A DNA stretch of 64,000 nucleotides. Source: Sphingomonadales bacterium (GTDB taxonomy: Bacteria > Pseudomonadota > Alphaproteobacteria > Sphingomonadales > Sphingomonadaceae). Each line of letters opens with the position of its first letter. The first letter of the stretch is position 1. The translations under genes and the position numbers were made by a program. The DNA lies in NCBI GenBank assembly GCA_027483465.1, contig JAIXUQ010000034.1:62001-126000 (forward strand). Direction: 5' to 3'. This document shows, piece by piece, positions 1 to 64,000 of the stretch. The notes beneath the pieces were generated by a model. It was not told where the DNA came from. It worked only from the letters and a program-made list of their open reading frames with translations, and did not search any database.

Positions 1-3000
1 CTCACCTCCAACGCCACCGTGCGGTCACGCGATGTCGGCCAGGCCATTGCCTCCACGGGCCAGCTTGATGTGGCCCGCAACCTTGCGGTGTTTGCCGGCG
101 AAAACGCCTTCATCGGCGCCACCAATGGCCAACTGCTTGAGGTGACGGGCGACATTCTGGCCGATGCCTCCAATCGGTTCAGCGCCGGCAACGGGGCCAA
201 CCGCACCGCCGGCGCGGCCTCGGTGCTGGCCAGCGACGGCAATGTCTCGGTGCTGGGCAATATCGTCGTCAGGGCCGATGGCATCGGCGATAATGCCAGC
301 GCCGCAGGACAGGCCGGCGGCACCGGCACCGGCGGCAGCGCCCAGGTGAGTGTGGCAAGCGGCGGCTCCCTGCAGGCCACCACGGTCACCATCAGCGCCA
401 CCGGCACCGGCGGCACCGCAGCCCAGGGCCGCGGCGGCGCGGCCGTGGGCGGCATTGCCATCTTCCAGCAGGCGGCCGGCACCACCCTGCAACTGGAAAC
501 CGATCTGGTGATCGATGCCGGGGCCACCAGCAGCCAGGGTGCCGATGGCCAGCCCACCGGCAACGCCAGCGGCGGCCTGGCCCAGGCGACATTTTCCACA
601 TCCAACAACATCAACGGCGGCCTCAGCATCACCAGCAACGCGCTGGCCAGCCCCGGCCAGCGCCAGGTGCCGCTGCAAACCGGCGGTGCCACCATCCAGG
701 GCGGCGCAGCCCGGCTGAGCGTGCTCGATGGCGGCGGCATTGGCGCCTTGTCCCTCAACATCAGCGCCACGGCCGGTGCCATCGGCAGCGGCGGCGGCAT
801 TGATTATCGCGGCGGCATCGCCGAAATCCTCGCCAACAGCAGCAGCGATGGCGTGGCCGTGGCCATCGCCGGCAGCGCCGCACTGGATGCGCGCGCCTTT
901 GGTGCCGATGGCCTTGCCGGCGGCGCGCGCGACGGCGGCACTGCCACCGGTGGTGCGGCCCGCATCGTGGTCGATGGCAATGCCAATGTGCTGTTCAACA
1001 CCAATCTGCTGCTGAATGCCTCCGCCACGGGCGGCAATGGCGTGGGCATTGGCAATGGCGGCAGCGCCACCGGCGGCACCACCCGCATCGCGCTGGCGTC
1101 CGGCGGGCTTTCGGTGGCCGGTCCGGTGGAAATGCGCGCCGAAGCCTTTGGCGGCAGCGGCTTGAACGGCGGCGCGGCCACCGCCAGCAACGCCAATGCC
1201 GGCTTTGCCCCGGCGGTTGATCTTTTCTATGGCACCGCCGGCCAACCCGGCCAGACCGGCATCGACATCCTGGGCGGGCCGCTGATCCTGGCGGCCCGCG
1301 CGCTGGGCGGGGCGGGCAGCAATGCCGGCACCGGCGGCGCTGCCACCGGCGGCAGCATCGTGGTTGATCTGCGCTCCCAAAGCCATCAGGCCAGCGGCAT
1401 CAGCATCGATGCCGGGGTGAGCGGCGGCAACGCCGCGCTGGGCGGCAATGCCGTGGGCAGCGATGTTTCGCTGGTGCTGTTCAACAGCGTGCTCGACAGC
1501 CAGGGCAGCTTCACCATCGATGCCTCGGCCCAGGGTGGGGAGGCGCTGGCCCAGCCGGTGGCCAATGGCGGCACCGGCGGCAATGCCCAGTTTGGCAGCG
1601 TGCAGATGGTGCTGCGCGGCCAGCCGGGGACAACGGCCAACCTGCTGGCGCCCTCACTCACCATCAATGCCAATGTGACCGGCGGCGATGGCGGTTTCTC
1701 CTCTGGCGGCATCGGTGGTGCCGGCGGCCTCGCCAATGCGCGCGGGGTGGGTCAGGGCCTGTCAATCCTGGGCCAGGCCGGCGATACCGCCATCACGCTG
1801 GGCAGCACCAGCATCAACCATGCGGCCATTGGTGGCCGCGGCGGCAACACCGATACCGGCAGGCTGGGCGATGGCGGTGCCGCCACCGGCGGTGCCATCA
1901 CGCTGGGCCTGTCAAGCGGGCCGCTGGGCCCGATTCCCAATCAGGCGCTGATTGATCTGGGCACCCTCAACATCGACGCGCGCAGCCGTGGCGGCGATGC
2001 CGGCGCCTTTGATGGCGGGGTGAATGGCGGCACCGGGGGCACTGCCGGTGGCGGGCAGTTGACCCTGCTGGTGCGCGGCGGCCGCGTGCGCGCCGCCAGC
2101 GCCACCATCGATCTTTCGGCGACGGGCGGCGAGGCCCAGGGCGAAACCCAGTCCGGCGCCGGCGGCAATGCCACCGGCGGCGGCGTCACCGTGCTGGCCA
2201 CCCCGCATTTCACCTCCGGCACGCCGGCCGATCTGCAGATTGCCGGCGCGCTCACCCTTCAACTCAATGGCACCGGCGGCGTTTCCACCAGCGCGCCGGG
2301 CACCGGCCAGGGCGGCAGCTTCAGCTTCACGCTGGGCCAGCATGAAGGCGGCGTGGCAGCGCCCGATGTGGGGGTCGCCACCATTGGCGCACTTGGGGTG
2401 AACGCCGAGGGCATTGGTGGCAATGCCGTCGATGCACGGGCCACGGCCCATGGCCATGGGCTGGGCGGCCAGATCAGCATGACGGCCCAGAATGGCAGCC
2501 TGTCGCTGGGCAGCTTCGAGGCCAGCGTGGCCGGCCGCGGCGGCGCGCGCGGCGACAACGGCACCACATCGGGCGATGGCAGTGGCGGCACCATCCAGCT
2601 GTTTGCCCAGGCCGGCAGCATGGAGGTGGCCGGCCTGGCCAGCCTGTTTGCGCAAGGGCTCAGCGGCAATGCGCTGGGCGGCACGGTGCGGCTGGCGACG
2701 CTGGACAAGGGCAGCCGCATCAGCCTGAAGGGCGATATCGTCAGGCTGGATGCGAGCGGCCTGACCGGCGACAATTCTGGCCAGGCCGGGCCTGGTTCGG
2801 CCACGGGTGGCCTGATCGAGATTGCCAATGTGGGCGATGCCACCATCGAAATGCGCCGGCCCAATGCGAGCGTTGGGGAGCTGGCGATCAATGCCGATGC
2901 GCTGGCGCAAAACATCAGCGGACCCTTGTCGCCCGCCACCGGTGGCCGGATCGCCATCAGCAATGCCGGCACGCTCACGCTTTCGGCCCCCGGTGTGTTG

Positions 3001-6000
3001 GCGCTGGATGTGGATGCCGTGGCCGCTGGCAACAGCAGCAATCCGCTGACCGGCGGTGCGGCCATTGGCGGCGAGGTCAGCCTGGTCAACAGTGGCGGCA
3101 CCCTCACGCTCAACAGCGGATTCAACCGGATCAATATCGGCAGCGGGGCGGAGGCCGGTGATTCAGCGCAGACCGGCGGCCAGGCCACCGGCGGCACGGT
3201 CACGGTGGCGATCACCGGCGGCACCGCCAATTTCAACGCCACCACCCTGGTCTATGACAACGCGTTTGCCGGCAATGCCTCTGCCGGCACGCTGGGCAAC
3301 AGCAGCGGCGGCACGGTCGGCTTCAGCTTTGGCGCGGGCAGCCAGGTCACGATCAGTGGCGATCTGCGCTTTGCAGGCGGTGGCATCGGCCAGACCCGCA
3401 CCGGCACCGCCACCAGCATCACCAGCACCGGCGGCCGGCTGGACGTGACCGGCAATCTCACCGCGATCCAGGATATCTTCATCGACCGGCCGGTGGACGG
3501 CCTGGCCGCCACCGCCGGCAGCCTGACCATCACCACCGCCGACACCACGACCCTGCTGGTGGGTGGCGGCTTCGAGGCCAATTACAGCGTGAATCTGCGC
3601 GGCGGCGGCAATGGCCACAGCGCCACGGCGGGCAGCGTGGCGTGGACCAGCCGCGGCGACATCGAAGTGCTGGGCGGCATCACCATCAGCGCCAGCGCCG
3701 ACATCGCCGCCGGCAGCCTGCAAACCGCCACCGGCGGCGTGGCCGCCATCGATGTGGCGGGCGGGCTGTTCACTGCCGGCGCTGGCCTGTCCATCACCAC
3801 CGGTGCCCAGGGCAGCCCGGCCAGCGGTGCCCAGGCCGGCGTGGCCACCGCCGGGCAGATCAGGCTGACCACGGCGGTGAACAGCCAGATGAGCATCACC
3901 GGCGGGGCGGTGAACCTGGAAAGCAACGCCAACGGCAGCACCGCCAGCGGCGCCGGCCCGGCCACCGGCGGCGATGCCATCGGCGGCAGCATCCTGATCA
4001 ACAGCGCCGGCACGATGATCTTCAACACCGGTGCCGATATCTTCCAGGTGCGCACCGTGGCCACTGGCGGCAACGCGCTGGGCAGCGGCGGCATCGGCGG
4101 CAATGCCACCGGCGGCAGCATCAGCCTGATCACCGGGGTGGACGGCAGTTTCAGCCATGTGCCGCTGTCTCCGGGCGGCGTGCTGCAACTGGAAGTGCAG
4201 GCGATTGCCGGCAATGGCAACGCCGTGGGCGGCAATGCCGTGGGCGGCACCGCGCTGATCAACAGCAGTGGCAGCCTGGGCCTGCCGGGCGGCATCTTGC
4301 TGCTGGCCAACGCCAATGGCGGGCTGGGCGCGCTCAGTGGCAATGCCACCGGCGGCAGCGCCAGCCTGCTGGTGGGCGGCGGCACGCTCACGCTTGCCGG
4401 CGATGCTGTGTTGAGCGCCGAGGCGATCGTGAATGCGCAGGCCGCGCAGGGCAACGGGCGCGGCGGCGCGCTGGCCGTGACCGTGAGCGCCGGCACGCTC
4501 GACATCAGCGGCAATCTGGACCTGCGCGCCAGCGCCAACGGCGATCAGGTGACCGGTGGCGGCATCACCGTGACGTCCGAAGCCGATCTGCGCGTGGGCG
4601 GGATTTTCGTTGCCACCGCCGATGCCGAAACCAGCAGCAGTGGGGCCGCGCCGCTGGCCACCGGCGGCAGCGTGGGCGTGAGCGTGATTGGCGCCACCAG
4701 CCGCCTGACCGTGGCCGACAATATCCGGCTTTCGGCACAAGCCAACGGTGTGGGCGCCAACAGCGCCGCCGCCCTGGCGGGCGGCAGCGTGTTGTTTGCC
4801 AGCGACGGCATCACCAGCCTGAACGGCGCCGAACTGGGCCTGTTCAGCAGCGCCACCTTTGACAGCCCGGCCGGCGGCAATGCCAGCGGCGGCAGCAGCC
4901 GGCTGACCATCGGCGGCGGCAATTTCAGCGCCAACACGCTCGCCATCCTGTCCGAAGGGCTTGGCGGCGAAGGCGGTGGCAACGGCACCGGCGGCATCGC
5001 GCGCATGACCGTGCTGGGCGGCAGCGCCAGCGTCAACGGCGGCTTTGACGTGAGCGCGCAGGGCGTGGGCGGCCTGGGCGCCACCGGCACCGGTGGCATC
5101 GGGCTTGGCGGTGAGGCCGGCCTCACGGCGGGCGGGACTGTCACCCTCGCGCTGGGCAATGCCAATTTCAGGCTGTCTGCCGATGGCTTTGGCGGCGCGT
5201 CGGGCAGCACCCCCGGCGGCGAAGGCCGGGGCGGCAGCGTGCAACTGGCCACCACCGCCAGCACCGGCCGCATCGAGATCACCGCCACCGGCGGGCCCGC
5301 GCTGGCGATCACCGCCGCCGGCCAGGGCGGGGAGGGCAGCACCGGCGGCCTCGGCCGTGGCGGCAGCGCCACGCTGGCCAATGCCGGCACATTGATCCTG
5401 CCGGGCAGCCTCACGCTAAATGCCAGTGCCACCGGCGGCGGCGGCACCACCACCGGCGGCAGCGCCATCGGCGGCACGGCCAGCGCCAGCAACAGCGGCA
5501 GCCTGCCCATCAATGGCCTGCTGCTGGTCAGCGCCAACGCCACCAGCGGCCAGGGTTCGGCCACCGGCAATGCCACCGGCGGCAGCGCCAGCTTCAGCCA
5601 GAGCGGCGGCACCAGCACGATCAGCCAGGATCTGGAACTGCGGGCCGAGGCCAATGTGGTCAACACCCCGGTGCGCGGCACCGCCACCGGCGGCAGCGCG
5701 GTGTTTGCCAACACCGCCGGCACGGTGGGCATCACCGGCAGCCTGCTGCTCGCCGCCCCGGCCGAAGGGCGCGTGGCGCTGGGCGGCAATCTCACCCTCA
5801 CCAGCCTGGGCGCCACCAGCATCGGCGGCAGCGCCGTGCTGCTGGCCAACGGCGCCAGCAATCTGCCCGATCCCACCGCCGCCATCACCGGCGGCGCCGG
5901 CAGCCTCACGGTGGGGGCCAGCGGCAGCCTGGCCATCACCGGCGCCCTCACCGTCAACATCGCGGCGCAAACCGCGATCAGCAATCCCGGCGTCAGCCTC

Positions 6001-9000
6001 AACGCCCGCAGCTTCGTCCTGCAATCGGCCGGCGTGTTCAGCGTCGGCGGTGCCGGCCTGGTGATCAATGCCGCCGCCGGCCCGCTGCAATCCTCTGATC
6101 AGGCCGGCGATGCGGCGGGCGGCGATGTCGAACTCGCCTTCCGTGGCGGCAGCCTCAGCGCCCCCGGCATCAGCGTCAACGCCAGCGCCACCGGCGGCCT
6201 CAACAGCGCCGGCCGCGGCGGCAACGCCACCGCCGGCACCGCGAGCCTGACCATCGATACCGGCACCACCGCCACCATCGGCGGCAGCATCATCCTTGAT
6301 GCCAGCGCGCGCGGCGGCAATGGCGGCGATGGCGGCGCGGCCATCGGCGGCACCGCCAGCCTGTTCGTGGCCGGCAGCCTTACCATCAATTCGGCAAGCA
6401 ACCCGGCGTTCCGCATCGATGCCACCGCGCTGGGCGGCACCGGCAGCATCGGCGGCGCCGCCACCGGCGGCCTCGCGGCGCTCGGCAGCGTTGCCGGCGG
6501 CACCCTGATCGTCAACAGCACCTCCACCACGCCGCTGCGCCCCGATGCCAGCGCCTTTGGCGGGGAGGGCGCCGCCCAGGGTGGCGCCGCCACCGGCGGC
6601 CAGGCCGAATTGCGCAACGGCGGCAGCATCACCCTGCCCACCGGCCTCAACCTGTGGGCGCGGGCCAGCGGCGGCGGCAGTTCCGGCATCGGCGGCGCGG
6701 CCACCGGCGGTGGCGTGCTGCTGGAAAATGCCGGCAGCCTGTCGATCAGCGGTAATCTTGGCCTGTCGATGGCGGCCAGCGGCGGTTCGGGCGGCAGCAC
6801 CGGCAATGCCACCGCCGGCATATTGGCCGGCACCATCACCGCCGGCACGGTGACGGTGCTGGGCGACGTGGCGGCAGACGGCAACGCCAGCGTCAGCCCC
6901 GGCAGCAGCGCGGGCAACGGCACCGGCGGCACGCTTGATCTGCAGATCAATGGCGGCACACTGGATATCGCCGGCAATCTGGGCTTTGCCGTGCGCGGCG
7001 ATGGCCGGGTGGCGCGTTCGGGTGCGCTCAGCCTGGCGGTGGGCGGCCGCCTGCTGGTGGGCGGCAGCATCACCATCGAAGCCCCAGCCGTGAGCAACAT
7101 CGCCGATGCGGCGGCCACCGCCACGGCCGGCACCGCCACCATCCTCGTCAGCGCCGGCGGCGAACTGCGCGCCGCGGGCGTGCAGGCCAATCTGGCCGCC
7201 AGCCTCACCCAGCCCTTCGCCACACTGAACGCGCGTGGCGGCGATTTCAGCCTGTCGGCCTTTGGCACGGTTGATCTGCCGGGCCCCGGCCTTTCGGTTG
7301 ATGGCTTTGCCCGCTTTGTCAGCCCCAATGGCATTGGCGGGGCGGCGCGCGGCGGCAGCTTGCAGGTGCAGGTGGGAGGCGATGGCAGCTTCACGGCCAG
7401 CCAGATCAGCCTGGATGCCAGCGCGATTGCCGGGATCAATTTCGGCGGCGCCGGCGGCAGCGGCATCGGCGGCAGCGCCAGCGTCGAGGTGCTGGGGCCA
7501 TCGGCCAATCTGAATCTGGCCGGCAGGCTGGTGTTGAATGCCGATGCCACCGGCGGCTTTGGCACCGGCGCCGGCGGCAGCGCCACCGGCGGCACCGCCC
7601 GCCTGGCCACCGGCAGCAGCGCCACAATTGCCGGCCTGGTCACGGCCAGCGCCAACGCGGCCGGCCGCAACGGCACCGGCCCCGGCGCCAATGGCGGCGC
7701 GGCCACCGCCGGCAGCGTGCAACTGATCGCGGATGGCGGCACGCTGGCGTTGAATGGTGGTGCCGATCTGGCTGCCCGCGCCATCGCCGGCAGCGGCAGT
7801 GGCGGCGGCCCGGCGTCGGCCGGCGGCAATGGCGGGCTGGCCACCGGCGGCAGCATCGGCGTGCAGGTGCTGCCCGGCGGCAGCATCGGCATCAGCAGCC
7901 TGTTGGCCAATGTGTCGGCCAGCGGCGGTGACGGTGCCACCGGCGGCACCGGCGCCACCGGCAGCACCGGGTTGGCCGGCACCAGCAGCCAGCCCAATGG
8001 CGGCAGCGGTGGCATTGGCGGCACCGGCGGCGCCGGCGGCAGCGGCGGCGATGCCCTGGCCGGCAGCCTCGGCATCGGCACCAGCGCCGCCACCAGCGGC
8101 GGCAGCATCAATATCGCCAGCCTGACGCTCACCGGCTTTGCCACTGCCGGCAGCGGCGGCCAGGGCGGGCAGGGCGGCACCGGCGGCACCGGTGGCCAGG
8201 GTGCCAATGGCGCCTTCGTGCAGGGCCAGCAGCAGCCGGGCGGCCCGTCGATCAACGGCGGCAATGGCGGCCCGGGCGGGCAGGGTGGCAACGGCGGCAC
8301 CGCCGGGGCCGGTGGCACGGCCACCGGCGGCACGCTGCTGCTGGGGGCTGATGGCAATGTGCAGGGCAATGGCTGGCAATTCACCACGCCGGTGATCAGC
8401 GGCACCTTCACCGTGATCGCCGGCGCGGGCGGCGCGGCCGGCACCGGTGGGGTGGGCGGCACGGGCGGCGCCGGCGGCGCGGCCGGCGCGCTGATCGGCC
8501 AGCAGCAAAGCAACGGCCAGCCGGGGCAGGCCGGGGCGGCCGGCTTTGGCGGCTTTGAAGGCCAGTCCGCCAATCCGGGCGCGGCGATTGGCGCCAATCT
8601 GCGCGCCCTGTTCCACAACACCACCCTTTCGGCTCAGCGGATCACGCTGGTGGCCGATGCGGGTGGCCAGGCATCGGGGCTGTTTGGCGTGGGCGGCACC
8701 GCCACCGGCGGCACCGCCGAACTGCGCTTGGACGGCGGCACCAACACGCTGGCACAGATCACGCTCAGCGCCACGGCCCAGGGCGGCAGCAGCGATGCCG
8801 GCACCGGTGGCATCGGCGTTGGCGGCGCCGTGTCACTCACCCTTTTGAATGGCGCCGTGCTCTCGCTGGGCGATGTCGCCACCCCGCTGCAATTGCGCGC
8901 CGATGGCGTGGGCGGTGATGACGCCAATGGCGGCTTTGGCGGCAGCGGCCAGGGCGGCAACATCACCGTGGCGCTCAATGGCGCCGATCTGGCGGTCACC

Positions 9001-12000
9001 GGCGCGGCGCTGCTGTCGGCCGAGGGCGCGGACGGCAGCGTTGCCGGTGCCGACAGCGGCCGGGGCGGCATGGTCAGCCTGCAACTGGCCGGCGACAGCG
9101 ACATGGCGGTCAGCGGCGGGCTCACCCTTTCCAGCCTGGCCGGCAGCGGTGAGGCCTTTGGCGGCACCAGCGAAATCGGCATCGACAGCAGCCGCCTGAC
9201 GGTGGGCGGTGGCCTCAATCTGCTGGCCGGCGCCACCGCCGATGCCACCAGCTTCACCGGCACGGCCAGCGGCGGCACCGCCCGCATCCGGCAGGATGGC
9301 GGCATATTGGATGTGGCCGGGCTGATCCGGCTGGATGTGGCGGCGCTGGCCGCCAGCGGCAGCAGCGCGCAGGGCGGCACGGCCACGGCCGGCACGGTGG
9401 ACGTGGCGGTGAATGCCAGCGGCAGCATCGTGCCGGCATCAATGCGCAGCGGCGGCATGGCGATTCTGGCCACCGCCACCGGCGGCGCCGGCCTGCTTGG
9501 CGCCAGCGGCGGCGATGCCGGCGGGGCCGGGATCAGCCTGCTGGCCAGCAGCAGCAGCGCGACGCTGGAACTGGGCTCGATCAGCCTGGCGGCCGATGTG
9601 GTGGCGGGGGCCGGGGGCGCCGGATCGGTGGGCGGCAACGGCGGGCAGGCCACCGGCGCCAGCATCAATCTGGGCCTGGTTTCGGGCAGTGCCAACGCGC
9701 AGGGCCAGATCAGCGCCAGCAGCATCACGGTTTCGGCCAATGCCACCGGCGGGGCCGGCGGCACCGCGCAAACCATGGGCAGCGCCGGCGGCCAGGGCGG
9801 CGTGGCCACCGGCGGCAGCATCACCCTGCGCAACGAAGGCGGCCTGATCACCACCGGCGCGGTGGTGCTGAATGCCAATGCCACCGGCGGGGCTGGCGGC
9901 AGCCAATCCGGGCTGGGCACGCCGCTGGGCATCGGCGGCAACGGCAGCGGTGGCACTGTGCTGCTGCTCGTCACCCCCAATGCCACGCAGGGCAACAACG
10001 GGATCACCGCGCTTTCCAGCTTGATCGGCAATGCCGGCGGCCTGGGCGGGCTGGGCGGCACCCAGGCCGGCAACGGCATTGGCGGCGTGGTGGCGCTGGA
10101 TGTGGTGCGCCAGGCCACCCGGCCGGGCGATGCCAACAGCGGCGCGCTCACCATTGGCGGCAGCGCCACGCTGGATGCCAGCGGGCGCGGCGGCGGCAGC
10201 GATGGCGGCGGCACGCTGGTGCCCGGCAATGGCAGCGGCGGCCAGGTGCGGCTGGCGGCAGAGGCCGGCAGCATCGATATCGAATCCGATGCCAGCCTGA
10301 GCGCGCGCGGGCTGGGCGGCGCGGCGGTGAACGGCGGCAGCGGCGGCAATGGCCAGATCAGCCTGGCCGCCAGCAGCGCCGGCCAAATCACCCTGCTGGG
10401 CCCGGCCAGCCTGAACGTGAGCGCGCAGGGCGGCGACGGGCTGGACAGCGGCGGTGTGGCCGAAGCCGGCAGCCTGACCATGCTGGCCAGCACGGCCGGC
10501 CGCATCAGCGCCACCGGCGGCCTGTCGCTGTTTGCCGATGGCGAAGGCGGCCTGAACCTGGGCAGCCTGGGCAGCGGCGGCAATGGCACCGGCGGCAGCA
10601 TCAGGGTTTCGGCCAGCGGGGCCGACAGCCTGATCACGCTGGGCGAAACCACGGCCCGGGCCAGTGGCAACGGCACGGCCGGCAACGGCGATGGCGCCGG
10701 CGCCCAGGGCCGGGGCGGGGCCATCGAATTCAGTGCCCTGGCCGGCGGCAGCCTGGCCCTGCAGGGCCCATTGGCGCTGGGCGCCGATGGCCGCGGCGGC
10801 TTTGGCGGCGTGGGTGGCAGCGGGCAGGGCGGCACGCTGCTGCTGGCCGCTGATGATGACGGGGTGATCAGCGGCGGCGCCGATGTGGCGCAATTGCGTG
10901 CCAACGGCCAGGGCGGCGGTGGCAGCGACGGCAGCACCGGGAACGGCGGTGACGGCGAAGGCGGCGGCGTGCGCGTGGTTGCCAGCAAGGGCGGCAGCAT
11001 CACGCTGGGCAGCATCAATCTTTCCGAAGCGCGCGGTGTGGGCGGGGGCGGTGCCAACACCGGCAACGGCGGCACCGGGCGCGGCGGCAGTTTCGTGCTG
11101 GAAGCCATCGGTGGCGGCACGCTCACCACCGGTTCGGCGCATTCCATCACCGCCAGCGGCGAAGGCGGCAGCGCATCGGGCAGCGGCAGCGGCGGGGTTG
11201 GCCTGGGCGGCCAGGCCACGGTGCAGGCCCTGGATGGCGGCACGCTGGCCATGGTGGCCAGCGGCGGCGGCATCGGCATCGGCCTGTTTGCCGATGGGGC
11301 CGGCGGTTCCGGCAGCGGCGCCGGCGGCCTGGGGCAGGGCGGCAGCGTGCTGGTGCTGGTCCAGGGCGGCGGTGCCAGCCTCACGCTGGATGGCCGGTTG
11401 GCCGGGGGCGTCGCGGTCAATCTTTCGGCCTTTGCTTTTGGCGGCAATGGCGGCGTGGATGTGGGCGGTGCCGCGCTTGGCGGCGGGGTGCGCGTGGAAG
11501 CCGATGGCGCGGCCAGCCTGGCGCTGCGCGGCATCAATCTGATCGGCGCGGGTGCCACCGGCGGCGCCAGTGACGAATCCGAAGGCGGCGCCGCGACCGG
11601 CGGCACCCTGGCGCTGCGGCTGGGCGGCGGCCAGGGCGCGCTGCTGGAAACCGGGTTTCTGACGCTGCTGGGAACGGCCCAGGGCGGCAGCAGCGGCATT
11701 GCCGTGGGCGGCGCCGCCACCGGCGGCCGCGTGGAGATCAGCGGCGCGGGCAGCGACGGCAGCCTGCAGACCGGCGGCATCGGCATCAGCCTGACGGCCA
11801 GCGGCGGCATCGGCGAAGGCGGCGGCGCGGCCACCGGCGGGCAGGCCAGCATTGCCACCAGCGGCAGCGGCCCCGGCCCGGTGGTGCGCACCGGCGCGGC
11901 CACCATCGATACGCGCGCCACCGGCGGCGAGGGCCGCAGCCTGGGCGGCGGTGCGGCCAGCGTGGGCGATGTGGCGATCAACGCCGGGGCCGGGCAGATC

Positions 12001-15000
12001 CTGATCACCCCGGCCGGCGGGGACGCGCTGCGCATCGATGCGGATATCACCGGTGGCAGTGCCATCAATGGCGGCGTGGCGCTGGGCAGCGGCGGCAATG
12101 CGCAGGCCGGCACGGGCACCATCCGGCTGGAGGCCACCGGCGGCCTGTTGCAGGTGAGCAATGCCAACATCCGCGCCGTTGCGGCCGGCGGCCAGGGCAC
12201 CGATGGCGGCGCCGCCGGCGCGGGCCGGGTGGCCCTGCTGGCCGATGGCGGCCAGCTGCGCATCGGGCTGATCAGCAGCATCCGCCTGGTGGGCCTGGGC
12301 GGTGTGGGCGATGCCGGCGGCGGCAGCGGCGCCGGCGGCAGCTTTGCCCTCACCACCCGCAATGGCGGCAGCGCCCAGCTGGGCCCGATCAACCTGATCG
12401 ATGCGGCCGGCCGCGGCGGCGAGGGCGGCAGCAGCGGCGGCCTGGGCCTGGGCGGCAATTTCGGCATCAACGCCGGGGCCGGCAGCGCCAGCATCGCCGG
12501 CATCGCCAATGTGGACATCGGCGGCGAGGGCGGCTTTGGCATCGATGCCGGCGGCGAAGGCAGCGGCGGCGCGGCCAATCTGATCGCCAATGGCGGCTCG
12601 CTGATCATCGCGGCCGGGCAGGGCGGCAAGGCGCTGGGCATCACCGGCGATGGCGTGGGCGGCGGCAGCGACGGTGGCACGGGTGGCAATGGCCTGGGCG
12701 GCAATCTGCTGCTGGCGGCCGGCCCGGATTCGGCCCTGATCGTCGATGGCAGCCTTTCCGCCGGCGAGGCGATCAGCCTGCTGGCGCGCGGCACCGGTGG
12801 CGACGGGCTGGCCGGCGGCACCGGCTTTGGCGGGCTGGTGAGGGTGCAGACCGCGCAGAACGGCACGCTGGACTTCATCGGCGCGGCGCAACTCAATGCC
12901 AGCGCCATTGGCGGCGCGGCCAGCGACGGGGCTGGCGGGGCCGGGCGGGCCGGCCAGGTGTTGGTGGCCAACAGCGCCGGCACCACCAGCGGCCGGCTGG
13001 CCACCGGCGATCTTGATCTGCTGGCCACCAGCAGCGGCGGCAGCGGCAGTGGCGACAGCGGCGATGGCGGCGCGGCCATCGGCGGCGGCACGGTGGCCTC
13101 CCCCAGCATCTTCCTGGGCCTTGATGGCGGCAGCGGGCGGGTGACAAGCGGCCAGGTGCGCGCCGATGTGAGCGCGCTGGGCGGCCAGGGCGCCAACGCC
13201 CGCATTGGCGGCCGTGGCGGCGCGGCCACCGCCGGCGCGGTGCTGATCGGCATGCGCAATCCGGGCAGCGGCGGCACGCTCACGACGGCCGGCCTGCTGC
13301 AGATCGGGGCCGGAGCCATCGGTGGCAGCGGCGGCACCGGCAATCTGGCCGATGGTGCGGGCGGATCGGGCGGCAATGCGCTGGCCGGCCGGGTCGAGAT
13401 CGCCGCTGGCGGCGGCGCGCTCGCCATCGGTTCCCCCGCCGCCGGCGTGCAGACCATCGTCGTGCTGGCCGATGGCGAGGGCGGCGTGGGCGGCAGCGGC
13501 TTCACCTCCGGCAGCGGCGGCGGCGGCACCGGCGGCACCCTGCTGATCGGGGCCAGCGGGGCCGGCGCCAGCCTCTCCACCCCCGGCATCGGCGCCAGCC
13601 TGAACGGCATCGGCCGCAGCGGCAGCGACGGCGGCGCCGGGCAGGGCGGCAGCTTCAGCCTGCTCGCCCGCGGCGATGCGATGAACATCGCCATCGGCCA
13701 ATTGTCGGTGGGCACGCTTGCCGAAGGCGGCAACAGCAATGGCGGCGGCAGCGGCGGCAATGCCCGGGGCGGCAGCATCGGCATCGATTTCGGCAGCCTT
13801 GCCGCGGCCAATCCCGCCACCACCCTGTCGCTGGGCAATGCCGATCTCAGCGCCGATGCGATCGGCGGCGAAGCCAACAACGCCGCGGCCCGCCATGGCA
13901 GCGGCACCGGCGGCAGCATCAGCATCGCCGTCACCGGCGGCAACGCGGATGTGGGGCTTGATCTGGTGCTCAGCGCCACCGGCACCGCCGGGGCCGATCC
14001 GCAGATCCTCGGCCTGTCCAACCCGCCGCGCAATCCGCCGCCGGGCCTGCCCGGCACCAGCACCGGCGGCAGCATCAATGTCAGCGTTGCTGGCACCGCC
14101 GCCGGCACTGCCGGCCGCCTCACCGTCACCCGCGAACTGGTCGCCCGCACCACGCCGGCCGTCGCCATCCCCAGCGCCTATCGCGCCGGCAGCACCCGCA
14201 TCATCGTCAGCGATGGCAGCCTGTTGCAACTGGGCCGCCTCACCAGCGTGAACGAGGGTGATGCCGCCAGCACCACCGCCAGCGCGCTGGCCGCCACCCC
14301 GGGCGCGCGCATCGAAATCGCCGGTGATGCCGAGGTCTTTGCCACGCCCAGCGCGCTCATCCTCAACGATGGCGGCAGCATCACGGCGGGCGGCAGGCTC
14401 AGCGTGGCCGGCGACGGCATCAGCCACGGCCTCGGCCGCGGGCCGGCGCAGGGCGGCAGCATCATCGCCAACGGGCTGGAGCTGTTCAGCAACGGCCTGA
14501 TCGATTTCAGCGCCAACACCACGGGCAGCGGCAGCCTCTTCTTCGAGGGCGGCCAGTTGCGCCTCGGCACGCTGGCCGCCACCGGCAGCATCGGCCTGGT
14601 CGGCATCACGGCCGGCGGCATCAGCACCGGCGCGATCGGTGCCGGCAGCCATGTCGTCGTGCTGGCCGGCGGCCCGGTCAGCCTGGGCGCGGTCAACACC
14701 GGGGCCAATGGCCGCTTCTTCGTCGGCGATGTCGCCCAGCGCGGCCTCATCAGCCTCAACACCCCGCCCGATTATGCCGCGCTGTTTGCGGCCGGGGCGC
14801 GGCCGTTCATGGCCCAGCTCGATCTGGCCCAGGTCTCGGCCGGCCGCATCGATGTCGCCACCGGCGGCGCGCTCACTGCCACCGGCCCCATCACGGCGCG
14901 CGGCCCGGCCCGCATTGTGGCACAAAGCGCCAGCCTGGCCGATATCGCCAGCACCGGCCAGTTGCTGCTCACCACCAGCGCCGCGCTCACGGCCAACAGC

Positions 15001-17424
15001 ATCACCAGCCAGGATCGGCTCAGCCTGATCGCCGGCGGCGCGCTGGCGGTGAATGGCATCAATGTGGCCATCACCAATCCGGCAGCCGAGGCGCGCGGCG
15101 ATGCCTTTGTGCGCGGCGCCAGCATCAGCCTGGGCGATGTCAATGCCGCCGGCGATATCGGGCTGGTCACCACCGGCAACCTCGCCAGCGGCGCGCTCAG
15201 CAGCGGGCGCGATCTGGTGCTGCTGGCCGGCGGCACCATCACCACCGATCGCCTTTCCACCCCCGATGCCGGCCGCATCCGCTTTGGCGATGCCGGCCAG
15301 GCCAACCTGATCAGCTTCTCCGCCGCCGGCGTGCCCAATTACACCGCGCTGTTTGCCGCCGCGCCCACGGCGGTGAGCGGGGACATCATCGTCACCGATG
15401 GCATCGCCACCGGCCTGCTCGAAGCCACCGGTGCCGGCCTGTTCCAGGCCCGCGATGGCATCAACGTCGCCATCGGCGGCCGCATCCGCGCCGCCACGGT
15501 GGATGTGGTGGATGCCAACAGCGTTGGGTTCCTCGATATCGCGGCCACCACCGATCTGCTGCTCGGCGATATCCGCGCCGATGGCGGGCTCACGCTGAGC
15601 ACCGATGGCAATATCACCGCCGGCCTCGTCACTGTGGGCGGCACGCTCAATCTCACGGCGCGGCGCAATGCCGGGCAGGGCGGCAACATCGTGCTGGGCG
15701 ATGTGCGGGCCGAGGATGATATCCGCCTCACCGCCGGCGGCCTGATCCGCACCGGCCGGCTTTCGGCGGCCGATTCGGTGTTCCTCACGGCCGGCAGCAG
15801 CATCACCACCGGCGGCATCGATGGCGGCACGGTCAATCCGCGCGCCGGGGCGGCCGGTGTGCTGTTCGCTGTCTCCCCCGATGTGATCCGCACCGGCCCG
15901 ATCAATGTTTCGGGCAGCGCCACATTGTCGGGCACGCTGGGGGTCACCACCGGCAGCATCACCGCGCCGGGCGGCATCGTGCTGCTCGATACCGGCGGGG
16001 TGTTCAGCGGCGCGCTCACCACGTCGGCCAGCGGCTTTGTCTATATCGCCTCGCACACGATGCTGCCGCAGATCACGTTCGATCAGGCCGGCAATCCGCA
16101 GTTTGCCGCGCTGCTGGCCAGCGCGCCGGTGCGGCTGATCGGCGATATCGGCCTGTCGGGCGCGGTCAGCACCGGGCGCTTCATCGCGGCGGCCACCGGC
16201 AGCTTTGCCGCCCAGGCCATCACCGCCGGCACCAGCAGCCTCGTCTCGGTGGCCGGCACCGCCATGCTGGCCGGCACTGTCGCCAGCCCCGATGTCAGCC
16301 TCACCAGCGGCAATATCGCCATCGGCCAGGGCGTCACCATCGGCGGCGCCAGCGCGGCCCGCGTGGCGCTGGCCGCTGATGCCAGCGCCACGGCCGCCGT
16401 GGTGGGCGGCAATGGCGTCACCACCGCTGGCACCTACAGCCTGTCGGGCGCCGAATTTGCCGCGCTGCGCGCCAGCCGGATCAGCGTTTCGATCAACAGC
16501 GGCACGCTCACGCTCGAAAATCTGGCGCTGCCGGCGATCGCGCCGCCGGCGCAAGGGACGGCCGAAAACGCCGGCATCTTCTTTGCCAGCAATGCCAATC
16601 TGCGGGTGACAGGCGCGGTGACCATGGCCCAGGCCAGCAGCGGCAACCGCCTTTCGCTCAGCGCCGGCACCCGCATCGAGGTGGTGCGCGGCAGCGGCAG
16701 CCTGATCCTGGGCGCCAGTGCCGACAATCCGGCGGGCACGCTGGCGCTCTCTGCCCCGGCGATCTGGGTGGCCGATCAGCCAACGCTGGATGCGCTTGCC
16801 GCCGGCAGCCTGACCGGGGACGACCGGATCGATGCCCTGCAGGAAGCCCCCGCCACGCCCAGCGGCAGCAGCCTTGCCGCCGGCACGCTCACCCTGGCCG
16901 CGCGGGACACGCTGCTGATCCAGAATGGCGGCACCGAGGATGAGCGCGCCGGCTTCACCGCCACCACGCTGATCGTGTCACGCAGCGGCGCCACGGCGGG
17001 CGGCCTGCTCGACATGGCGATCAACGGCCGCATCCGCCTGGCCGATGGCACCTTCGCCACCAATGGCGACACGCGCGAACTGGTGCAGTTCACCCCCGAT
17101 ACCGGCATCCTCACCGCCGACAGCATGGTGAACGGCTGCATCATCGGCGGCATCTGCCCCGGCATCCTGCCCGAAGGCACCGAACAGCCGGTGTTCAGCA
17201 TCGTCAACAACGTGGCGGCGCTCACGCCCGAAGAGCAGCAACAGCGCGAGGAGGCAGCGGAGGCGGCCGAGAAACTGCCGATCATCCTGCTGCAACGGCT
17301 GATCGATTTCAGCCCGATCTATGCCGCGCCCGACAGCAATGACCCGGTGACCAGCGGCGGCAACCCGTCGCTGTGGCCCGACAGCCTGCCAACCGGCATC
17401 CGCCGCCCGGGAGGGTTGAAGTGA
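1..17424 (+). CDS. Giant Gly/Ala-rich repetitive exoprotein (adhesin-like, predicted beta-helix), 5' truncated
   Basis: The frame is open from base 1 (the track start at 19 is an internal GTG), so the N-terminus lies outside the window and at least 5,807 codons are present. The protein is built of roughly 35-50 residue units in which short beta-like strands (LxLxAxAxG) alternate with GGxATGG turns, repeated on the order of a hundred times. Lys, Trp and aromatic residues are scarce. The only cysteines I found are the C-terminal pair in GCIIGGIC. Such sequence is typical of extracellular right-handed beta-helix adhesins, including filamentous-hemagglutinin-like cargo of two-partner secretion; the diagnostic N-terminal secretion domain would lie upstream and cannot be seen. 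The last ~900 residues change to longer repeats, and the C-terminus has a Glu/Gln-rich helical stretch (EEQQQREEAAEAAEK). The stop overlaps the start of the CHAT gene by one base (TGATG), implying translational coupling. Surface location and adhesin role are inferences. Confidence 0.85.
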   Translation, partial: LTSNATVRSRDVGQAIASTGQLDVARNLAVFAGENAFIGATNGQLLEVTGDILADASNRFSAGNGANRTAGAASVLASDGNVSVLGNIVVRADGIGDNASAAGQAGGTGTGGSAQVSVASGGSLQATTVTISATGTGGTAAQGRGGAAVGGIAIFQQAAGTTLQLETDLVIDAGATSSQGADGQPTGNASGGLAQATFSTSNNINGGLSITSNALASPGQRQVPLQTGGATIQGGAARLSVLDGGGIGALSLNISATAGAIGSGGGIDYRGGIAEILANSSSDGVAVAIAGSAALDARAFGADGLAGGARDGGTATGGAARIVVDGNANVLFNTNLLLNASATGGNGVGIGNGGSATGGTTRIALASGGLSVAGPVEMRAEAFGGSGLNGGAATASNANAGFAPAVDLFYGTAGQPGQTGIDILGGPLILAARALGGAGSNAGTGGAATGGSIVVDLRSQSHQASGISIDAGVSGGNAALGGNAVGSDVSLVLFNSVLDSQGSFTIDASAQGGEALAQPVANGGTGGNAQFGSVQMVLRGQPGTTANLLAPSLTINANVTGGDGGFSSGGIGGAGGLANARGVGQGLSILGQAGDTAITLGSTSINHAAIGGRGGNTDTGRLGDGGAATGGAITLGLSSGPLGPIPNQALIDLGTLNIDARSRGGDAGAFDGGVNGGTGGTAGGGQLTLLVRGGRVRAASATIDLSATGGEAQGETQSGAGGNATGGGVTVLATPHFTSGTPADLQIAGALTLQLNGTGGVSTSAPGTGQGGSFSFTLGQHEGGVAAPDVGVATIGALGVNAEGIGGNAVDARATAHGHGLGGQISMTAQNGSLSLGSFEASVAGRGGARGDNGTTSGDGSGGTIQLFAQAGSMEVAGLASLFAQGLSGNALGGTVRLATLDKGSRISLKGDIVRLDASGLTGDNSGQAGPGSATGGLIEIANVGDATIEMRRPNASVGELAINADALAQNISGPLSPATGGRIAISNAGTLTLSAPGVLALDVDAVAAGNSSNPLTGGAAIGGEVSLVNSGGTLTLNSGFNRINIGSGAEAGDSAQTGGQATGGTVTVAITGGTANFNATTLVYDNAFAGNASAGTLGNSSGGTVGFSFGAGSQVTISGDLRFAGGGIGQTRTGTATSITSTGGRLDVTGNLTAIQDIFIDRPVDGLAATAGSLTITTADTTTLLVGGGFEANYSVNLRGGGNGHSATAGSVAWTSRGDIEVLGGITISASADIAAGSLQTATGGVAAIDVAGGLFTAGAGLSITTGAQGSPASGAQAGVATAGQIRLTTAVNSQMSITGGAVNLESNANGSTASGAGPATGGDAIGGSILINSAGTMIFNTGADIFQVRTVATGGNALGSGGIGGNATGGSISLITGVDGSFSHVPLSPGGVLQLEVQAIAGNGNAVGGNAVGGTALINSSGSLGLPGGILLLANANGGLGALSGNATGGSASLLVGGGTLTLAGDAVLSAEAIVNAQAAQGNGRGGALAVTVSAGTLDISGNLDLRASANGDQVTGGGITVTSEADLRVGGIFVATADAETSSSGAAPLATGGSVGVSVIGATSRLTVADNIRLSAQANGVGANSAAALAGGSVLFASDGITSLNGAELGLFSSATFDSPAGGNASGGSSRLTIGGGNFSANTLAILSEGLGGEGGGNGTGGIARMTVLGGSASVNGGFDVSAQGVGGLGATGTGGIGLGGEAGLTAGGTVTLALGNANFRLSADGFGGASGSTPGGEGRGGSVQLATTASTGRIEITATGGPALAITAAGQGGEGSTGGLGRGGSATLANAGTLILPGSLTLNASATGGGGTTTGGSAIGGTASASNSGSLPINGLLLVSANATSGQGSATGNATGGSASFSQSGGTSTISQDLELRAEANVVNTPVRGTATGGSAVFANTAGTVGITGSLLLAAPAEGRVALGGNLTLTSLGATSIGGSAVLLANGASNLPDPTAAITGGAGSLTVGASGSLAITGALTVNIAAQTAISNPGVSLNARSFVLQSAGVFSVGGAGLVINAAAGPLQSSDQAGDAAGGDVELAFRGGSLSAPGISVNASATGGLNSAGRGGNATAGTASLTIDTGTTATIGGSIILDASARGGNGGDGGAAIGGTASLFVAGSLTINSASNPAFRIDATALGGTGSIGGAATGGLAALGSVAGGTLIVNSTSTTPLRPDASAFGGEGAAQGGAATGGQAELRNGGSITLPTGLNLWARASGGGSSGIGGAATGGGVLLENAGSLSISGNLGLSMAASGGSGGSTGNATAGILAGTITAGTVTVLGDVAADGNASVSPGSSAGNGTGGTLDLQINGGTLDIAGNLGFAVRGDGRVARSGALSLAVGGRLLVGGSITIEAPAVSNIADAAATATAGTATILVSAGGELRAAGVQANLAASLTQPFATLNARGGDFSLSAFGTVDLPGPGLSVDGFARFVSPNGIGGAARGGSLQVQVGGDGSFTASQISLDASAIAGINFGGAGGSGIGGSASVEVLGPSANLNLAGRLVLNADATGGFGTGAGGSATGGTARLATGSSATIAGLVTASANAAGRNGTGPGANGGAATAGSVQLIADGGTLALNGGADLAARAIAGSGSGGGPASAGGNGGLATGGSIGVQVLPGGSIGISSLLANVSASGGDGATGGTGATGSTGLAGTSSQPNGGSGGIGGTGGAGGSGGDALAGSLGIGTSAATSGGSINIASLTLTGFATAGSGGQGGQGGTGGTGGQGANGAFVQGQQQPGGPSINGGNGGPGGQGGNGGTAGAGGTATGGTLLLGADGNVQGNGWQFTTPVISGTFTVIAGAGGAAGTGGVGGTGGAGGAAGALIGQQQSNGQPGQAGAAGFGGFEGQSANPGAAIGANLRALFHNTTLSAQRITLVADAGGQASGLFGVGGTATGGTAELRLDGGTNTLAQITLSATAQGGSSDAGTGGIGVGGAVSLTLLNGAVLSLGDVATPLQLRADGVGGDDANGGFGGSGQGGNITVALNGADLAVTGAALLSAEGADGSVAGADSGRGGMVSLQLAGDSDMAVSGGLTLSSLAGSGEAFGGTSEIGIDSSRLTVGGGLNLLAGATADATSFTGTASGGTARIRQDGGILDVAGLIRLDVAALAASGSSAQGGTATAGTVDVAVNASGSIVPASMRSGGMAILATATGGAGLLGASGGDAGGAGISLLASSSSATLELGSISLAADVVAGAGGAGSVGGNGGQATGASINLGLVSGSANAQGQISASSITVSANATGGAGGTAQTMGSAGGQGGVATGGSITLRNEGGLITTGAVVLNANATGGAGGSQSGLGTPLGIGGNGSGGTVLLLVTPNATQGNNGITALSSLIGNAGGLGGLGGTQAGNGIGGVVALDVVRQATRPGDANSGALTIGGSATLDASGRGGGSDGGGTLVPGNGSGGQVRLAAEAGSIDIESDASLSARGLGGAAVNGGSGGNGQISLAASSAGQITLLGPASLNVSAQGGDGLDSGGVAEAGSLTMLASTAGRISATGGLSLFADGEGGLNLGSLGSGGNGTGGSIRVSASGADSLITLGETTARASGNGTAGNGDGAGAQGRGGAIEFSALAGGSLALQGPLALGADGRGGFGGVGGSGQGGTLLLAADDDGVISGGADVAQLRANGQGGGGSDGSTGNGGDGEGGGVRVVASKGGSITLGSINLSEARGVGGGGANTGNGGTGRGGSFVLEAIGGGTLTTGSAHSITASGEGGSASGSGSGGVGLGGQATVQALDGGTLAMVASGGGIGIGLFADGAGGSGSGAGGLGQGGSVLVLVQGGGASLTLDGRLAGGVAVNLSAFAFGGNGGVDVGGAALGGGVRVEADGAASLALRGINLIGAGATGGASDESEGGAATGGTLALRLGGGQGALLETGFLTLLGTAQGGSSGIAVGGAATGGRVEISGAGSDGSLQTGGIGISLTASGGIGEGGGAATGGQASIATSGSGPGPVVRTGAATIDTRATGGEGRSLGGGAASVGDVAINAGAGQILITPAGGDALRIDADITGGSAINGGVALGSGGNAQAGTGTIRLEATGGLLQVSNANIRAVAAGGQGTDGGAAGAGRVALLADGGQLRIGLISSIRLVGLGGVGDAGGGSGAGGSFALTTRNGGSAQLGPINLIDAAGRGGEGGSSGGLGLGGNFGINAGAGSASIAGIANVDIGGEGGFGIDAGGEGSGGAANLIANGGSLIIAAGQGGKALGITGDGVGGGSDGGTGGNGLGGNLLLAAGPDSALIVDGSLSAGEAISLLARGTGGDGLAGGTGFGGLVRVQTAQNGTLDFIGAAQLNASAIGGAASDGAGGAGRAGQVLVANSAGTTSGRLATGDLDLLATSSGGSGSGDSGDGGAAIGGGTVASPSIFLGLDGGSGRVTSGQVRADVSALGGQGANARIGGRGGAATAGAVLIGMRNPGSGGTLTTAGLLQIGAGAIGGSGGTGNLADGAGGSGGNALAGRVEIAAGGGALAIGSPAAGVQTIVVLADGEGGVGGSGFTSGSGGGGTGGTLLIGASGAGASLSTPGIGASLNGIGRSGSDGGAGQGGSFSLLARGDAMNIAIGQLSVGTLAEGGNSNGGGSGGNARGGSIGIDFGSLAAANPATTLSLGNADLSADAIGGEANNAAARHGSGTGGSISIAVTGGNADVGLDLVLSATGTAGADPQILGLSNPPRNPPPGLPGTSTGGSINVSVAGTAAGTAGRLTVTRELVARTTPAVAIPSAYRAGSTRIIVSDGSLLQLGRLTSVNEGDAASTTASALAATPGARIEIAGDAEVFATPSALILNDGGSITAGGRLSVAGDGISHGLGRGPAQGGSIIANGLELFSNGLIDFSANTTGSGSLFFEGGQLRLGTLAATGSIGLVGITAGGISTGAIGAGSHVVVLAGGPVSLGAVNTGANGRFFVGDVAQRGLISLNTPPDYAALFAAGARPFMAQLDLAQVSAGRIDVATGGALTATGPITARGPARIVAQSASLADIASTGQLLLTTSAALTANSITSQDRLSLIAGGALAVNGINVAITNPAAEARGDAFVRGASISLGDVNAAGDIGLVTTGNLASGALSSGRDLVLLAGGTITTDRLSTPDAGRIRFGDAGQANLISFSAAGVPNYTALFAAAPTAVSGDIIVTDGIATGLLEATGAGLFQARDGINVAIGGRIRAATVDVVDANSVGFLDIAATTDLLLGDIRADGGLTLSTDGNITAGLVTVGGTLNLTARRNAGQGGNIVLGDVRAEDDIRLTAGGLIRTGRLSAADSVFLTAGSSITTGGIDGGTVNPRAGAAGVLFAVSPDVIRTGPINVSGSATLSGTLGVTTGSITAPGGIVLLDTGGVFSGALTTSASGFVYIASHTMLPQITFDQAGNPQFAALLASAPVRLIGDIGLSGAVSTGRFIAAATGSFAAQAITAGTSSLVSVAGTAMLAGTVASPDVSLTSGNIAIGQGVTIGGASAARVALAADASATAAVVGGNGVTTAGTYSLSGAEFAALRASRISVSINSGTLTLENLALPAIAPPAQGTAENAGIFFASNANLRVTGAVTMAQASSGNRLSLSAGTRIEVVRGSGSLILGASADNPAGTLALSAPAIWVADQPTLDALAAGSLTGDDRIDALQEAPATPSGSSLAAGTLTLAARDTLLIQNGGTEDERAGFTATTLIVSRSGATAGGLLDMAINGRIRLADGTFATNGDTRELVQFTPDTGILTADSMVNGCIIGGICPGILPEGTEQPVFSIVNNVAALTPEEQQQREEAAEAAEKLPIILLQRLIDFSPIYAAPDSNDPVTSGGNPSLWPDSLPTGIRRPGGLK
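7921..8580 (+). repeat. Three Gly-Gly-X loops inside the giant protein
   Basis: Three successive repeat units are expanded by about 50-60 residue inserts of GGxGGxGG sequence, at about 7921-8070, 8149-8328 and 8419-8580. Each insert has a polar Gln/Asn/Ser/Pro patch near its middle (SSQPNGG, QGQQQPGGP, GQQQSNGQPG). They resemble PGRS or polyglycine-II type sequence and differ from the strand-turn units on both sides, so they probably leave the beta-helix as long loops. This structural reading is inferred from composition only. Confidence 0.7.
14710..16200 (+). repeat. Three long degenerate repeats in the C-terminal part of the giant protein
   Basis: Copies start near 14710, 15271 and 16030. 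Each reads, in degenerate form, a VVLLAGG-like strand, then GRF.FGD..Q..LISF, then .YxALFAAxP, then GDIxxxxxxxTGxxxAxxG. Clear anchors are PDYAALFAAGARP, PNYTALFAAAPTA and PQFAALLASAPVR. Spacing is about 560 and 760 bases. The units are unlike the GGxATGG repeats before them and mark a distinct C-terminal region. Confidence 0.75.
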
Positions 17425-20400
17425 TGAAGCGCCCCACTGCCACCAAGGCCCCGCTCACCCTGTTGCTGGCGCCGCTGCTGTGGACCGCGCCCGCCGCCGG
17501 CCAGAGCCTGGCGCTGGCCGACAGTTTCCGCATCGGCAATGCCGGCGTGCTGTGCACGGCGCAGGCGCAGGTGGCCGATCCGGCCATGCGCGGCCTGTTT
17601 GATCGGGCCTATCGCATCGTCTGCCGCGATGCGGCGCTGCCGGTGGGCTCGCTCTATGCCCTGCGCACCGGCGCACCGGCCCTGCCGCCGGGCTGCCCGG
17701 TGCCGGCTGCGGTTCCTGTTGCGGCGGTTCCGGGCGCGCTGGTCAGCCGTTGCACGGTGGAGGGGCTGGCGCGGGTGCGGTTTCAGGTGCAGCGCGGCAA
17801 GACGCTGTTTGTCGCCGATGGGCTGGCCGGCTATGCCTCGGCGCTGGAGCTGGGGCTGAAAAGCCTGATCGCCGATGGCCCGGTGGTGGGCACGGTGGAC
17901 GTGGCCGCCACCGAAGCCGGCGATCCGGCCGCCTTTGCCCGCATCCAGGCCGGCAGCCTGGAACCGGGGCAGGCGCTGGCCGAAGCCTATCTGAGGAACA
18001 ATGCCGCCAGCTTTGCCGAGGCGGCCGAGTTTTTCGACCTGCTGGTCGAACGCAGCCGGCAGGGTGCCGCCGGTTTCAGCCGCAGCGCCGAATATCTGGC
18101 CAATCAGGGCCTGCAACAATCCAATCTGGGCCGCTTTGCCGAGGCGGCGCGGCTGTTTGCCCGCGCCGGCCAGGCGCTGGATGGCAGCGATCCGGTGGCC
18201 AGCCGGCTGGTGCGCAACGCGCTGGCCCAGCATGCGCTGAATCAACGCCGCCCGGCCGAGGCGCTGGCCGTGCTCGCCCGGCCGGTGGGCGGCAATATCG
18301 GCACCACCGATAGCGGCCGGCTGGCACAGGGCTATATCGATGTGCCGCTGGCGCAGCGGCTGAACACCGATGATGGCGCGCTGCGCGCGCTGGGATCGGG
18401 CAGCACCCTGCTCTCGCCCGAGGAGCGGGTGGCCATTCTTGAAGGCCAGGCGTTGTATCTGCGCGGCGTGGCGCAGGCGGCCGCCGGCGATCTGGTGGCG
18501 GCGCAGGCGGCGCTGGCGCAGGCGCAGCGGGCGCTGGGCCAGGTGCGCGGCGGGCGCGTGCTGTCGATCCTGTGGCTGCGCGCCGGGGTGGCGAGCGAAC
18601 TGGCGCGGGTGGCCGAAGCCAATGGCCAGGCCGCTGCCGCCACCGAGGCGATGGCCGAAGCCGTGCGCCTGACCGGGCAGCAATTCCCGCAATCAGCCGC
18701 GCTGCTGGCGTTGCAGGCGCGGCAGGCCGGGCTGCTGGCCCGGCAGGGGCAGGCCGATCAGGCCGCCAGCCTCTATCGCGCCGTGGTGAAGGCCGCGCCG
18801 GAAACGCCGGGCGCCGGCCAGGTGCTGGGCCCGCTGCTGGATCCCTGGTTTGCCCTTTTGGCCGCGCGCGGCGATGCGGCGGCGGCGGCCGATCTGTTTG
18901 ATGCGGCGCAGATTTTGGTGCGCCCCGGCGTGGCCCAGACCCAGGCCGTGCTGGCGCGTGAGCTTTCCGGCGGCAGCGACGAGGCCGCGGGCCTGTTCCG
19001 CCAGTCCATCACCCTGTCGCGCGATCTGGTGCGCGCCCAGGCCGATCTGGAACGGCTGCAACAGGTGGAGGCACCCAACGCGCTGGAACAGGAGCAACTG
19101 GCCAGCCTGCGCGAGAAGGTGGCGATACTGGGCCGCGATCAGACCGCGGTGCTGGCGCGGCTGGCCGAATATCCGCGCTTCCGCTCGATCTCGCAGGGCG
19201 CCGTGTCGCTGGCCGGGCTGCAACAGGCGTTGAAGGCCGACGAGGCCTATCTGAAGCAGATCGTGCTGGGCGATCAATCCTATGTGCTGGTGGTGGGGCC
19301 GGGCAACGCTTCGGTGCACAAGGTGGCGGCCAGCGCCGCCGATCTGGGCCAGTTGGTGAAGACCATCCGCGATTCGGTGGTGATCTTTGAAAATGGCCGG
19401 CCCACCACCTATCCGTTTGATGCCGCCGCCGCCCGCCGCCTTTACCAATTGCTGATGGGCCCGGCCGATGGCCCTGGCAACAAGGCGGTGCTGGCCAGCC
19501 GCCACCTGGTGGTGGAACCGGACGGCGCGCTGCTGCAACTGCCGTTCAACCTGCTGATCAGCGCTGATGATGGCATGGCCGCCTATCAGGCGCGGCTGGA
19601 TGATCCCAACGCCGATGCCTTTGATGCGCGCGGCCTGGCCTGGCTGGGGCGGGACCGCATGGTGTCCACCGCCACCAGCGCACGGGCCTTCATGGATGTG
19701 CGGCGGCTGGCCGCCAGCCGGGCTGCCAATGCCTATCTGGGCCTGGGCGAAAATGCGGTGCCGGCGCAGGCGCTGCCGCCGGTGCTGCCACCGCCGCCAC
19801 CGCCGCCGCCACCCAAGCCAAAGAAGGGCGGCGTGAAGCTGGCCAGCGCGCCGTCACCGATGCCCGCCGCGCCGTCACCGGCGCCCGCCATTCCGTCACC
19901 GGGGGCCAGCGATGGGCCACCGATGACCATGATACCGTCACGGGAGGAGTGTGATTGGCCGTTGGCGGAATGGGCGCACCCGATTTCGTCGGCCGAGCTG
20001 AAACTGGCGGCGGAACTGCTGAAATCGGCCGGTTCGGCGGTGGAAACCCAGGCGAATTTCTCCGACACCGCGATGATGGAGCGGAAAGATCTGAGGAATT
20101 ACAAGATCTTGCACTTTGCCACCCATGGCCTGGTGACGGCCCCGCGCCCGGAATGCCCGGCCCGCCCGGCGCTGCTCACCAGCTTTGGCGGAAAAGGCAC
20201 CGACGGACTTCTCAGCTTCCGTGAAATATTCGATCTAAACCTCGATGCAGACACGATAATCTTGTCCGCCTGCGACACCGCCGGCGCCGCCAGCGCCTCC
20301 GCCACCCGCGAAGCCGGCATCACCACCGGCGGCAATTTCGCCCTCGATGGCCTGGTCCGCGCCTTCGTCGGCGCCGGTGCCCGCGCGGTGATCGCCAGCC

Positions 20401-20624
20401 ACTGGCCCGTGCCCGATGCCTTCGATGCCACCCAGACGCTTATTTCTGGCCTTTTCAAGGATATAGGCAAGGTGAGCGTGGGTGAGGCGCTGCGCCGGTC
20501 ACAAGTACAGATGATGGACGTGGCCGAAACCTCGCACCCCTATTACTGGTCCGGCTTCGCCATCGTGGGCGACGCCGCCAAGCCCTTGATGTCCCTGCAG
20601 AAAAATCAGGCCAGCGGCAAGTGA
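17424..20624 (+). CDS. Secreted TPR-CHAT caspase-like protein
   Basis: The chosen ATG overlaps the stop of the giant gene (TGATG) and gives a Sec-type signal peptide, MKRPTATKAPLTLLLAPLLW ending near AAG; the track start 51 bases upstream lacks it. Residues ~170-500 are Ala-rich helical repeats with TPR character, then a short coiled segment near 540-570. A CHAT domain fills residues ~600-1060. The catalytic dyad is visible: His901 in HFATHG and Cys950 in LSACDT. Between the front half and the catalytic half lies a proline-rich insert (residues ~785-835). CHAT proteins are caspase/separase-clan proteases; in bacteria, fusions or pairs with TPRs and hemagglutinin-like exoproteins are known. 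The signal peptide places it outside the cytoplasm, and the coupling suggests it acts on or with the giant protein. Cleavage of that protein is my hypothesis. It is 1,066 aa and looks intact. Confidence 0.88.
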   Translation: MKRPTATKAPLTLLLAPLLWTAPAAGQSLALADSFRIGNAGVLCTAQAQVADPAMRGLFDRAYRIVCRDAALPVGSLYALRTGAPALPPGCPVPAAVPVAAVPGALVSRCTVEGLARVRFQVQRGKTLFVADGLAGYASALELGLKSLIADGPVVGTVDVAATEAGDPAAFARIQAGSLEPGQALAEAYLRNNAASFAEAAEFFDLLVERSRQGAAGFSRSAEYLANQGLQQSNLGRFAEAARLFARAGQALDGSDPVASRLVRNALAQHALNQRRPAEALAVLARPVGGNIGTTDSGRLAQGYIDVPLAQRLNTDDGALRALGSGSTLLSPEERVAILEGQALYLRGVAQAAAGDLVAAQAALAQAQRALGQVRGGRVLSILWLRAGVASELARVAEANGQAAAATEAMAEAVRLTGQQFPQSAALLALQARQAGLLARQGQADQAASLYRAVVKAAPETPGAGQVLGPLLDPWFALLAARGDAAAAADLFDAAQILVRPGVAQTQAVLARELSGGSDEAAGLFRQSITLSRDLVRAQADLERLQQVEAPNALEQEQLASLREKVAILGRDQTAVLARLAEYPRFRSISQGAVSLAGLQQALKADEAYLKQIVLGDQSYVLVVGPGNASVHKVAASAADLGQLVKTIRDSVVIFENGRPTTYPFDAAAARRLYQLLMGPADGPGNKAVLASRHLVVEPDGALLQLPFNLLISADDGMAAYQARLDDPNADAFDARGLAWLGRDRMVSTATSARAFMDVRRLAASRAANAYLGLGENAVPAQALPPVLPPPPPPPPPKPKKGGVKLASAPSPMPAAPSPAPAIPSPGASDGPPMTMIPSREECDWPLAEWAHPISSAELKLAAELLKSAGSAVETQANFSDTAMMERKDLRNYKILHFATHGLVTAPRPECPARPALLTSFGGKGTDGLLSFREIFDLNLDADTIILSACDTAGAASASATREAGITTGGNFALDGLVRAFVGAGARAVIASHWPVPDAFDATQTLISGLFKDIGKVSVGEALRRSQVQMMDVAETSHPYYWSGFAIVGDAAKPLMSLQKNQASGK
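19783..19911 (+). repeat. Proline-rich insert with short tandem repeats in the CHAT gene
   Basis: A run of CCG/CCA codons encodes nine or more consecutive prolines followed by KPKKGG. After it comes a tandem PSPxPA series (PSPMPAA, PSPAPAI, PSPGAS) encoded by imperfect ~21-base repeats containing CCGTCACCG. The insert splits the CHAT domain and is likely an extended, solvent-exposed linker. Slippage could make its length variable between strains. Confidence 0.75.
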
Positions 20625-20629
20625 GGAGG

Positions 20630-20719
20630 TGGCGGACAGAGTGGGATTCGAACCCACGGTGAGCTTGCACCCACGGCGGTTTTCAAGACCGCTGCCTTAA
20701 ACCACTCGGCCATCTGTCC
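20630..20719 (-). tRNA. tRNA-Ser (anticodon UGA)
   Basis: The minus strand reads GGACAGATGGCCGAGTGG with the matching acceptor strand TCTGTCC, a G discriminator and an encoded CCA (20630-20632). The anticodon loop CTTGAAA gives UGA. The long variable arm typical of serine tRNAs (GTGGGTGCAAGCTCAC) and the T-loop GGTTCGAATCC are present. The gene begins 6 bases past the stop of the convergent CHAT gene. Confidence 0.97.
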
Positions 20720-20752
20720 AGTGTTGGGCGTAGTGGCATCGAGGCCGGCCGG

Positions 20753-21358
20753 TCAAGCCACGTTGTGCGGGCGAACCTTGCGCAACGCTGTGGGATTGCG
20801 GCCATAGCGGGCCAGAATCACCTCGTTGAAGCGGCGCAGGGAGGCGAACCCGGCTTGCGCCGCAACTTCGATCATCGGCAAATTCGTGTGCGCAATCAAC
20901 TGCATGGCACGTTGCACGCGACGGGATTGCGCCACTTCCACCGGGGATGCGCCCAGATGTTCGTGGAACAGGCGGGCCAGGTGGCGCGGGCCGATTCCGC
21001 AGCGGTTTGCCAACGTCTCCACGGTGCCGCCGCCATCCAGTGCGCCTTCATCGATCAGCCGGCAGGCCCGTTCAACCGTGGTGCGCGTGCCGTTCCACGC
21101 CGGGCAGAAGGGCGCCGATTCCGGCCGGCATTTCAGGCATGGCCGATAGCCAGCCTTTTCGCATGCGGCCGCGCTGGGGAAGAAATCGATATTCTTTGCA
21201 AGCGGTTGCCGCACACGACAAACTGGCCGACAATAGATGCCGGTGGTCTTGACCGCGATGAAGAACACACCATCAAAGGCAGGATCCCGGGCCAGGCGGG
21301 CCGCATTCATCGCTGCGAAATCCAGACCATGTACCGGCGGGGGCAGGGGAGCGTGCAT
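20753..21358 (-). CDS. Ada-type DNA methylphosphotriester sensor with AraC HTH (AdaA-like)
   Basis: The N-terminal ~75 residues match the Ada metal-binding domain: GIYCRPVC and CLKCRPE supply the four zinc cysteines, the first being the expected methyl acceptor in the family. Residues ~95-195 are an AraC-type double HTH ending ARYGRNPTALRK. At 201 aa it is the size of Bacillus AdaA; the AlkA glycosylase or MGMT domain often fused to this pair is absent. In the family, methyl transfer from damaged phosphate to Cys turns the protein into a transcription activator of alkylation-repair genes. It is divergent from glmM with 148 bases between; I see no clear Ada box there. No alkylation-repair enzyme gene is adjacent. 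Start ATG is the first in frame; its ribosome binding site is weak. Confidence 0.85.
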   Translation of the reverse strand: MHAPLPPPVHGLDFAAMNAARLARDPAFDGVFFIAVKTTGIYCRPVCRVRQPLAKNIDFFPSAAACEKAGYRPCLKCRPESAPFCPAWNGTRTTVERACRLIDEGALDGGGTVETLANRCGIGPRHLARLFHEHLGASPVEVAQSRRVQRAMQLIAHTNLPMIEVAAQAGFASLRRFNEVILARYGRNPTALRKVRPHNVA

Positions 21359-21506
21359 GGCATGTTTCTACCTGGATGCCGCCTGCCCGGCCAGCCTTGC
21401 GGCAAACGCCATGTCCGGTTTCCGCCAGTGTCGCTGGTGGCTGCCGCGCTTCTGCCACAGGCCCCGGCGGCTTTCCATGTCGCACACAAACCGCTAAATC
21501 GTCGGC

Positions 21507-22853
21507 ATGAGCAGCAGCAAGCAGCGCCGGTATTTCGGCACCGATGGCATCCGCGGCCTGACCAACACGCCGCCGATGACGGCCGCAATCGCCATGAAGG
21601 TGGGCCAGGCCGCCGGCCGGCATTTCCTGCGCGGCAACCACATCAACCGCGTGGTGATCGGCAAGGACACACGGCGCTCGGGTTACATGATGGAATCCGC
21701 GCTCACGGCCGGCTTCACCAGCGTTGGCATGGATGTGACGCTGCTCGGCCCGATGCCAACCCCTGCCGTGGCGATGCTCACCCGTTCGATGCGGGCGGAT
21801 CTGGGCGTGATGATCTCTGCCAGCCATAATCCGTTTCAAGACAATGGGATAAAGCTGTTTGGCCCCGACGGGTACAAATTGTCTGACGAGGATGAGGCGG
21901 CGATTGAAGCCCTGCTGGAACAGGAAATCCCGCTGGTTGAGCCGAGGGCCATCGGCCGTGCTCGGCGCATTGATGATGCCCAGGGCCGCTATATCCATTT
22001 TGCCAAGGCGACATTTCCCGAGCATCTGCGCCTTGATGGCCTGAAGATCGTGATCGATTGCGCCCATGGTGCGGCCTACAAGGTGGCACCGGCGGCCCTT
22101 TGGGAACTGGGGGCCGACGTGATCGCAATGGGCGTGGCGCCGGATGGCTTCAACATCAATGATCAGGTCGGCTCCACCCACCCGAAGGCGTTGCAGCTGA
22201 AGGTGCTGGAAAATGGCGCCGATATCGGCATCGCGCTGGATGGCGATGCCGACCGTTTGATCGTGGTGGATGAACGCGGCCAGGTGGTTGATGGGGACCA
22301 GCTGATGGCCCTGATCGCGGCGCGCGCGGCCGAGGCCGGCACGCTGAAGGGCGGGGCGCTGGTGGCGACCGTGATGTCCAACCTTGGGCTGGAGCGGTTT
22401 CTGGCCGGACGGGGTGTTGCCCTGCACCGCGCGGCGGTGGGCGATCGCCATGTGCTTGAAATGATGCGGACAAGTGGCTGCAACGTGGGTGGCGAGCAAT
22501 CGGGGCATATCATCCTGTCAGACCATGCCACCACCGGCGATGGGCTGGTGGCGGCGCTGCAGGTGCTGGCGGCCCTGGTGGCAACGGGCAAGCCGGCGAG
22601 CGAGTTGCTGCACCAGTTTGATCCGCTGCCCCAACTGCTGAAGAATGTCCGCTTCCAGGGCGGGGCGCCGCTGGAAACCGCCGGGGTGAAGGCCGCCATC
22701 GCTGCCGCCGAGGCTGCACTGGCTGGCAGTGGCCGCCTGCTGATCCGCAAGAGCGGCACGGAGCCGTTGATCCGGGTGATGGCCGAAGGCGAGGACAAGG
22801 CGCTGGTCACCCGTGTTGTCGATGATGTGTGCGCGGCGGTGGCGGCGGCCTGA
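21507..22853 (+). CDS. glmM: Phosphoglucosamine mutase
   Basis: Interconverts glucosamine-6-phosphate and glucosamine-1-phosphate for UDP-GlcNAc and peptidoglycan synthesis in the cytoplasm. The 448 aa length is standard. Family signatures are present: [10 protein letters not shown] at the N-terminus, the phosphoserine loop [14 protein letters not shown] with catalytic Ser at about residue 106, the metal-binding loop DGDADR, the sugar-binding GGEQSGH and the C-terminal phosphate loop [12 protein letters not shown]. The stop overlaps the DUF1272 start (TGATG), so the two genes are probably co-transcribed. Confidence 0.97.
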
Positions 22854-23080
22854 TGTTGGCGTTGCGCCCGGATTGCGAGCGTTGCGGGATTGACTTGCCG
22901 CCGGATCAGACCGGCGCCCATATCTGCTCGTTCGAATGCACCTTCTGTGCGGATTGCACCGCCGGGCCGCTGGCCGGGCGGTGTCCCAATTGCGGTGGCG
23001 ATCTGCAGCCACGCCCCTTGCGGGTGGGGGCGGCGCTGGCCCGTTTCCCGGCATCGGTGGAGCGCAGGCATGGTCGCTAG
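22853..23080 (+). CDS. DUF1272 small zinc-finger-like protein
   Basis: A 75 aa protein that starts at the ATG overlapping the glmM stop; the track start 24 bases upstream lies inside glmM. It has the DUF1272 pattern: CERCG near the N-terminus, then HICSFECTFCADC and CPNCGGDLQPRP, eight cysteines suited to bind two zinc ions. The family has no established function. Its 3' end overlaps the thiD start by 11 bases, giving a tightly packed glmM-DUF1272-thiD unit. Confidence 0.85.
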   Translation: MLALRPDCERCGIDLPPDQTGAHICSFECTFCADCTAGPLAGRCPNCGGDLQPRPLRVGAALARFPASVERRHGR

Positions 23081-24239
23081 AATCCTTTGCATCGCCGGCT
23101 CAGACAGTGGCGGTGGCGCCGGAATTCAAGCCGATATCAAGACGATAACCGCGCTGGGCGGTTTTGCCATGACGGCGGTGACCGCGATCACCGTGCAGAA
23201 CACGCTGGGCGTGAGCGCCGTGCACCCGGTGCCGCCGGAGATTGTCGCCGGCCAGATCCGGGCCTGCATCGATGATATTGGGGTGGATGCGATCAAGATC
23301 GGCATGCTGGGCAACGAGGCGGTGATCAATGCCGTCGCCGATGCCCTGGCCGGCGTGCAGGTGCCGATCGTGCTGGATCCGGTGATGATCGCCAAGGGCG
23401 GCGCGCCGCTGATCGAGGAAGAGGCGGTGTGGGCGCTGATGCAGCGCCTGCTGCCGCTGGCCACGGTGATCACGCCCAATGCCCCCGAACTGGAAGCCCT
23501 GACCGAGACCGAGGTGGGCGATGCCGCCGACATGCTGCTGGCCGCGCAGGAATTGCTCAACGCCGGGCCGCGGGCGGTGCTGGCCAAGGGCGGGCATCTG
23601 GACGGCGATGATCTGACCGATTGGCTGGTCACCCGCCAGGGCCATCAAGCCTTTGGAAACAAGCGTATTTCATCTGCCAGCACGCATGGCACCGGCTGCA
23701 CGCTGGCCGCCGCGCTGGCCTGCGGCTTGGGGCAGGGGCTGGCCTTGGCCGATGCGGTCGCGCGGGCGCGGCAGTTTGTCCGGCTGGCCATGCTGTCCGC
23801 GCCGGGGCTGGGCCAGGGCCATGGCCCGATGGGCCACCAGGCGCTGTTCAACGATGTCACCGCGCCCGGCCCGATCCTCAACCAGATCACCCTGCCGAGC
23901 CGGGACTATGCCACATCTGTCAAGTTTTACAAGGAGTTAGGCCTAAAACCGATCGTTGACAGCCCGGCCGATGCCTATGGCCGCCTTGTTGCCGGCAATG
24001 GCGTGACGCTTTCGGTTCATGGCGGCATCGGATCGGCCGGTGCTGCCACCATCTATCTGGAATCGCTTGATCTTGATGGCTGGGTGGCGCGGCTGCAAGC
24101 GGCCGGCCTGGTGTTTGACCAATTGCCCCGCGACGAGGATTGGCGCTGGCGCGAGGCGCGGCTGCGCGATCCGGATGGCAATATCGTCTGCCTCTATTGC
24201 GCCGGGGAGGACCGGCGCTTTCCGCCTTGGCGGCTCTGA
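23070..24239 (+). CDS. thiD: ThiD (HMP/HMP-P kinase) fused to a C-terminal VOC-family domain
   Basis: Residues 1 to ~265 are ThiD, which phosphorylates hydroxymethylpyrimidine and its phosphate for thiamine synthesis: [38 protein letters not shown] and the anion-hole motif [11 protein letters not shown]. The frame continues without a stop through [15 protein letters not shown] into ~120 residues with VOC (glyoxalase/bleomycin-resistance/dioxygenase) features: [10 protein letters not shown], a strand pair with GVTLSVHGG, and the ending [15 protein letters not shown]. Total length is 389 aa against ~265 for ThiD alone. The expected first VOC metal ligand position reads LNQI, not His, so metal-dependent catalysis is doubtful. 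The start ATG was chosen at [10 protein letters not shown]; the longer track start is a shadow of the DUF1272 gene. ThiD activity is well supported; the role of the fused domain is unknown. Confidence 0.9.
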
Positions 24240-24249
24240 TCGCACCGAC

Positions 24250-24817
24250 ATGCTGATCGCCGGGGTGGATGAGGCCGGGCGCGGCCCCTGGGCCGGGCCG
24301 GTGGTGGCGGCGGCCGTGATCCTGCGCGGGCCGCTGCCGGCCGGGCTGAACGACAGCAAGAAATTGAGCGCCAAGCGCCGCGAAGCCCTGCACGCCGCCC
24401 TGATCGCCAGCCCGTGCCTGATCGGCGTGGGGCAGGCCAGCGTGGTCGAGATTGACGAACTCAATATCCTTCAGGCCAATCATCTCGCCATGGCCCGGGC
24501 GGTGGCGGCGCTGGCCGAGGCGCCCGATCTGGTGCTGGTGGATGGCAACCGCCTGCCGCCCTGGCCCTGGCCGTCGCGCGCCATCGTGGGCGGCGATGCC
24601 AGCGAACCGGCGATTTCGGCTGCCTCGATTATCGCCAAGGTGACGCGGGACCGGATCATGGCCGGCCTTGACGCGCTGCACCCCGGCTATGGCTGGGCGC
24701 GCAACCAGGGCTATGGCACTGCCGATCACGCCGCCGCCCTCGCGCTGCTGGGCCCCAGCCCGCATCACCGCCGCAGTTTCGCGCCGATCCGGCGCCTGCT
24801 GGCGGATTTTCCGGGCT

Positions 24818-24819
<2 letters not shown>
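24250..24819 (+). CDS. rnhB: Ribonuclease HII
   Basis: Cleaves the RNA strand of RNA-DNA hybrids and removes single ribonucleotides from DNA. The chosen ATG gives [18 protein letters not shown], with the catalytic Asp-Glu pair in the DEAGRG motif at residues ~7-8; further motifs are [13 protein letters not shown] and [13 protein letters not shown]. At 189 aa it is near the low end for the family. It lies 10 bases after the thiD-VOC gene. Its stop codon overlaps the first GANTC site of the array that leads into ccrM; rnhB is often next to ccrM in alphaproteobacteria. Confidence 0.96.
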
Positions 24820-26166
<1,347 letters not shown>

Positions 26167-26347
26167 GCGGCCCCTCCGGCCGACTTGCCTGATTTTCTTG
26201 TGAAAGAGCGCGCGCAGCATCGCATTTTTGCAGCGTGTAGGACAGGCGCGCCGCCAACCCGCTGAAATCGCTTGCCATTCCGGCCGCGCCGCTGGCCGCT
26301 TCATGCCATTTGCTTGAGTCGAAGGCCGGATTGCCCCGGCAAACGCC

Positions 26348-26454
26348 GGCCATCGGTGACGGCTGGCGGGCGCCCGGTGGCACCAATTTGGGCCGCGGTG
26401 GCCATTGCCGGGGCCGCGGTGACGGCATGGCGGGCCGCGGTGACGCTGATCTGG
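26348..26454 (+). repeat. About 21-bp tandem repeats in the ccrM to M13-peptidase gap
   Basis: Units starting GGCCGCGGTG lie at 26391, 26412 and 26433, exactly 21 bases apart. A related unit GGCCATCGGTGACGGCTGGCGG lies at 26348 and a weaker one at about 26370. The period is two helical turns. The rest of the 380-base gap (26167-26547) shows no gene I can support; the ORFs the track lists through it are composition-driven. The repeats could be a regulator site or decayed sequence. Confidence 0.6.
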
Positions 26455-26547
26455 CACCGCTGAAATGCCGGCCAATCGGCCGCACCCCTTGCGCCGGCCG
26501 TATTGGGTGGATAGGCCACCCGGCATCCGCATTGATGGGAGTGAGTG

Positions 26548-28590
26548 ATGCGTCTGTTCCTGATTTCCGCCAGCCTGATCGCGCTGGCCGCCCCGGCCCT
26601 GACCGCCCCGGCCATGGCGGCCGACAGCAAGCCGCAGATCGGCAGCTTTGGCTTTGACACCGCCGGCATGGACACCAGCGTGAAGCCGGGTGACGATTTC
26701 GTCGCCTATGCCAACGGCAAATATTTCGCCAATCTGCAGATCCCGGCCGACAAGACCGCCTATGGCATGTCGAGCGGCCTCAGTGATCTGAGCCGCGAGC
26801 GCACCCGCACCATCATCGAGAAGGTGGCCGCCAGCAGCGGCGCGCCGGGCAGCGAGGCCCAGAAGGTGGGCGATTTCTTCGCCAGTTTCATGGACGAGGC
26901 CGCCATCGAGGCCAAGGGCATCGCCCCGCTGAAGCCTGATCTGGATGCGATTGCCGCCATCCAGACCAAGGCCGATGTGGCCGAGGCGCTGGGCCGCAAC
27001 CTGCGGCTGGGCGTGGGCGGCCCGATCGGCATGGGCGTGGGCCCCGATCGCAAGAACCCTGACCGCTTTGTGGTGCAGGGTGGCCAGGGCGGGCTGGGCC
27101 TGCCTGACCGGGATTATTATCTCGACGACAAGAACCCCGCCTTTGTGGCGGCGCGCGCCAAATACCGGGAATATGTGGCGACGATGCTGGGTCTGGCCGG
27201 CTTTGACAATGCCAAGGCCCGCGCCGAGGCGATTGTGGCGCTGGAAACCGAAATCGCCCGGGTGCACTGGACCCGCGTGGAGCGCCGCCAGGCCGAAAAG
27301 ACCTACAACCCGGTGCCGGCGGCCGATCTTGCCACCCGCTTTCCGGGGCTGGACTGGTCCCGCTTCATCGCCGGCACCAGCATTCCGGTGCAGGGCGAGG
27401 TGATCATTTCCACCCCCAGTTCGCTGGAAGGCATCGCCCGGATCATCAACGGCGCCGATCTGGCGGTGCTGAAGGATTATCTGGCGTTTCTGGCCATCCG
27501 CGATGCGGCGCCGGGCCTGCCCAAGGCCTTTGTGGATGCCAATTTCGAGATGTACAACAAGACGCTGGGCGGCCAGCCGCAGCAGGCGCCGCGCTGGAAG
27601 CGCGGGGTTGACCTGACCTCGTCGGTGCTGGGTGAGGCGATCGGCAAGCTGTATGTGGCCGAATATTTCCCGCCGCAGGCCAAGGCCAAGATCGATGAAC
27701 TGGTGAAGAACATCATCGCCGCGCTGGATGCCCGGCTCGACAAGCTGGCCTGGATGGACCCGAAGACGCGCGTTGCCGCCCGCGAGAAGCTGGCCGCCTT
27801 CACGCCCAAGATCGGCTATCCCGACAAGTGGAAGGATTATTCCGCGCTCAGCATCGTGCGCGGCGATCTGGCGGGCAATCTGCGCCGGGTGGCCGAATTC
27901 CAGTTCCGCGAAGCCGTGGCCAAGCTGAGCAAGCCGGTGGACCGCAGCGAATGGTTCATGACGCCGATGACGGTGAACGCCTATGCCAACCCGACCTGGA
28001 ACGAGATCGTGTTTCCGGCCGCCATCCTGCAGGCGCCCTTCTTTGATCCCAATGCCGATGATGCGGTGAATTATGGCGCCATCGGTGGGGTGATCGGCCA
28101 CGAGATCACCCATCATTTCGACGATCAGGGCCGCAAATATGACAAGACCGGCCGGCTGAGCGAATGGTGGACGGCCGACGATGTGAAGCGCTTCAAGGCC
28201 GGCACCGACAAGGTGGTGGCGCAATATGCCGCCTATGAGCCGCTGCCGGGCAAGAAGATCAACGGCGAGCTGACGCTGGGCGAGAATATGGCCGATCTGG
28301 CCGGCGTGACCATCGCCTATGATGCGTATCAGCGCAGCCTGAAGGGCAGGAAGGCCAAGGTGATCGATGGCTTCACCGGCGATCAGCGCTTCTTCCTGGC
28401 CTTTGCCCAGAGCTGGCGCACCAAATATCGCGATGCCGCCCTGCAGCAGCAGCTGATCACCGATCCGCACACTGCCAGCCATTTCCGCCCCTATGTCGTG
28501 CGCAACCTGGATGCCTGGTACAAGGCGTTCAACGTGAAGCCGGGCGAGAAGCTGTATCTGGCGCCGGAACAGCGGATCAAGGTGTGGTAA
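26548..28590 (+). CDS. Secreted M13-family (neprilysin/PepO-like) zinc metallopeptidase
   Basis: Hydrolyses oligopeptides outside the cytoplasm. The ATG at 26548 is preceded by GGGAG at 6 bases and gives the signal peptide MRLFLISASLIALAAPALTA ending near AMAA; the track GTG three bases earlier is less likely. The 680 aa product has the M13 N-domain (DTSVKPGDDFVAYANGKY) and the catalytic domain with VIGHEITHHFDDQGR (zinc ligands His518 and His522, catalytic Glu519), GENMADLAG (third ligand Glu579) and a C-terminal PEQRIKVW, the usual M13 ending. Motifs NAYANPTWNEIVFPAAILQ also match the family. It overlaps the folP start by 7 bases. Confidence 0.95.
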   Translation: MRLFLISASLIALAAPALTAPAMAADSKPQIGSFGFDTAGMDTSVKPGDDFVAYANGKYFANLQIPADKTAYGMSSGLSDLSRERTRTIIEKVAASSGAPGSEAQKVGDFFASFMDEAAIEAKGIAPLKPDLDAIAAIQTKADVAEALGRNLRLGVGGPIGMGVGPDRKNPDRFVVQGGQGGLGLPDRDYYLDDKNPAFVAARAKYREYVATMLGLAGFDNAKARAEAIVALETEIARVHWTRVERRQAEKTYNPVPAADLATRFPGLDWSRFIAGTSIPVQGEVIISTPSSLEGIARIINGADLAVLKDYLAFLAIRDAAPGLPKAFVDANFEMYNKTLGGQPQQAPRWKRGVDLTSSVLGEAIGKLYVAEYFPPQAKAKIDELVKNIIAALDARLDKLAWMDPKTRVAAREKLAAFTPKIGYPDKWKDYSALSIVRGDLAGNLRRVAEFQFREAVAKLSKPVDRSEWFMTPMTVNAYANPTWNEIVFPAAILQAPFFDPNADDAVNYGAIGGVIGHEITHHFDDQGRKYDKTGRLSEWWTADDVKRFKAGTDKVVAQYAAYEPLPGKKINGELTLGENMADLAGVTIAYDAYQRSLKGRKAKVIDGFTGDQRFFLAFAQSWRTKYRDAALQQQLITDPHTASHFRPYVVRNLDAWYKAFNVKPGEKLYLAPEQRIKVW

Positions 28591-29576
28591 GGCGATATTA
28601 CCGGCCGATCCTGAGCGAAGGGGAGGGGTTGCCGCTGGCCGGCGGCCCCTTTTCCTTTGCCCGGGCCGAGGTGTTGACCAGGGCCGGCAGCGAAGGGCTG
28701 ATCCCGGCCGAGCAGGTGCCGGCGGACTGGCTGGCCCGGCTGACCGCGCCGCGCCCGCTGCTGGCCGAATGGGGCCATCGGCAGACGCCGCTGGTGATGG
28801 GCATCCTGAACGTGACGCCGGACAGTTTTTCGGATGGCGGCCGCCACATGGACCCGGACCGCGCGGCGGCGGCGGCGCGGGCGATGGTGGCGGCCGGGGC
28901 GGCGCTGGTGGACGTGGGGGCGGAATCCACCCGGCCGGGCGCGCGCGAACTGGCCGTGGCCGAGGAACTGGCGCGGCTGGAGGGCCTGATGCCGGCGCTG
29001 GCCGGGCTGCGCTGGTCGATCGACACGCGCAAGGCTGCGGTGATGGCGGCGGCGCTGGGCGCCGGGGCGGCGCTGATCAACGATGTGAGCGGGCTGTGCC
29101 ATGATCCAGCGGCGCTGCCGCTGGTGGCGCGGGCCGGCGTGCCGGTGGTGCTGATGCATCACCAGGGCACGCCCGAAACCATGCAGGTGGCGCCGCAGTA
29201 TGACCATGCGCTGCTGGATGTGTTTGACTGGCTGGAGGGGCGGATTGCCGCAGCGCGGGCTGCCGGCGTGGCCGGGGATGCCATCATCGCCGATCCCGGC
29301 ATCGGCTTTGGCAAGGGGCTCGCGCACAATGTGGCGCTGTTGAAGGGGCTGGCGCTGCTGCACGGGCTGGGGGTGCCGATCCTGCTGGGGGCCAGCCGCA
29401 AATCCTTGATAAGCAAATTGTCTGCCGAAGAACCGGTGGAGCGGCGGCTGCCCGGCAGCCTTGCGGTTGCGCTGGCCGGGGCCGGCGCCGGGGTGCAGAT
29501 TTGCCGTGTGCATGATGTGCCGGAAACGGTGCAGGCGCTGAAACTCTGGGCCGCCGCCCACCCCTGTCTGGGCTGA
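28584..29576 (+). CDS. folP: Dihydropteroate synthase
   Basis: Condenses para-aminobenzoate with hydroxymethyl-dihydropterin diphosphate in folate synthesis; the sulfonamide target. The signature MGILNVTPDSFSDGG begins at residue 72, with DVGAESTRPGA, SIDTRKAAV, LINDVSGL, VLMHHQGTPETMQ, IADPGIGFGKG and GASRKSLI following in order. The ~70 residue N-terminal extension makes it 330 aa compared with about 280 in many bacteria. The GTG start overlaps the M13 gene end; a later start cannot be excluded. Confidence 0.95.
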   Translation: MVRRYYRPILSEGEGLPLAGGPFSFARAEVLTRAGSEGLIPAEQVPADWLARLTAPRPLLAEWGHRQTPLVMGILNVTPDSFSDGGRHMDPDRAAAAARAMVAAGAALVDVGAESTRPGARELAVAEELARLEGLMPALAGLRWSIDTRKAAVMAAALGAGAALINDVSGLCHDPAALPLVARAGVPVVLMHHQGTPETMQVAPQYDHALLDVFDWLEGRIAAARAAGVAGDAIIADPGIGFGKGLAHNVALLKGLALLHGLGVPILLGASRKSLISKLSAEEPVERRLPGSLAVALAGAGAGVQICRVHDVPETVQALKLWAAAHPCLG

Positions 29577-29695
29577 GAGGGCATCAGCCCCTTCACAGCG
29601 CGGGAGAGTGCCGCTAACAGGCAATGCCCAGTCTTTGGGCGCAGCCCTTGCGGCAGTGCAACGTGAACACGCAATTTTTGAGGGTTTCGCCAGCC

Positions 29696-29821
29696 ATGGC
29701 CAGCAACAAACATCCGATGGACGGTCATAAGGCGACCTATTCGGGCTTCACCGCCGCCACCAAGTGGGGGACGATCTTTGTCGTCACCGTCGTGGCCCTG
29801 CTCTACGTGTTTCTGGTTTGA
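29696..29821 (+). CDS. aa3-type cytochrome c oxidase subunit IV (small)
   Basis: A 41 aa peptide, MASNKHPMDGHKATYSGFTA followed by one membrane helix (GTIFVVTVVALLYVFLV). Length and the order His-rich start, TYxGFTAATKWG, single helix match the bacterial aa3-oxidase subunit IV family of alphaproteobacteria. The start was moved to the internal ATG; the longer track ORF adds 24 non-conserved residues. It lies 20 bases upstream of pntAA. The main oxidase genes are not in the window. Confidence 0.85.
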   Translation: MASNKHPMDGHKATYSGFTAATKWGTIFVVTVVALLYVFLV

Positions 29822-29841
29822 ACGGCGCGTTGGGGGCGGGC

Positions 29842-30969
29842 ATGAAGATTGCAGTGCTGAAGGAAATCGCGGCCAACGAAAGCCGCGTGGGGGCAACGCC
29901 GGAAACGGTGAAGAAGCTGATCGGGCTGGGTGCCGCGGTGGCGGTGGAAGCCGGCGCCGGAGCGGGCGCGCGCATTGCGGATGCGGATTATGCCGCCGCC
30001 GGTGCGACCGTGGCCAGCCGCGCCGAGGTGATCGCCGGTGCGCAGATGGTGCTGGGCATCCAGGCGCCGCCGCTGGCCGATCTGCCCGGCATCGCCGCCG
30101 GTACCATCGTGGCCGGCATCATGGCGCCGTTCAATGATCGCGCCAAGATCGAGGCTTATGCCGGGGCCGGGCTGGTCGCCTATGCGATGGAATTCATGCC
30201 GCGCACCACGCGCGCGCAATCGATGGACGTGCTGTCCAGCCAGTCGAACCTGGCCGGCTACAAGGCGGTGATCGATGCCGGTGAGGCCTATGGCCGGGCC
30301 TTTCCGATGATGATGACGGCGGCTGGCACCATCAGCGCCGCCCGCGTGTTCATCATGGGCGTGGGCGTGGCCGGCCTGCAGGCGATTGCCACCGCCCGCC
30401 GCCTGGGCGCGGTGGTGAGCGCCACCGACGTGCGTTCGGCCACCAAGGAACAGATTGAATCGCTGGGCGCCAAGGCCATCTTCGTCGACAAGGTGAAGGG
30501 CATCGAGGGCGAGGGCGCCGGCGGCTATGCCACGGAAATGAGCGAGGAATACAAGGCTGCCCAGGCCGAACTCGTCTCCAGCCACATCGCCAAGCAGGAT
30601 ATCGTGATCACCACCGCGCTGATCCCCGGCCGGCCGGCGCCGCGCCTGATCACCGATGCGCAGCTGGCCAGCATGCGGCCGGGCAGCGTGGTGGTTGATC
30701 TGGCGGTGGACAGTGGCGGCAACGTGGAAGGCGCCGTGGCCGGCCAGGTGGTGGAAGTGCATGGCGTGAAGATCATCGGCCATTCCAACCCGGCCAGCCG
30801 CATCGCGCCGGATGCATCGGCGCTGTTCAGCCGCAATTTCTTCAACATGATCTCGGCCTTCTGGAACAAGGAGGCCAAGGCTGCCGAATGGCCCGCCGAT
30901 GATGACATCGTGAAGGGCATCAAGCTGACCGAGGGCGGCAAGATCGTCCACGAACGGCTGTTGGGTTAA
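29842..30969 (+). CDS. pntAA: NAD(P) transhydrogenase subunit alpha part 1 (NAD-binding, PntAA)
   Basis: NAD(H)-binding domain I of the proton-translocating transhydrogenase, which uses the proton gradient to make NADPH. The ATG at 29842 gives MKIAVLKEIAANESRVGATP, the family start; the track start 78 bases earlier lies in the oxidase peptide. Visible motifs are MDVLSSQSNLAGYKAV, the Rossmann GVGVAGLQAIATARRLGAVV, TDVRSATKEQIESLGAKAIFVD and VDLAVDSGGNVE. At 375 aa it ends before the membrane part, which is encoded separately by the next gene: the split arrangement common in alphaproteobacteria. Confidence 0.96.
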   Translation: MKIAVLKEIAANESRVGATPETVKKLIGLGAAVAVEAGAGAGARIADADYAAAGATVASRAEVIAGAQMVLGIQAPPLADLPGIAAGTIVAGIMAPFNDRAKIEAYAGAGLVAYAMEFMPRTTRAQSMDVLSSQSNLAGYKAVIDAGEAYGRAFPMMMTAAGTISAARVFIMGVGVAGLQAIATARRLGAVVSATDVRSATKEQIESLGAKAIFVDKVKGIEGEGAGGYATEMSEEYKAAQAELVSSHIAKQDIVITTALIPGRPAPRLITDAQLASMRPGSVVVDLAVDSGGNVEGAVAGQVVEVHGVKIIGHSNPASRIAPDASALFSRNFFNMISAFWNKEAKAAEWPADDDIVKGIKLTEGGKIVHERLLG

Positions 30970-30982
30970 GGGGCGCATCGCG

Positions 30983-31294
30983 ATGGATTTCCTGTCGATC
31001 CTGTCGATCTTCGTGCTGGCGGTGTTCGTCGGCTATTATGTCGTGTGGTCGGTCACGCCGGCGCTGCACACGCCGCTGATGGCCGTCACCAACGCCATTT
31101 CATCGGTGATCATCGTGGGCGCGCTGATCGCGGCGGCGGCCGGGGCGATCACCGAAGGCGGCGGCCTGTCGCAATGGCTGGGCCTGGCGGGCGTGGTGCT
31201 GGCCAGCATCAACATCTTCGGCGGCTTTGCCGTCACGCGGCGCATGCTCGCCATGTACAAGAAGAAAGACAAGAAGCCGGCGGCTTCGAAGTAA
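30983..31294 (+). CDS. pntAB: NAD(P) transhydrogenase subunit alpha part 2 (membrane, PntAB)
   Basis: A 103 aa membrane subunit forming part of the proton channel (domain II). Three to four hydrophobic helices are seen, with the conserved WSVTPALHTPLMAVTNAIS motif and the ending FAVTRRMLAMYKKKD. It lies 13 bases after pntAA and 17 before pntB in the same direction. Confidence 0.95.
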   Translation: MDFLSILSIFVLAVFVGYYVVWSVTPALHTPLMAVTNAISSVIIVGALIAAAAGAITEGGGLSQWLGLAGVVLASINIFGGFAVTRRMLAMYKKKDKKPAASK

Positions 31295-31311
31295 GGCAGG
31301 GGTAGCACAAA

Positions 31312-32754
31312 ATGGAACATGCAGTCGCCGCCACCCCGGCCTGGGCCGTTCTGGCCTATCTGGTTTCGGGCGTTCTCTTCATCCTCTCGCTGCGCGGCCT
31401 GTCCTCGCCGGAATCCAGCCAGGCCGGCAACCGCAACGGCATGATCGGCATGCTGATCGCCGTCGGCACCACCCTGGCCCTGCACCCCACCGGCCTGCCG
31501 CTGATCATCGGCGCCATCGCCATCGGTGGCGGCATCGGCTGGGTGATCGCCCAGCGCATCCAGATGACGGCGATGCCGGAACTGGTCGCCGGCTTCCACA
31601 GCCTGGTGGGCATGGCCGCCGTGCTGGTGGGTTGCGCCGCCTATCTCAACCCGGCCGCCTTCGGCATCGTTGACGAAGCCGGCGCCATCCTGGCGGTGTC
31701 CCGCGTTGAAATGGGCCTGGGCGTGGCGATCGGGGCGATCACCTTCTCAGGCTCGATCATCGCCTTCCTGAAATTGTCGGGCCGCATGTCGGGCTCCCCG
31801 ATCCTGCTGCCGGGCCGGCATGTGCTCAATCTGGGCACGCTGGTCGGCATCCTCGTGCTCACCGGCATCTTTGCCACCGATGGCACCGCCGCGCTGGGGC
31901 AGGGGCCGCTGCTGTGGATCATCCTTGGCCTGTCGTTCCTGATCGGCGTCACCCTGATCATCCCGATCGGCGGGGCCGACATGCCGGTCGTCATCTCGAT
32001 GCTCAACAGCTATTCGGGCTGGGCCGCGGCGGCGATGGGCTTCACCTTGCAGAACACCGCGATGATCATCACCGGTGCGCTGGTGGGGTCGTCGGGCGCG
32101 ATCCTGTCGTACATCATGTGCCGCGCCATGAACCGCAGCTTCATCAGCGTGATCGCCGGCGGCTTTGGCGCCGAGGCCGATGCCGGCGGGCCCAAGGCCA
32201 GCGGCCCGGCCAAGAGCTACAAGGCTGGTTCGGCCGACGATGCCGCCTTCATCATGCAGAATGCCGAAAGCGTGATCATCGTGCCCGGCTATGGCATGGC
32301 CGTCTCCCAGGCCCAGCACGCTCTGCGCGAAATGGGTGACCTGCTGAAGAAGGAAGGCGTGAGCGTGAAATACGCCATCCACCCGGTGGCGGGCCGCATG
32401 CCGGGCCACATGAACGTGCTGCTGGCCGAAGCCAATGTGCCGTACGACGAGGTGTTCGAACTGGAGGACATCAACAGCGAATTCGGCCAGGCCGATGTCG
32501 CCTTCGTGATCGGCGCCAACGATGTGACCAACCCCCTTGCCAAGACCGACAAGTCGAGCCCGATCTATGGCATGCCGATCCTTGACGTGGAAAAGGCCAA
32601 GACGGTGCTGTTCGTGAAGCGCTCGATGGGCGGTGTCGGCTATGCCGGCGTGGACAACCCGGTTTTCTATTCGGACAACACGATGATGCTGCTGGCCGAT
32701 GCGAAGAAGATGGTGGAGAATATTGTGAAGGGGTTGAATGGGGGGGGGCACTGA
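31312..32754 (+). CDS. pntB: NAD(P) transhydrogenase subunit beta
   Basis: Membrane domain II plus NADP(H)-binding domain III. The first ~260 residues hold about eight or nine hydrophobic helices including GFHSLVGMAAVLVG and the NSYSGWAAAAMGF stretch. The C-terminal ~180 residues are the cytoplasmic NADP-binding domain: VPGYGMAVSQAQHA, YAIHPVAGRMPGHMNVLLAE, FVIGANDVTNPLAK and VKRSMGGVGYAGVDNPVFY. The 480 aa length is standard. A strong terminator follows about 66 bases after the stop. Confidence 0.97.
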   Translation: MEHAVAATPAWAVLAYLVSGVLFILSLRGLSSPESSQAGNRNGMIGMLIAVGTTLALHPTGLPLIIGAIAIGGGIGWVIAQRIQMTAMPELVAGFHSLVGMAAVLVGCAAYLNPAAFGIVDEAGAILAVSRVEMGLGVAIGAITFSGSIIAFLKLSGRMSGSPILLPGRHVLNLGTLVGILVLTGIFATDGTAALGQGPLLWIILGLSFLIGVTLIIPIGGADMPVVISMLNSYSGWAAAAMGFTLQNTAMIITGALVGSSGAILSYIMCRAMNRSFISVIAGGFGAEADAGGPKASGPAKSYKAGSADDAAFIMQNAESVIIVPGYGMAVSQAQHALREMGDLLKKEGVSVKYAIHPVAGRMPGHMNVLLAEANVPYDEVFELEDINSEFGQADVAFVIGANDVTNPLAKTDKSSPIYGMPILDVEKAKTVLFVKRSMGGVGYAGVDNPVFYSDNTMMLLADAKKMVENIVKGLNGGGH

Positions 32755-32766
32755 GCAGCGCGGCGC

Positions 32767-32791
32767 GTGGATAGTGCGCAGCACTATCCAC
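32767..32791. repeat. Perfect inverted repeat after pntB
   Basis: GTGGATAGTGC, 3-base spacer GCA, GCACTATCCAC: an 11-bp perfect stem 12 bases after the pntB stop and 29 bases before the terminator. There is no T-run. It may protect the pnt mRNA 3' end or be a REP-like palindrome. Confidence 0.75.
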
Positions 32792-32820
32792 CGACTCGCG
32801 CAAGCACGGCCAGCGACCAA

Positions 32821-32849
32821 AAAGGGCGGCTCTCCAGCCGCCCTTTTTT
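32821..32849 (+). terminator. Rho-independent terminator of the pnt operon
   Basis: AAAGGGCGGCT, loop CTCC, AGCCGCCCTTT, continuing to six T in a row: an 11-bp perfect stem plus T-run. The A-tract on the other side would also allow termination from the minus strand. Confidence 0.92.
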
Positions 32850-32935
32850 GTGTCGTCTGACGGCGCGGCTCCGCCGCGCTCTTCCTTCCCTCCTTCTTCC
32901 CGCGCAAGCGGACTCGGCGGCTCCGCCGCCGGCCG
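32821..32935. repeat. Dispersed three-hairpin element, copy A
   Basis: Consists of the terminator stem, then GACG followed by the hairpin GCGCGGC-TCC-GCCGCGC (32863-32879), a C/T-rich spacer, and GGACT leading to CGGCGGC-TCC-GCCGCCG then GCCG (32915-32935). The same order and spacing recur at 58177-58294. Differences between copies fall in loops, in the spacer, or as paired changes in stems. Confidence 0.75.
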
Positions 32936-32951
32936 CGCCAGTGGCAACACA

Positions 32952-33011
32952 GGTGAGCCCGGCTCACCCCCTCCGCCTCCCTGCGGTCGGCACCTCCCCC
33001 AGAGGGGGAGG
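32952..33011. repeat. Two further palindromes in the pntB-DUF1993 gap
   Basis: GGTGAGC-CCG-GCTCACC (32952-32968) and CCTCCCCC-AGA-GGGGGAGG (32993-33011). With the three preceding hairpins and the inverted repeat they make six short-loop palindromes in about 245 bases. Apart from these the 363-base gap (32755-33117) holds no gene I can support. Confidence 0.7.
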
Positions 33012-33117
33012 ATCATCGCCCCCAACGAGGCAGGACCTCCCACCCACAAGCATCAGGCTTGCCCCCTCCACCAACCCGCGCCACATTCGCGGCCGGAACA
33101 CACAGGGGAACCGCACC

Positions 33118-33621
33118 ATGCCATTGTCACTCCATGCCGCCTTCGTGCCCTCGTGCCGCCAGATCATTGGCGGTTGTCTCAACGTGCTGGCCAAGGCGGA
33201 GGCGTCCGGGTTCAGCGACTGGGCCGGGGCGAAACTGGCGCCGGACATGCTGCCGCTGGCCTTCCAGGTGAAGAGCGTGGCCTCACACAGCGCGGGCGCG
33301 ATTGCGGCGGTGCGGGTGGGCCAGTACAGCCCCGGCGGTGAGCCGCTGGAGGCCAGCCCGGCCGCTTTCACCGCCGCCCTGAAAGAAGCCGATGCGGCGC
33401 TGGCTGCGGTGAGCGAGGCCGAGATGGAGGGGTTCATCGGCGGCACCACCCTGTTCGTGTTTGGCGAGCGCCGCATGCCGTTCAAGTCCGAGGATTTCCT
33501 GCTGAGCTTTGCCCAGCCCAATTTCTATTTCCACGCCACCATGCTCTATGCCTTCCTGCGCAACGCCGGGGTGGCGCTGGGCAAGATGGACTATATGGGC
33601 CGGCCGCGCATCGCCATGTAA
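33118..33621 (+). CDS. DUF1993 family protein
   Basis: A 167 aa soluble protein beginning MPLSLHAAFVPSCRQIIGG with AGGGGA 7 bases before the ATG. It follows the DUF1993 pattern: a helical N-terminus, AKLAPDMLPLAFQVKSVASH with a conserved His, then a C-terminal NFYFHATMLYAFLRNAGVALGKMDYM ending close to the stop. The family belongs with DinB-like four-helix proteins but its function is not established. The track ORF begins 351 bases upstream inside the hairpin region and is not real there. Confidence 0.85.
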   Translation: MPLSLHAAFVPSCRQIIGGCLNVLAKAEASGFSDWAGAKLAPDMLPLAFQVKSVASHSAGAIAAVRVGQYSPGGEPLEASPAAFTAALKEADAALAAVSEAEMEGFIGGTTLFVFGERRMPFKSEDFLLSFAQPNFYFHATMLYAFLRNAGVALGKMDYMGRPRIAM

Positions 33622-33709
33622 GGCGGGGCGATGTGAGGGCTGCGACACGGCAGTGGCATTGCCGCCGCACCGGCCCGGCGGCATAGACGGCTGAAAAGGA
33701 GATTGACCG

Positions 33710-34876
33710 ATGACCCGCGCCATCCTGCTTGCCGCCCTGATCGCCGTGCCGGCGCTGGCCGCCCCGGTGCCGCAAGGCCCGCCCAATGTGCCGGAGAAAT
33801 CCCCGGCCTTCGCCGGCCAGACCCGCGCCGAGGCGGTGGTGTCGAAAACGAAGCTGGCGGTGACCGAGATTGCCGCCGGCCTCAACCGGCCGTGGGCGGT
33901 GGCGCTGCTGGATGGCGGCTATTTCCTGGTGAGCGAGAAGGCGGCCGGCCGGCTGACCATCGTGGGCGCCGCCGGCACCAAACAGGCGGTGACCGGCACG
34001 CCGCCCACCGATGCCCGCAACCAGGGCGGCATGCTGGGCGTGGCCAATCCTGGCGATGGCTGGATTTACTGGAGCTATGCCGAACCGCGTGAGGGCGGGA
34101 ACGGCACGGCGGTGGCGCGCGGCCATCTGGTGGGCGCCGAAATGCGCGACGTGCAGGTGATTTTCCGCCAGCTGCCCACGTTGGAGGCCACCCAGCATTA
34201 TGGCGGCCGGCTGGTGTTTCCGGCCGATGGCACGCTGATCATCACGCTGGGCGAACGCTCGGTCCTGCCGGGGCGGATGCAGGCGCAACAGCTTGACAGT
34301 CTGCTCGGCAAGATCGTGCGGGTGAACCGTGACGGCTCGATCCCGCGGGACAATCCCTTCGTGGGCCGCGCCGGCGTCCGCCCGGAAATCTGGAGCTATG
34401 GCAACCGCAACGTGCAGGGCGCGGCGCTGGATGCCAAGGGCCGGCTGTGGGAGGTGGAGCACGGCCCGCAGGGCGGCGACGAGCTCAACCTGATTGTGAA
34501 GGGCAAGGATTATGGCTGGCCCAGCATCACCTATGGCGAGGAATATTCGGGCAAGCCGATCAGCGACAGCGCCACACAGAAGTCCGGCATGGAACAGCCG
34601 GTCTATTATTGGGACCCGGTGATCGCGCCATCGGGCATGATCTTCTACAGCGGCAAGGCGATGCCGGAATACAAGGGCAATATCCTTGTCGGCGGCCTGC
34701 GTTCGATGGCGTTGGTGCGGCTGGTGCTGAAGGGTGACAAGGTGGTGGGCGAGGAGCGGCTGCTGACCGACCGCAAGGAGCGCATCCGCGATGTGATCGA
34801 AGGCCCGGCCGGCGAGCTTTATCTCGTCACCGACGATGTCAACGGCCGGCTGCTGAAGGTGACGCCGGCGGGATGA
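33710..34876 (+). CDS. Exported PQQ-dependent sugar dehydrogenase (YliI/Asd-like beta-propeller)
   Basis: The ATG has a strong AAGGAG about 8 bases upstream and gives a signal peptide (MTRAILLAALIAVPALAAPV). The 388 aa product matches the soluble aldose dehydrogenase family that uses PQQ: GLNRPWAVALLDGGYFLVSEKA, QHYGGRLVFPADGTLIITLGE, LLGKIVRVNRDGSIPRDNPF, SYGNRNVQGAALD, EHGPQGGDELNL, KDYGWPSITYGEEY and PSGMIFYSG. It would oxidise sugars or similar alcohols in the periplasm. No PQQ synthesis genes lie in this window, so the cofactor source is unseen. Confidence 0.92.
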   Translation: MTRAILLAALIAVPALAAPVPQGPPNVPEKSPAFAGQTRAEAVVSKTKLAVTEIAAGLNRPWAVALLDGGYFLVSEKAAGRLTIVGAAGTKQAVTGTPPTDARNQGGMLGVANPGDGWIYWSYAEPREGGNGTAVARGHLVGAEMRDVQVIFRQLPTLEATQHYGGRLVFPADGTLIITLGERSVLPGRMQAQQLDSLLGKIVRVNRDGSIPRDNPFVGRAGVRPEIWSYGNRNVQGAALDAKGRLWEVEHGPQGGDELNLIVKGKDYGWPSITYGEEYSGKPISDSATQKSGMEQPVYYWDPVIAPSGMIFYSGKAMPEYKGNILVGGLRSMALVRLVLKGDKVVGEERLLTDRKERIRDVIEGPAGELYLVTDDVNGRLLKVTPAG

Positions 34877-34888
34877 CGGCCGCCCGGC

Positions 34889-34917
34889 TTGACGGCCGCG
34901 CCACCCTTCGCTAAGGC
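34889..34917 (+). promoter_or_regulatory. Candidate promoter of rpsB-tsf
   Basis: TTGACG at 34889-34894, 17-base spacer, TAAGGC at 34912-34917. It lies about 95 bases before the rpsB ATG in the only sizeable gap upstream. The leader between has a short CGGGT-TTCGT-ACCCG hairpin that could belong to an S2 autoregulatory leader, but I cannot confirm this. Confidence 0.4.
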
Positions 34918-35012
34918 GCGCGCTCCACAAACCCCACGCGGGGGGACATATCCGGTGCCGGGTTTCGTACCCGACCACTCCCCCGCGGCGGCCCAACCGG
35001 AGGTAGATACTT

Positions 35013-35801
35013 ATGGCGGCTCCCGTCGTCACCATGGCGCAACTGCTTGAAGCCGGCGCCCATTTTGGCCACCAGACGCATCGCTGGAACCCGAAGATGA
35101 AGCCGTACATCTTCGGTGACCGCAACGGCGTGCACATCATCGACCTGTCGCAGACCGTGCCGCTGTTTGCCCGCGCGCTCGAATTCGTGCGGCTGACCGT
35201 GCAGCACGGCGGCAAGGTGCTGTTTGTCGGCACCAAGCGCCAGGCGCAGGACCCGATCGCCGAGGCCGCCCGCCGCTGCGGGATGCATTATGTCAACCAT
35301 CGCTGGCTGGGCGGCATGCTCACCAACTGGAAGACCATCTCGGGCTCGATCCGCAAGTACAAGCAGCTGGAAGAGACGCTGTCGGGTGACACCACCGGCT
35401 TCACCAAGAAGGAAGTGCTGAAGCTGACCCGCGAGCGCGACAAGTTCGAAGCCTCGCTGGGCGGCATCCGCGACATGGGCGGCCTGCCTGACGTGATCTT
35501 CATCATAGACGTGAACAAGGAAGAACTGGCCGTGAAGGAGGCCAATGTGCTGGGCATCCCGGTGGTGGCCATCCTTGATTCCAACACCGATCCCACCGGC
35601 ATCGCCTTCCCGGTGCCGGGCAACGACGATGCCAGCCGCGCCATCCAGCTCTATGTCAACGCCATTGCCGATGCCGTGATCGATGCCCGCCAGGGCCGCG
35701 CGGCCGACATGGGCGTGGATCTGGGCGCCATGGAAGAGGCTCCGGTGGAGTTTCTGGCCGAGGAGCCGGTGCTGGCCGACGCTGCCCAGCCGGAAGCCTG
35801 A
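35013..35801 (+). CDS. rpsB: 30S ribosomal protein S2
   Basis: Binds the head-body junction of the 30S subunit. The 262 aa sequence has all expected blocks: [86 protein letters not shown] and [20 protein letters not shown]. The C-terminal tail ([20 protein letters not shown]) is acidic and variable, as usual. GGAGGTAGATACTT precedes the ATG. First gene of the rpsB-tsf pair. Confidence 0.98.
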
Positions 35802-35823
35802 GCTTTCCGACCAACCGATCGCG

Positions 35824-35853
35824 GGAGGCCGGATGCAGGCGCATCCGGCCTCC
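35824..35853 (+). promoter_or_regulatory. Hairpin between rpsB and tsf
   Basis: GGAGGCCGGATGC, loop AGGC, GCATCCGGCCTCC: a 13-bp perfect stem 22 bases after the rpsB stop and 63 bases before tsf. No T-run follows, so it is more likely an RNA processing or stability element that sets the S2 to EF-Ts ratio than a full terminator. Confidence 0.7.
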
Positions 35854-35916
35854 TGTCACAATGATGTCATCCGGGTGCGGCAAGGGCCCTCCCGTTCAAC
35901 CCGAAAGGAGCATCCC

Positions 35917-36843
35917 ATGGCTGAAGTCACTGCCAGCATGGTGAAGGATCTGCGCGACAAGACCGGCGCGGGCATGATGGATTGCAAGAAGGCGCTCGCG
36001 GAAACCGCCGGCGACATGGAAGCCGCCGTTGACTGGCTGCGCGCCAAGGGCCTGGCGGCCGCCGCCAAGAAGGCTGGCCGCACCGCCGCCGAAGGCCTGG
36101 TGGGCGTGGCCGTGGCCGGCACCAGGGGTGCTGCCGTGGAAGTGAACAGCGAAACCGATTTCGTTGCCAAGAACGAGATTTTCCAGGCGTTTGTGACCAG
36201 CGTGACCGGCCTGGCGCTGGAAACCGGCGCCGATGCCGCCGCGCTGGCGGCGCTGACCTTCCCGGGCAGCGACATCAGCGTGGCCGACAAGCTGACCGCC
36301 AACATCGCCACCATCGGTGAGCATCAGAGCCTGCGCCGCACCGCCACCCTGGAAGTGAGCCAGGGTGTGGTGGCATCCTATGTGCACAACGCCATCGCGC
36401 CCGGCATCGGCCGCATCGGCGTGCTGGTGGGCCTGGAATCGGCCGCCCCGGCCGATGTGCTTGAGCCGCTGGCCAGGCAGATCGCCATGCACGTGGCCGC
36501 CGCCAGCCCGCTGGCGCTGGACGAGAGCGGCCTTGATCCGGCGCTGGTGGAGCGCGAGCGCGCCATCGCCCGCGAAAAGGCCGCCACCAGCGGCAAGCCG
36601 GCCGAGATCATCGAGAAGATGATCGAAGGCGGCGTGCGCAAGTTCGCCCAGGAATCGACCCTGGTGAACCAGGTGTTCGTGATCGACGGCAAGACCAAGG
36701 TGGGCGATGTGGTGGCCGCCGCCGCCAAGGCCGCCGGCACCGGCATCAGCCTGAAGGGCTTTGTGCGCATGCAACTGGGCGAAGGCATCGAGAAGCAGCA
36801 GAGCGATTTTGCCGCCGAAGTGGCGGCTGCTGCCGGGCTCTGA
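35917..36843 (+). CDS. tsf: Elongation factor Ts
   Basis: Guanine nucleotide exchange factor that recycles EF-Tu-GDP. Start ATG at 35917 has GAAAGGAG upstream and gives [20 protein letters not shown]; the track start 234 bases earlier is inside rpsB. The 308 aa protein has the UBA-like N-terminus with [21 protein letters not shown], the core [11 protein letters not shown], then [20 protein letters not shown] and the C-terminal [15 protein letters not shown] module. A terminator follows 21 bases after the stop. Confidence 0.98.
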
Positions 36844-36864
36844 GCACCATTGCCGAAGCGACAG

Positions 36865-36896
36865 ACGGGCCGGGGGCAACCCCGGCCCGTTTTTTT
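36865..36896 (+). terminator. Rho-independent terminator after tsf
   Basis: ACGGGCCGGGG, GNRA-type loop GCAA, CCCCGGCCCGT, then a run of seven T. The 11-bp stem is perfect. It separates rpsB-tsf from the pyrH-led cluster. Confidence 0.95.
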
Positions 36897-37003
36897 GAGA
36901 GGCCGGCGCTTGGCAAGTGGGGGCAAGCGCGGCTAGTGACCATGCGGCAGCAAGCCGGGATCAAGCGAACCGGAACGGATCGAGCCGGATGAGTCGGGGG
37001 GCC

Positions 37004-37726
37004 ATGGCCAGTTTCAAGCGTATCCTGTTGAAGCTTTCGGGCGAGGTGCTGATGGGCCAGGGAGCCTATGGCATCGATCCCGAAGAGGCCGCCCGCATCG
37101 CCGGCGAGGTGAAGGCCGTGCACGACACCGGGGTGGAATTGTGCCTGGTGGTGGGCGGCGGCAACATTTTCCGCGGGCTGGCGGCGGCGGCCAAGGGCTT
37201 TGATCGCGGCAGCGCCGATTACATGGGGATGCTGGCCACGGTGATGAACGCGCTGGCCATGCAGAACGCGCTGGAAAACATCGGCGTGGAAACCCGGGTG
37301 CAATCGGCCATCCCGATGCCATCGGTGTGCGAACCCTATATCCGCCGCCGCGCCGAGCGGCATCTGGAGAAGGGCCGGGTGGTGATCTTTGCCGCCGGCA
37401 CCGGCAATCCCTTCTTCACCACCGACACCGGAGCGGCGCTGCGCGCGGCCGAGATGAACTGCGATGCGCTGTTCAAGGGCACCAGCGTGGATGGCGTGTA
37501 TGATGCCGATCCCAAGCGGGTGCCGGGCGCGCGCCGCTATGACCGGGTGAGCTATTCCACCGTGCTGGCCGACAATCTGAAGGTGATGGACGCCAGCGCG
37601 GTGTCCATGTGCCGCGACAACGACATTCCCATCATCGTGTTCAATATCCGCGAGGCCGGAGCGCTGCTTTCGGTGCTGGGCGGTGCGGGCACATCGACCA
37701 TTGTGACAGGAGAAGCCCATGGCTGA
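37004..37726 (+). CDS. pyrH: UMP kinase
   Basis: Phosphorylates UMP to UDP. I prefer the ATG at 37004 ([18 protein letters not shown]), which follows a G-rich tract; the in-frame ATG at 36989 would add five residues. The 240 aa protein has the amino-acid-kinase motifs [54 protein letters not shown] and [14 protein letters not shown]. The 3' end overlaps frr by 8 bases, and this starts an overlapping series down to fabZ. Confidence 0.96.
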
Positions 37727-38284
37727 GTTCGAGCCCGGCCCGTTCAAGACCGATCTGGAGCGCCGCACCACCGGCGCCATCGAGGCGCTGAAGCATGATC
37801 TGACCGGCCTGCGCACCGGCCGCGCCAATGTGACCCTGCTCGATCCGGTGCAGGTGGAGGTGTATGGCAGCCTGATGCCGCTGAACCAGCTGGCCACCGT
37901 GGCGGCGCCGGAACCGCGCATGCTGAGCGTGCAGGTGTGGGACCGCACCAACGTGACCCCGGTGGAAAAGGCCATCCGCTCGGCCGGGCTGGGCCTCAAC
38001 CCGATCACCGACGGCCAGACCCTGCGCCTGCCGATCCCGGACATGACCGAGGAGCGCCGCAAGGAGATGGTGAAGCTGGCCGGCACCTATGCCGAAAAGG
38101 CCAAGGTGGCCGCCCGCAACGTGCGCCGTGACGGCATGGAAGCGCTGAAGGCGGCCGAAAAGAAGGGCAAGATCAGCCAGGACGAGCAGAAGCGGCTGGA
38201 AACCGAGGTGCAGAAGATCACCGACAAGGCGATGGTGGAGATTGATGCCGCCGTGGCTGCCAAGGAAAAGGAAATCCTCGGCAA

Positions 38285-38288
<4 letters not shown>
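37719..38288 (+). CDS. frr: Ribosome recycling factor
   Basis: Splits post-termination ribosomes together with EF-G. The 189 aa length and blocks [58 protein letters not shown] and [12 protein letters not shown] identify it. It overlaps pyrH by 8 bases and uppS by 4 bases (GTGA). Confidence 0.98.
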
Positions 38289-39018
<730 letters not shown>

Positions 39019-39019
<1 letters not shown>

Positions 39020-39861
39020 TGGGCGAACTGGGCAAGCGCATCGCCACCGGCCTGGTGCTGGTGGCGGCGGCGGTGGCGGCGCTGTGGGCCGGCGGCATCG
39101 CCTTTGCCGCGCTGGCGGCCGTGGCCGTGCTGCTGATGTGGGCGGAATGGGCGGCGATGCACCGGCTGCCGCTGCTGGCCCGGCGGCTGGGCCTGGCCGT
39201 GCTGGGCGGCACCATGGTGCTGATGTGGATGGGGGATTGGTTTTCGGCGCTGTGGCTATTGGCCGGTGCGGCCGGGCTGGGCGGCATCTTCCTGTTCCAG
39301 TTGCGCCAGCCGCTGCTTGATCCCACCGGCCGCAGCGGCGTGCAGCGCGGCCGGCTGGGCTTGGACCGGCCGTTCCTGATCGGCCTGCTCTATTGCGGGC
39401 TGCCGGGCATCGCGCTGATCTGGCTGCGCGGGCAGGCGTGGGGCATCTGGGCGACCTTGCTGCTGCTGCTGGTGGTGTGGGGCGCCGATATCGCCGCCTA
39501 TTTCACCGGCCGCGCCATTGGCGGCCCGAAACTGGCCCCGGCGATCAGCCCGAACAAGACGTGGAGCGGGGCGGTTGGCGGCCTGGTGGGCGCGGTGGCG
39601 GCGGCGCTGCTGCTGATGCCGTTGTGGCCGGGCTATGCCGGGCTGGCCGGGGCGCAGCGGCTGGCGCTGCTGGCGCTGCCGCTGGCCGTGCTGTCGATCT
39701 TGGGCGATCTGTATGAAAGCTGGCTGAAACGGCGCTGCGGCGTGAAGGACAGCGGGCGGATATTGCCCGGCCACGGCGGGGTGATGGACCGGTTGGACGG
39801 GTTGGTGCCGGTGGCGGTGGCCGGGGCGGGGATTTTCGTGATGACCGGGTGGGCGGGATGA
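39019..39861 (+). CDS. cdsA: Phosphatidate cytidylyltransferase (CDP-diglyceride synthase)
   Basis: Integral membrane enzyme that makes CDP-diacylglycerol for phospholipid synthesis. The start ATG overlaps the uppS stop (TGATG); the much longer track ORF extends back through uppS in another frame. The 280 aa protein has about seven or eight hydrophobic helices and the CTP transferase signature: DIAAYFTGRAIGGPKLAPAI, SPNKTWSGAVGG, SILGDLYESWLKRRCGVKDS and LPGHGGVMDRLD. It overlaps dxr by 4 bases. Confidence 0.96.
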
Positions 39862-41018
39862 CACGCAGTCTGACAATCTTGGGCGCCACCGGTTCGGTGG
39901 GCAGCCAGGCGCTGGATCTGGTGGCGCGCAATCCCGGCCGCTGGCGGGTGGAGGCGCTGACCGCCGGCAGTGACGTGGTGCGGCTGGCCGCAGCGGCCAA
40001 AGCCTGCGGCGCACGCTTTGCCGCCGTGGCCGATGCCGCCAAGGGCGCGGCCTTGAAGGAGGCGCTGGCCGGCAGCGGCATCGCCAGCGGCGCCGGGCCG
40101 GACGCGGTGGTGGAGGCCGCCGCCCGCGATGCCGAAATCGTGATCACCGCCATCGTGGGGGCCGCCGGCCTTGCCCCCACCATGGCCGCGGTGCGGCGCG
40201 GCGCCCAGATCGGCATCGCCAACAAGGAGACCCTTGTTTGCGCCGGCCCGGTGGTGACCGCCGCCGCCAGGGCCCATGGCGCCACGCTGCTGCCGGTGGA
40301 CAGCGAGCACAACGCGATTTTCCAGGTGTTTCCGCACGATGATCCCGCCCAGGTGGAGCGGGTGATCCTGACCGCCAGCGGCGGGCCGTTCCGCAACCAC
40401 AGCCGCGAGGCGATGCGCGGCGTGAGCGTGGCCGATGCCTGCAAGCATCCCACCTGGAGCATGGGCGCCAAGATCAGCATCGACAGCGCCACATTGATGA
40501 ACAAGGGGCTGGAACTGATCGAGGCCGGGCAGTTGTTCCCGGTGACGGTGGACCAGCTGGACGTGATCATCCACCCGCAATCGGTGATCCATTCGATGGT
40601 GGAATATAATGACGGCAGCGTGCTGGCCCAGTTGGGCAGCCCCGACATGCGCATTCCCATCGCCTATGCCATGGGCTGGCCGGAACGCATCGCCACCCCG
40701 GCGCAGCGGCTGGATTTTGCCGCGGTGGCCAGCCTGACCTTTGAAAAGCCCGATCTGGCGCGTTTCCCCTGCCTGGCGCTGGCCTGGTCGGCGATGCGTG
40801 CCGGCGGCAGCGCGCCCTGCATCCTGAACGCCGCCAACGAGATCGCCGTGGCGGCGTTCATCGAAGGGCAAGCCGGCTTCCTTGATATCGATGCCATCGT
40901 GGCGGAGACATTGGCGATGGTCCCTTCTGGCCGGGTTGAAACACTGGACGAAGTGGTGGCCATCGATGCCGCCGCCCGCGCCGCCGCGCGTGGCCTGGTG
41001 CGCAAGGTTTCGGCATGA
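39858..41018 (+). CDS. dxr: 1-deoxy-D-xylulose 5-phosphate reductoisomerase
   Basis: Committed step of the MEP isoprenoid pathway: DXP plus NADPH to MEP; fosmidomycin target. The ATG overlapping the cdsA stop gives MTRSLTILGATGSVGSQALD with the NADPH-binding GATGSVG. Further motifs: GIANKETLVCAGP, PVDSEHNAIFQ, LTASGGPFRNHS, HPTWSMGAKISIDSATLMNK, IIHPQSVIHSMVEYNDGS and ILNAANEIAV. Length 386 aa. It feeds the same isoprenoid pool used by uppS. Overlaps rseP by 4 bases. Confidence 0.97.
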   Translation: MTRSLTILGATGSVGSQALDLVARNPGRWRVEALTAGSDVVRLAAAAKACGARFAAVADAAKGAALKEALAGSGIASGAGPDAVVEAAARDAEIVITAIVGAAGLAPTMAAVRRGAQIGIANKETLVCAGPVVTAAARAHGATLLPVDSEHNAIFQVFPHDDPAQVERVILTASGGPFRNHSREAMRGVSVADACKHPTWSMGAKISIDSATLMNKGLELIEAGQLFPVTVDQLDVIIHPQSVIHSMVEYNDGSVLAQLGSPDMRIPIAYAMGWPERIATPAQRLDFAAVASLTFEKPDLARFPCLALAWSAMRAGGSAPCILNAANEIAVAAFIEGQAGFLDIDAIVAETLAMVPSGRVETLDEVVAIDAAARAAARGLVRKVSA

Positions 41019-42163
41019 ACCCGCTGCCGCTGCTGGAACAGCCGGGGCTGCTCTTCACCCTGGCCACCTTCATCCCGATGATCGCGGTGCTGGTGGTGGT
41101 GCACGAAGGCGGGCATTTCCTGGCCGGCCGGCTGTTTGGCGCCAAGATCGAGGCCTTTGCCTTTGGCTTTGGCCGCGAACTGCTGGGCTGGACCGATGGG
41201 CGCGGCGTGCGCTGGCGGGTGAATGCCATCCCGCTGGGCGGCTATGTGAAGTTTGTTGGCGACATGAACGAGGCCAGCCAGGTCGATCCGGCGGTGATGG
41301 CCTTGCCGGAGCGTGAGCGGCGCGGCCTGTTTGCCTTCCTGCCGCTGTGGCAGCGCGCCATCATCGTGGCAGCCGGCCCGTTCATCAATTTCCTGTTTGC
41401 CGTGGTGATCCTGGCCGGGTTCAACCTCGCCTATGGCCATCCGGCCTCCCCGCCGGTGGCGGAAATGGTGCTGGAAAACAGCCCCGCCGCCCGCGCCGGC
41501 ATCCAGCCCGGAGACCGGATCCTGCGCATCAACGGCAAGGCGGTGGAGCGGTACGAGCAGATCGTTGCCGAGGTGAAGACCGGCGTGGGCCAGCCGATCG
41601 CGCTGCACGTGGCGCGCGCCGGCCGCGAACTGGATTTGGTGGTGCAGCCGGCGATGGTGGAGAGCATCGACAATTTCGGCAACCGCAGCCGCCACCCGCA
41701 GATCGGCATTTCCAGCCATTCCAAGGTGGTGACGGCGGTGGGCCTGGGCGAGGCGGTGCGCTGGGCGCTGGTTGACACGTGGGATATCGTGCAGACCATC
41801 GGCCGCACGCTGCGCCAGGTGGTGGTGGGTGAGCGCTCGCTGGCCGAAATGGGCGGCCCGGTGAAGACCGCGCAGATCGCCGGCCAGCAGGCCAGCCTGG
41901 GCCCGATCGCGGCGATTGCCTTCATGGCCTTCTTCTCGATTAATCTGGGCTTCATCAATCTGCTGCCCATCCCCACGCTGGACGGAGGGCATCTTCTGCT
42001 CTACGGCATTGAGGCCGTCCGCCGGCAGCCGTTGGCAGAAAAGGTGCAGCAATGGGCCTTCATGTCGGGCTTTGCCGCCCTGATGTCGTTGATGGCCGTG
42101 CTGACCTGGCATGATTTCGGATCGGTGGGCCTGTGGGACCGCCTGTCCGCCCTGCTGGGTTGA
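41015..42163 (+). CDS. rseP: Site-2 protease RseP-type RIP metalloprotease
   Basis: Inner-membrane zinc protease that cleaves transmembrane anti-sigma factors or signal-peptide remnants. The HEGGH zinc motif (VVVHEGGHFLAGRL) lies in the first membrane helix, with the third ligand region LLPIPTLDGGHLLLYGIE near the C-terminus. One PDZ-like domain lies between (ENSPAARAGIQPGDRILRIN). 382 aa. The location between dxr and bamA is the classic order. Confidence 0.96.
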   Translation: MNPLPLLEQPGLLFTLATFIPMIAVLVVVHEGGHFLAGRLFGAKIEAFAFGFGRELLGWTDGRGVRWRVNAIPLGGYVKFVGDMNEASQVDPAVMALPERERRGLFAFLPLWQRAIIVAAGPFINFLFAVVILAGFNLAYGHPASPPVAEMVLENSPAARAGIQPGDRILRINGKAVERYEQIVAEVKTGVGQPIALHVARAGRELDLVVQPAMVESIDNFGNRSRHPQIGISSHSKVVTAVGLGEAVRWALVDTWDIVQTIGRTLRQVVVGERSLAEMGGPVKTAQIAGQQASLGPIAAIAFMAFFSINLGFINLLPIPTLDGGHLLLYGIEAVRRQPLAEKVQQWAFMSGFAALMSLMAVLTWHDFGSVGLWDRLSALLG

Positions 42164-42251
42164 ACGGCGGCTTGGCCGGGGCCGCAGGAATGGGCACTGC
42201 ACCGCCGGCCGAACCGGCGGGCACAAGAGTGAGACAGGACAAGTGGGGTTG

Positions 42252-44870
42252 ATGGACGCAAGCCAGGTGAAGCCGGCGAGGAGCAGCGCAGGGGTGATCC
42301 GCCCGCTGTCGCTGCTGCTGTTGACAACCGCACTGGCCAGCCCGGCCACCGGCCAGCAGCGCCGCCGCGCCCCCGAAGCCGCGCCGGCCCGCCCGTCGGC
42401 CGAGGCCGAGGCCCGCGCCGCCGAAAGCCGCAACGCCAGCGCGCTGCCGGCCACCGCCGCCAATGCCGGCGTGGTGCGTTCGGTGGTGGTGCGCGGCACC
42501 GAGCGGCTGGAGCCGGAGACCGTGCGCTCCTATCTCAACCTCGCCATCGGTGACCGCTATGACCGCGATGCGCTCGATACCGCGCTGAAGGCGCTCTATG
42601 CCTCCGAACTGTTTGCCGATGCCACCATCCGCGATGACAATGGCGTCCTCACCGTTGAGGTGAAGGAAAATCCGGTGATCAACCGGATCATCGTCGAAGG
42701 CGCCAAGCGGGTGAAGGAAGACAAGATCCGCGAGGAAATCCGGCTGGCGCCGCGGCAGATCTTCACCCGTTCAAAGGCGCGCGCCGATCTGGCCCGCATC
42801 CTCGAACTCTATCGCCGTGGCGGCCGCTTTGCCGCCAGCGTGGAGCCCAAGATCGTCCAGCTTGAGCAGAACCGCGTCGACGTGGTGTTCGAGATCAACG
42901 AGGGCGCCAAATCCAAGATCCGCCAGATCAACATCCTGGGCAATGCCAAGTTCAAGGAAGGCGAGATCCGCAAGCAGATGGCCTCCAAGCAGGCCCGCGC
43001 CTGGCGCTTCTTCACCTCCAACGACACCTATGACCCTGATCGCCTGGCCTATGACCAGCAGAAATTGCGGCAATATTATCTCACCCAGGGCTATGCCGAT
43101 TTCCGTGTCTCCTCGGTGGTGGCGGAGCTGACGCCCGACAAGAAGGACTTCATCGTCACCTATGTGGTGGAGGAGGGCGAGCGCTACAAGTTCGGCAAGG
43201 TCGAGCTGGAAAGCCAGCTGCGCGACGTGAAGGCCAAGGAATTCAAGCCGATCATCCGCATCAAGGAGGGTGACTGGTACGATGCGCAGAAGATCGAGAA
43301 CACGGTCGAGACGCTGAGCGAGACCGCCGGCCTTTTGGGCTATGCCTTTGCCGACGTGCGCCCGCAGTTCGAGCGCAACAAGGACGAGCTGAAGATGAAC
43401 GTCACCTTCCAGGTGGCGGAGGTGCCGCGCGTGTATGTGGAGCGCGTGGCCATCAACGGCAACACCATCACGCAGGACAATGTGATCCGGCGCGAATTCC
43501 GCCTGGTGGAAGGCGATGCCTTCAACTCGATCAAGGTGAAGCGTTCGAAGGACCGCTTGCTCGGCCTGGGCTATTTCCAGGAAAAGCTGGACATCGAGCA
43601 GAAGCCCGGCACCACGCCCGACCGCATCATCCTCGAAACCAATGTGCAGGAACGGCCCACCGGCGAACTGCAATTGTCGGCCGGTTTTTCCAGCATCGAA
43701 CGCTTCATCTTCTCGGCCAGCGTGCGCCAGCGCAATTTCCGCGGCCGCGGCCAGGAAATCCGCCTGTCGGGCAATATCTCCAGCTTCGCCCGTTCGGTGG
43801 AGGCCGGCTTCACCGAACCCTATCTGTGGGGCCGCAACCTGGCGCTGGGCTTTGACGTGTTCCGGCGCGATTTCCGCTCGTTCCGCTTCACCGGCAACAA
43901 CACGCGCGACACCACCTACACCCAGGTTTCCACCGGCTTCCAGGTGCGCACCGGCTTCTCGATCACCGAATTCTGGGCGGCCTCGCTGCGCTATGGCCTC
44001 AGCCGCGAGGAAATCGGGCTGGATCAGGCGACCTTCTTCACCAACGGCGTGTGCGATCCGCTGCGCGCCGGCCGCTTCCTGTGCGAGCAGTTGGGCAACC
44101 GCACGGTGTCGACCATCGGCTATTCGCTGATCTTCAACAGCCTCAACAACGTGCGCCTGCCGTCGGCCGGGCAGCGCTTCACCTTCAGCCAGGATCTGGC
44201 CGGCGTGCCGGTGGGCATCAAGTTCCTGACCACGCGCGCCAATTATGATTTCTTCACGCCGCTGTTCGGGTCGGGCTTCGTGCTCAACATCGGCGGCGAG
44301 GGCGGCTATGTGACCGGCTATTCCGGGCAGGACGTGATCCTGACCAACCGCTTCTTCCTGGGCCAGCCGCAGTTCCGCGGCTTCAACATCCGCGGCGTGG
44401 GCCCGCGCGTGCTGCGCCGGCCGCTCAATCTGGATGGCACGGTGGTGGCCGATCGCCGGCAGGCGCTGGACGACGCGCTGGGCGGCCGCGCCTATTATCT
44501 GGCGCGCGCCGAAATCCGCATTCCGATCGGTTCGGCCGGTTCGGAACTGGGTCTGCGGCCGTCGATCTTTGCCGATGTGGGTGCGCTGTGGAGCCTCAGG
44601 GCGCCCACGCTCACCTGCCAGAACGGCCCGAACGTGGTGGCGCCGCGCGTGGCCGGGCAAACCGCACCCTGCCTCGCGACCGATGGTGTCTCCTCGGGCT
44701 TTGTCGAGGAATATCTGGGGAATACGCCGAAACCGCGCGTTTCGGTGGGTATCGGGGTCAACTGGAATTCGCCGTTCGGGCCGTTCCGGTTCGATCTTGC
44801 CAAGGCACTCGTCACCCAGCCGGGCGACGATCCGCAATTGTTCCAATTCAACGTAGGGACCGCATTCTGA
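42252..44870 (+). CDS. bamA: Outer membrane protein assembly factor BamA
   Basis: Central pore of the BAM complex, which inserts beta-barrel proteins into the outer membrane. The ATG at 42252 gives a signal sequence (VIRPLSLLLLTTALASPATG) followed by an Ala/Arg-rich linker, then about five POTRA repeats (residues ~75-450, e.g. VVRGTERLEPETVRSYLNL and ILGNAKFKEGEIRKQM), then a 16-strand barrel ending in Phe (FNVGTAF). The loop-6 motif is QFRGFNIRGVGPR. 872 aa, full length. The stop overlaps skp by one base. Confidence 0.97.
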   Translation: MDASQVKPARSSAGVIRPLSLLLLTTALASPATGQQRRRAPEAAPARPSAEAEARAAESRNASALPATAANAGVVRSVVVRGTERLEPETVRSYLNLAIGDRYDRDALDTALKALYASELFADATIRDDNGVLTVEVKENPVINRIIVEGAKRVKEDKIREEIRLAPRQIFTRSKARADLARILELYRRGGRFAASVEPKIVQLEQNRVDVVFEINEGAKSKIRQINILGNAKFKEGEIRKQMASKQARAWRFFTSNDTYDPDRLAYDQQKLRQYYLTQGYADFRVSSVVAELTPDKKDFIVTYVVEEGERYKFGKVELESQLRDVKAKEFKPIIRIKEGDWYDAQKIENTVETLSETAGLLGYAFADVRPQFERNKDELKMNVTFQVAEVPRVYVERVAINGNTITQDNVIRREFRLVEGDAFNSIKVKRSKDRLLGLGYFQEKLDIEQKPGTTPDRIILETNVQERPTGELQLSAGFSSIERFIFSASVRQRNFRGRGQEIRLSGNISSFARSVEAGFTEPYLWGRNLALGFDVFRRDFRSFRFTGNNTRDTTYTQVSTGFQVRTGFSITEFWAASLRYGLSREEIGLDQATFFTNGVCDPLRAGRFLCEQLGNRTVSTIGYSLIFNSLNNVRLPSAGQRFTFSQDLAGVPVGIKFLTTRANYDFFTPLFGSGFVLNIGGEGGYVTGYSGQDVILTNRFFLGQPQFRGFNIRGVGPRVLRRPLNLDGTVVADRRQALDDALGGRAYYLARAEIRIPIGSAGSELGLRPSIFADVGALWSLRAPTLTCQNGPNVVAPRVAGQTAPCLATDGVSSGFVEEYLGNTPKPRVSVGIGVNWNSPFGPFRFDLAKALVTQPGDDPQLFQFNVGTAF

Positions 44871-45499
44871 TGAAGAAGATGTTGATGGCGCTGGCGCTGG
44901 CCGGCGCGGCCCTTCCGGCCTTTGCCCCGGCCGCGGCGCAGCAACTGCCGCCGGCCGTGATCGTGCTGGTAGACCTGGCCGAAATGATCGACACCTCGGC
45001 CGCCGCCAAGGCCGCCGCGGTGGAACTGAAGCCCAAGGCCGATGCGCTGCAATCGCGGCTGGGCACGCTGCGCACCAGCCTGCAGGCCGAGGAAAAGACC
45101 CTGCGCGATACCCAGCCGCAACAGGGCGCCCCGCAGGCCGCCGTGCAGGCCTGGCAGGCCAAGGTGGTGGAATTCCAGAACCGCCAGCAGCAGGCCGAAC
45201 AGGAAGTGCAGCGCCGCCAGCAGGAAATCGAAACCTCGCGGCAGTGGATCATCAAGCAGATCAACGATGCGGCCCAGCCGATCATCGGCCAGATCATGCG
45301 CGAACGCGGCGCCACCATCGCCATGGACGAGCGCGCCACCCTGCAGCACACCCCGGCCGTTGACATCACCGCCGACGTGATCGCCCGCCTGGACAAGGCG
45401 CTGCCCAAGGTCTCGATCACGCCGCCGGCCCCGCCCGCCGCGCCGGCCCCGGCCGCCCCGGCCCCCGCCGCGCCGCCGGCCGCGCCGCCCCGTCGCTGA
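44870..45499 (+). CDS. skp: OmpH/Skp-family periplasmic chaperone
   Basis: Holds unfolded outer-membrane proteins in transit to BAM. The ATG overlapping the bamA stop gives the signal peptide [20 protein letters not shown]. Residues ~35-185 have the Skp organisation: a short strand ([12 protein letters not shown]), a long Gln-rich coiled-coil ([20 protein letters not shown]), and a return helix. The tail is a Pro/Ala repeat ([18 protein letters not shown]) not typical of enteric Skp. 209 aa; overlaps fabZ by one base. Confidence 0.9.
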
Positions 45500-45978
45500 T
45501 GAGTGAGGCGATGACGCAAAGCGTGGCCACCGCTGATGTGCTGGCGGTGATGGCGCTGCTGCCGCACCGCTTTCCGATGCTGCTGGTTGACCGGGTGATC
45601 GACATGATCCCCGGTCAATCCGCCACCGGCATCAAGGCGGTGACGATCAACGAGCCCTTTTTCGCCGGGCATTTCCCGGCCCGGCCGATCATGCCGGGCG
45701 TGTTGATCGTGGAGGCGCTGGCGCAGACCGCCGGCGTGCTGGCCATCCACAGCGCCCGCGCCAAGGAACCGGCAGCGGGGGACAAGCTCGTCTATTTCAT
45801 GGCGATCGAGAATGCCAAGTTCCGCACCCCGGTGGAGCCAGGCTGCATCCTGCATCTGAAGGTGCAGGTGGTGCAGGATCGCGGCCGCGTCGCCAAGTTC
45901 AGCGGCCGGGCCGAGGTGGACGGCAAGCTGGCGGCCGAGGTGAATTTCACCGCCATGATCGCCGATCCGCCGGCCTGA
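45499..45978 (+). CDS. fabZ: 3-hydroxyacyl-ACP dehydratase FabZ
   Basis: Dehydrates 3-hydroxyacyl-ACP in fatty-acid elongation. The catalytic His is in [20 protein letters not shown] and the Glu in [26 protein letters not shown] is the usual start motif. 159 aa with a short N-terminal extension. In LPS-making relatives lpxD lies just upstream and lpxA just downstream; here fabZ directly follows skp and is followed by an unrelated small exported protein. Confidence 0.97.
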
Positions 45979-46045
45979 ACCGGGCCGCACCGCCCCTTGC
46001 GTGGCGCGGCGGCCGCCCCCACATTGGGGAGGCAAGGAGCTTTGC

Positions 46046-46492
46046 ATGATCGCTGCCCTCGTCGCCGCTGCCATTCTTTCCGCCAGCCAGTTCGCCGCCA
46101 GCGTGCAGGCGCAAAGCCCGCGCGCGGCGGTGGCCCAACTGGTCGCCGGTGGGGACTGGCCGCGCGTGATGGCGGGCATCCGCGGCGGCGCGGCCGATTG
46201 GATCGCGCTGGCGCCGGAACTGGCGGCCGGGGCCGATGCCACCCGCGGCGCGGAATTGACCGCGGCGCTGGCCGCCGCCCTGCCGCGCGCGCCGGCCGAA
46301 GTGCTGGGCGTGATCGATCTGCGGCGCGGGCCGGTGCTGGGCGTTCAGATGGTGTGTGCAGCGCCTGTCGCGTCCGGACCGGCGGCGGTGAGCGATGTGC
46401 GCGAGGCGCTTGATCTGCTGCCCGATGTGGCGGCCGTGGGCCGGGCCAAGGCGCTGTGCCTCAAGGAACTGGCGCTGGCGGCGGCGCGATAG
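46046..46492 (+). CDS. Small exported protein, unknown function
   Basis: The ATG at 46046 has GGCAAGGAGC upstream and gives a short signal-like helix (MIAALVAAAILSASQFAASV). The mature ~125 residues are Ala-rich and helical with two Cys (MVCAAP near residue 108 and KALCLKE near 139) that could form a disulfide. I do not recognise a family. Its 3' end overlaps the convergent DMT transporter gene by 32 bases. Confidence 0.6.
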   Translation: MIAALVAAAILSASQFAASVQAQSPRAAVAQLVAGGDWPRVMAGIRGGAADWIALAPELAAGADATRGAELTAALAAALPRAPAEVLGVIDLRRGPVLGVQMVCAAPVASGPAAVSDVREALDLLPDVAAVGRAKALCLKELALAAAR

Positions 46493-47369
46493 CCGGCCTG
46501 GGTGCCGGTTTCGGGGTTTTGGCCGCCCACAGGCAGGCGCCGGCAATGATCACCGCCCCGGCCAGCGTGCTGAGTGCCACCGCTTCGTCAAACAGCAGCC
46601 AGCCAAACAGGGCGGCCCAGGGCAGGGCGCTATACTCCATCACCGCCGAAATCTGCGCCTCCAGATGGACATAGCCGCGCGCCATCAACTGCACCCCGAT
46701 GTTGCCGGCGAGGCCGGTGGCCAGCATCCAGCCCAGATCGGTGGGGCCGGGCAGGGCGGTGGCGGTGAAGGCCACCGGGCTGAGCCACAGCATCGGCACC
46801 ACGGCGGCGATCAGCGTGATCACCGTGGCGCCATCGGCCGCCGCGCGTGACCGCATGATGACGGCGGACGCGGCATAGAGGATGGCCGCCACCACCGCCG
46901 CCAGCGCCGCCAGCAGCGACCCGCCCGACAGATCGGGTATGCCGCCCACTGTGACCAGCACCCCGCCAAAGCCGACCACGCCGGCCGCGACATAGCGCGG
47001 TTGCACCGCCTCGCCCAGATAGAGGCGGGCCATGAACGGCACCACCAGCGGGCCGACGAAGGTGAGGGTGAGCACCAGCGCCAGCGGCAGCATGGTGATC
47101 GACCAGAAGAAGGCCAGCGCCATCACCGCCAGCAGCGATCCGCGCACCACATTGGGCAACAGCCCGCCTGGCGCCACCCACGGCCGGCCCTGCCATTGCC
47201 ACACCACCAGGGCGATCAGCGTGCCGCTGGCATAGCGGCCAAAGGTGGCCAGCGGCGCCCCGTGGCGCAGCGCCAGCCATTTCATCAGCGCATCCAGCAC
47301 GCACAGGGCGCCGATGCCGGACAGCACCAGCATGATGGCAGCAAGGCGCGAGGGCGCAGCGGTGGACAT
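46461..47369 (-). CDS. DMT-superfamily (EamA) transporter
   Basis: A 302 aa inner-membrane protein with about ten hydrophobic helices arranged as two EamA repeats (first ending near MARLYLGEAVQP, second near WAALFGWLLFDEAVALSTLAGAVIIAG). EamA proteins export small metabolites; the substrate cannot be told from sequence. A Pro-rich tail (PAPRPAIAPPPAPVP) ends it. It lies 32 bases after the M20 peptidase gene on the same strand. Confidence 0.9.
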   Translation of the reverse strand: MSTAAPSRLAAIMLVLSGIGALCVLDALMKWLALRHGAPLATFGRYASGTLIALVVWQWQGRPWVAPGGLLPNVVRGSLLAVMALAFFWSITMLPLALVLTLTFVGPLVVPFMARLYLGEAVQPRYVAAGVVGFGGVLVTVGGIPDLSGGSLLAALAAVVAAILYAASAVIMRSRAAADGATVITLIAAVVPMLWLSPVAFTATALPGPTDLGWMLATGLAGNIGVQLMARGYVHLEAQISAVMEYSALPWAALFGWLLFDEAVALSTLAGAVIIAGACLWAAKTPKPAPRPAIAPPPAPVP

Positions 47370-47401
47370 CAGCCGGCCTTAGCCGCGGGGAGCGCAGGCG
47401 T

Positions 47402-48631
47402 CTACCGGCCCAGCCGGCGGATCAGGCTGGCAGCCAGATAAAGGCGTGACGGCACCGCATCGAGATAGACATATTCGGCATCGGTGGTGTGATAGCCGGC
47501 GCCGGGCAGGCCCAGCGCCTCCAGCACCGGCACGCCGGCCAGGGCGGCAAAGGCGGCATCGGTGCCGCCGCCGGTGCGCGGCAGCAGCTTCAGCTTCTTG
47601 CCCAGCCGGGCATAGGTGGCCTGGGCTTCCTCGATCAGCGCCATGCTGGCCGGCGTCACGTTGAACGGCGGCCGGTTCAGCCGCACCTCGAAATTCACCA
47701 CCGCGCCGGGCTGGGCCGGGGTGGCCAGCCGCTGCGCCAGCGCCTGCTTGAACGGTTCGAATTCCGCCATGTCGATGATGCGCAGATCGCCGATCAGGGT
47801 GATGCTGTCGGGGATGATGTTGCGCACGCCGCGATCCTGGTTCACCACCGTCCAGTTGAAGCGCAGCTTGCCGGGCCCCTGATCCAGATCGCGGGTGGCG
47901 GCAATCACATGCGCGGCTTCGGCCAGGGCGTTGATGCCGCTTTCGGGCGCGGCCCCGGCATGGGCGGATTTGCCCTTGATGGTGACGATCACCGTGTTGG
48001 TGCCCGATGTGCCGTTCGACAGGGCTTCGGGATAGCCGGTCGGCTCAAAGCTGAGCACGGCCGATTTGCCCTTTGACAATTCGGTGATGATCGGGCCGGA
48101 GCCCAGCGAGCCGCGCTCCTCGTCGGTGTTGATGGCGACGGTCAGTTCCGCATAGTCGCGCGGGCTGAGCAGGCCCAAGGTGTGCAGGATCAGCGCCACG
48201 CCGCCCTTGTCGTCGGCCACGCCGGGGCCATAGGCCAGTTGCCCCTGCGCGCTGCCGACCAGCTTGAACGGCGCCCGCGCGAGCGCGCCGCGCTGATACA
48301 CCGTGTCCATGTGGGCAATCAGCAGGATCTTGCCGGTGCCCTTGCCCTGCCAGCGCGCCACGATGATGTCCCCCACCGTGTCACCCAGCGGCTTCACCCG
48401 TTCGGTCTTGCCGCCGGCGGCGGCCAACCGCTCCTCCAGCAATTTGCCCATCGCCGCCAGGCCGTCGGCATCGCCGGTGCCGGTTTCGATTTCCACCAGG
48501 GCTTGCAGGGTCTTGGTCAGGGCCGGGGCTTCGGCCGTGGCGGCTTTCAGCAGGGCAGCATCAGGCTTGGGCGGCTGCGCCCAGGCTGTCGTGGCAATCA
48601 GGGCCAGCATGGCCACCAATGCGCTTTTCAT
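47402..48631 (-). CDS. Exported M20 metallopeptidase (glutamate carboxypeptidase/CPG2-like)
   Basis: Zinc exopeptidase of the M20 family. The start was set at MKSALVAMLALIATTAWAQ, a signal peptide with GGGGAG upstream; the track start 174 bases earlier lies in mobA territory. Motifs: LLIAHMDTVY and GPGVADDKGG (metal and catalytic residues), INTDEERGSLGS, SFEPTGYPEA, KGKSAHAGAAPESGINA (dimerisation-domain His) and RTGGGTDAAF. 409 aa. The closest general type is carboxypeptidase G2, which removes C-terminal glutamate; actual substrate unknown. Confidence 0.88.
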   Translation of the reverse strand: MKSALVAMLALIATTAWAQPPKPDAALLKAATAEAPALTKTLQALVEIETGTGDADGLAAMGKLLEERLAAAGGKTERVKPLGDTVGDIIVARWQGKGTGKILLIAHMDTVYQRGALARAPFKLVGSAQGQLAYGPGVADDKGGVALILHTLGLLSPRDYAELTVAINTDEERGSLGSGPIITELSKGKSAVLSFEPTGYPEALSNGTSGTNTVIVTIKGKSAHAGAAPESGINALAEAAHVIAATRDLDQGPGKLRFNWTVVNQDRGVRNIIPDSITLIGDLRIIDMAEFEPFKQALAQRLATPAQPGAVVNFEVRLNRPPFNVTPASMALIEEAQATYARLGKKLKLLPRTGGGTDAAFAALAGVPVLEALGLPGAGYHTTDAEYVYLDAVPSRLYLAASLIRRLGR

Positions 48632-48674
48632 TCGTTTCTCCCCACGGGGCAGGATAGCGGCCCGCGGGGAATTG

Positions 48675-49187
48675 TCATCCCTTGAATTGCGGCGGCAGAT
48701 CGGCCGGGCTGTTGATATTGGGCAGGGGCCCCAAATCGACGGCGCGGGCGCCCACGGCAACCACCCATTGCTGCACCCGCCGGCCACCCGCTGCCAGAAA
48801 TTCATCCAGCCCGGCCGCCAGCGTGGCGGGCCACAGGCCGATCAGCGGCTGACCCATAGCGTGGGCGGGCGCGGCACCAAGCCGGGCCAGCCAGTCCGGC
48901 GGCAGGCCAGGCGAGTCCACCGGCAGGCTGGCCACATGGCTGAAGCCATGGGCCGCGGCATGGTGCAGCCCGGCGTTGAGCCCGCCCAGCGGGCCAAGGC
49001 CGGCGGCCGGCCGATCAGGCAGGGCCAGCACGCCCGGCCATGCCCGCCCGGCCACGGCCACCTGGTCACACCCGGCCAGCGCGGCGAGGGCATGGGCGAT
49101 CAGCGGCCGGCCATCCCAGGGCTCCACCGCCTTGTCCCGCCCGAAACGGCGCGACTGGCCGCCGGCGAGAACAAGGCCGAGCAGCAT
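48675..49187 (-). CDS. mobA: Molybdenum cofactor guanylyltransferase
   Basis: Adds GMP to molybdopterin to form the guanine-dinucleotide cofactor. The nucleotide-binding N-terminus LGLVLAGGQSRRFGRDKA is characteristic, followed by GLGPLGGLNAGL and the metal-site SLPVDSPGLPP (usually CDxP; here VDSP). At 170 aa it is somewhat shorter than enteric MobA (~194 aa). No other molybdopterin genes are nearby. Confidence 0.88.
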   Translation of the reverse strand: MLLGLVLAGGQSRRFGRDKAVEPWDGRPLIAHALAALAGCDQVAVAGRAWPGVLALPDRPAAGLGPLGGLNAGLHHAAAHGFSHVASLPVDSPGLPPDWLARLGAAPAHAMGQPLIGLWPATLAAGLDEFLAAGGRRVQQWVVAVGARAVDLGPLPNINSPADLPPQFKG

Positions 49188-49202
49188 CGCGCGGCGGCGG
49201 GC

Positions 49203-49820
49203 TCAGCCCGGCCGGGTGGCGAGATCGGCCACCGCGTCCAGCACGACGCCGGCGGCCTCGCTGCCCTTCTGGCTCAGCCGGCAACTGAAATCATAGGGAT
49301 AGTCATCCGGATTGAACTGCGGCTTCACCCGGCGGGCCTGCGCGTCAAAGCGGGTTGGCGCCGGATCGGTGGCGGCGGTGAAATCCTGCCGCCATTGGTC
49401 GATCCTGCGCTCCCCACAGTTGAGCAGGCCGGCCTTTTCCAGCTCCAGATAGACGGCCAGACGATCCGCAGCCGGCAAGGACAGCGTGTTGTTCAGCCCA
49501 TCCCGCACCGGCAGCACATTGGTGGCATCGTTCATCGCCAGCAATTGCCGCACCGCCGGTTTCGACAGGCCGCCCACCGCATCGGCCACTTCGGGATGGC
49601 CGGCCTTTTCCGCCGCTTCCCGGATTTTCAGGGAGAAACCGGCCCCGGATATTTCGGAGGCCTTGCTCACCATGGCCGGCAGATTGTCGGCCACCGCCAG
49701 CAGCGGCCGGAAGAACAGCGCGACCAGCGCCAACGTGATCAGCGGAATCGTGAGGGTCTGGATGGCGCGGGCGGCGCTTTCAAGCCGGGGAAAGCCGGGT
49801 GGGGCGGGATCGTCGGCCAT
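49203..49820 (-). CDS. Predicted single-pass membrane protein, unknown function
   Basis: A 205 aa protein with one hydrophobic helix at residues ~22-45 (LTIPLITLALVALFFRPLLAV) and a ~160 residue soluble part with no motif I recognise; it has two Cys (LLNCGERR and YDFSCRLSQ). It lies 3 bases after the isovaleryl-CoA dehydrogenase stop and 15 before mobA, so it is probably co-transcribed with ivd. Confidence 0.65.
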   Translation of the reverse strand: MADDPAPPGFPRLESAARAIQTLTIPLITLALVALFFRPLLAVADNLPAMVSKASEISGAGFSLKIREAAEKAGHPEVADAVGGLSKPAVRQLLAMNDATNVLPVRDGLNNTLSLPAADRLAVYLELEKAGLLNCGERRIDQWRQDFTAATDPAPTRFDAQARRVKPQFNPDDYPYDFSCRLSQKGSEAAGVVLDAVADLATRPG

Positions 49821-49823
49821 GGC

Positions 49824-50987
49824 TCATTTCGTCTCGTCAAACAGTTCGCGGCCGATCAGATAGCGGCGGATCTCGCTGGTGCCGGCGCCGATCTCATAGA
49901 GCTTGGCATCGCGCAGCAGCCGGCCGGTGGGATAATCATTGATATAGCCGTTGCCGCCGAGGCACTGGATCGCCTCCAGCGCCATCCAGGTCGCCTTTTC
50001 GGCGGAATAGAGGATGCAGCCGGCCGAATCCTTGCGGGTGGTCTCGCCGCGGTCACAGGCCTGGGCCACGGCATAGCTGTAGGCGCGTGCGGTGGAGAGG
50101 GCGACATACATGTCGGCCAATTTGCCCTGCATCAGCTGGAACTGGCCGATCGGCTGGCCAAACTGCTGGCGTTCATGGACATAGGGCACCACCACATCCA
50201 GGCAGGCCTGCATGATGCCGATGGGCCCGCCGCTGAGCACCACCCGCTCATAATCCAGCCCACTCATCAGCACGCGGGCGCCATTGCCCACGCCGCCCAG
50301 CACATGGTCGGCCGGCACGGTGCAATCCTCGAACACCAGTTCGCAGGTGTCAGAGCCGCGCATGCCCAGCTTGTCGAGCTTTTGCGCGGTGGAAAAGCCC
50401 TTCATGCCCTTTTCGATCAGGAAGGCGGTGACCCCGCGCGGGCCGGCGGCCATGTCGGTCTTGGCATAGACCACCAGGGTTTCGGCGTGCGGGCCGTTGG
50501 TGATCCACATCTTGTTGCCGTTCAGCACATAATCGCCGTTGCCCTGGATATCGGCGCGCAGCTTCATGCCGATGACGTCGCTGCCGGCACCGGGCTCCGA
50601 CATGGCGAGGCTGCCGACATGTTCGCCGCTGATCAGGCCAGGCAGATAGCGCGCCTTTTGTTCGGCGGTGCCCCAGCGGGCGATCTGGTTGATGCACAAA
50701 TTGGTGTGCGCGCCGTATGACAGGCCCACGCTGGCCGAAGCGCGCGACAATTCCTCCACCACGATGACATGGGCGAGATAGCCCAGGCCGGCGCCGCCAT
50801 CGGCCTCCGGCACGGTGATGCCGTGCAGGCCCAGTTCGCCCAGCTTCGGCCAGAGATCGCGCGGGAAACTGTTGCTGACATCGATCTCGGCGGCGCGCGG
50901 GGCGATTTCGGCGGCGGCAAAGGCCCGCACCGTATCGCGCAGCATCTCGATGGTGTCGCCATGGTCGAAGCGAAGCTGGCTGAGCAT
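49824..50987 (-). CDS. ivd: Isovaleryl-CoA dehydrogenase
   Basis: FAD enzyme of leucine breakdown: isovaleryl-CoA to 3-methylcrotonyl-CoA. The chosen start ([20 protein letters not shown]) gives 387 aa, the family length; an ATG three codons upstream abuts the AAGGA and is less likely, and the 772 aa track ORF is an artefact. Motifs: [49 protein letters not shown], the catalytic Glu in [20 protein letters not shown] (the IVD position) and [20 protein letters not shown]. The carboxylase and hydratase for the next steps lie at 52.9-57.7 kb, beyond an inserted plus-strand module. Confidence 0.94.
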
Positions 50988-51075
50988 CCCAAGCATTCCT
51001 TGTGTGATTTCCTGCCGTTCTAAGCCCGGCGGGCAGGGGCGGGAAGGGGGTTGTGCAAAAAACGGCATTCGCGCG

Positions 51076-51107
51076 TTGACAGTATGTTTCGTTGCGTATA
51101 CATAACG
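51076..51107 (+). promoter_or_regulatory. Promoter with overlapping palindrome for the XRE operon
   Basis: TTGACA (51076-51081), 17-base spacer, TACATA (51099-51104): close to the sigma-70 consensus. CGTT-GC-GTATAC-AT-AACG (51090-51107) is an imperfect palindrome covering the -10 box, a good candidate for an autoregulatory operator. Transcription would start near 51111, at or just before the start codon, so the mRNA is probably leaderless. The 90-120 bases toward ivd hold nothing else clear. Confidence 0.7.
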
Positions 51108-51114
51108 ATTCGTG

Positions 51115-51387
51115 ATGATGAACAACGATCCCTCGACCCTGCACAACCGCCTCGCCCTGTTCCGGGCAGAGGCTGGCCTGTCCCGCAAGGAACTGGCCGA
51201 GCAGGTGGGCGTGAACCCGCAGACCATCGGGTTTCTGGAGCGCGGCCAATATGGCCCCAGCCTGGAACTGGGCCTGAAGCTGGCCCGCGTGTTTGGCGTG
51301 CCGGTGGAGACCTTGTTCAGCCTGGAACCGTTCAAGCCGCTGGCCGCGACGCTGGCCGCGCCGCACATCATGGAAGGAGGCCGCTGA
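51115..51387 (+). CDS. XRE-family HTH regulator
   Basis: A ~90 aa DNA-binding protein: [20 protein letters not shown] then [20 protein letters not shown] forms a standard Cro/CI-type HTH at residues ~10-60, followed by [27 protein letters not shown] 51112, ATG 51115 and ATG 51118 are all possible starts; no Shine-Dalgarno is visible, consistent with leaderless translation. Such YozG/HipB-like short regulators commonly control an adjacent membrane-protein operon. The stop overlaps the next gene (TGATG). Confidence 0.9.
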
Positions 51388-51842
51388 TGGCCCAAGCACA
51401 GCCATTCACCCCACCGCGCTTTTCCCCGATCCGGGTGCGCCTCCTGTCGGGCCTGGCGTTGGGTGCGCTGGCGCTGGGCACGTTCGGCCCGTTGCTGGTG
51501 CCGCTGGATGGCGGCGGCGGCGTGATGACGATGATGCGCGGCCTGGGCTGGCTGCTGGCCGCCATGGTGGCGGTGGGCAGCCCTGGCTGGCGCCATGTGG
51601 CCCCCGGCGAGCTGGACGAACGCGAACGCATGGAGCGCGAGCGGGCGGTGGCAATCGGCCACCGCGTGAGCGGCATTGGCCTGGCGCTGCTGTTTGTCTG
51701 GACCCTGATGGGCCAGGTGCGTGACCTGTGGATGCCCAGCCTGGGCCAGGCCAGCTGGCTGTTTGGCCTGATGTTTTCGCTGCACATCATGATGCCGGCC
51801 ATCATTCTGGCCTGGCGCACGCCGGCTGATGACGAGGATTGA
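51387..51842 (+). CDS. Small membrane protein with LDERER motif (paralog 1)
   Basis: A 151 aa protein. Helices at about residues 17-38, 46-63, 85-105 and 115-138 are hydrophobic. Between the second and third sits a cytoplasmic loop [18 protein letters not shown]. The start ATG overlaps the XRE stop. The LDERER-R loop, the helix layout and the ending [13 protein letters not shown] are shared with the next gene, so the two are paralogs. I do not assign a family; proteins of this layout are often found beside XRE regulators. Confidence 0.75.
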
Positions 51843-51845
51843 GCG

Positions 51846-52328
51846 ATGGAAAGGACGATGACCATGGCCCCGAAGGCCCCGCTGAAACTGAGCCTGCGCA
51901 CCGCGCGCATCCTGTCGGTGGCCGTGCTGGGCGGCATCGGCATCGGCTATCTGGGCGGGGCCATCACGGCCGAACCGGATGGCAGCGCCCCGATCGGCTT
52001 TGTGTTCGTGCGGCTGATCGGCCTGTTTGCCGCCGTTGCCCTGTTCATCGAAGGGCGCGGGCAGATGAGCCAGGCCAGCGACGCCATGCTGGACGAGCGT
52101 GAACGCCAGCAGCGCGACCGGGCCTATGTTGCCACCCATCAAATCATGGTGCTGGCCCTGTTCGGCTTCTTCATCTGGTCGATCATCGCCAAGTTCATCG
52201 ATGGCTGGATGCCGGGGCAGGAACAGGCGCTCGATCTCCTGTCGGGCTTTGCGATCAGTGCGATGGCGCTGCCCGGCATCATCCTGGCCTGGCGCGAACA
52301 GCCAGCCGATGCGGAGGACGAGGCATGA
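51846..52328 (+). CDS. Small membrane protein with LDERER motif (paralog 2)
   Basis: A 160 aa protein with four hydrophobic helices and the charged loop [20 protein letters not shown] in the same place as in the preceding gene. It also ends in the related [16 protein letters not shown]. It lies 3 bases after paralog 1 and overlaps the next small gene by 4 bases (ATGA). Function unknown; possibly a sensor or target partner of the XRE regulator. Confidence 0.75.
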
Positions 52329-52459
52329 GCCAGATCCTGCTGATCATTGCCATGCTGCTGCTGGGGCTGGCGGCCCCGCCCAGCCAGGTGCCGGAAACGC
52401 CGCTGCTGATCTTTGCGCTGGCAGTGCTGGGCGTGGCGCCGCGCCTGATGAAGGACTGA
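52325..52459 (+). CDS. Very small membrane protein (44 aa), last gene of the XRE operon
   Basis: Too short for the ORF track. The ATG overlaps the preceding stop (ATGA) and encodes [20 protein letters not shown], then a second helix [13 protein letters not shown], then RLMKD. Two short helices separated by a Pro-rich turn make a hairpin-like membrane peptide. Its codon pattern and coupling support a real gene; the role is unknown. Confidence 0.6.
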
Positions 52460-52518
52460 GCTTCCCGGCCGGAAGGGCCCGGGCCGGCAAGAGCCCCGCC
52501 GGTCCGGGCCAAGCCGGC

Positions 52519-52932
52519 TCAGGCGCCGGCCACCAGATGGACGCGGCGGGATTCGACAATGCGCCCCAGCGCGGCGAGCGGCAGGCCATCGGGCTGCACC
52601 GGGCGGTGAGCGGCACGGATCGCCTCGAACGCAGTGCGCACCCCGTCATAGCCGGCCGGCGTGCGATAGCCCACCACCATCACCACATCCCACGCAGCGC
52701 CATCACCCGCTTCGGCCCGGTGCAGGCGGGCATGGGCAAACAGGCCCTGCGCCACCGCCAGGCGGTCCATCGCCAGCCAGTTGGCCTCCAGAAAGCGCAG
52801 CAGCGCCGCCGGATCGGGGGCACTGGCCTTGAGGAAGGTCCATTCCTCCACGGCCGCGCCGGCCGGCAGCGCCACGGCCGGGGCCGCCAGGCCCAGCGCC
52901 AGCGCGGTCAACAGCCCGCGCCGGTCCGGCAT
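52519..52932 (-). CDS. Small exported protein, unknown function
   Basis: A 137 aa protein starting MPDRRGLLTALALGLAAPAV, a twin-Arg-like signal (DRRGLL). The mature part (VEEWTFLKASAPDPAALLRF) has the feel of a small alpha/beta barrel monomer, but I cannot name a family. The start overlaps the stop of the carboxylase alpha-subunit gene (ATGA), so it closes the leucine operon. Confidence 0.65.
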   Translation of the reverse strand: MPDRRGLLTALALGLAAPAVALPAGAAVEEWTFLKASAPDPAALLRFLEANWLAMDRLAVAQGLFAHARLHRAEAGDGAAWDVVMVVGYRTPAGYDGVRTAFEAIRAAHRPVQPDGLPLAALGRIVESRRVHLVAGA

Positions 52933-54890
52933 CAGGCGAATTCCACCAGCATCATGCCATCGGCCACCTGGTCACCGGCCGCGACATGCACGGCCTTGAT
53001 GGTGCCCGCGGTGCGCGCCGTGAGGCGATGCTCCATCTTCATGGCTTCCAGCACCAGCAGCCGGTCGCCTTCGGCCACGGCCTGGCCGGGGCTGATCTCC
53101 ACGCTGAGCACGCGGCCGGGCATCGGCGCCATCACATGCGCCTGGGTGGTGCCGGCATCGGCCGTGCGCGGCGGCCTTGTGGCCAGCGTCCAGCTTTGCC
53201 CGGCCAGCCGCACCTCGACCTGGCCGGGCTGTGGCACCACCGTGGCCGGCAACAGCGCGCCGCCCAGATCAATGGCAAGGCCAAAGCGGCTGGTGCGGCG
53301 GGCCGCCACCTCGCCGATGCCCGGCAGGCCGGCGATGCGCCAGCGATCAGGGCCGGTGGCGCGCAGCGAGACCGCATGGGCATCGCCCTGCCACCACAGC
53401 ATCACCTGCGGTTCGTGGGCAAGGTTGATGCGGAACGGCAGAGCGCCAAAGAGGCTGGCCGTCGGCGCATCGCCGGGCAGGCCCAGGCCCAATGCGGCGG
53501 CCAGCAGCACCGGGGCGGGGCATTCGGCCGGGGCTGACAGGCTGGCCAGGTGGCGGCCGATGAAGCCGGTGTCCACCTCGCCGGCGCGGAAGGCGGGATG
53601 ATCGGCCAGGCGGGCAAGGAAGGCGCGATTGGATTTCAGGCCATCAACAATGGTGGCATCCAGCGCACTGACAAGCCGATCAATGGCTTGTGCGCGGGTG
53701 TTGCCATGGGCAATCACCTTGGCGATCATCGGATCATAATCCAGGCCGATGCGGCTGCCCTGTTCCACGCCGGTATCGATGCGCACACCGGGCCCGGCGC
53801 CAAAGGCCAGGGTGCGGATGGTGCCGGTGGCAGGCAGGAAGCCGGCATCCGGATCCTCGGCATAGAGCCGCGCCTCCATCGCCCAGCCGTTGATCGCCAG
53901 TTCGTCCTGCGTCTTGGGCAGCGGTTCGCCGCGCGCCACGCGGATCTGCCATTCCACCAGATCTTGGCCGGTGATGCATTCGGTGACGGGATGCTCCACC
54001 TGCAGGCGGGTGTTCATCTCCATGAAGTAGAAGGCCGGATCGCCGGCTTCGTCCAGCGTGTCAAGATCGAGGATGAACTCCACCGTGCCGGCGCCCTGAT
54101 AGCCGATGGCATGGGCGGCGGTGACGGCGGCGATGCCCAGCGTGTGGCGCAACCGGTCGGACAGGCCGGGGGCCGGCGCCTCCTCGATCACCTTCTGGTG
54201 GCGGCGTTGCAGGGAACAATCACGTTCAAACAGATGCAAGGCGTTGCCATGGGCATCGGCAAACAACTGCACTTCCACATGGCGCGGGCGCTGGATCAGC
54301 TTTTCGAGCATCACGCCGGCATTGCCGAAGGCCGCCTCGCCCTCGCGCTGGGCGGCCATCAACGCATCCTGCAATTCGGCGGGGCTGTGGACAGCGCGCA
54401 TGCCCTTGCCGCCGCCGCCGGCCACCGCCTTGATCAGCAGCGGATAGCCCACGCCCTCGGCCGCCTTTTGCAGGCGCACCAGGCTCTGATCGCTGCCCTG
54501 ATAGCCGGGCGTGATCGGGACTCCGGCCTTTTTCATCGCCGCCTTGGCCGTGTCTTTCAGGGCCATCACCCGCATGGCGCTTTCGGGCGGGCCGATGAAG
54601 ATCAGGCCGGCGGCCTTCAGCGCGGCGGCGAAATCGGCATTTTCAGACAGGAACCCATAGCCGGGGTGGATGGCATCGGCGCCGGTGCGGTGGGCAGCAG
54701 CGATGATGGCTTCGCTGTCAAGATAGGGCCGGTCACCGGCGAGCGGCACCGCCTGGCCGGCCTCCCGCACGAAGGGGGCGTGCGTGTCGGCCGCCGAATG
54801 CACCGCCACGGTGGCGATGCCCATCCGGTGCGCGGTGCGGATGATGCGGCGGGCGATCTCGCCGCGGTTGGCGATCAGGATCTTCTTCAT
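52932..54890 (-). CDS. mccA: Methylcrotonyl-CoA carboxylase biotin-containing alpha subunit
   Basis: ATP-dependent carboxylation of biotin, then transfer to 3-methylcrotonyl-CoA by the partner MccB. Order of domains: biotin carboxylase N-domain (KKILIANRGEIARRIIRTAH), ATP-grasp (KAVAGGGGKGMRAV, MEMNTRLQVEHPVTE), the BC C-domain, a ~100 residue linker and a C-terminal biotinyl domain with EAMKMEHR, the lysine being biotinylated. 652 aa. By sequence alone, propionyl- or geranyl-CoA carboxylase is possible; the neighbouring mccB, hydratase and nearby ivd favour leucine catabolism. Confidence 0.92.
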   Translation of the reverse strand: MKKILIANRGEIARRIIRTAHRMGIATVAVHSAADTHAPFVREAGQAVPLAGDRPYLDSEAIIAAAHRTGADAIHPGYGFLSENADFAAALKAAGLIFIGPPESAMRVMALKDTAKAAMKKAGVPITPGYQGSDQSLVRLQKAAEGVGYPLLIKAVAGGGGKGMRAVHSPAELQDALMAAQREGEAAFGNAGVMLEKLIQRPRHVEVQLFADAHGNALHLFERDCSLQRRHQKVIEEAPAPGLSDRLRHTLGIAAVTAAHAIGYQGAGTVEFILDLDTLDEAGDPAFYFMEMNTRLQVEHPVTECITGQDLVEWQIRVARGEPLPKTQDELAINGWAMEARLYAEDPDAGFLPATGTIRTLAFGAGPGVRIDTGVEQGSRIGLDYDPMIAKVIAHGNTRAQAIDRLVSALDATIVDGLKSNRAFLARLADHPAFRAGEVDTGFIGRHLASLSAPAECPAPVLLAAALGLGLPGDAPTASLFGALPFRINLAHEPQVMLWWQGDAHAVSLRATGPDRWRIAGLPGIGEVAARRTSRFGLAIDLGGALLPATVVPQPGQVEVRLAGQSWTLATRPPRTADAGTTQAHVMAPMPGRVLSVEISPGQAVAEGDRLLVLEAMKMEHRLTARTAGTIKAVHVAAGDQVADGMMLVEFA

Positions 54891-54900
54891 GGTCTCTGTT

Positions 54901-55350
54901 TCATTTGGGCGGGCATCCCTTGGGATCGGCGGTCCAGCCGAAGGTGGTCAGCAGCCATTTGCCGTCGATCTTGCTCCAGCCGAAACTGTCCACCCCGCAA
55001 TGGATGCGCTTGCCATCGATATCCAGCGTGTAGGGCGCCCACACATGGGCATAATCGCGGGTGATGAGGATTTTGCTCCGCACGATCCGCTCGTCAAACA
55101 CCCGGGGCGGGGCATTGCGGAAATTGTCGAACAATTGCTGGCGCGTCATCACGGCAAAGCGGCTGCCGCCCTCGGGCGGAAAGCGCAGGATCTGGATGGT
55201 GAGCGCCGGGTGGGTCATCGCCTCGGCGGCATTGGCATCGCCCTTGTTGAGCGCGGCCATGAAGGCGTTGGTGGCGGCCAGCACCTCATCCTTGGGGGCG
55301 GCCACCGCCGGCGTGGCCAGCAGCAGCGCGGCGGCAAGAACGCGCATCAT
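54901..55350 (-). CDS. Exported NTF2/SnoaL-like protein
   Basis: About 149 aa. I chose the ATG that overlaps the hydratase stop (ATGA); the track start adds four residues. A signal peptide ([20 protein letters not shown]) precedes a cone-shaped NTF2-like fold of the DUF4440 kind: VLAATNAFMAALNKGDANAA, MTHPALTIQI, YAHVWAPYTLDIDGKRIHCG and FGWSKIDGKWLLTTFGW. It sits between the hydratase and mccA in the leucine operon, so it is co-transcribed with them, but a periplasmic role in that pathway is not obvious. Confidence 0.75.
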   Translation of the reverse strand: MMRVLAAALLLATPAVAAPKDEVLAATNAFMAALNKGDANAAEAMTHPALTIQILRFPPEGGSRFAVMTRQQLFDNFRNAPPRVFDERIVRSKILITRDYAHVWAPYTLDIDGKRIHCGVDSFGWSKIDGKWLLTTFGWTADPKGCPPK

Positions 55351-56126
55351 TCGATCACCCATGCTGGTTTTCCCTTGTTCAAAAAGGCGTTGATGCCCTC
55401 GCGGCCTTCGGGGCTGGTGCGGCGGGCGGCGATGCGGCGGGCGGTGTCGGCGCGCAGTTCATCGGTGATGGCCTGCCCGGCGAAATCCAGCGCCAGCCTT
55501 TTGGCATCGGCCACCGCCCCCGGCGCGGCCTGACCGATGTGGGCAAGCCAGTGGGAGACGACGGCTTTCGCCGCGTCTTCATCGATGGCCACTTCGTCCA
55601 CCAGGCCGATGGCCTGTGCGGTGGTGGCATCAAAGGCTTCGGCGGTGAGAAACCAGCGCCGGGCGCGCGCGCCGATGCGGGCCAGCACGAAAGGCGAGAT
55701 GGTGGCCGGCGTGAGGCCGAGCCTGACTTCGGACAGGCGGAACTGGGTGCCATCCACCGCCACCGCCATGTCCGCACAGGCCACCAGGCCCACGCCACCG
55801 CCGGTCACATGGCCGTGGGCCACCACGATCACCGGCCGCGGGCAGGCGTTGATCGCGGCCAGCATGTCAGACAGGCGCATGGCATCCGCCGCATTCTCGA
55901 CGGCACTCCAGTTCGCTGCGGCGCGCATCCAATCGAGGTCGGCACCGGCCGAAAAGCTCTTGCCGGCCCCGGCCAGCACGATGGCGCGCACCTCGGGCGC
56001 CTGGCCCAGCCGGGTGAACGCCTCGGTGAGCGCGGCGATCAGTTCGGCATTGAAGGCATTGTGCCGCTCCGGCCGGTTCAGCGTCAGCCGGGCGGTGCCA
56101 TAATCATCGAGGGTTTCATCCAGCAT
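55347..56126 (-). CDS. liuC: Enoyl-CoA hydratase/isomerase, probable methylglutaconyl-CoA hydratase
   Basis: Crotonase-fold enzyme; by context it hydrates 3-methylglutaconyl-CoA to HMG-CoA. The ATG at 56126 gives [20 protein letters not shown]; a GTG three codons upstream is the track start. Motifs: [32 protein letters not shown] and the oxyanion/catalytic region [17 protein letters not shown] with [15 protein letters not shown]. 259 aa. It lies between mccB and the NTF2-like gene, all minus strand. Confidence 0.88.
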
Positions 56127-56145
56127 GGCGATCACATCCGGCCCA

Positions 56146-57720
56146 TCACATCCTGAACGTGCCGAAGCGGGTTTCCGGCACCGGCTGTTGCAGCGTGGCA
56201 GCCAGGCTCAGCGCCACCACGGCGCGCGTGTCTTCCGGCGCGATGATGCCATCGTCCCACAGCCGGGCGCTGGCGTAATAGGGATGGCCCTGGCGCTCAT
56301 ACTGGGCGCGGATCGGGGCCTTGAACGCCTCTTCCTCCGCCGGCGATTTGAAGCCGCCCGATTTCACCGTGGCCAGCACGCTGGCCGCCTGCTCGCCGCC
56401 CATCACGCTGATGCGCGCGTTGGGCCAGATCCACAGGAAGCGCGGGGAATAGGCGCGGCCGCACATGCCATAATTGCCGGCGCCGAAACTGCCGCCGGTG
56501 ATCACCGTGATCTTGGGCACCGCTGCGCAGGCCACCGCCGTCACCAGCTTGGCGCCATGTTTCGCGATGCCCTCGTTCTCGAAGCGGCGGCCCACCATGA
56601 AGCCGCTGATATTCTGAAGGAACAGCAAGGGCGTGCGGCGCTGGCAGGCCAGTTCGATGAAGTGGGCGCCTTTCTGGGCGCTTTCGCTGAACAATATGCC
56701 GTTGTTGGCGATGATGCCGATGGGCTGGCCTTCGATCGCGGCAAAGCCGGTCACCAGGGTTTCGCCATAGCGCGGCTTGAATTCGTGGAACTCCGAACCA
56801 TCCACCAGCCGGGCGATGATCTCGCGCACGTCCACCGGCACGCGCGTGTCGATGGGGGCCAGCGCGTTCAATTCGGCGGCATCGAACAGCGGCGGCCGGC
56901 TGGGCGCGCGCGGGGGGGCGGGTGCGGCGGGCAGGGTGGCGACGATGCGCCGGGCGATGGCGATGGCATCATGATCATTATCGGCGAGATGATCGGCCAC
57001 GCCCGACAGCCTTGTGTGGACATCACCGCCGCCCAGCTCCTCGGCGCTCACCTCCTCGCCGGTGGCGGCCTTTACCAGCGGCGGGCCGCCCAGAAAGATG
57101 GTGCCCTGGTTCTTCACGATGATCGATTCATCCGCCATCGCCGGCACATAGGCGCCGCCGGCGGTGCAACTGCCCATCACCACGGCGATCTGGGCGATGC
57201 CGGCCGCGCTCATCGTTGCCTGGTTGTAGAAGATGCGGCCGAAATGATCGCGATCGGGGAACACCTCGTCCTGCCGGGGCAGGTTGGCGCCGCCGGAATC
57301 CACGAGATAGAGGCAGGGCAGGCCGTTTTGCGCGGCAATTTCCTGGGCGCGCAGATGTTTCTTGACGGTGATGGGATAGTAACTGCCGCCCTTCACCGTG
57401 GCATCATTTGCAACGATCACGCACAGCCGGCCTTCCACCTGGCCCACCCCGGCGATCAGGCCGGCGGCCGGCACATCCTCGCCATAGACATCCTGGGCGG
57501 CGAACTGGCCGATTTCCAGAAAGGCGCTGTGGGGATCGAGCAGCGCCTCCACGCGCGCCCGTGGCAGCAGCTTGCCGCGCGCCACATGCTTTTGCCGGGC
57601 GGCTTCCGGCCCGCCCAGCGCGATGCGGGCGGCCTTTTCGCGCAGATCGGCGACCAGATCGGCCATGGCCGCAGCGGTGGTTCGGGCAGACGGCGGCAGG
57701 GGTTGACCAATGGTGGGCAT
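56146..57720 (-). CDS. mccB: Methylcrotonyl-CoA carboxylase carboxyltransferase (beta) subunit
   Basis: Transfers carboxyl from biotin to 3-methylcrotonyl-CoA. 524 aa with the two crotonase-fold carboxyltransferase halves: [39 protein letters not shown], then [20 protein letters not shown] and the signature [20 protein letters not shown] followed by [13 protein letters not shown]. These stretches favour MCC-beta over propionyl-CoA carboxylase. It heads the mccB-liuC-NTF2-mccA-small protein operon and is divergent from rpmE. Confidence 0.93.
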
Positions 57721-57778
57721 GATGGCGGTATAGGCCGGCCCGCACCAGTCGCCAAGTGGCGCAGCCGCTTTCCGGATA

Positions 57779-57807
57779 TTGCAAAGCGGGGAACAAGCGG
57801 CTATGCG
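57779..57807 (+). promoter_or_regulatory. Candidate promoter of rpmE
   Basis: TTGCAA (57779-57784), 17-base spacer, TATGCG (57802-57807), 57 bases before the rpmE start in the 144-base divergent gap. No matching minus-strand promoter for mccB was identified by eye. Confidence 0.45.
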
Positions 57808-57864
57808 GCGCGTTCAATTTTCCAGGGGCCGGTCGGAACCGGTCCGCAGCCAAGGAAACACCCC

Positions 57865-58095
57865 ATGAAGTCCGGCGTTCATCCCGATTATCACATGATC
57901 ACCGTCAAGATGACGGACGGTACCACCTATCAGACCCGTTCGACCTGGGGCAAGGAAGGTGACGTGATGAACCTGGAAATCGATCCGACCAGCCACCCGG
58001 CGTGGACCGGCGGCACCGGCCGCCTGATGGACGCCGGCGGCCAGGTGGCGCGCTTCAACAAGCGCTTCGCCAGCTTCGGCCTGGGCAAGAAGTAA
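57865..58095 (+). CDS. rpmE: 50S ribosomal protein L31 (zinc-free type)
   Basis: A 76 aa ribosomal protein beginning [20 protein letters not shown] with the family motif [15 protein letters not shown] precedes the ATG. The cysteines of the zinc-binding form (the CxxC pair and the Cys near residue 16, here Met) are all absent, so this is the C-minus form. The 656 aa track ORF reading back through the mccB region is a shadow. Confidence 0.95.
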
Positions 58096-58176
58096 CGCGC
58101 AGCGCCGGGTGCGCGCGTGCCGCGCGCCCACAGGCGCCAGTGCGGAGCCCGGCCTGCGCCGGGGCAGGCTTGAGCG

Positions 58177-58207
58177 AAAAAGGCGGCCCCAACAGGCCGC
58201 CTTTTTT
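58177..58207. terminator. Bidirectional terminator between rpmE and the acyl-CoA synthetase
   Basis: AAAAAGGCGGCC, loop CCAACA, GGCCGCCTTTTTT. The 12-bp stem carries a T-run on both strands, so it can end rpmE on the plus strand and the acyl-CoA synthetase on the minus strand. Confidence 0.9.
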
Positions 58208-58294
58208 GATTCGTCCGACGGCGTGGCTCCGCCACGCTTCATCTTCCCCTTTTTGCCGTCTGCAGAACGGACTCGGCGGCTTTGCCGCCGGCCG
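58177..58294. repeat. Dispersed three-hairpin element, copy B
   Basis: The terminator is followed by TCGTCCGACG, the hairpin GCGTGGC-TCC-GCCACGC (58221-58237), a C/T-rich spacer and GGACT leading to CGGCGGC-TTT-GCCGCCG then GCCG. Compared with copy A at 32821, the second stem has T-A where A has C-G, the terminator stem has C-G where A has T-A, and the last loop is TTT in place of TCC. Spacing from terminator start to GGACTC is about 90 bases in both. Confidence 0.75.
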
Positions 58295-58299
58295 TTCCC

Positions 58300-59865
<1,566 letters not shown>

Positions 59866-59940
59866 GTCTGATCCTCCCGGCGACCAGTCTATGGCCCGCC
59901 GGTTGGAAAGAAAGCCTGCACTTGTAAGGGGAAAGCCGCC

Positions 59941-60153
59941 TCAGCCTTCGGGTTGCAGCAGCTTGTGCAGATGCACCACCACATATTTCATCGTGGCATC
60001 ATCAACGGTGCGCTGGGCATTGGCGCGCCAGGCGGCTTCGGCCTTGGCATAATCAGGAAAAATGCCAACGACATGAAGATCATCGGGGTTGGTGAAATCC
60101 AGACCCTGGGGATCGACGACGCGGCCGCCGAAAACGAGATGGAGCTTGCTCAT
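59941..60153 (-). CDS. DUF4170 small protein
   Basis: The true start is the ATG giving MSKLHLVFGGRVVDPQGLDF, with 70 aa in all; the 117 aa track ORF has a non-conserved N-terminus. The motif HLVFGGRVVDP..LDFTNPDDLHVVGIFPDYAKAE and the ending YVVVHLHKLLQPEG match DUF4170, a small alphaproteobacterial family without known function. It lies 26 bases after the gamma-carbonic anhydrase gene. Confidence 0.85.
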   Translation of the reverse strand: MSKLHLVFGGRVVDPQGLDFTNPDDLHVVGIFPDYAKAEAAWRANAQRTVDDATMKYVVVHLHKLLQPEG

Positions 60154-60179
60154 GGCGCGACGTCTAGCCGCAGAGCCGA

Positions 60180-60752
60180 TCAGGCGCCAGTGGCGGTTTG
60201 CGCATATTCGGCCTGCAAGCGCTGCATGGTGGCGGCAAACCAGGCATCGAATTCCGGGCCATCCCAGGCGCGGTGATGGCCGGCGGCATAGCATTCGGCG
60301 TTGCGCATGTAGAATTCGGCATTGATCCGGTTGGGCAGGCGGTTGTCGCGCGTGGCGATCACCTTGGCCGGGCTGCCCACGATGATGCTGTGTTCGGGCG
60401 CTTCAAACCGGTCCTTGCAATAGGCGTGCTGGCCCACGATCGATCCGGCGCCGATGAGGGCGCCGTTGTAGACCGTGGCGTTGATGCCGATCAGGCAATG
60501 ATCGCCCACCTGGCAGCCGTGCAGCGTGACATGGTGGGTGACGCTGGTGTGCGCGCCGACGATCACCGGCTTGCCGGGATCGGTGTGGATCATCACGAAA
60601 TCCTGGATATTGGCGCCTTCGTGGATTTCGACATGCGCACATTCGGCGCGGATGACGGCATTACACCAGATCGAGGCGCGCGGCCCCACCGAAACCTTGC
60701 CATAAATCTGGGCGGATGGATGGACGAAGGCAGTGGGGTGGATATCGATCAT
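60180..60752 (-). CDS. Gamma-carbonic anhydrase family protein
   Basis: Left-handed beta-helix (hexapeptide-repeat) protein of 190 aa. The zinc-ligand histidines are visible in VMIHTDPGKP and in VTHHVTLHGCQVGD; the conserved Gln-Asp in NIQDFVMIH and the ending IIVGSPAKVIATR also fit. It may hydrate CO2 or act in a CoA-linked reaction like PaaY/CaiE relatives; the sequence does not decide. It overlaps the MlaC-like gene by 4 bases (ATGA). Confidence 0.9.
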   Translation of the reverse strand: MIDIHPTAFVHPSAQIYGKVSVGPRASIWCNAVIRAECAHVEIHEGANIQDFVMIHTDPGKPVIVGAHTSVTHHVTLHGCQVGDHCLIGINATVYNGALIGAGSIVGQHAYCKDRFEAPEHSIIVGSPAKVIATRDNRLPNRINAEFYMRNAECYAAGHHRAWDGPEFDAWFAATMQRLQAEYAQTATGA

Positions 60753-61390
60753 GGTCTCTGCACGGCAAGGGATTTGGCGTTGGCACTCTTCATGAAGGCC
60801 ACCAGCGCGTCAAAGCCATTCTTGGCGATATAGGCGGAAAAATCCGCCTCCTGCGTGAGCGCGAGATTGACGCCGCCGACGATGAGATTGTTGACCATCA
60901 GCTTGCCGCCGTCGCTCTTCACCTGCCAGATCGTGTCAACCGGCTGGGCGCCGGGGCGGGTGACGCGGGTATAGACCTCGGTATAGGGGCCGCGCCCCAC
61001 GGTGCGCTGCACCTGCACCCGGGCATCGGCATAATCATAAAGCCGATCCGCATAGGCATTGAGCACGAATTCGGGAAAGGCGGCGCGATAGGCCTCCAAC
61101 TGGGCCGGGCTGAGGCTGGCGCGCTGGCGGCGGATCAGGCGCATGCCGATATCATCCAGCGCGACATTGCGGGTGAGAAGATCGCGGAACTTCGCCCGCG
61201 CCGCCGGCTTGGCCAGCGCCTTGTCGCGCAGCACGGCAAAGCCGCTGCCCACCAGATCCTCGATGAACGGCCGCGCCGCCGGATCACCGGGGCTGGCCGC
61301 CGTGGCGGCGCCGACCTGGGCGGCGGCCGGGGTGAAGGGCAGGGCGGCGGCCAGCAGCAGGCCGGACAGGACGGAGAGGGGCTTGATCAT
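60749..61390 (-). CDS. MlaC/Ttg2D-family periplasmic phospholipid-binding protein
   Basis: Shuttles phospholipid between the outer membrane and the inner-membrane MlaFEDB complex. The start MIKPLSVLSGLLLAAALPFT gives a signal peptide; the longer track start was dropped. Motifs: PFIEDLVGSGFAVLRDKALA, FRDLLTRNVALDDIGMRLI, LEAYRAAFPEFVLNAYADRL and VDTIWQVKSDGGKLMVNNLI. 213 aa. The other mla genes are not in the window. It is unusual to find it coupled to a carbonic-anhydrase-like gene. Confidence 0.88.
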   Translation of the reverse strand: MIKPLSVLSGLLLAAALPFTPAAAQVGAATAASPGDPAARPFIEDLVGSGFAVLRDKALAKPAARAKFRDLLTRNVALDDIGMRLIRRQRASLSPAQLEAYRAAFPEFVLNAYADRLYDYADARVQVQRTVGRGPYTEVYTRVTRPGAQPVDTIWQVKSDGGKLMVNNLIVGGVNLALTQEADFSAYIAKNGFDALVAFMKSANAKSLAVQRP

Positions 61391-61451
61391 GGCACAGGCC
61401 AGTGGGCGCTTGGGGCTGAACGGCCGATGAGCAGGCCGATCAGCGGCCAAA

Positions 61452-64000
<2,549 letters not shown>

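Follow-up and report, generated by a model that had tools for sequence, protein, structure and literature searches.

The first 17.4 kb of the window (the whole stretch of DNA analysed, 64,000 nucleotides, C27:62001-126000 in a source genome, G000, of 3.58 Mb in 118 contigs) are taken up by a single open frame. The locus raises the question of how a protein of this size leaves the cell, what form it takes outside and what governs its hold on the surface. The reading preferred here, at a probability of about 0.6, is that a giant TpsA is made from a translationally coupled tpsB-tpsA-chat cassette and would form a tethered rod, with a C-terminal anchor processed by CHAT.

The reading frame

In the ORF listing, frame 1..17424 (+) is uninterrupted and open at its 5' end. 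Extension into the upstream DNA places the ATG at C27:60918 (window -1082) and gives a product of 6,168 aa, about 565 kDa once the signal is removed.

1..17424, plus strand: in-window part of tpsA, encoding the 6,168-aa exoprotein (signal peptide, TPS domain; ATG upstream of the window)

Relatives found by profile search belong to Sandarakinorhabdus (Sphingomonadaceae) and include S. cyanobacteriorum TH057; from their shared genus label the window is assigned to Sandarakinorhabdus as well. GC at third codon positions is 0.84-0.88, and in the N-terminal part differences from S. cyanobacteriorum reach 0.37 at third positions against 0.19 and 0.18 at the other two, which together mark this frame as the coding one. 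The long antisense frames opposite the repeats (2,371 aa, window 9439-16554, minus strand; 1,844 aa, 8634-14168, minus strand) are by-products of a GC content of 72-75% and a caution for gene callers.

The composition is 22.9% G, 15.9% A and 0.03% Cys; the only two cysteines of the mature protein, residues 6074 and 6080, lie close to the C-terminus. An earlier note on the window had described an unbroken coding frame for a Gly/Ala-rich protein of more than 5,800 residues with two C-terminal cysteines, and all of this holds. Its ranking of the protein among the largest in bacteria needs tempering: the product is very large, but described TpsA proteins span about 100-650 kDa (PMC5422565) and it sits at the upper end of that range. 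Within the TPS family the rod is unremarkable in kind and stands at the top of the size range.

Probable secretion by a two-partner route

The N-terminus reads by inspection as a signal peptide (MRLFDESAP...IVRAQA), followed by a domain conserved across the family in which FYxPGG replaces the classical NPNG. The match of TpsA itself to TIGR01901 is sub-threshold (20.1 bits against 29.1). Among 18 relatives, the N-terminal domain matched TIGR01901 in 14, NF012204 in nine (best 2.6e-12) and PF05860 in one (5.9e-10); for the last two families, the relatives were aligned over the same N-terminal domain as TpsA. On this sequence evidence, TpsA carries a divergent TPS (FxxPxG) domain of the filamentous-hemagglutinin type. 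When the N-terminal profile was searched against PDB sequences, the sole match, to VgrG, was weak and lay outside the TPS domain.

C27:59116-60918, directly upstream of tpsA: tpsB, 600 aa (ShlB 9.7e-11, POTRA_2 1.6e-5)

The tpsB stop and tpsA start overlap as TGATG. The earlier note had advised looking upstream for a TPS/hemagglutination domain and an FhaC/ShlB-type TpsB gene. Both are present, and with the Sec signal they bear out its guess of two-partner secretion. It had staked its proposal on a secretion signal and a predicted beta-helix; the sequence has the one and structure prediction gives the other. Secretion and the predicted fold are, by sequence and model, well supported.

By reading, katG, ychF and an L25 gene lie upstream of tpsB-tpsA. 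The open frame after the CHAT gene matched no Pfam family, and farther downstream are pyridoxal-kinase-like, methylase, M13 peptidase, pntAB and BamA-like genes. The product of window 25003-26166 is a DNA methylase with a RAMA domain (PF01555, PF18755), which we take to be CcrM-like and ordinary for Alphaproteobacteria. The source genome has another ShlB-type TpsB gene (C31:30488-31465, L222), which matches PF03865 more strongly than the tpsA-adjacent one; no TpsA of the present family was found on that contig.

The repeats and the predicted rod

1..14888, plus strand: Gly/Ala-rich TpsA repeat region, predicted beta-solenoid, with profile-recognisable units up to residue 5323
4555..5787, plus strand: segment modelled with AlphaFold2 (TpsA residues 1880-2290), beta-solenoid, pLDDT 95.9, pTM 0.93, strand period 36-37

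The repeat unit has the consensus xxgGsLtlaGxlxLxAxAtGGxxxggxGGnATGG and a period of 37-43 aa. The exact motif GGxATGG is found 18 times, where shuffled sequences would give 0.28, and the looser [AG]TGG 62 times. A unit profile recognised 68 units between residues 348 and 5323 at a median spacing of 43 aa, from which about 115-130 unit slots are estimated, many too degenerate to score. These figures correct the hundred or so GGxATGG/strand units of the earlier note. Nor are the repeats near-homogeneous, as it had supposed: pairwise identity of units averages 35%, with a maximum of 68% and none above 70%, and the best DNA self-match in the first 3 kb of the window is 77% over about 80 bases.

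The structure prediction that the earlier note had called for gave an all-beta solenoid for residues 1880-2290. The model shows a single long strand in each unit, spaced 34-43 residues apart, and a unit may be read as two coils of about 19-20 residues. At a rise of 0.48 nm, 6,030 residues / 19.5 x 0.48 nm gives about 148 nm, which is a maximum, as Gly-rich stretches could bulge out as loops. If continuous, the modelled rod would measure about 130-150 nm, well short of the hundreds of nanometres first suggested. Foldseek searches of both TpsA models against the PDB found nothing at E<=0.001 (best E 0.03 and 0.05). The beta-solenoid assignment therefore rests on AlphaFold2 and DSSP periodicity; beta-solenoid and TpsA structures are prominent among the weak top matches.

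Variation in length

The open frames of congeners are 7,555, 4,540 and 4,539 aa, against 6,168 aa here. Alignment with S. cyanobacteriorum is largely collinear over about residues 0-2900, 3400-4900 and 5200-6168, which are separated by block differences, and residues ~1200-2900 appear to be absent as a single block from the two shorter congeners. Identity to S. cyanobacteriorum is 73.5% in the C-terminal part and 45% in the repeats. As read from these sequences, TpsA gains or loses length in blocks of units, and its repeats are not homogenised.

Such changes could make length a device for fast, reversible variation through recombination between near-identical repeats. The spread of the congeners from 4,539 to 7,555 aa would suit this, as would Sphingobium strains with TpsB 97-99% identical, in which TpsA blocks of 32, 87 and 227 aa differ. 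We consider it unlikely, given units that average 35% identity with low DNA identity, repeats that stay largely collinear with their orthologues, and two congeners of almost equal length (4,540 and 4,539 aa). Orthologous repeats (mostly 40-55% identical) are more alike than paralogous ones (mostly 30-42%), which argues against recent recombination of like units as the rule. The length variation foreseen in the earlier note is real, and its proposed origin in such recombination is unlikely to be the usual case. The annotation of Sphingobium sp. TomTYG72 splits tpsA into two overlapping frames (L233:23675-29414), so that the gene looks frameshifted; in strains close to it the gene is one frame.

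The C-terminus of TpsA

15118..17133, plus strand: conserved C-terminal part, about residues 5400-6073, 64-82% identical to S. cyanobacteriorum by window
17137..17157, plus strand: Cys pair C6074/C6080 (NGC-x5-C) at the solenoid end, candidate disulfide loop of a C-terminal anchor
17227..17268, plus strand: predicted alpha-helix, EKLPIILLQRLIDF region, after the Cys pair (C-terminal structure model)
17341..17376, plus strand: conserved C-terminal tag DPVTSGGNPSLW, its form tracking locus type

From residue 5601 the solenoid is predicted to continue up to this region, and apart from the helix the tail beyond the Cys pair is of low confidence or disordered in the model. Among 43 sequences the first Cys is invariant and the second is kept in at least 90%. 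Retention of the C-terminus by a disulfide loop, as in HMW1/HxuA, is a little better than an even guess from the conserved motif.

CdiA, too, is giant and secreted by TPS, and the rod might on that ground be one that delivers toxins for contact-dependent inhibition. At the tpsA locus neither a variable C-terminal toxin domain nor an adjacent immunity gene was found: the C-terminus is conserved across genera and consists of solenoid, Cys pair and short tag, and the next gene encodes CHAT, not a small immunity protein. This makes a CdiA-like role very improbable.

The CHAT gene

17424..20624, plus strand: gene for a TPR-CHAT caspase-like protease with its own signal peptide, MKRPTATKAPLTLLLAPLLWTAPAAGQ
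19425..20573, plus strand: CHAT peptidase domain PF12770 (E 2.5e-53, 181.9 bits against a cut-off of 24)

The tpsA stop (17422-17424) overlaps the ATG of the CHAT gene at 17424 (TGATG), and in the 12 loci read, a possible start codon for CHAT shares 1-4 bases with the end of tpsA. The earlier note on tpsA had missed both this coupled gene and the C-terminal anchor and tag. The His (HFATHG) and Cys (LSACDT) of the domain are present here and in 44/44 relatives with those columns, and most CHAT proteins read have signal-peptide-like N-termini. In the source genome this is the only CHAT gene found, and no LapG-type protease (PF06035) was detected in five Sandarakinorhabdus genomes.

A relative carries a TPR-rich N-terminal part, and by analogy that of the present protein may be of the same nature. 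This would suit a different role for CHAT beside an ordinary FHA-like adhesin, such as a TPR-based periplasmic chaperone or assembly factor, or a regulator; TPS maturation proteases have, moreover, been described as encoded outside TPS operons (PMC5422565). We regard a non-protease role as rather unlikely, as retention of His and Cys in 44/44 relatives would be unexpected if catalysis were needless.

CHAT and TPS loci across Sphingomonadaceae

The TpsA N-terminal domain was found in 85/251 sampled Sphingomonadaceae genomes, and elsewhere in the class as weak matches (E 6e-9 to 1e-13). CHAT occurs in 84/85 TpsA-positive genomes against 42/166 others (Fisher p 3e-33, uncorrected for relatedness). 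Within the locus it was present at 90/99 TpsA loci, downstream in 33 and upstream in 57. The nine in which it was not found include one with CHAT upstream on reading (G035b), one with a partial match downstream (G199) and one that ends at a contig end (G209). That CHAT is absent where none lies downstream was considered and rejected, as it lay upstream in 20/20 such loci checked.

The CHAT-upstream order, Sphingobium plasmids included, is CHAT, CHASE2/cyclase, small secreted protein, TpsB, TpsA; several of these loci differ, with CHAT abutting TpsB. Examples with a CHASE2-cyclase (PF05226 + PF00211) and a secreted protein of ~240-280 aa between CHAT and TpsB are L203:1632-7776, L208:5541-8391 and L228:15932-30041. 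This arrangement might feed a signal to the TPS rod.

A control reading covered 20 other CHAT-gene regions, most from genomes without a TpsA match and some of them second CHAT genes. Six have a clear TpsB beside CHAT (G108, G013, G230, G052, G119 and the second CHAT of G033) and one a weak match (G206); the remainder showed no TpsB in the stretch read. CHAT is not exclusive to TPS, yet the TPS of the present family is almost never without CHAT. The congener G108, taken at first as TpsA-less, proved to have a divergent CHAT-TpsB-TpsA locus. At G108:C10:113000-132000 (L239), TpsB and a divergent TpsA lie about 3 kb on from CHAT, a different cassette order within the genus.

In most CHAT-downstream loci the tag takes the form GG(N/D)-xx-L, against GAGN(D/E)DLW in CHAT-upstream loci; scored by script, its acidic pair is present in 0/25 of the former and 43/48 of the latter. 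By reading, the five exceptions comprise one mislabelled row (G033, a CHAT-downstream locus), two proteins truncated at contig ends (G205b, G237), one miss of the regular expression and one tandem locus; the expression misread G096 and G188. In the CHAT tree the two tag/locus types fall on either side of one branch (100/100), and the tree of TpsB shows the same division (96/91). Independent co-evolution of tag and locus type was rejected, the trees giving one origin. With a single origin and a like split in TpsB, the match may reflect common descent and not enzyme-substrate fit. The cassettes have diverged as units, which is consistent with partner fit without proving it.

Proposed mechanism

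In the preferred reading of a tethered, CHAT-processed rod, TpsA would be exported by Sec and then threaded to the surface N-terminus first by TpsB (Omp85-type), as family membership implies, and outside the repeats would fold into a beta-solenoid of roughly 130-150 nm, the fold being predicted and the length calculated from it. Export, threading and folding very probably proceed in this way. The C-terminal end would be held in the periplasm or the TpsB pore by the disulfide loop of the Cys pair. The exported CHAT protease would then cut near the tail, recognising the tag region, and so bring about maturation or release; given the genetic linkage, the signal for export, the intact His and Cys and the type of tag, we put this step at even odds. 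The rod itself is probably an adhesin or biofilm-type surface filament.

The new element is the recurrent presence within a TPS cassette of an exported CHAT protease, apparently catalytically intact by sequence. Standard descriptions of the TPS pathway are without one, and in this bacterial family the operon nearly always includes it. In the literature covered, which excluded subscription papers and preprints, no paper was found that mentions a CHAT domain or CHAT protease alongside two-partner secretion, (filamentous) hemagglutinin or CHASE2, nor did we find a bacterial CHAT protease for which an extracytoplasmic substrate has been described. We suggest tentatively, at somewhat under even odds, a three-partner secretion in Sphingomonadaceae, with CHAT as a standing third component matched to the TpsA tag and controlling anchoring or release in place of LapG or SphB1. 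The CHASE2 sensor cyclase of one cassette form suggests signal-controlled processing. As the two genes are coupled, and both a candidate substrate and a candidate tag for its recognition can be named, the proposal is open to direct test, and if true, CHAT processing would account for the control of giant adhesins in genomes without LapG.

Comparison with known systems

The NCBIfam entry matched by nine of the 18 relatives (NF012204, adhes_FxxPxG) is named after LktA, and the link to a leukotoxin is in name only. FHA/FhaC of Bordetella shares the TPS domain, the TpsB partner and the long beta-helix rod. FHA repeat coils are of about 19 residues. TpsA here is much longer and has the divergent FxxPxG-type domain, and its operon contains the CHAT protease gene, whereas SphB1, the protease that matures FHA, has its gene elsewhere (PMC5422565).

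HMW1/HxuA of Haemophilus offers a precedent for a C-terminal disulfide anchor (PMC5422565), likewise with a Cys pair near the C-terminus past the solenoid and then a helix; HxuA also heads the Foldseek matches for the C-terminal model, though not at a significant score. TpsA adds a conserved tag beyond the Cys pair and a CHAT partner, and its disulfide and anchoring are only candidates. In CdrA/CdrB of Pseudomonas aeruginosa, also a TPS adhesin, the periplasmic cysteine protease LapG decides between surface retention and release (PMC4694147). LapG is transglutaminase-like and controlled by c-di-GMP, whereas the candidate here is CHAT, of the caspase-like clan, with a gene that overlaps tpsA.
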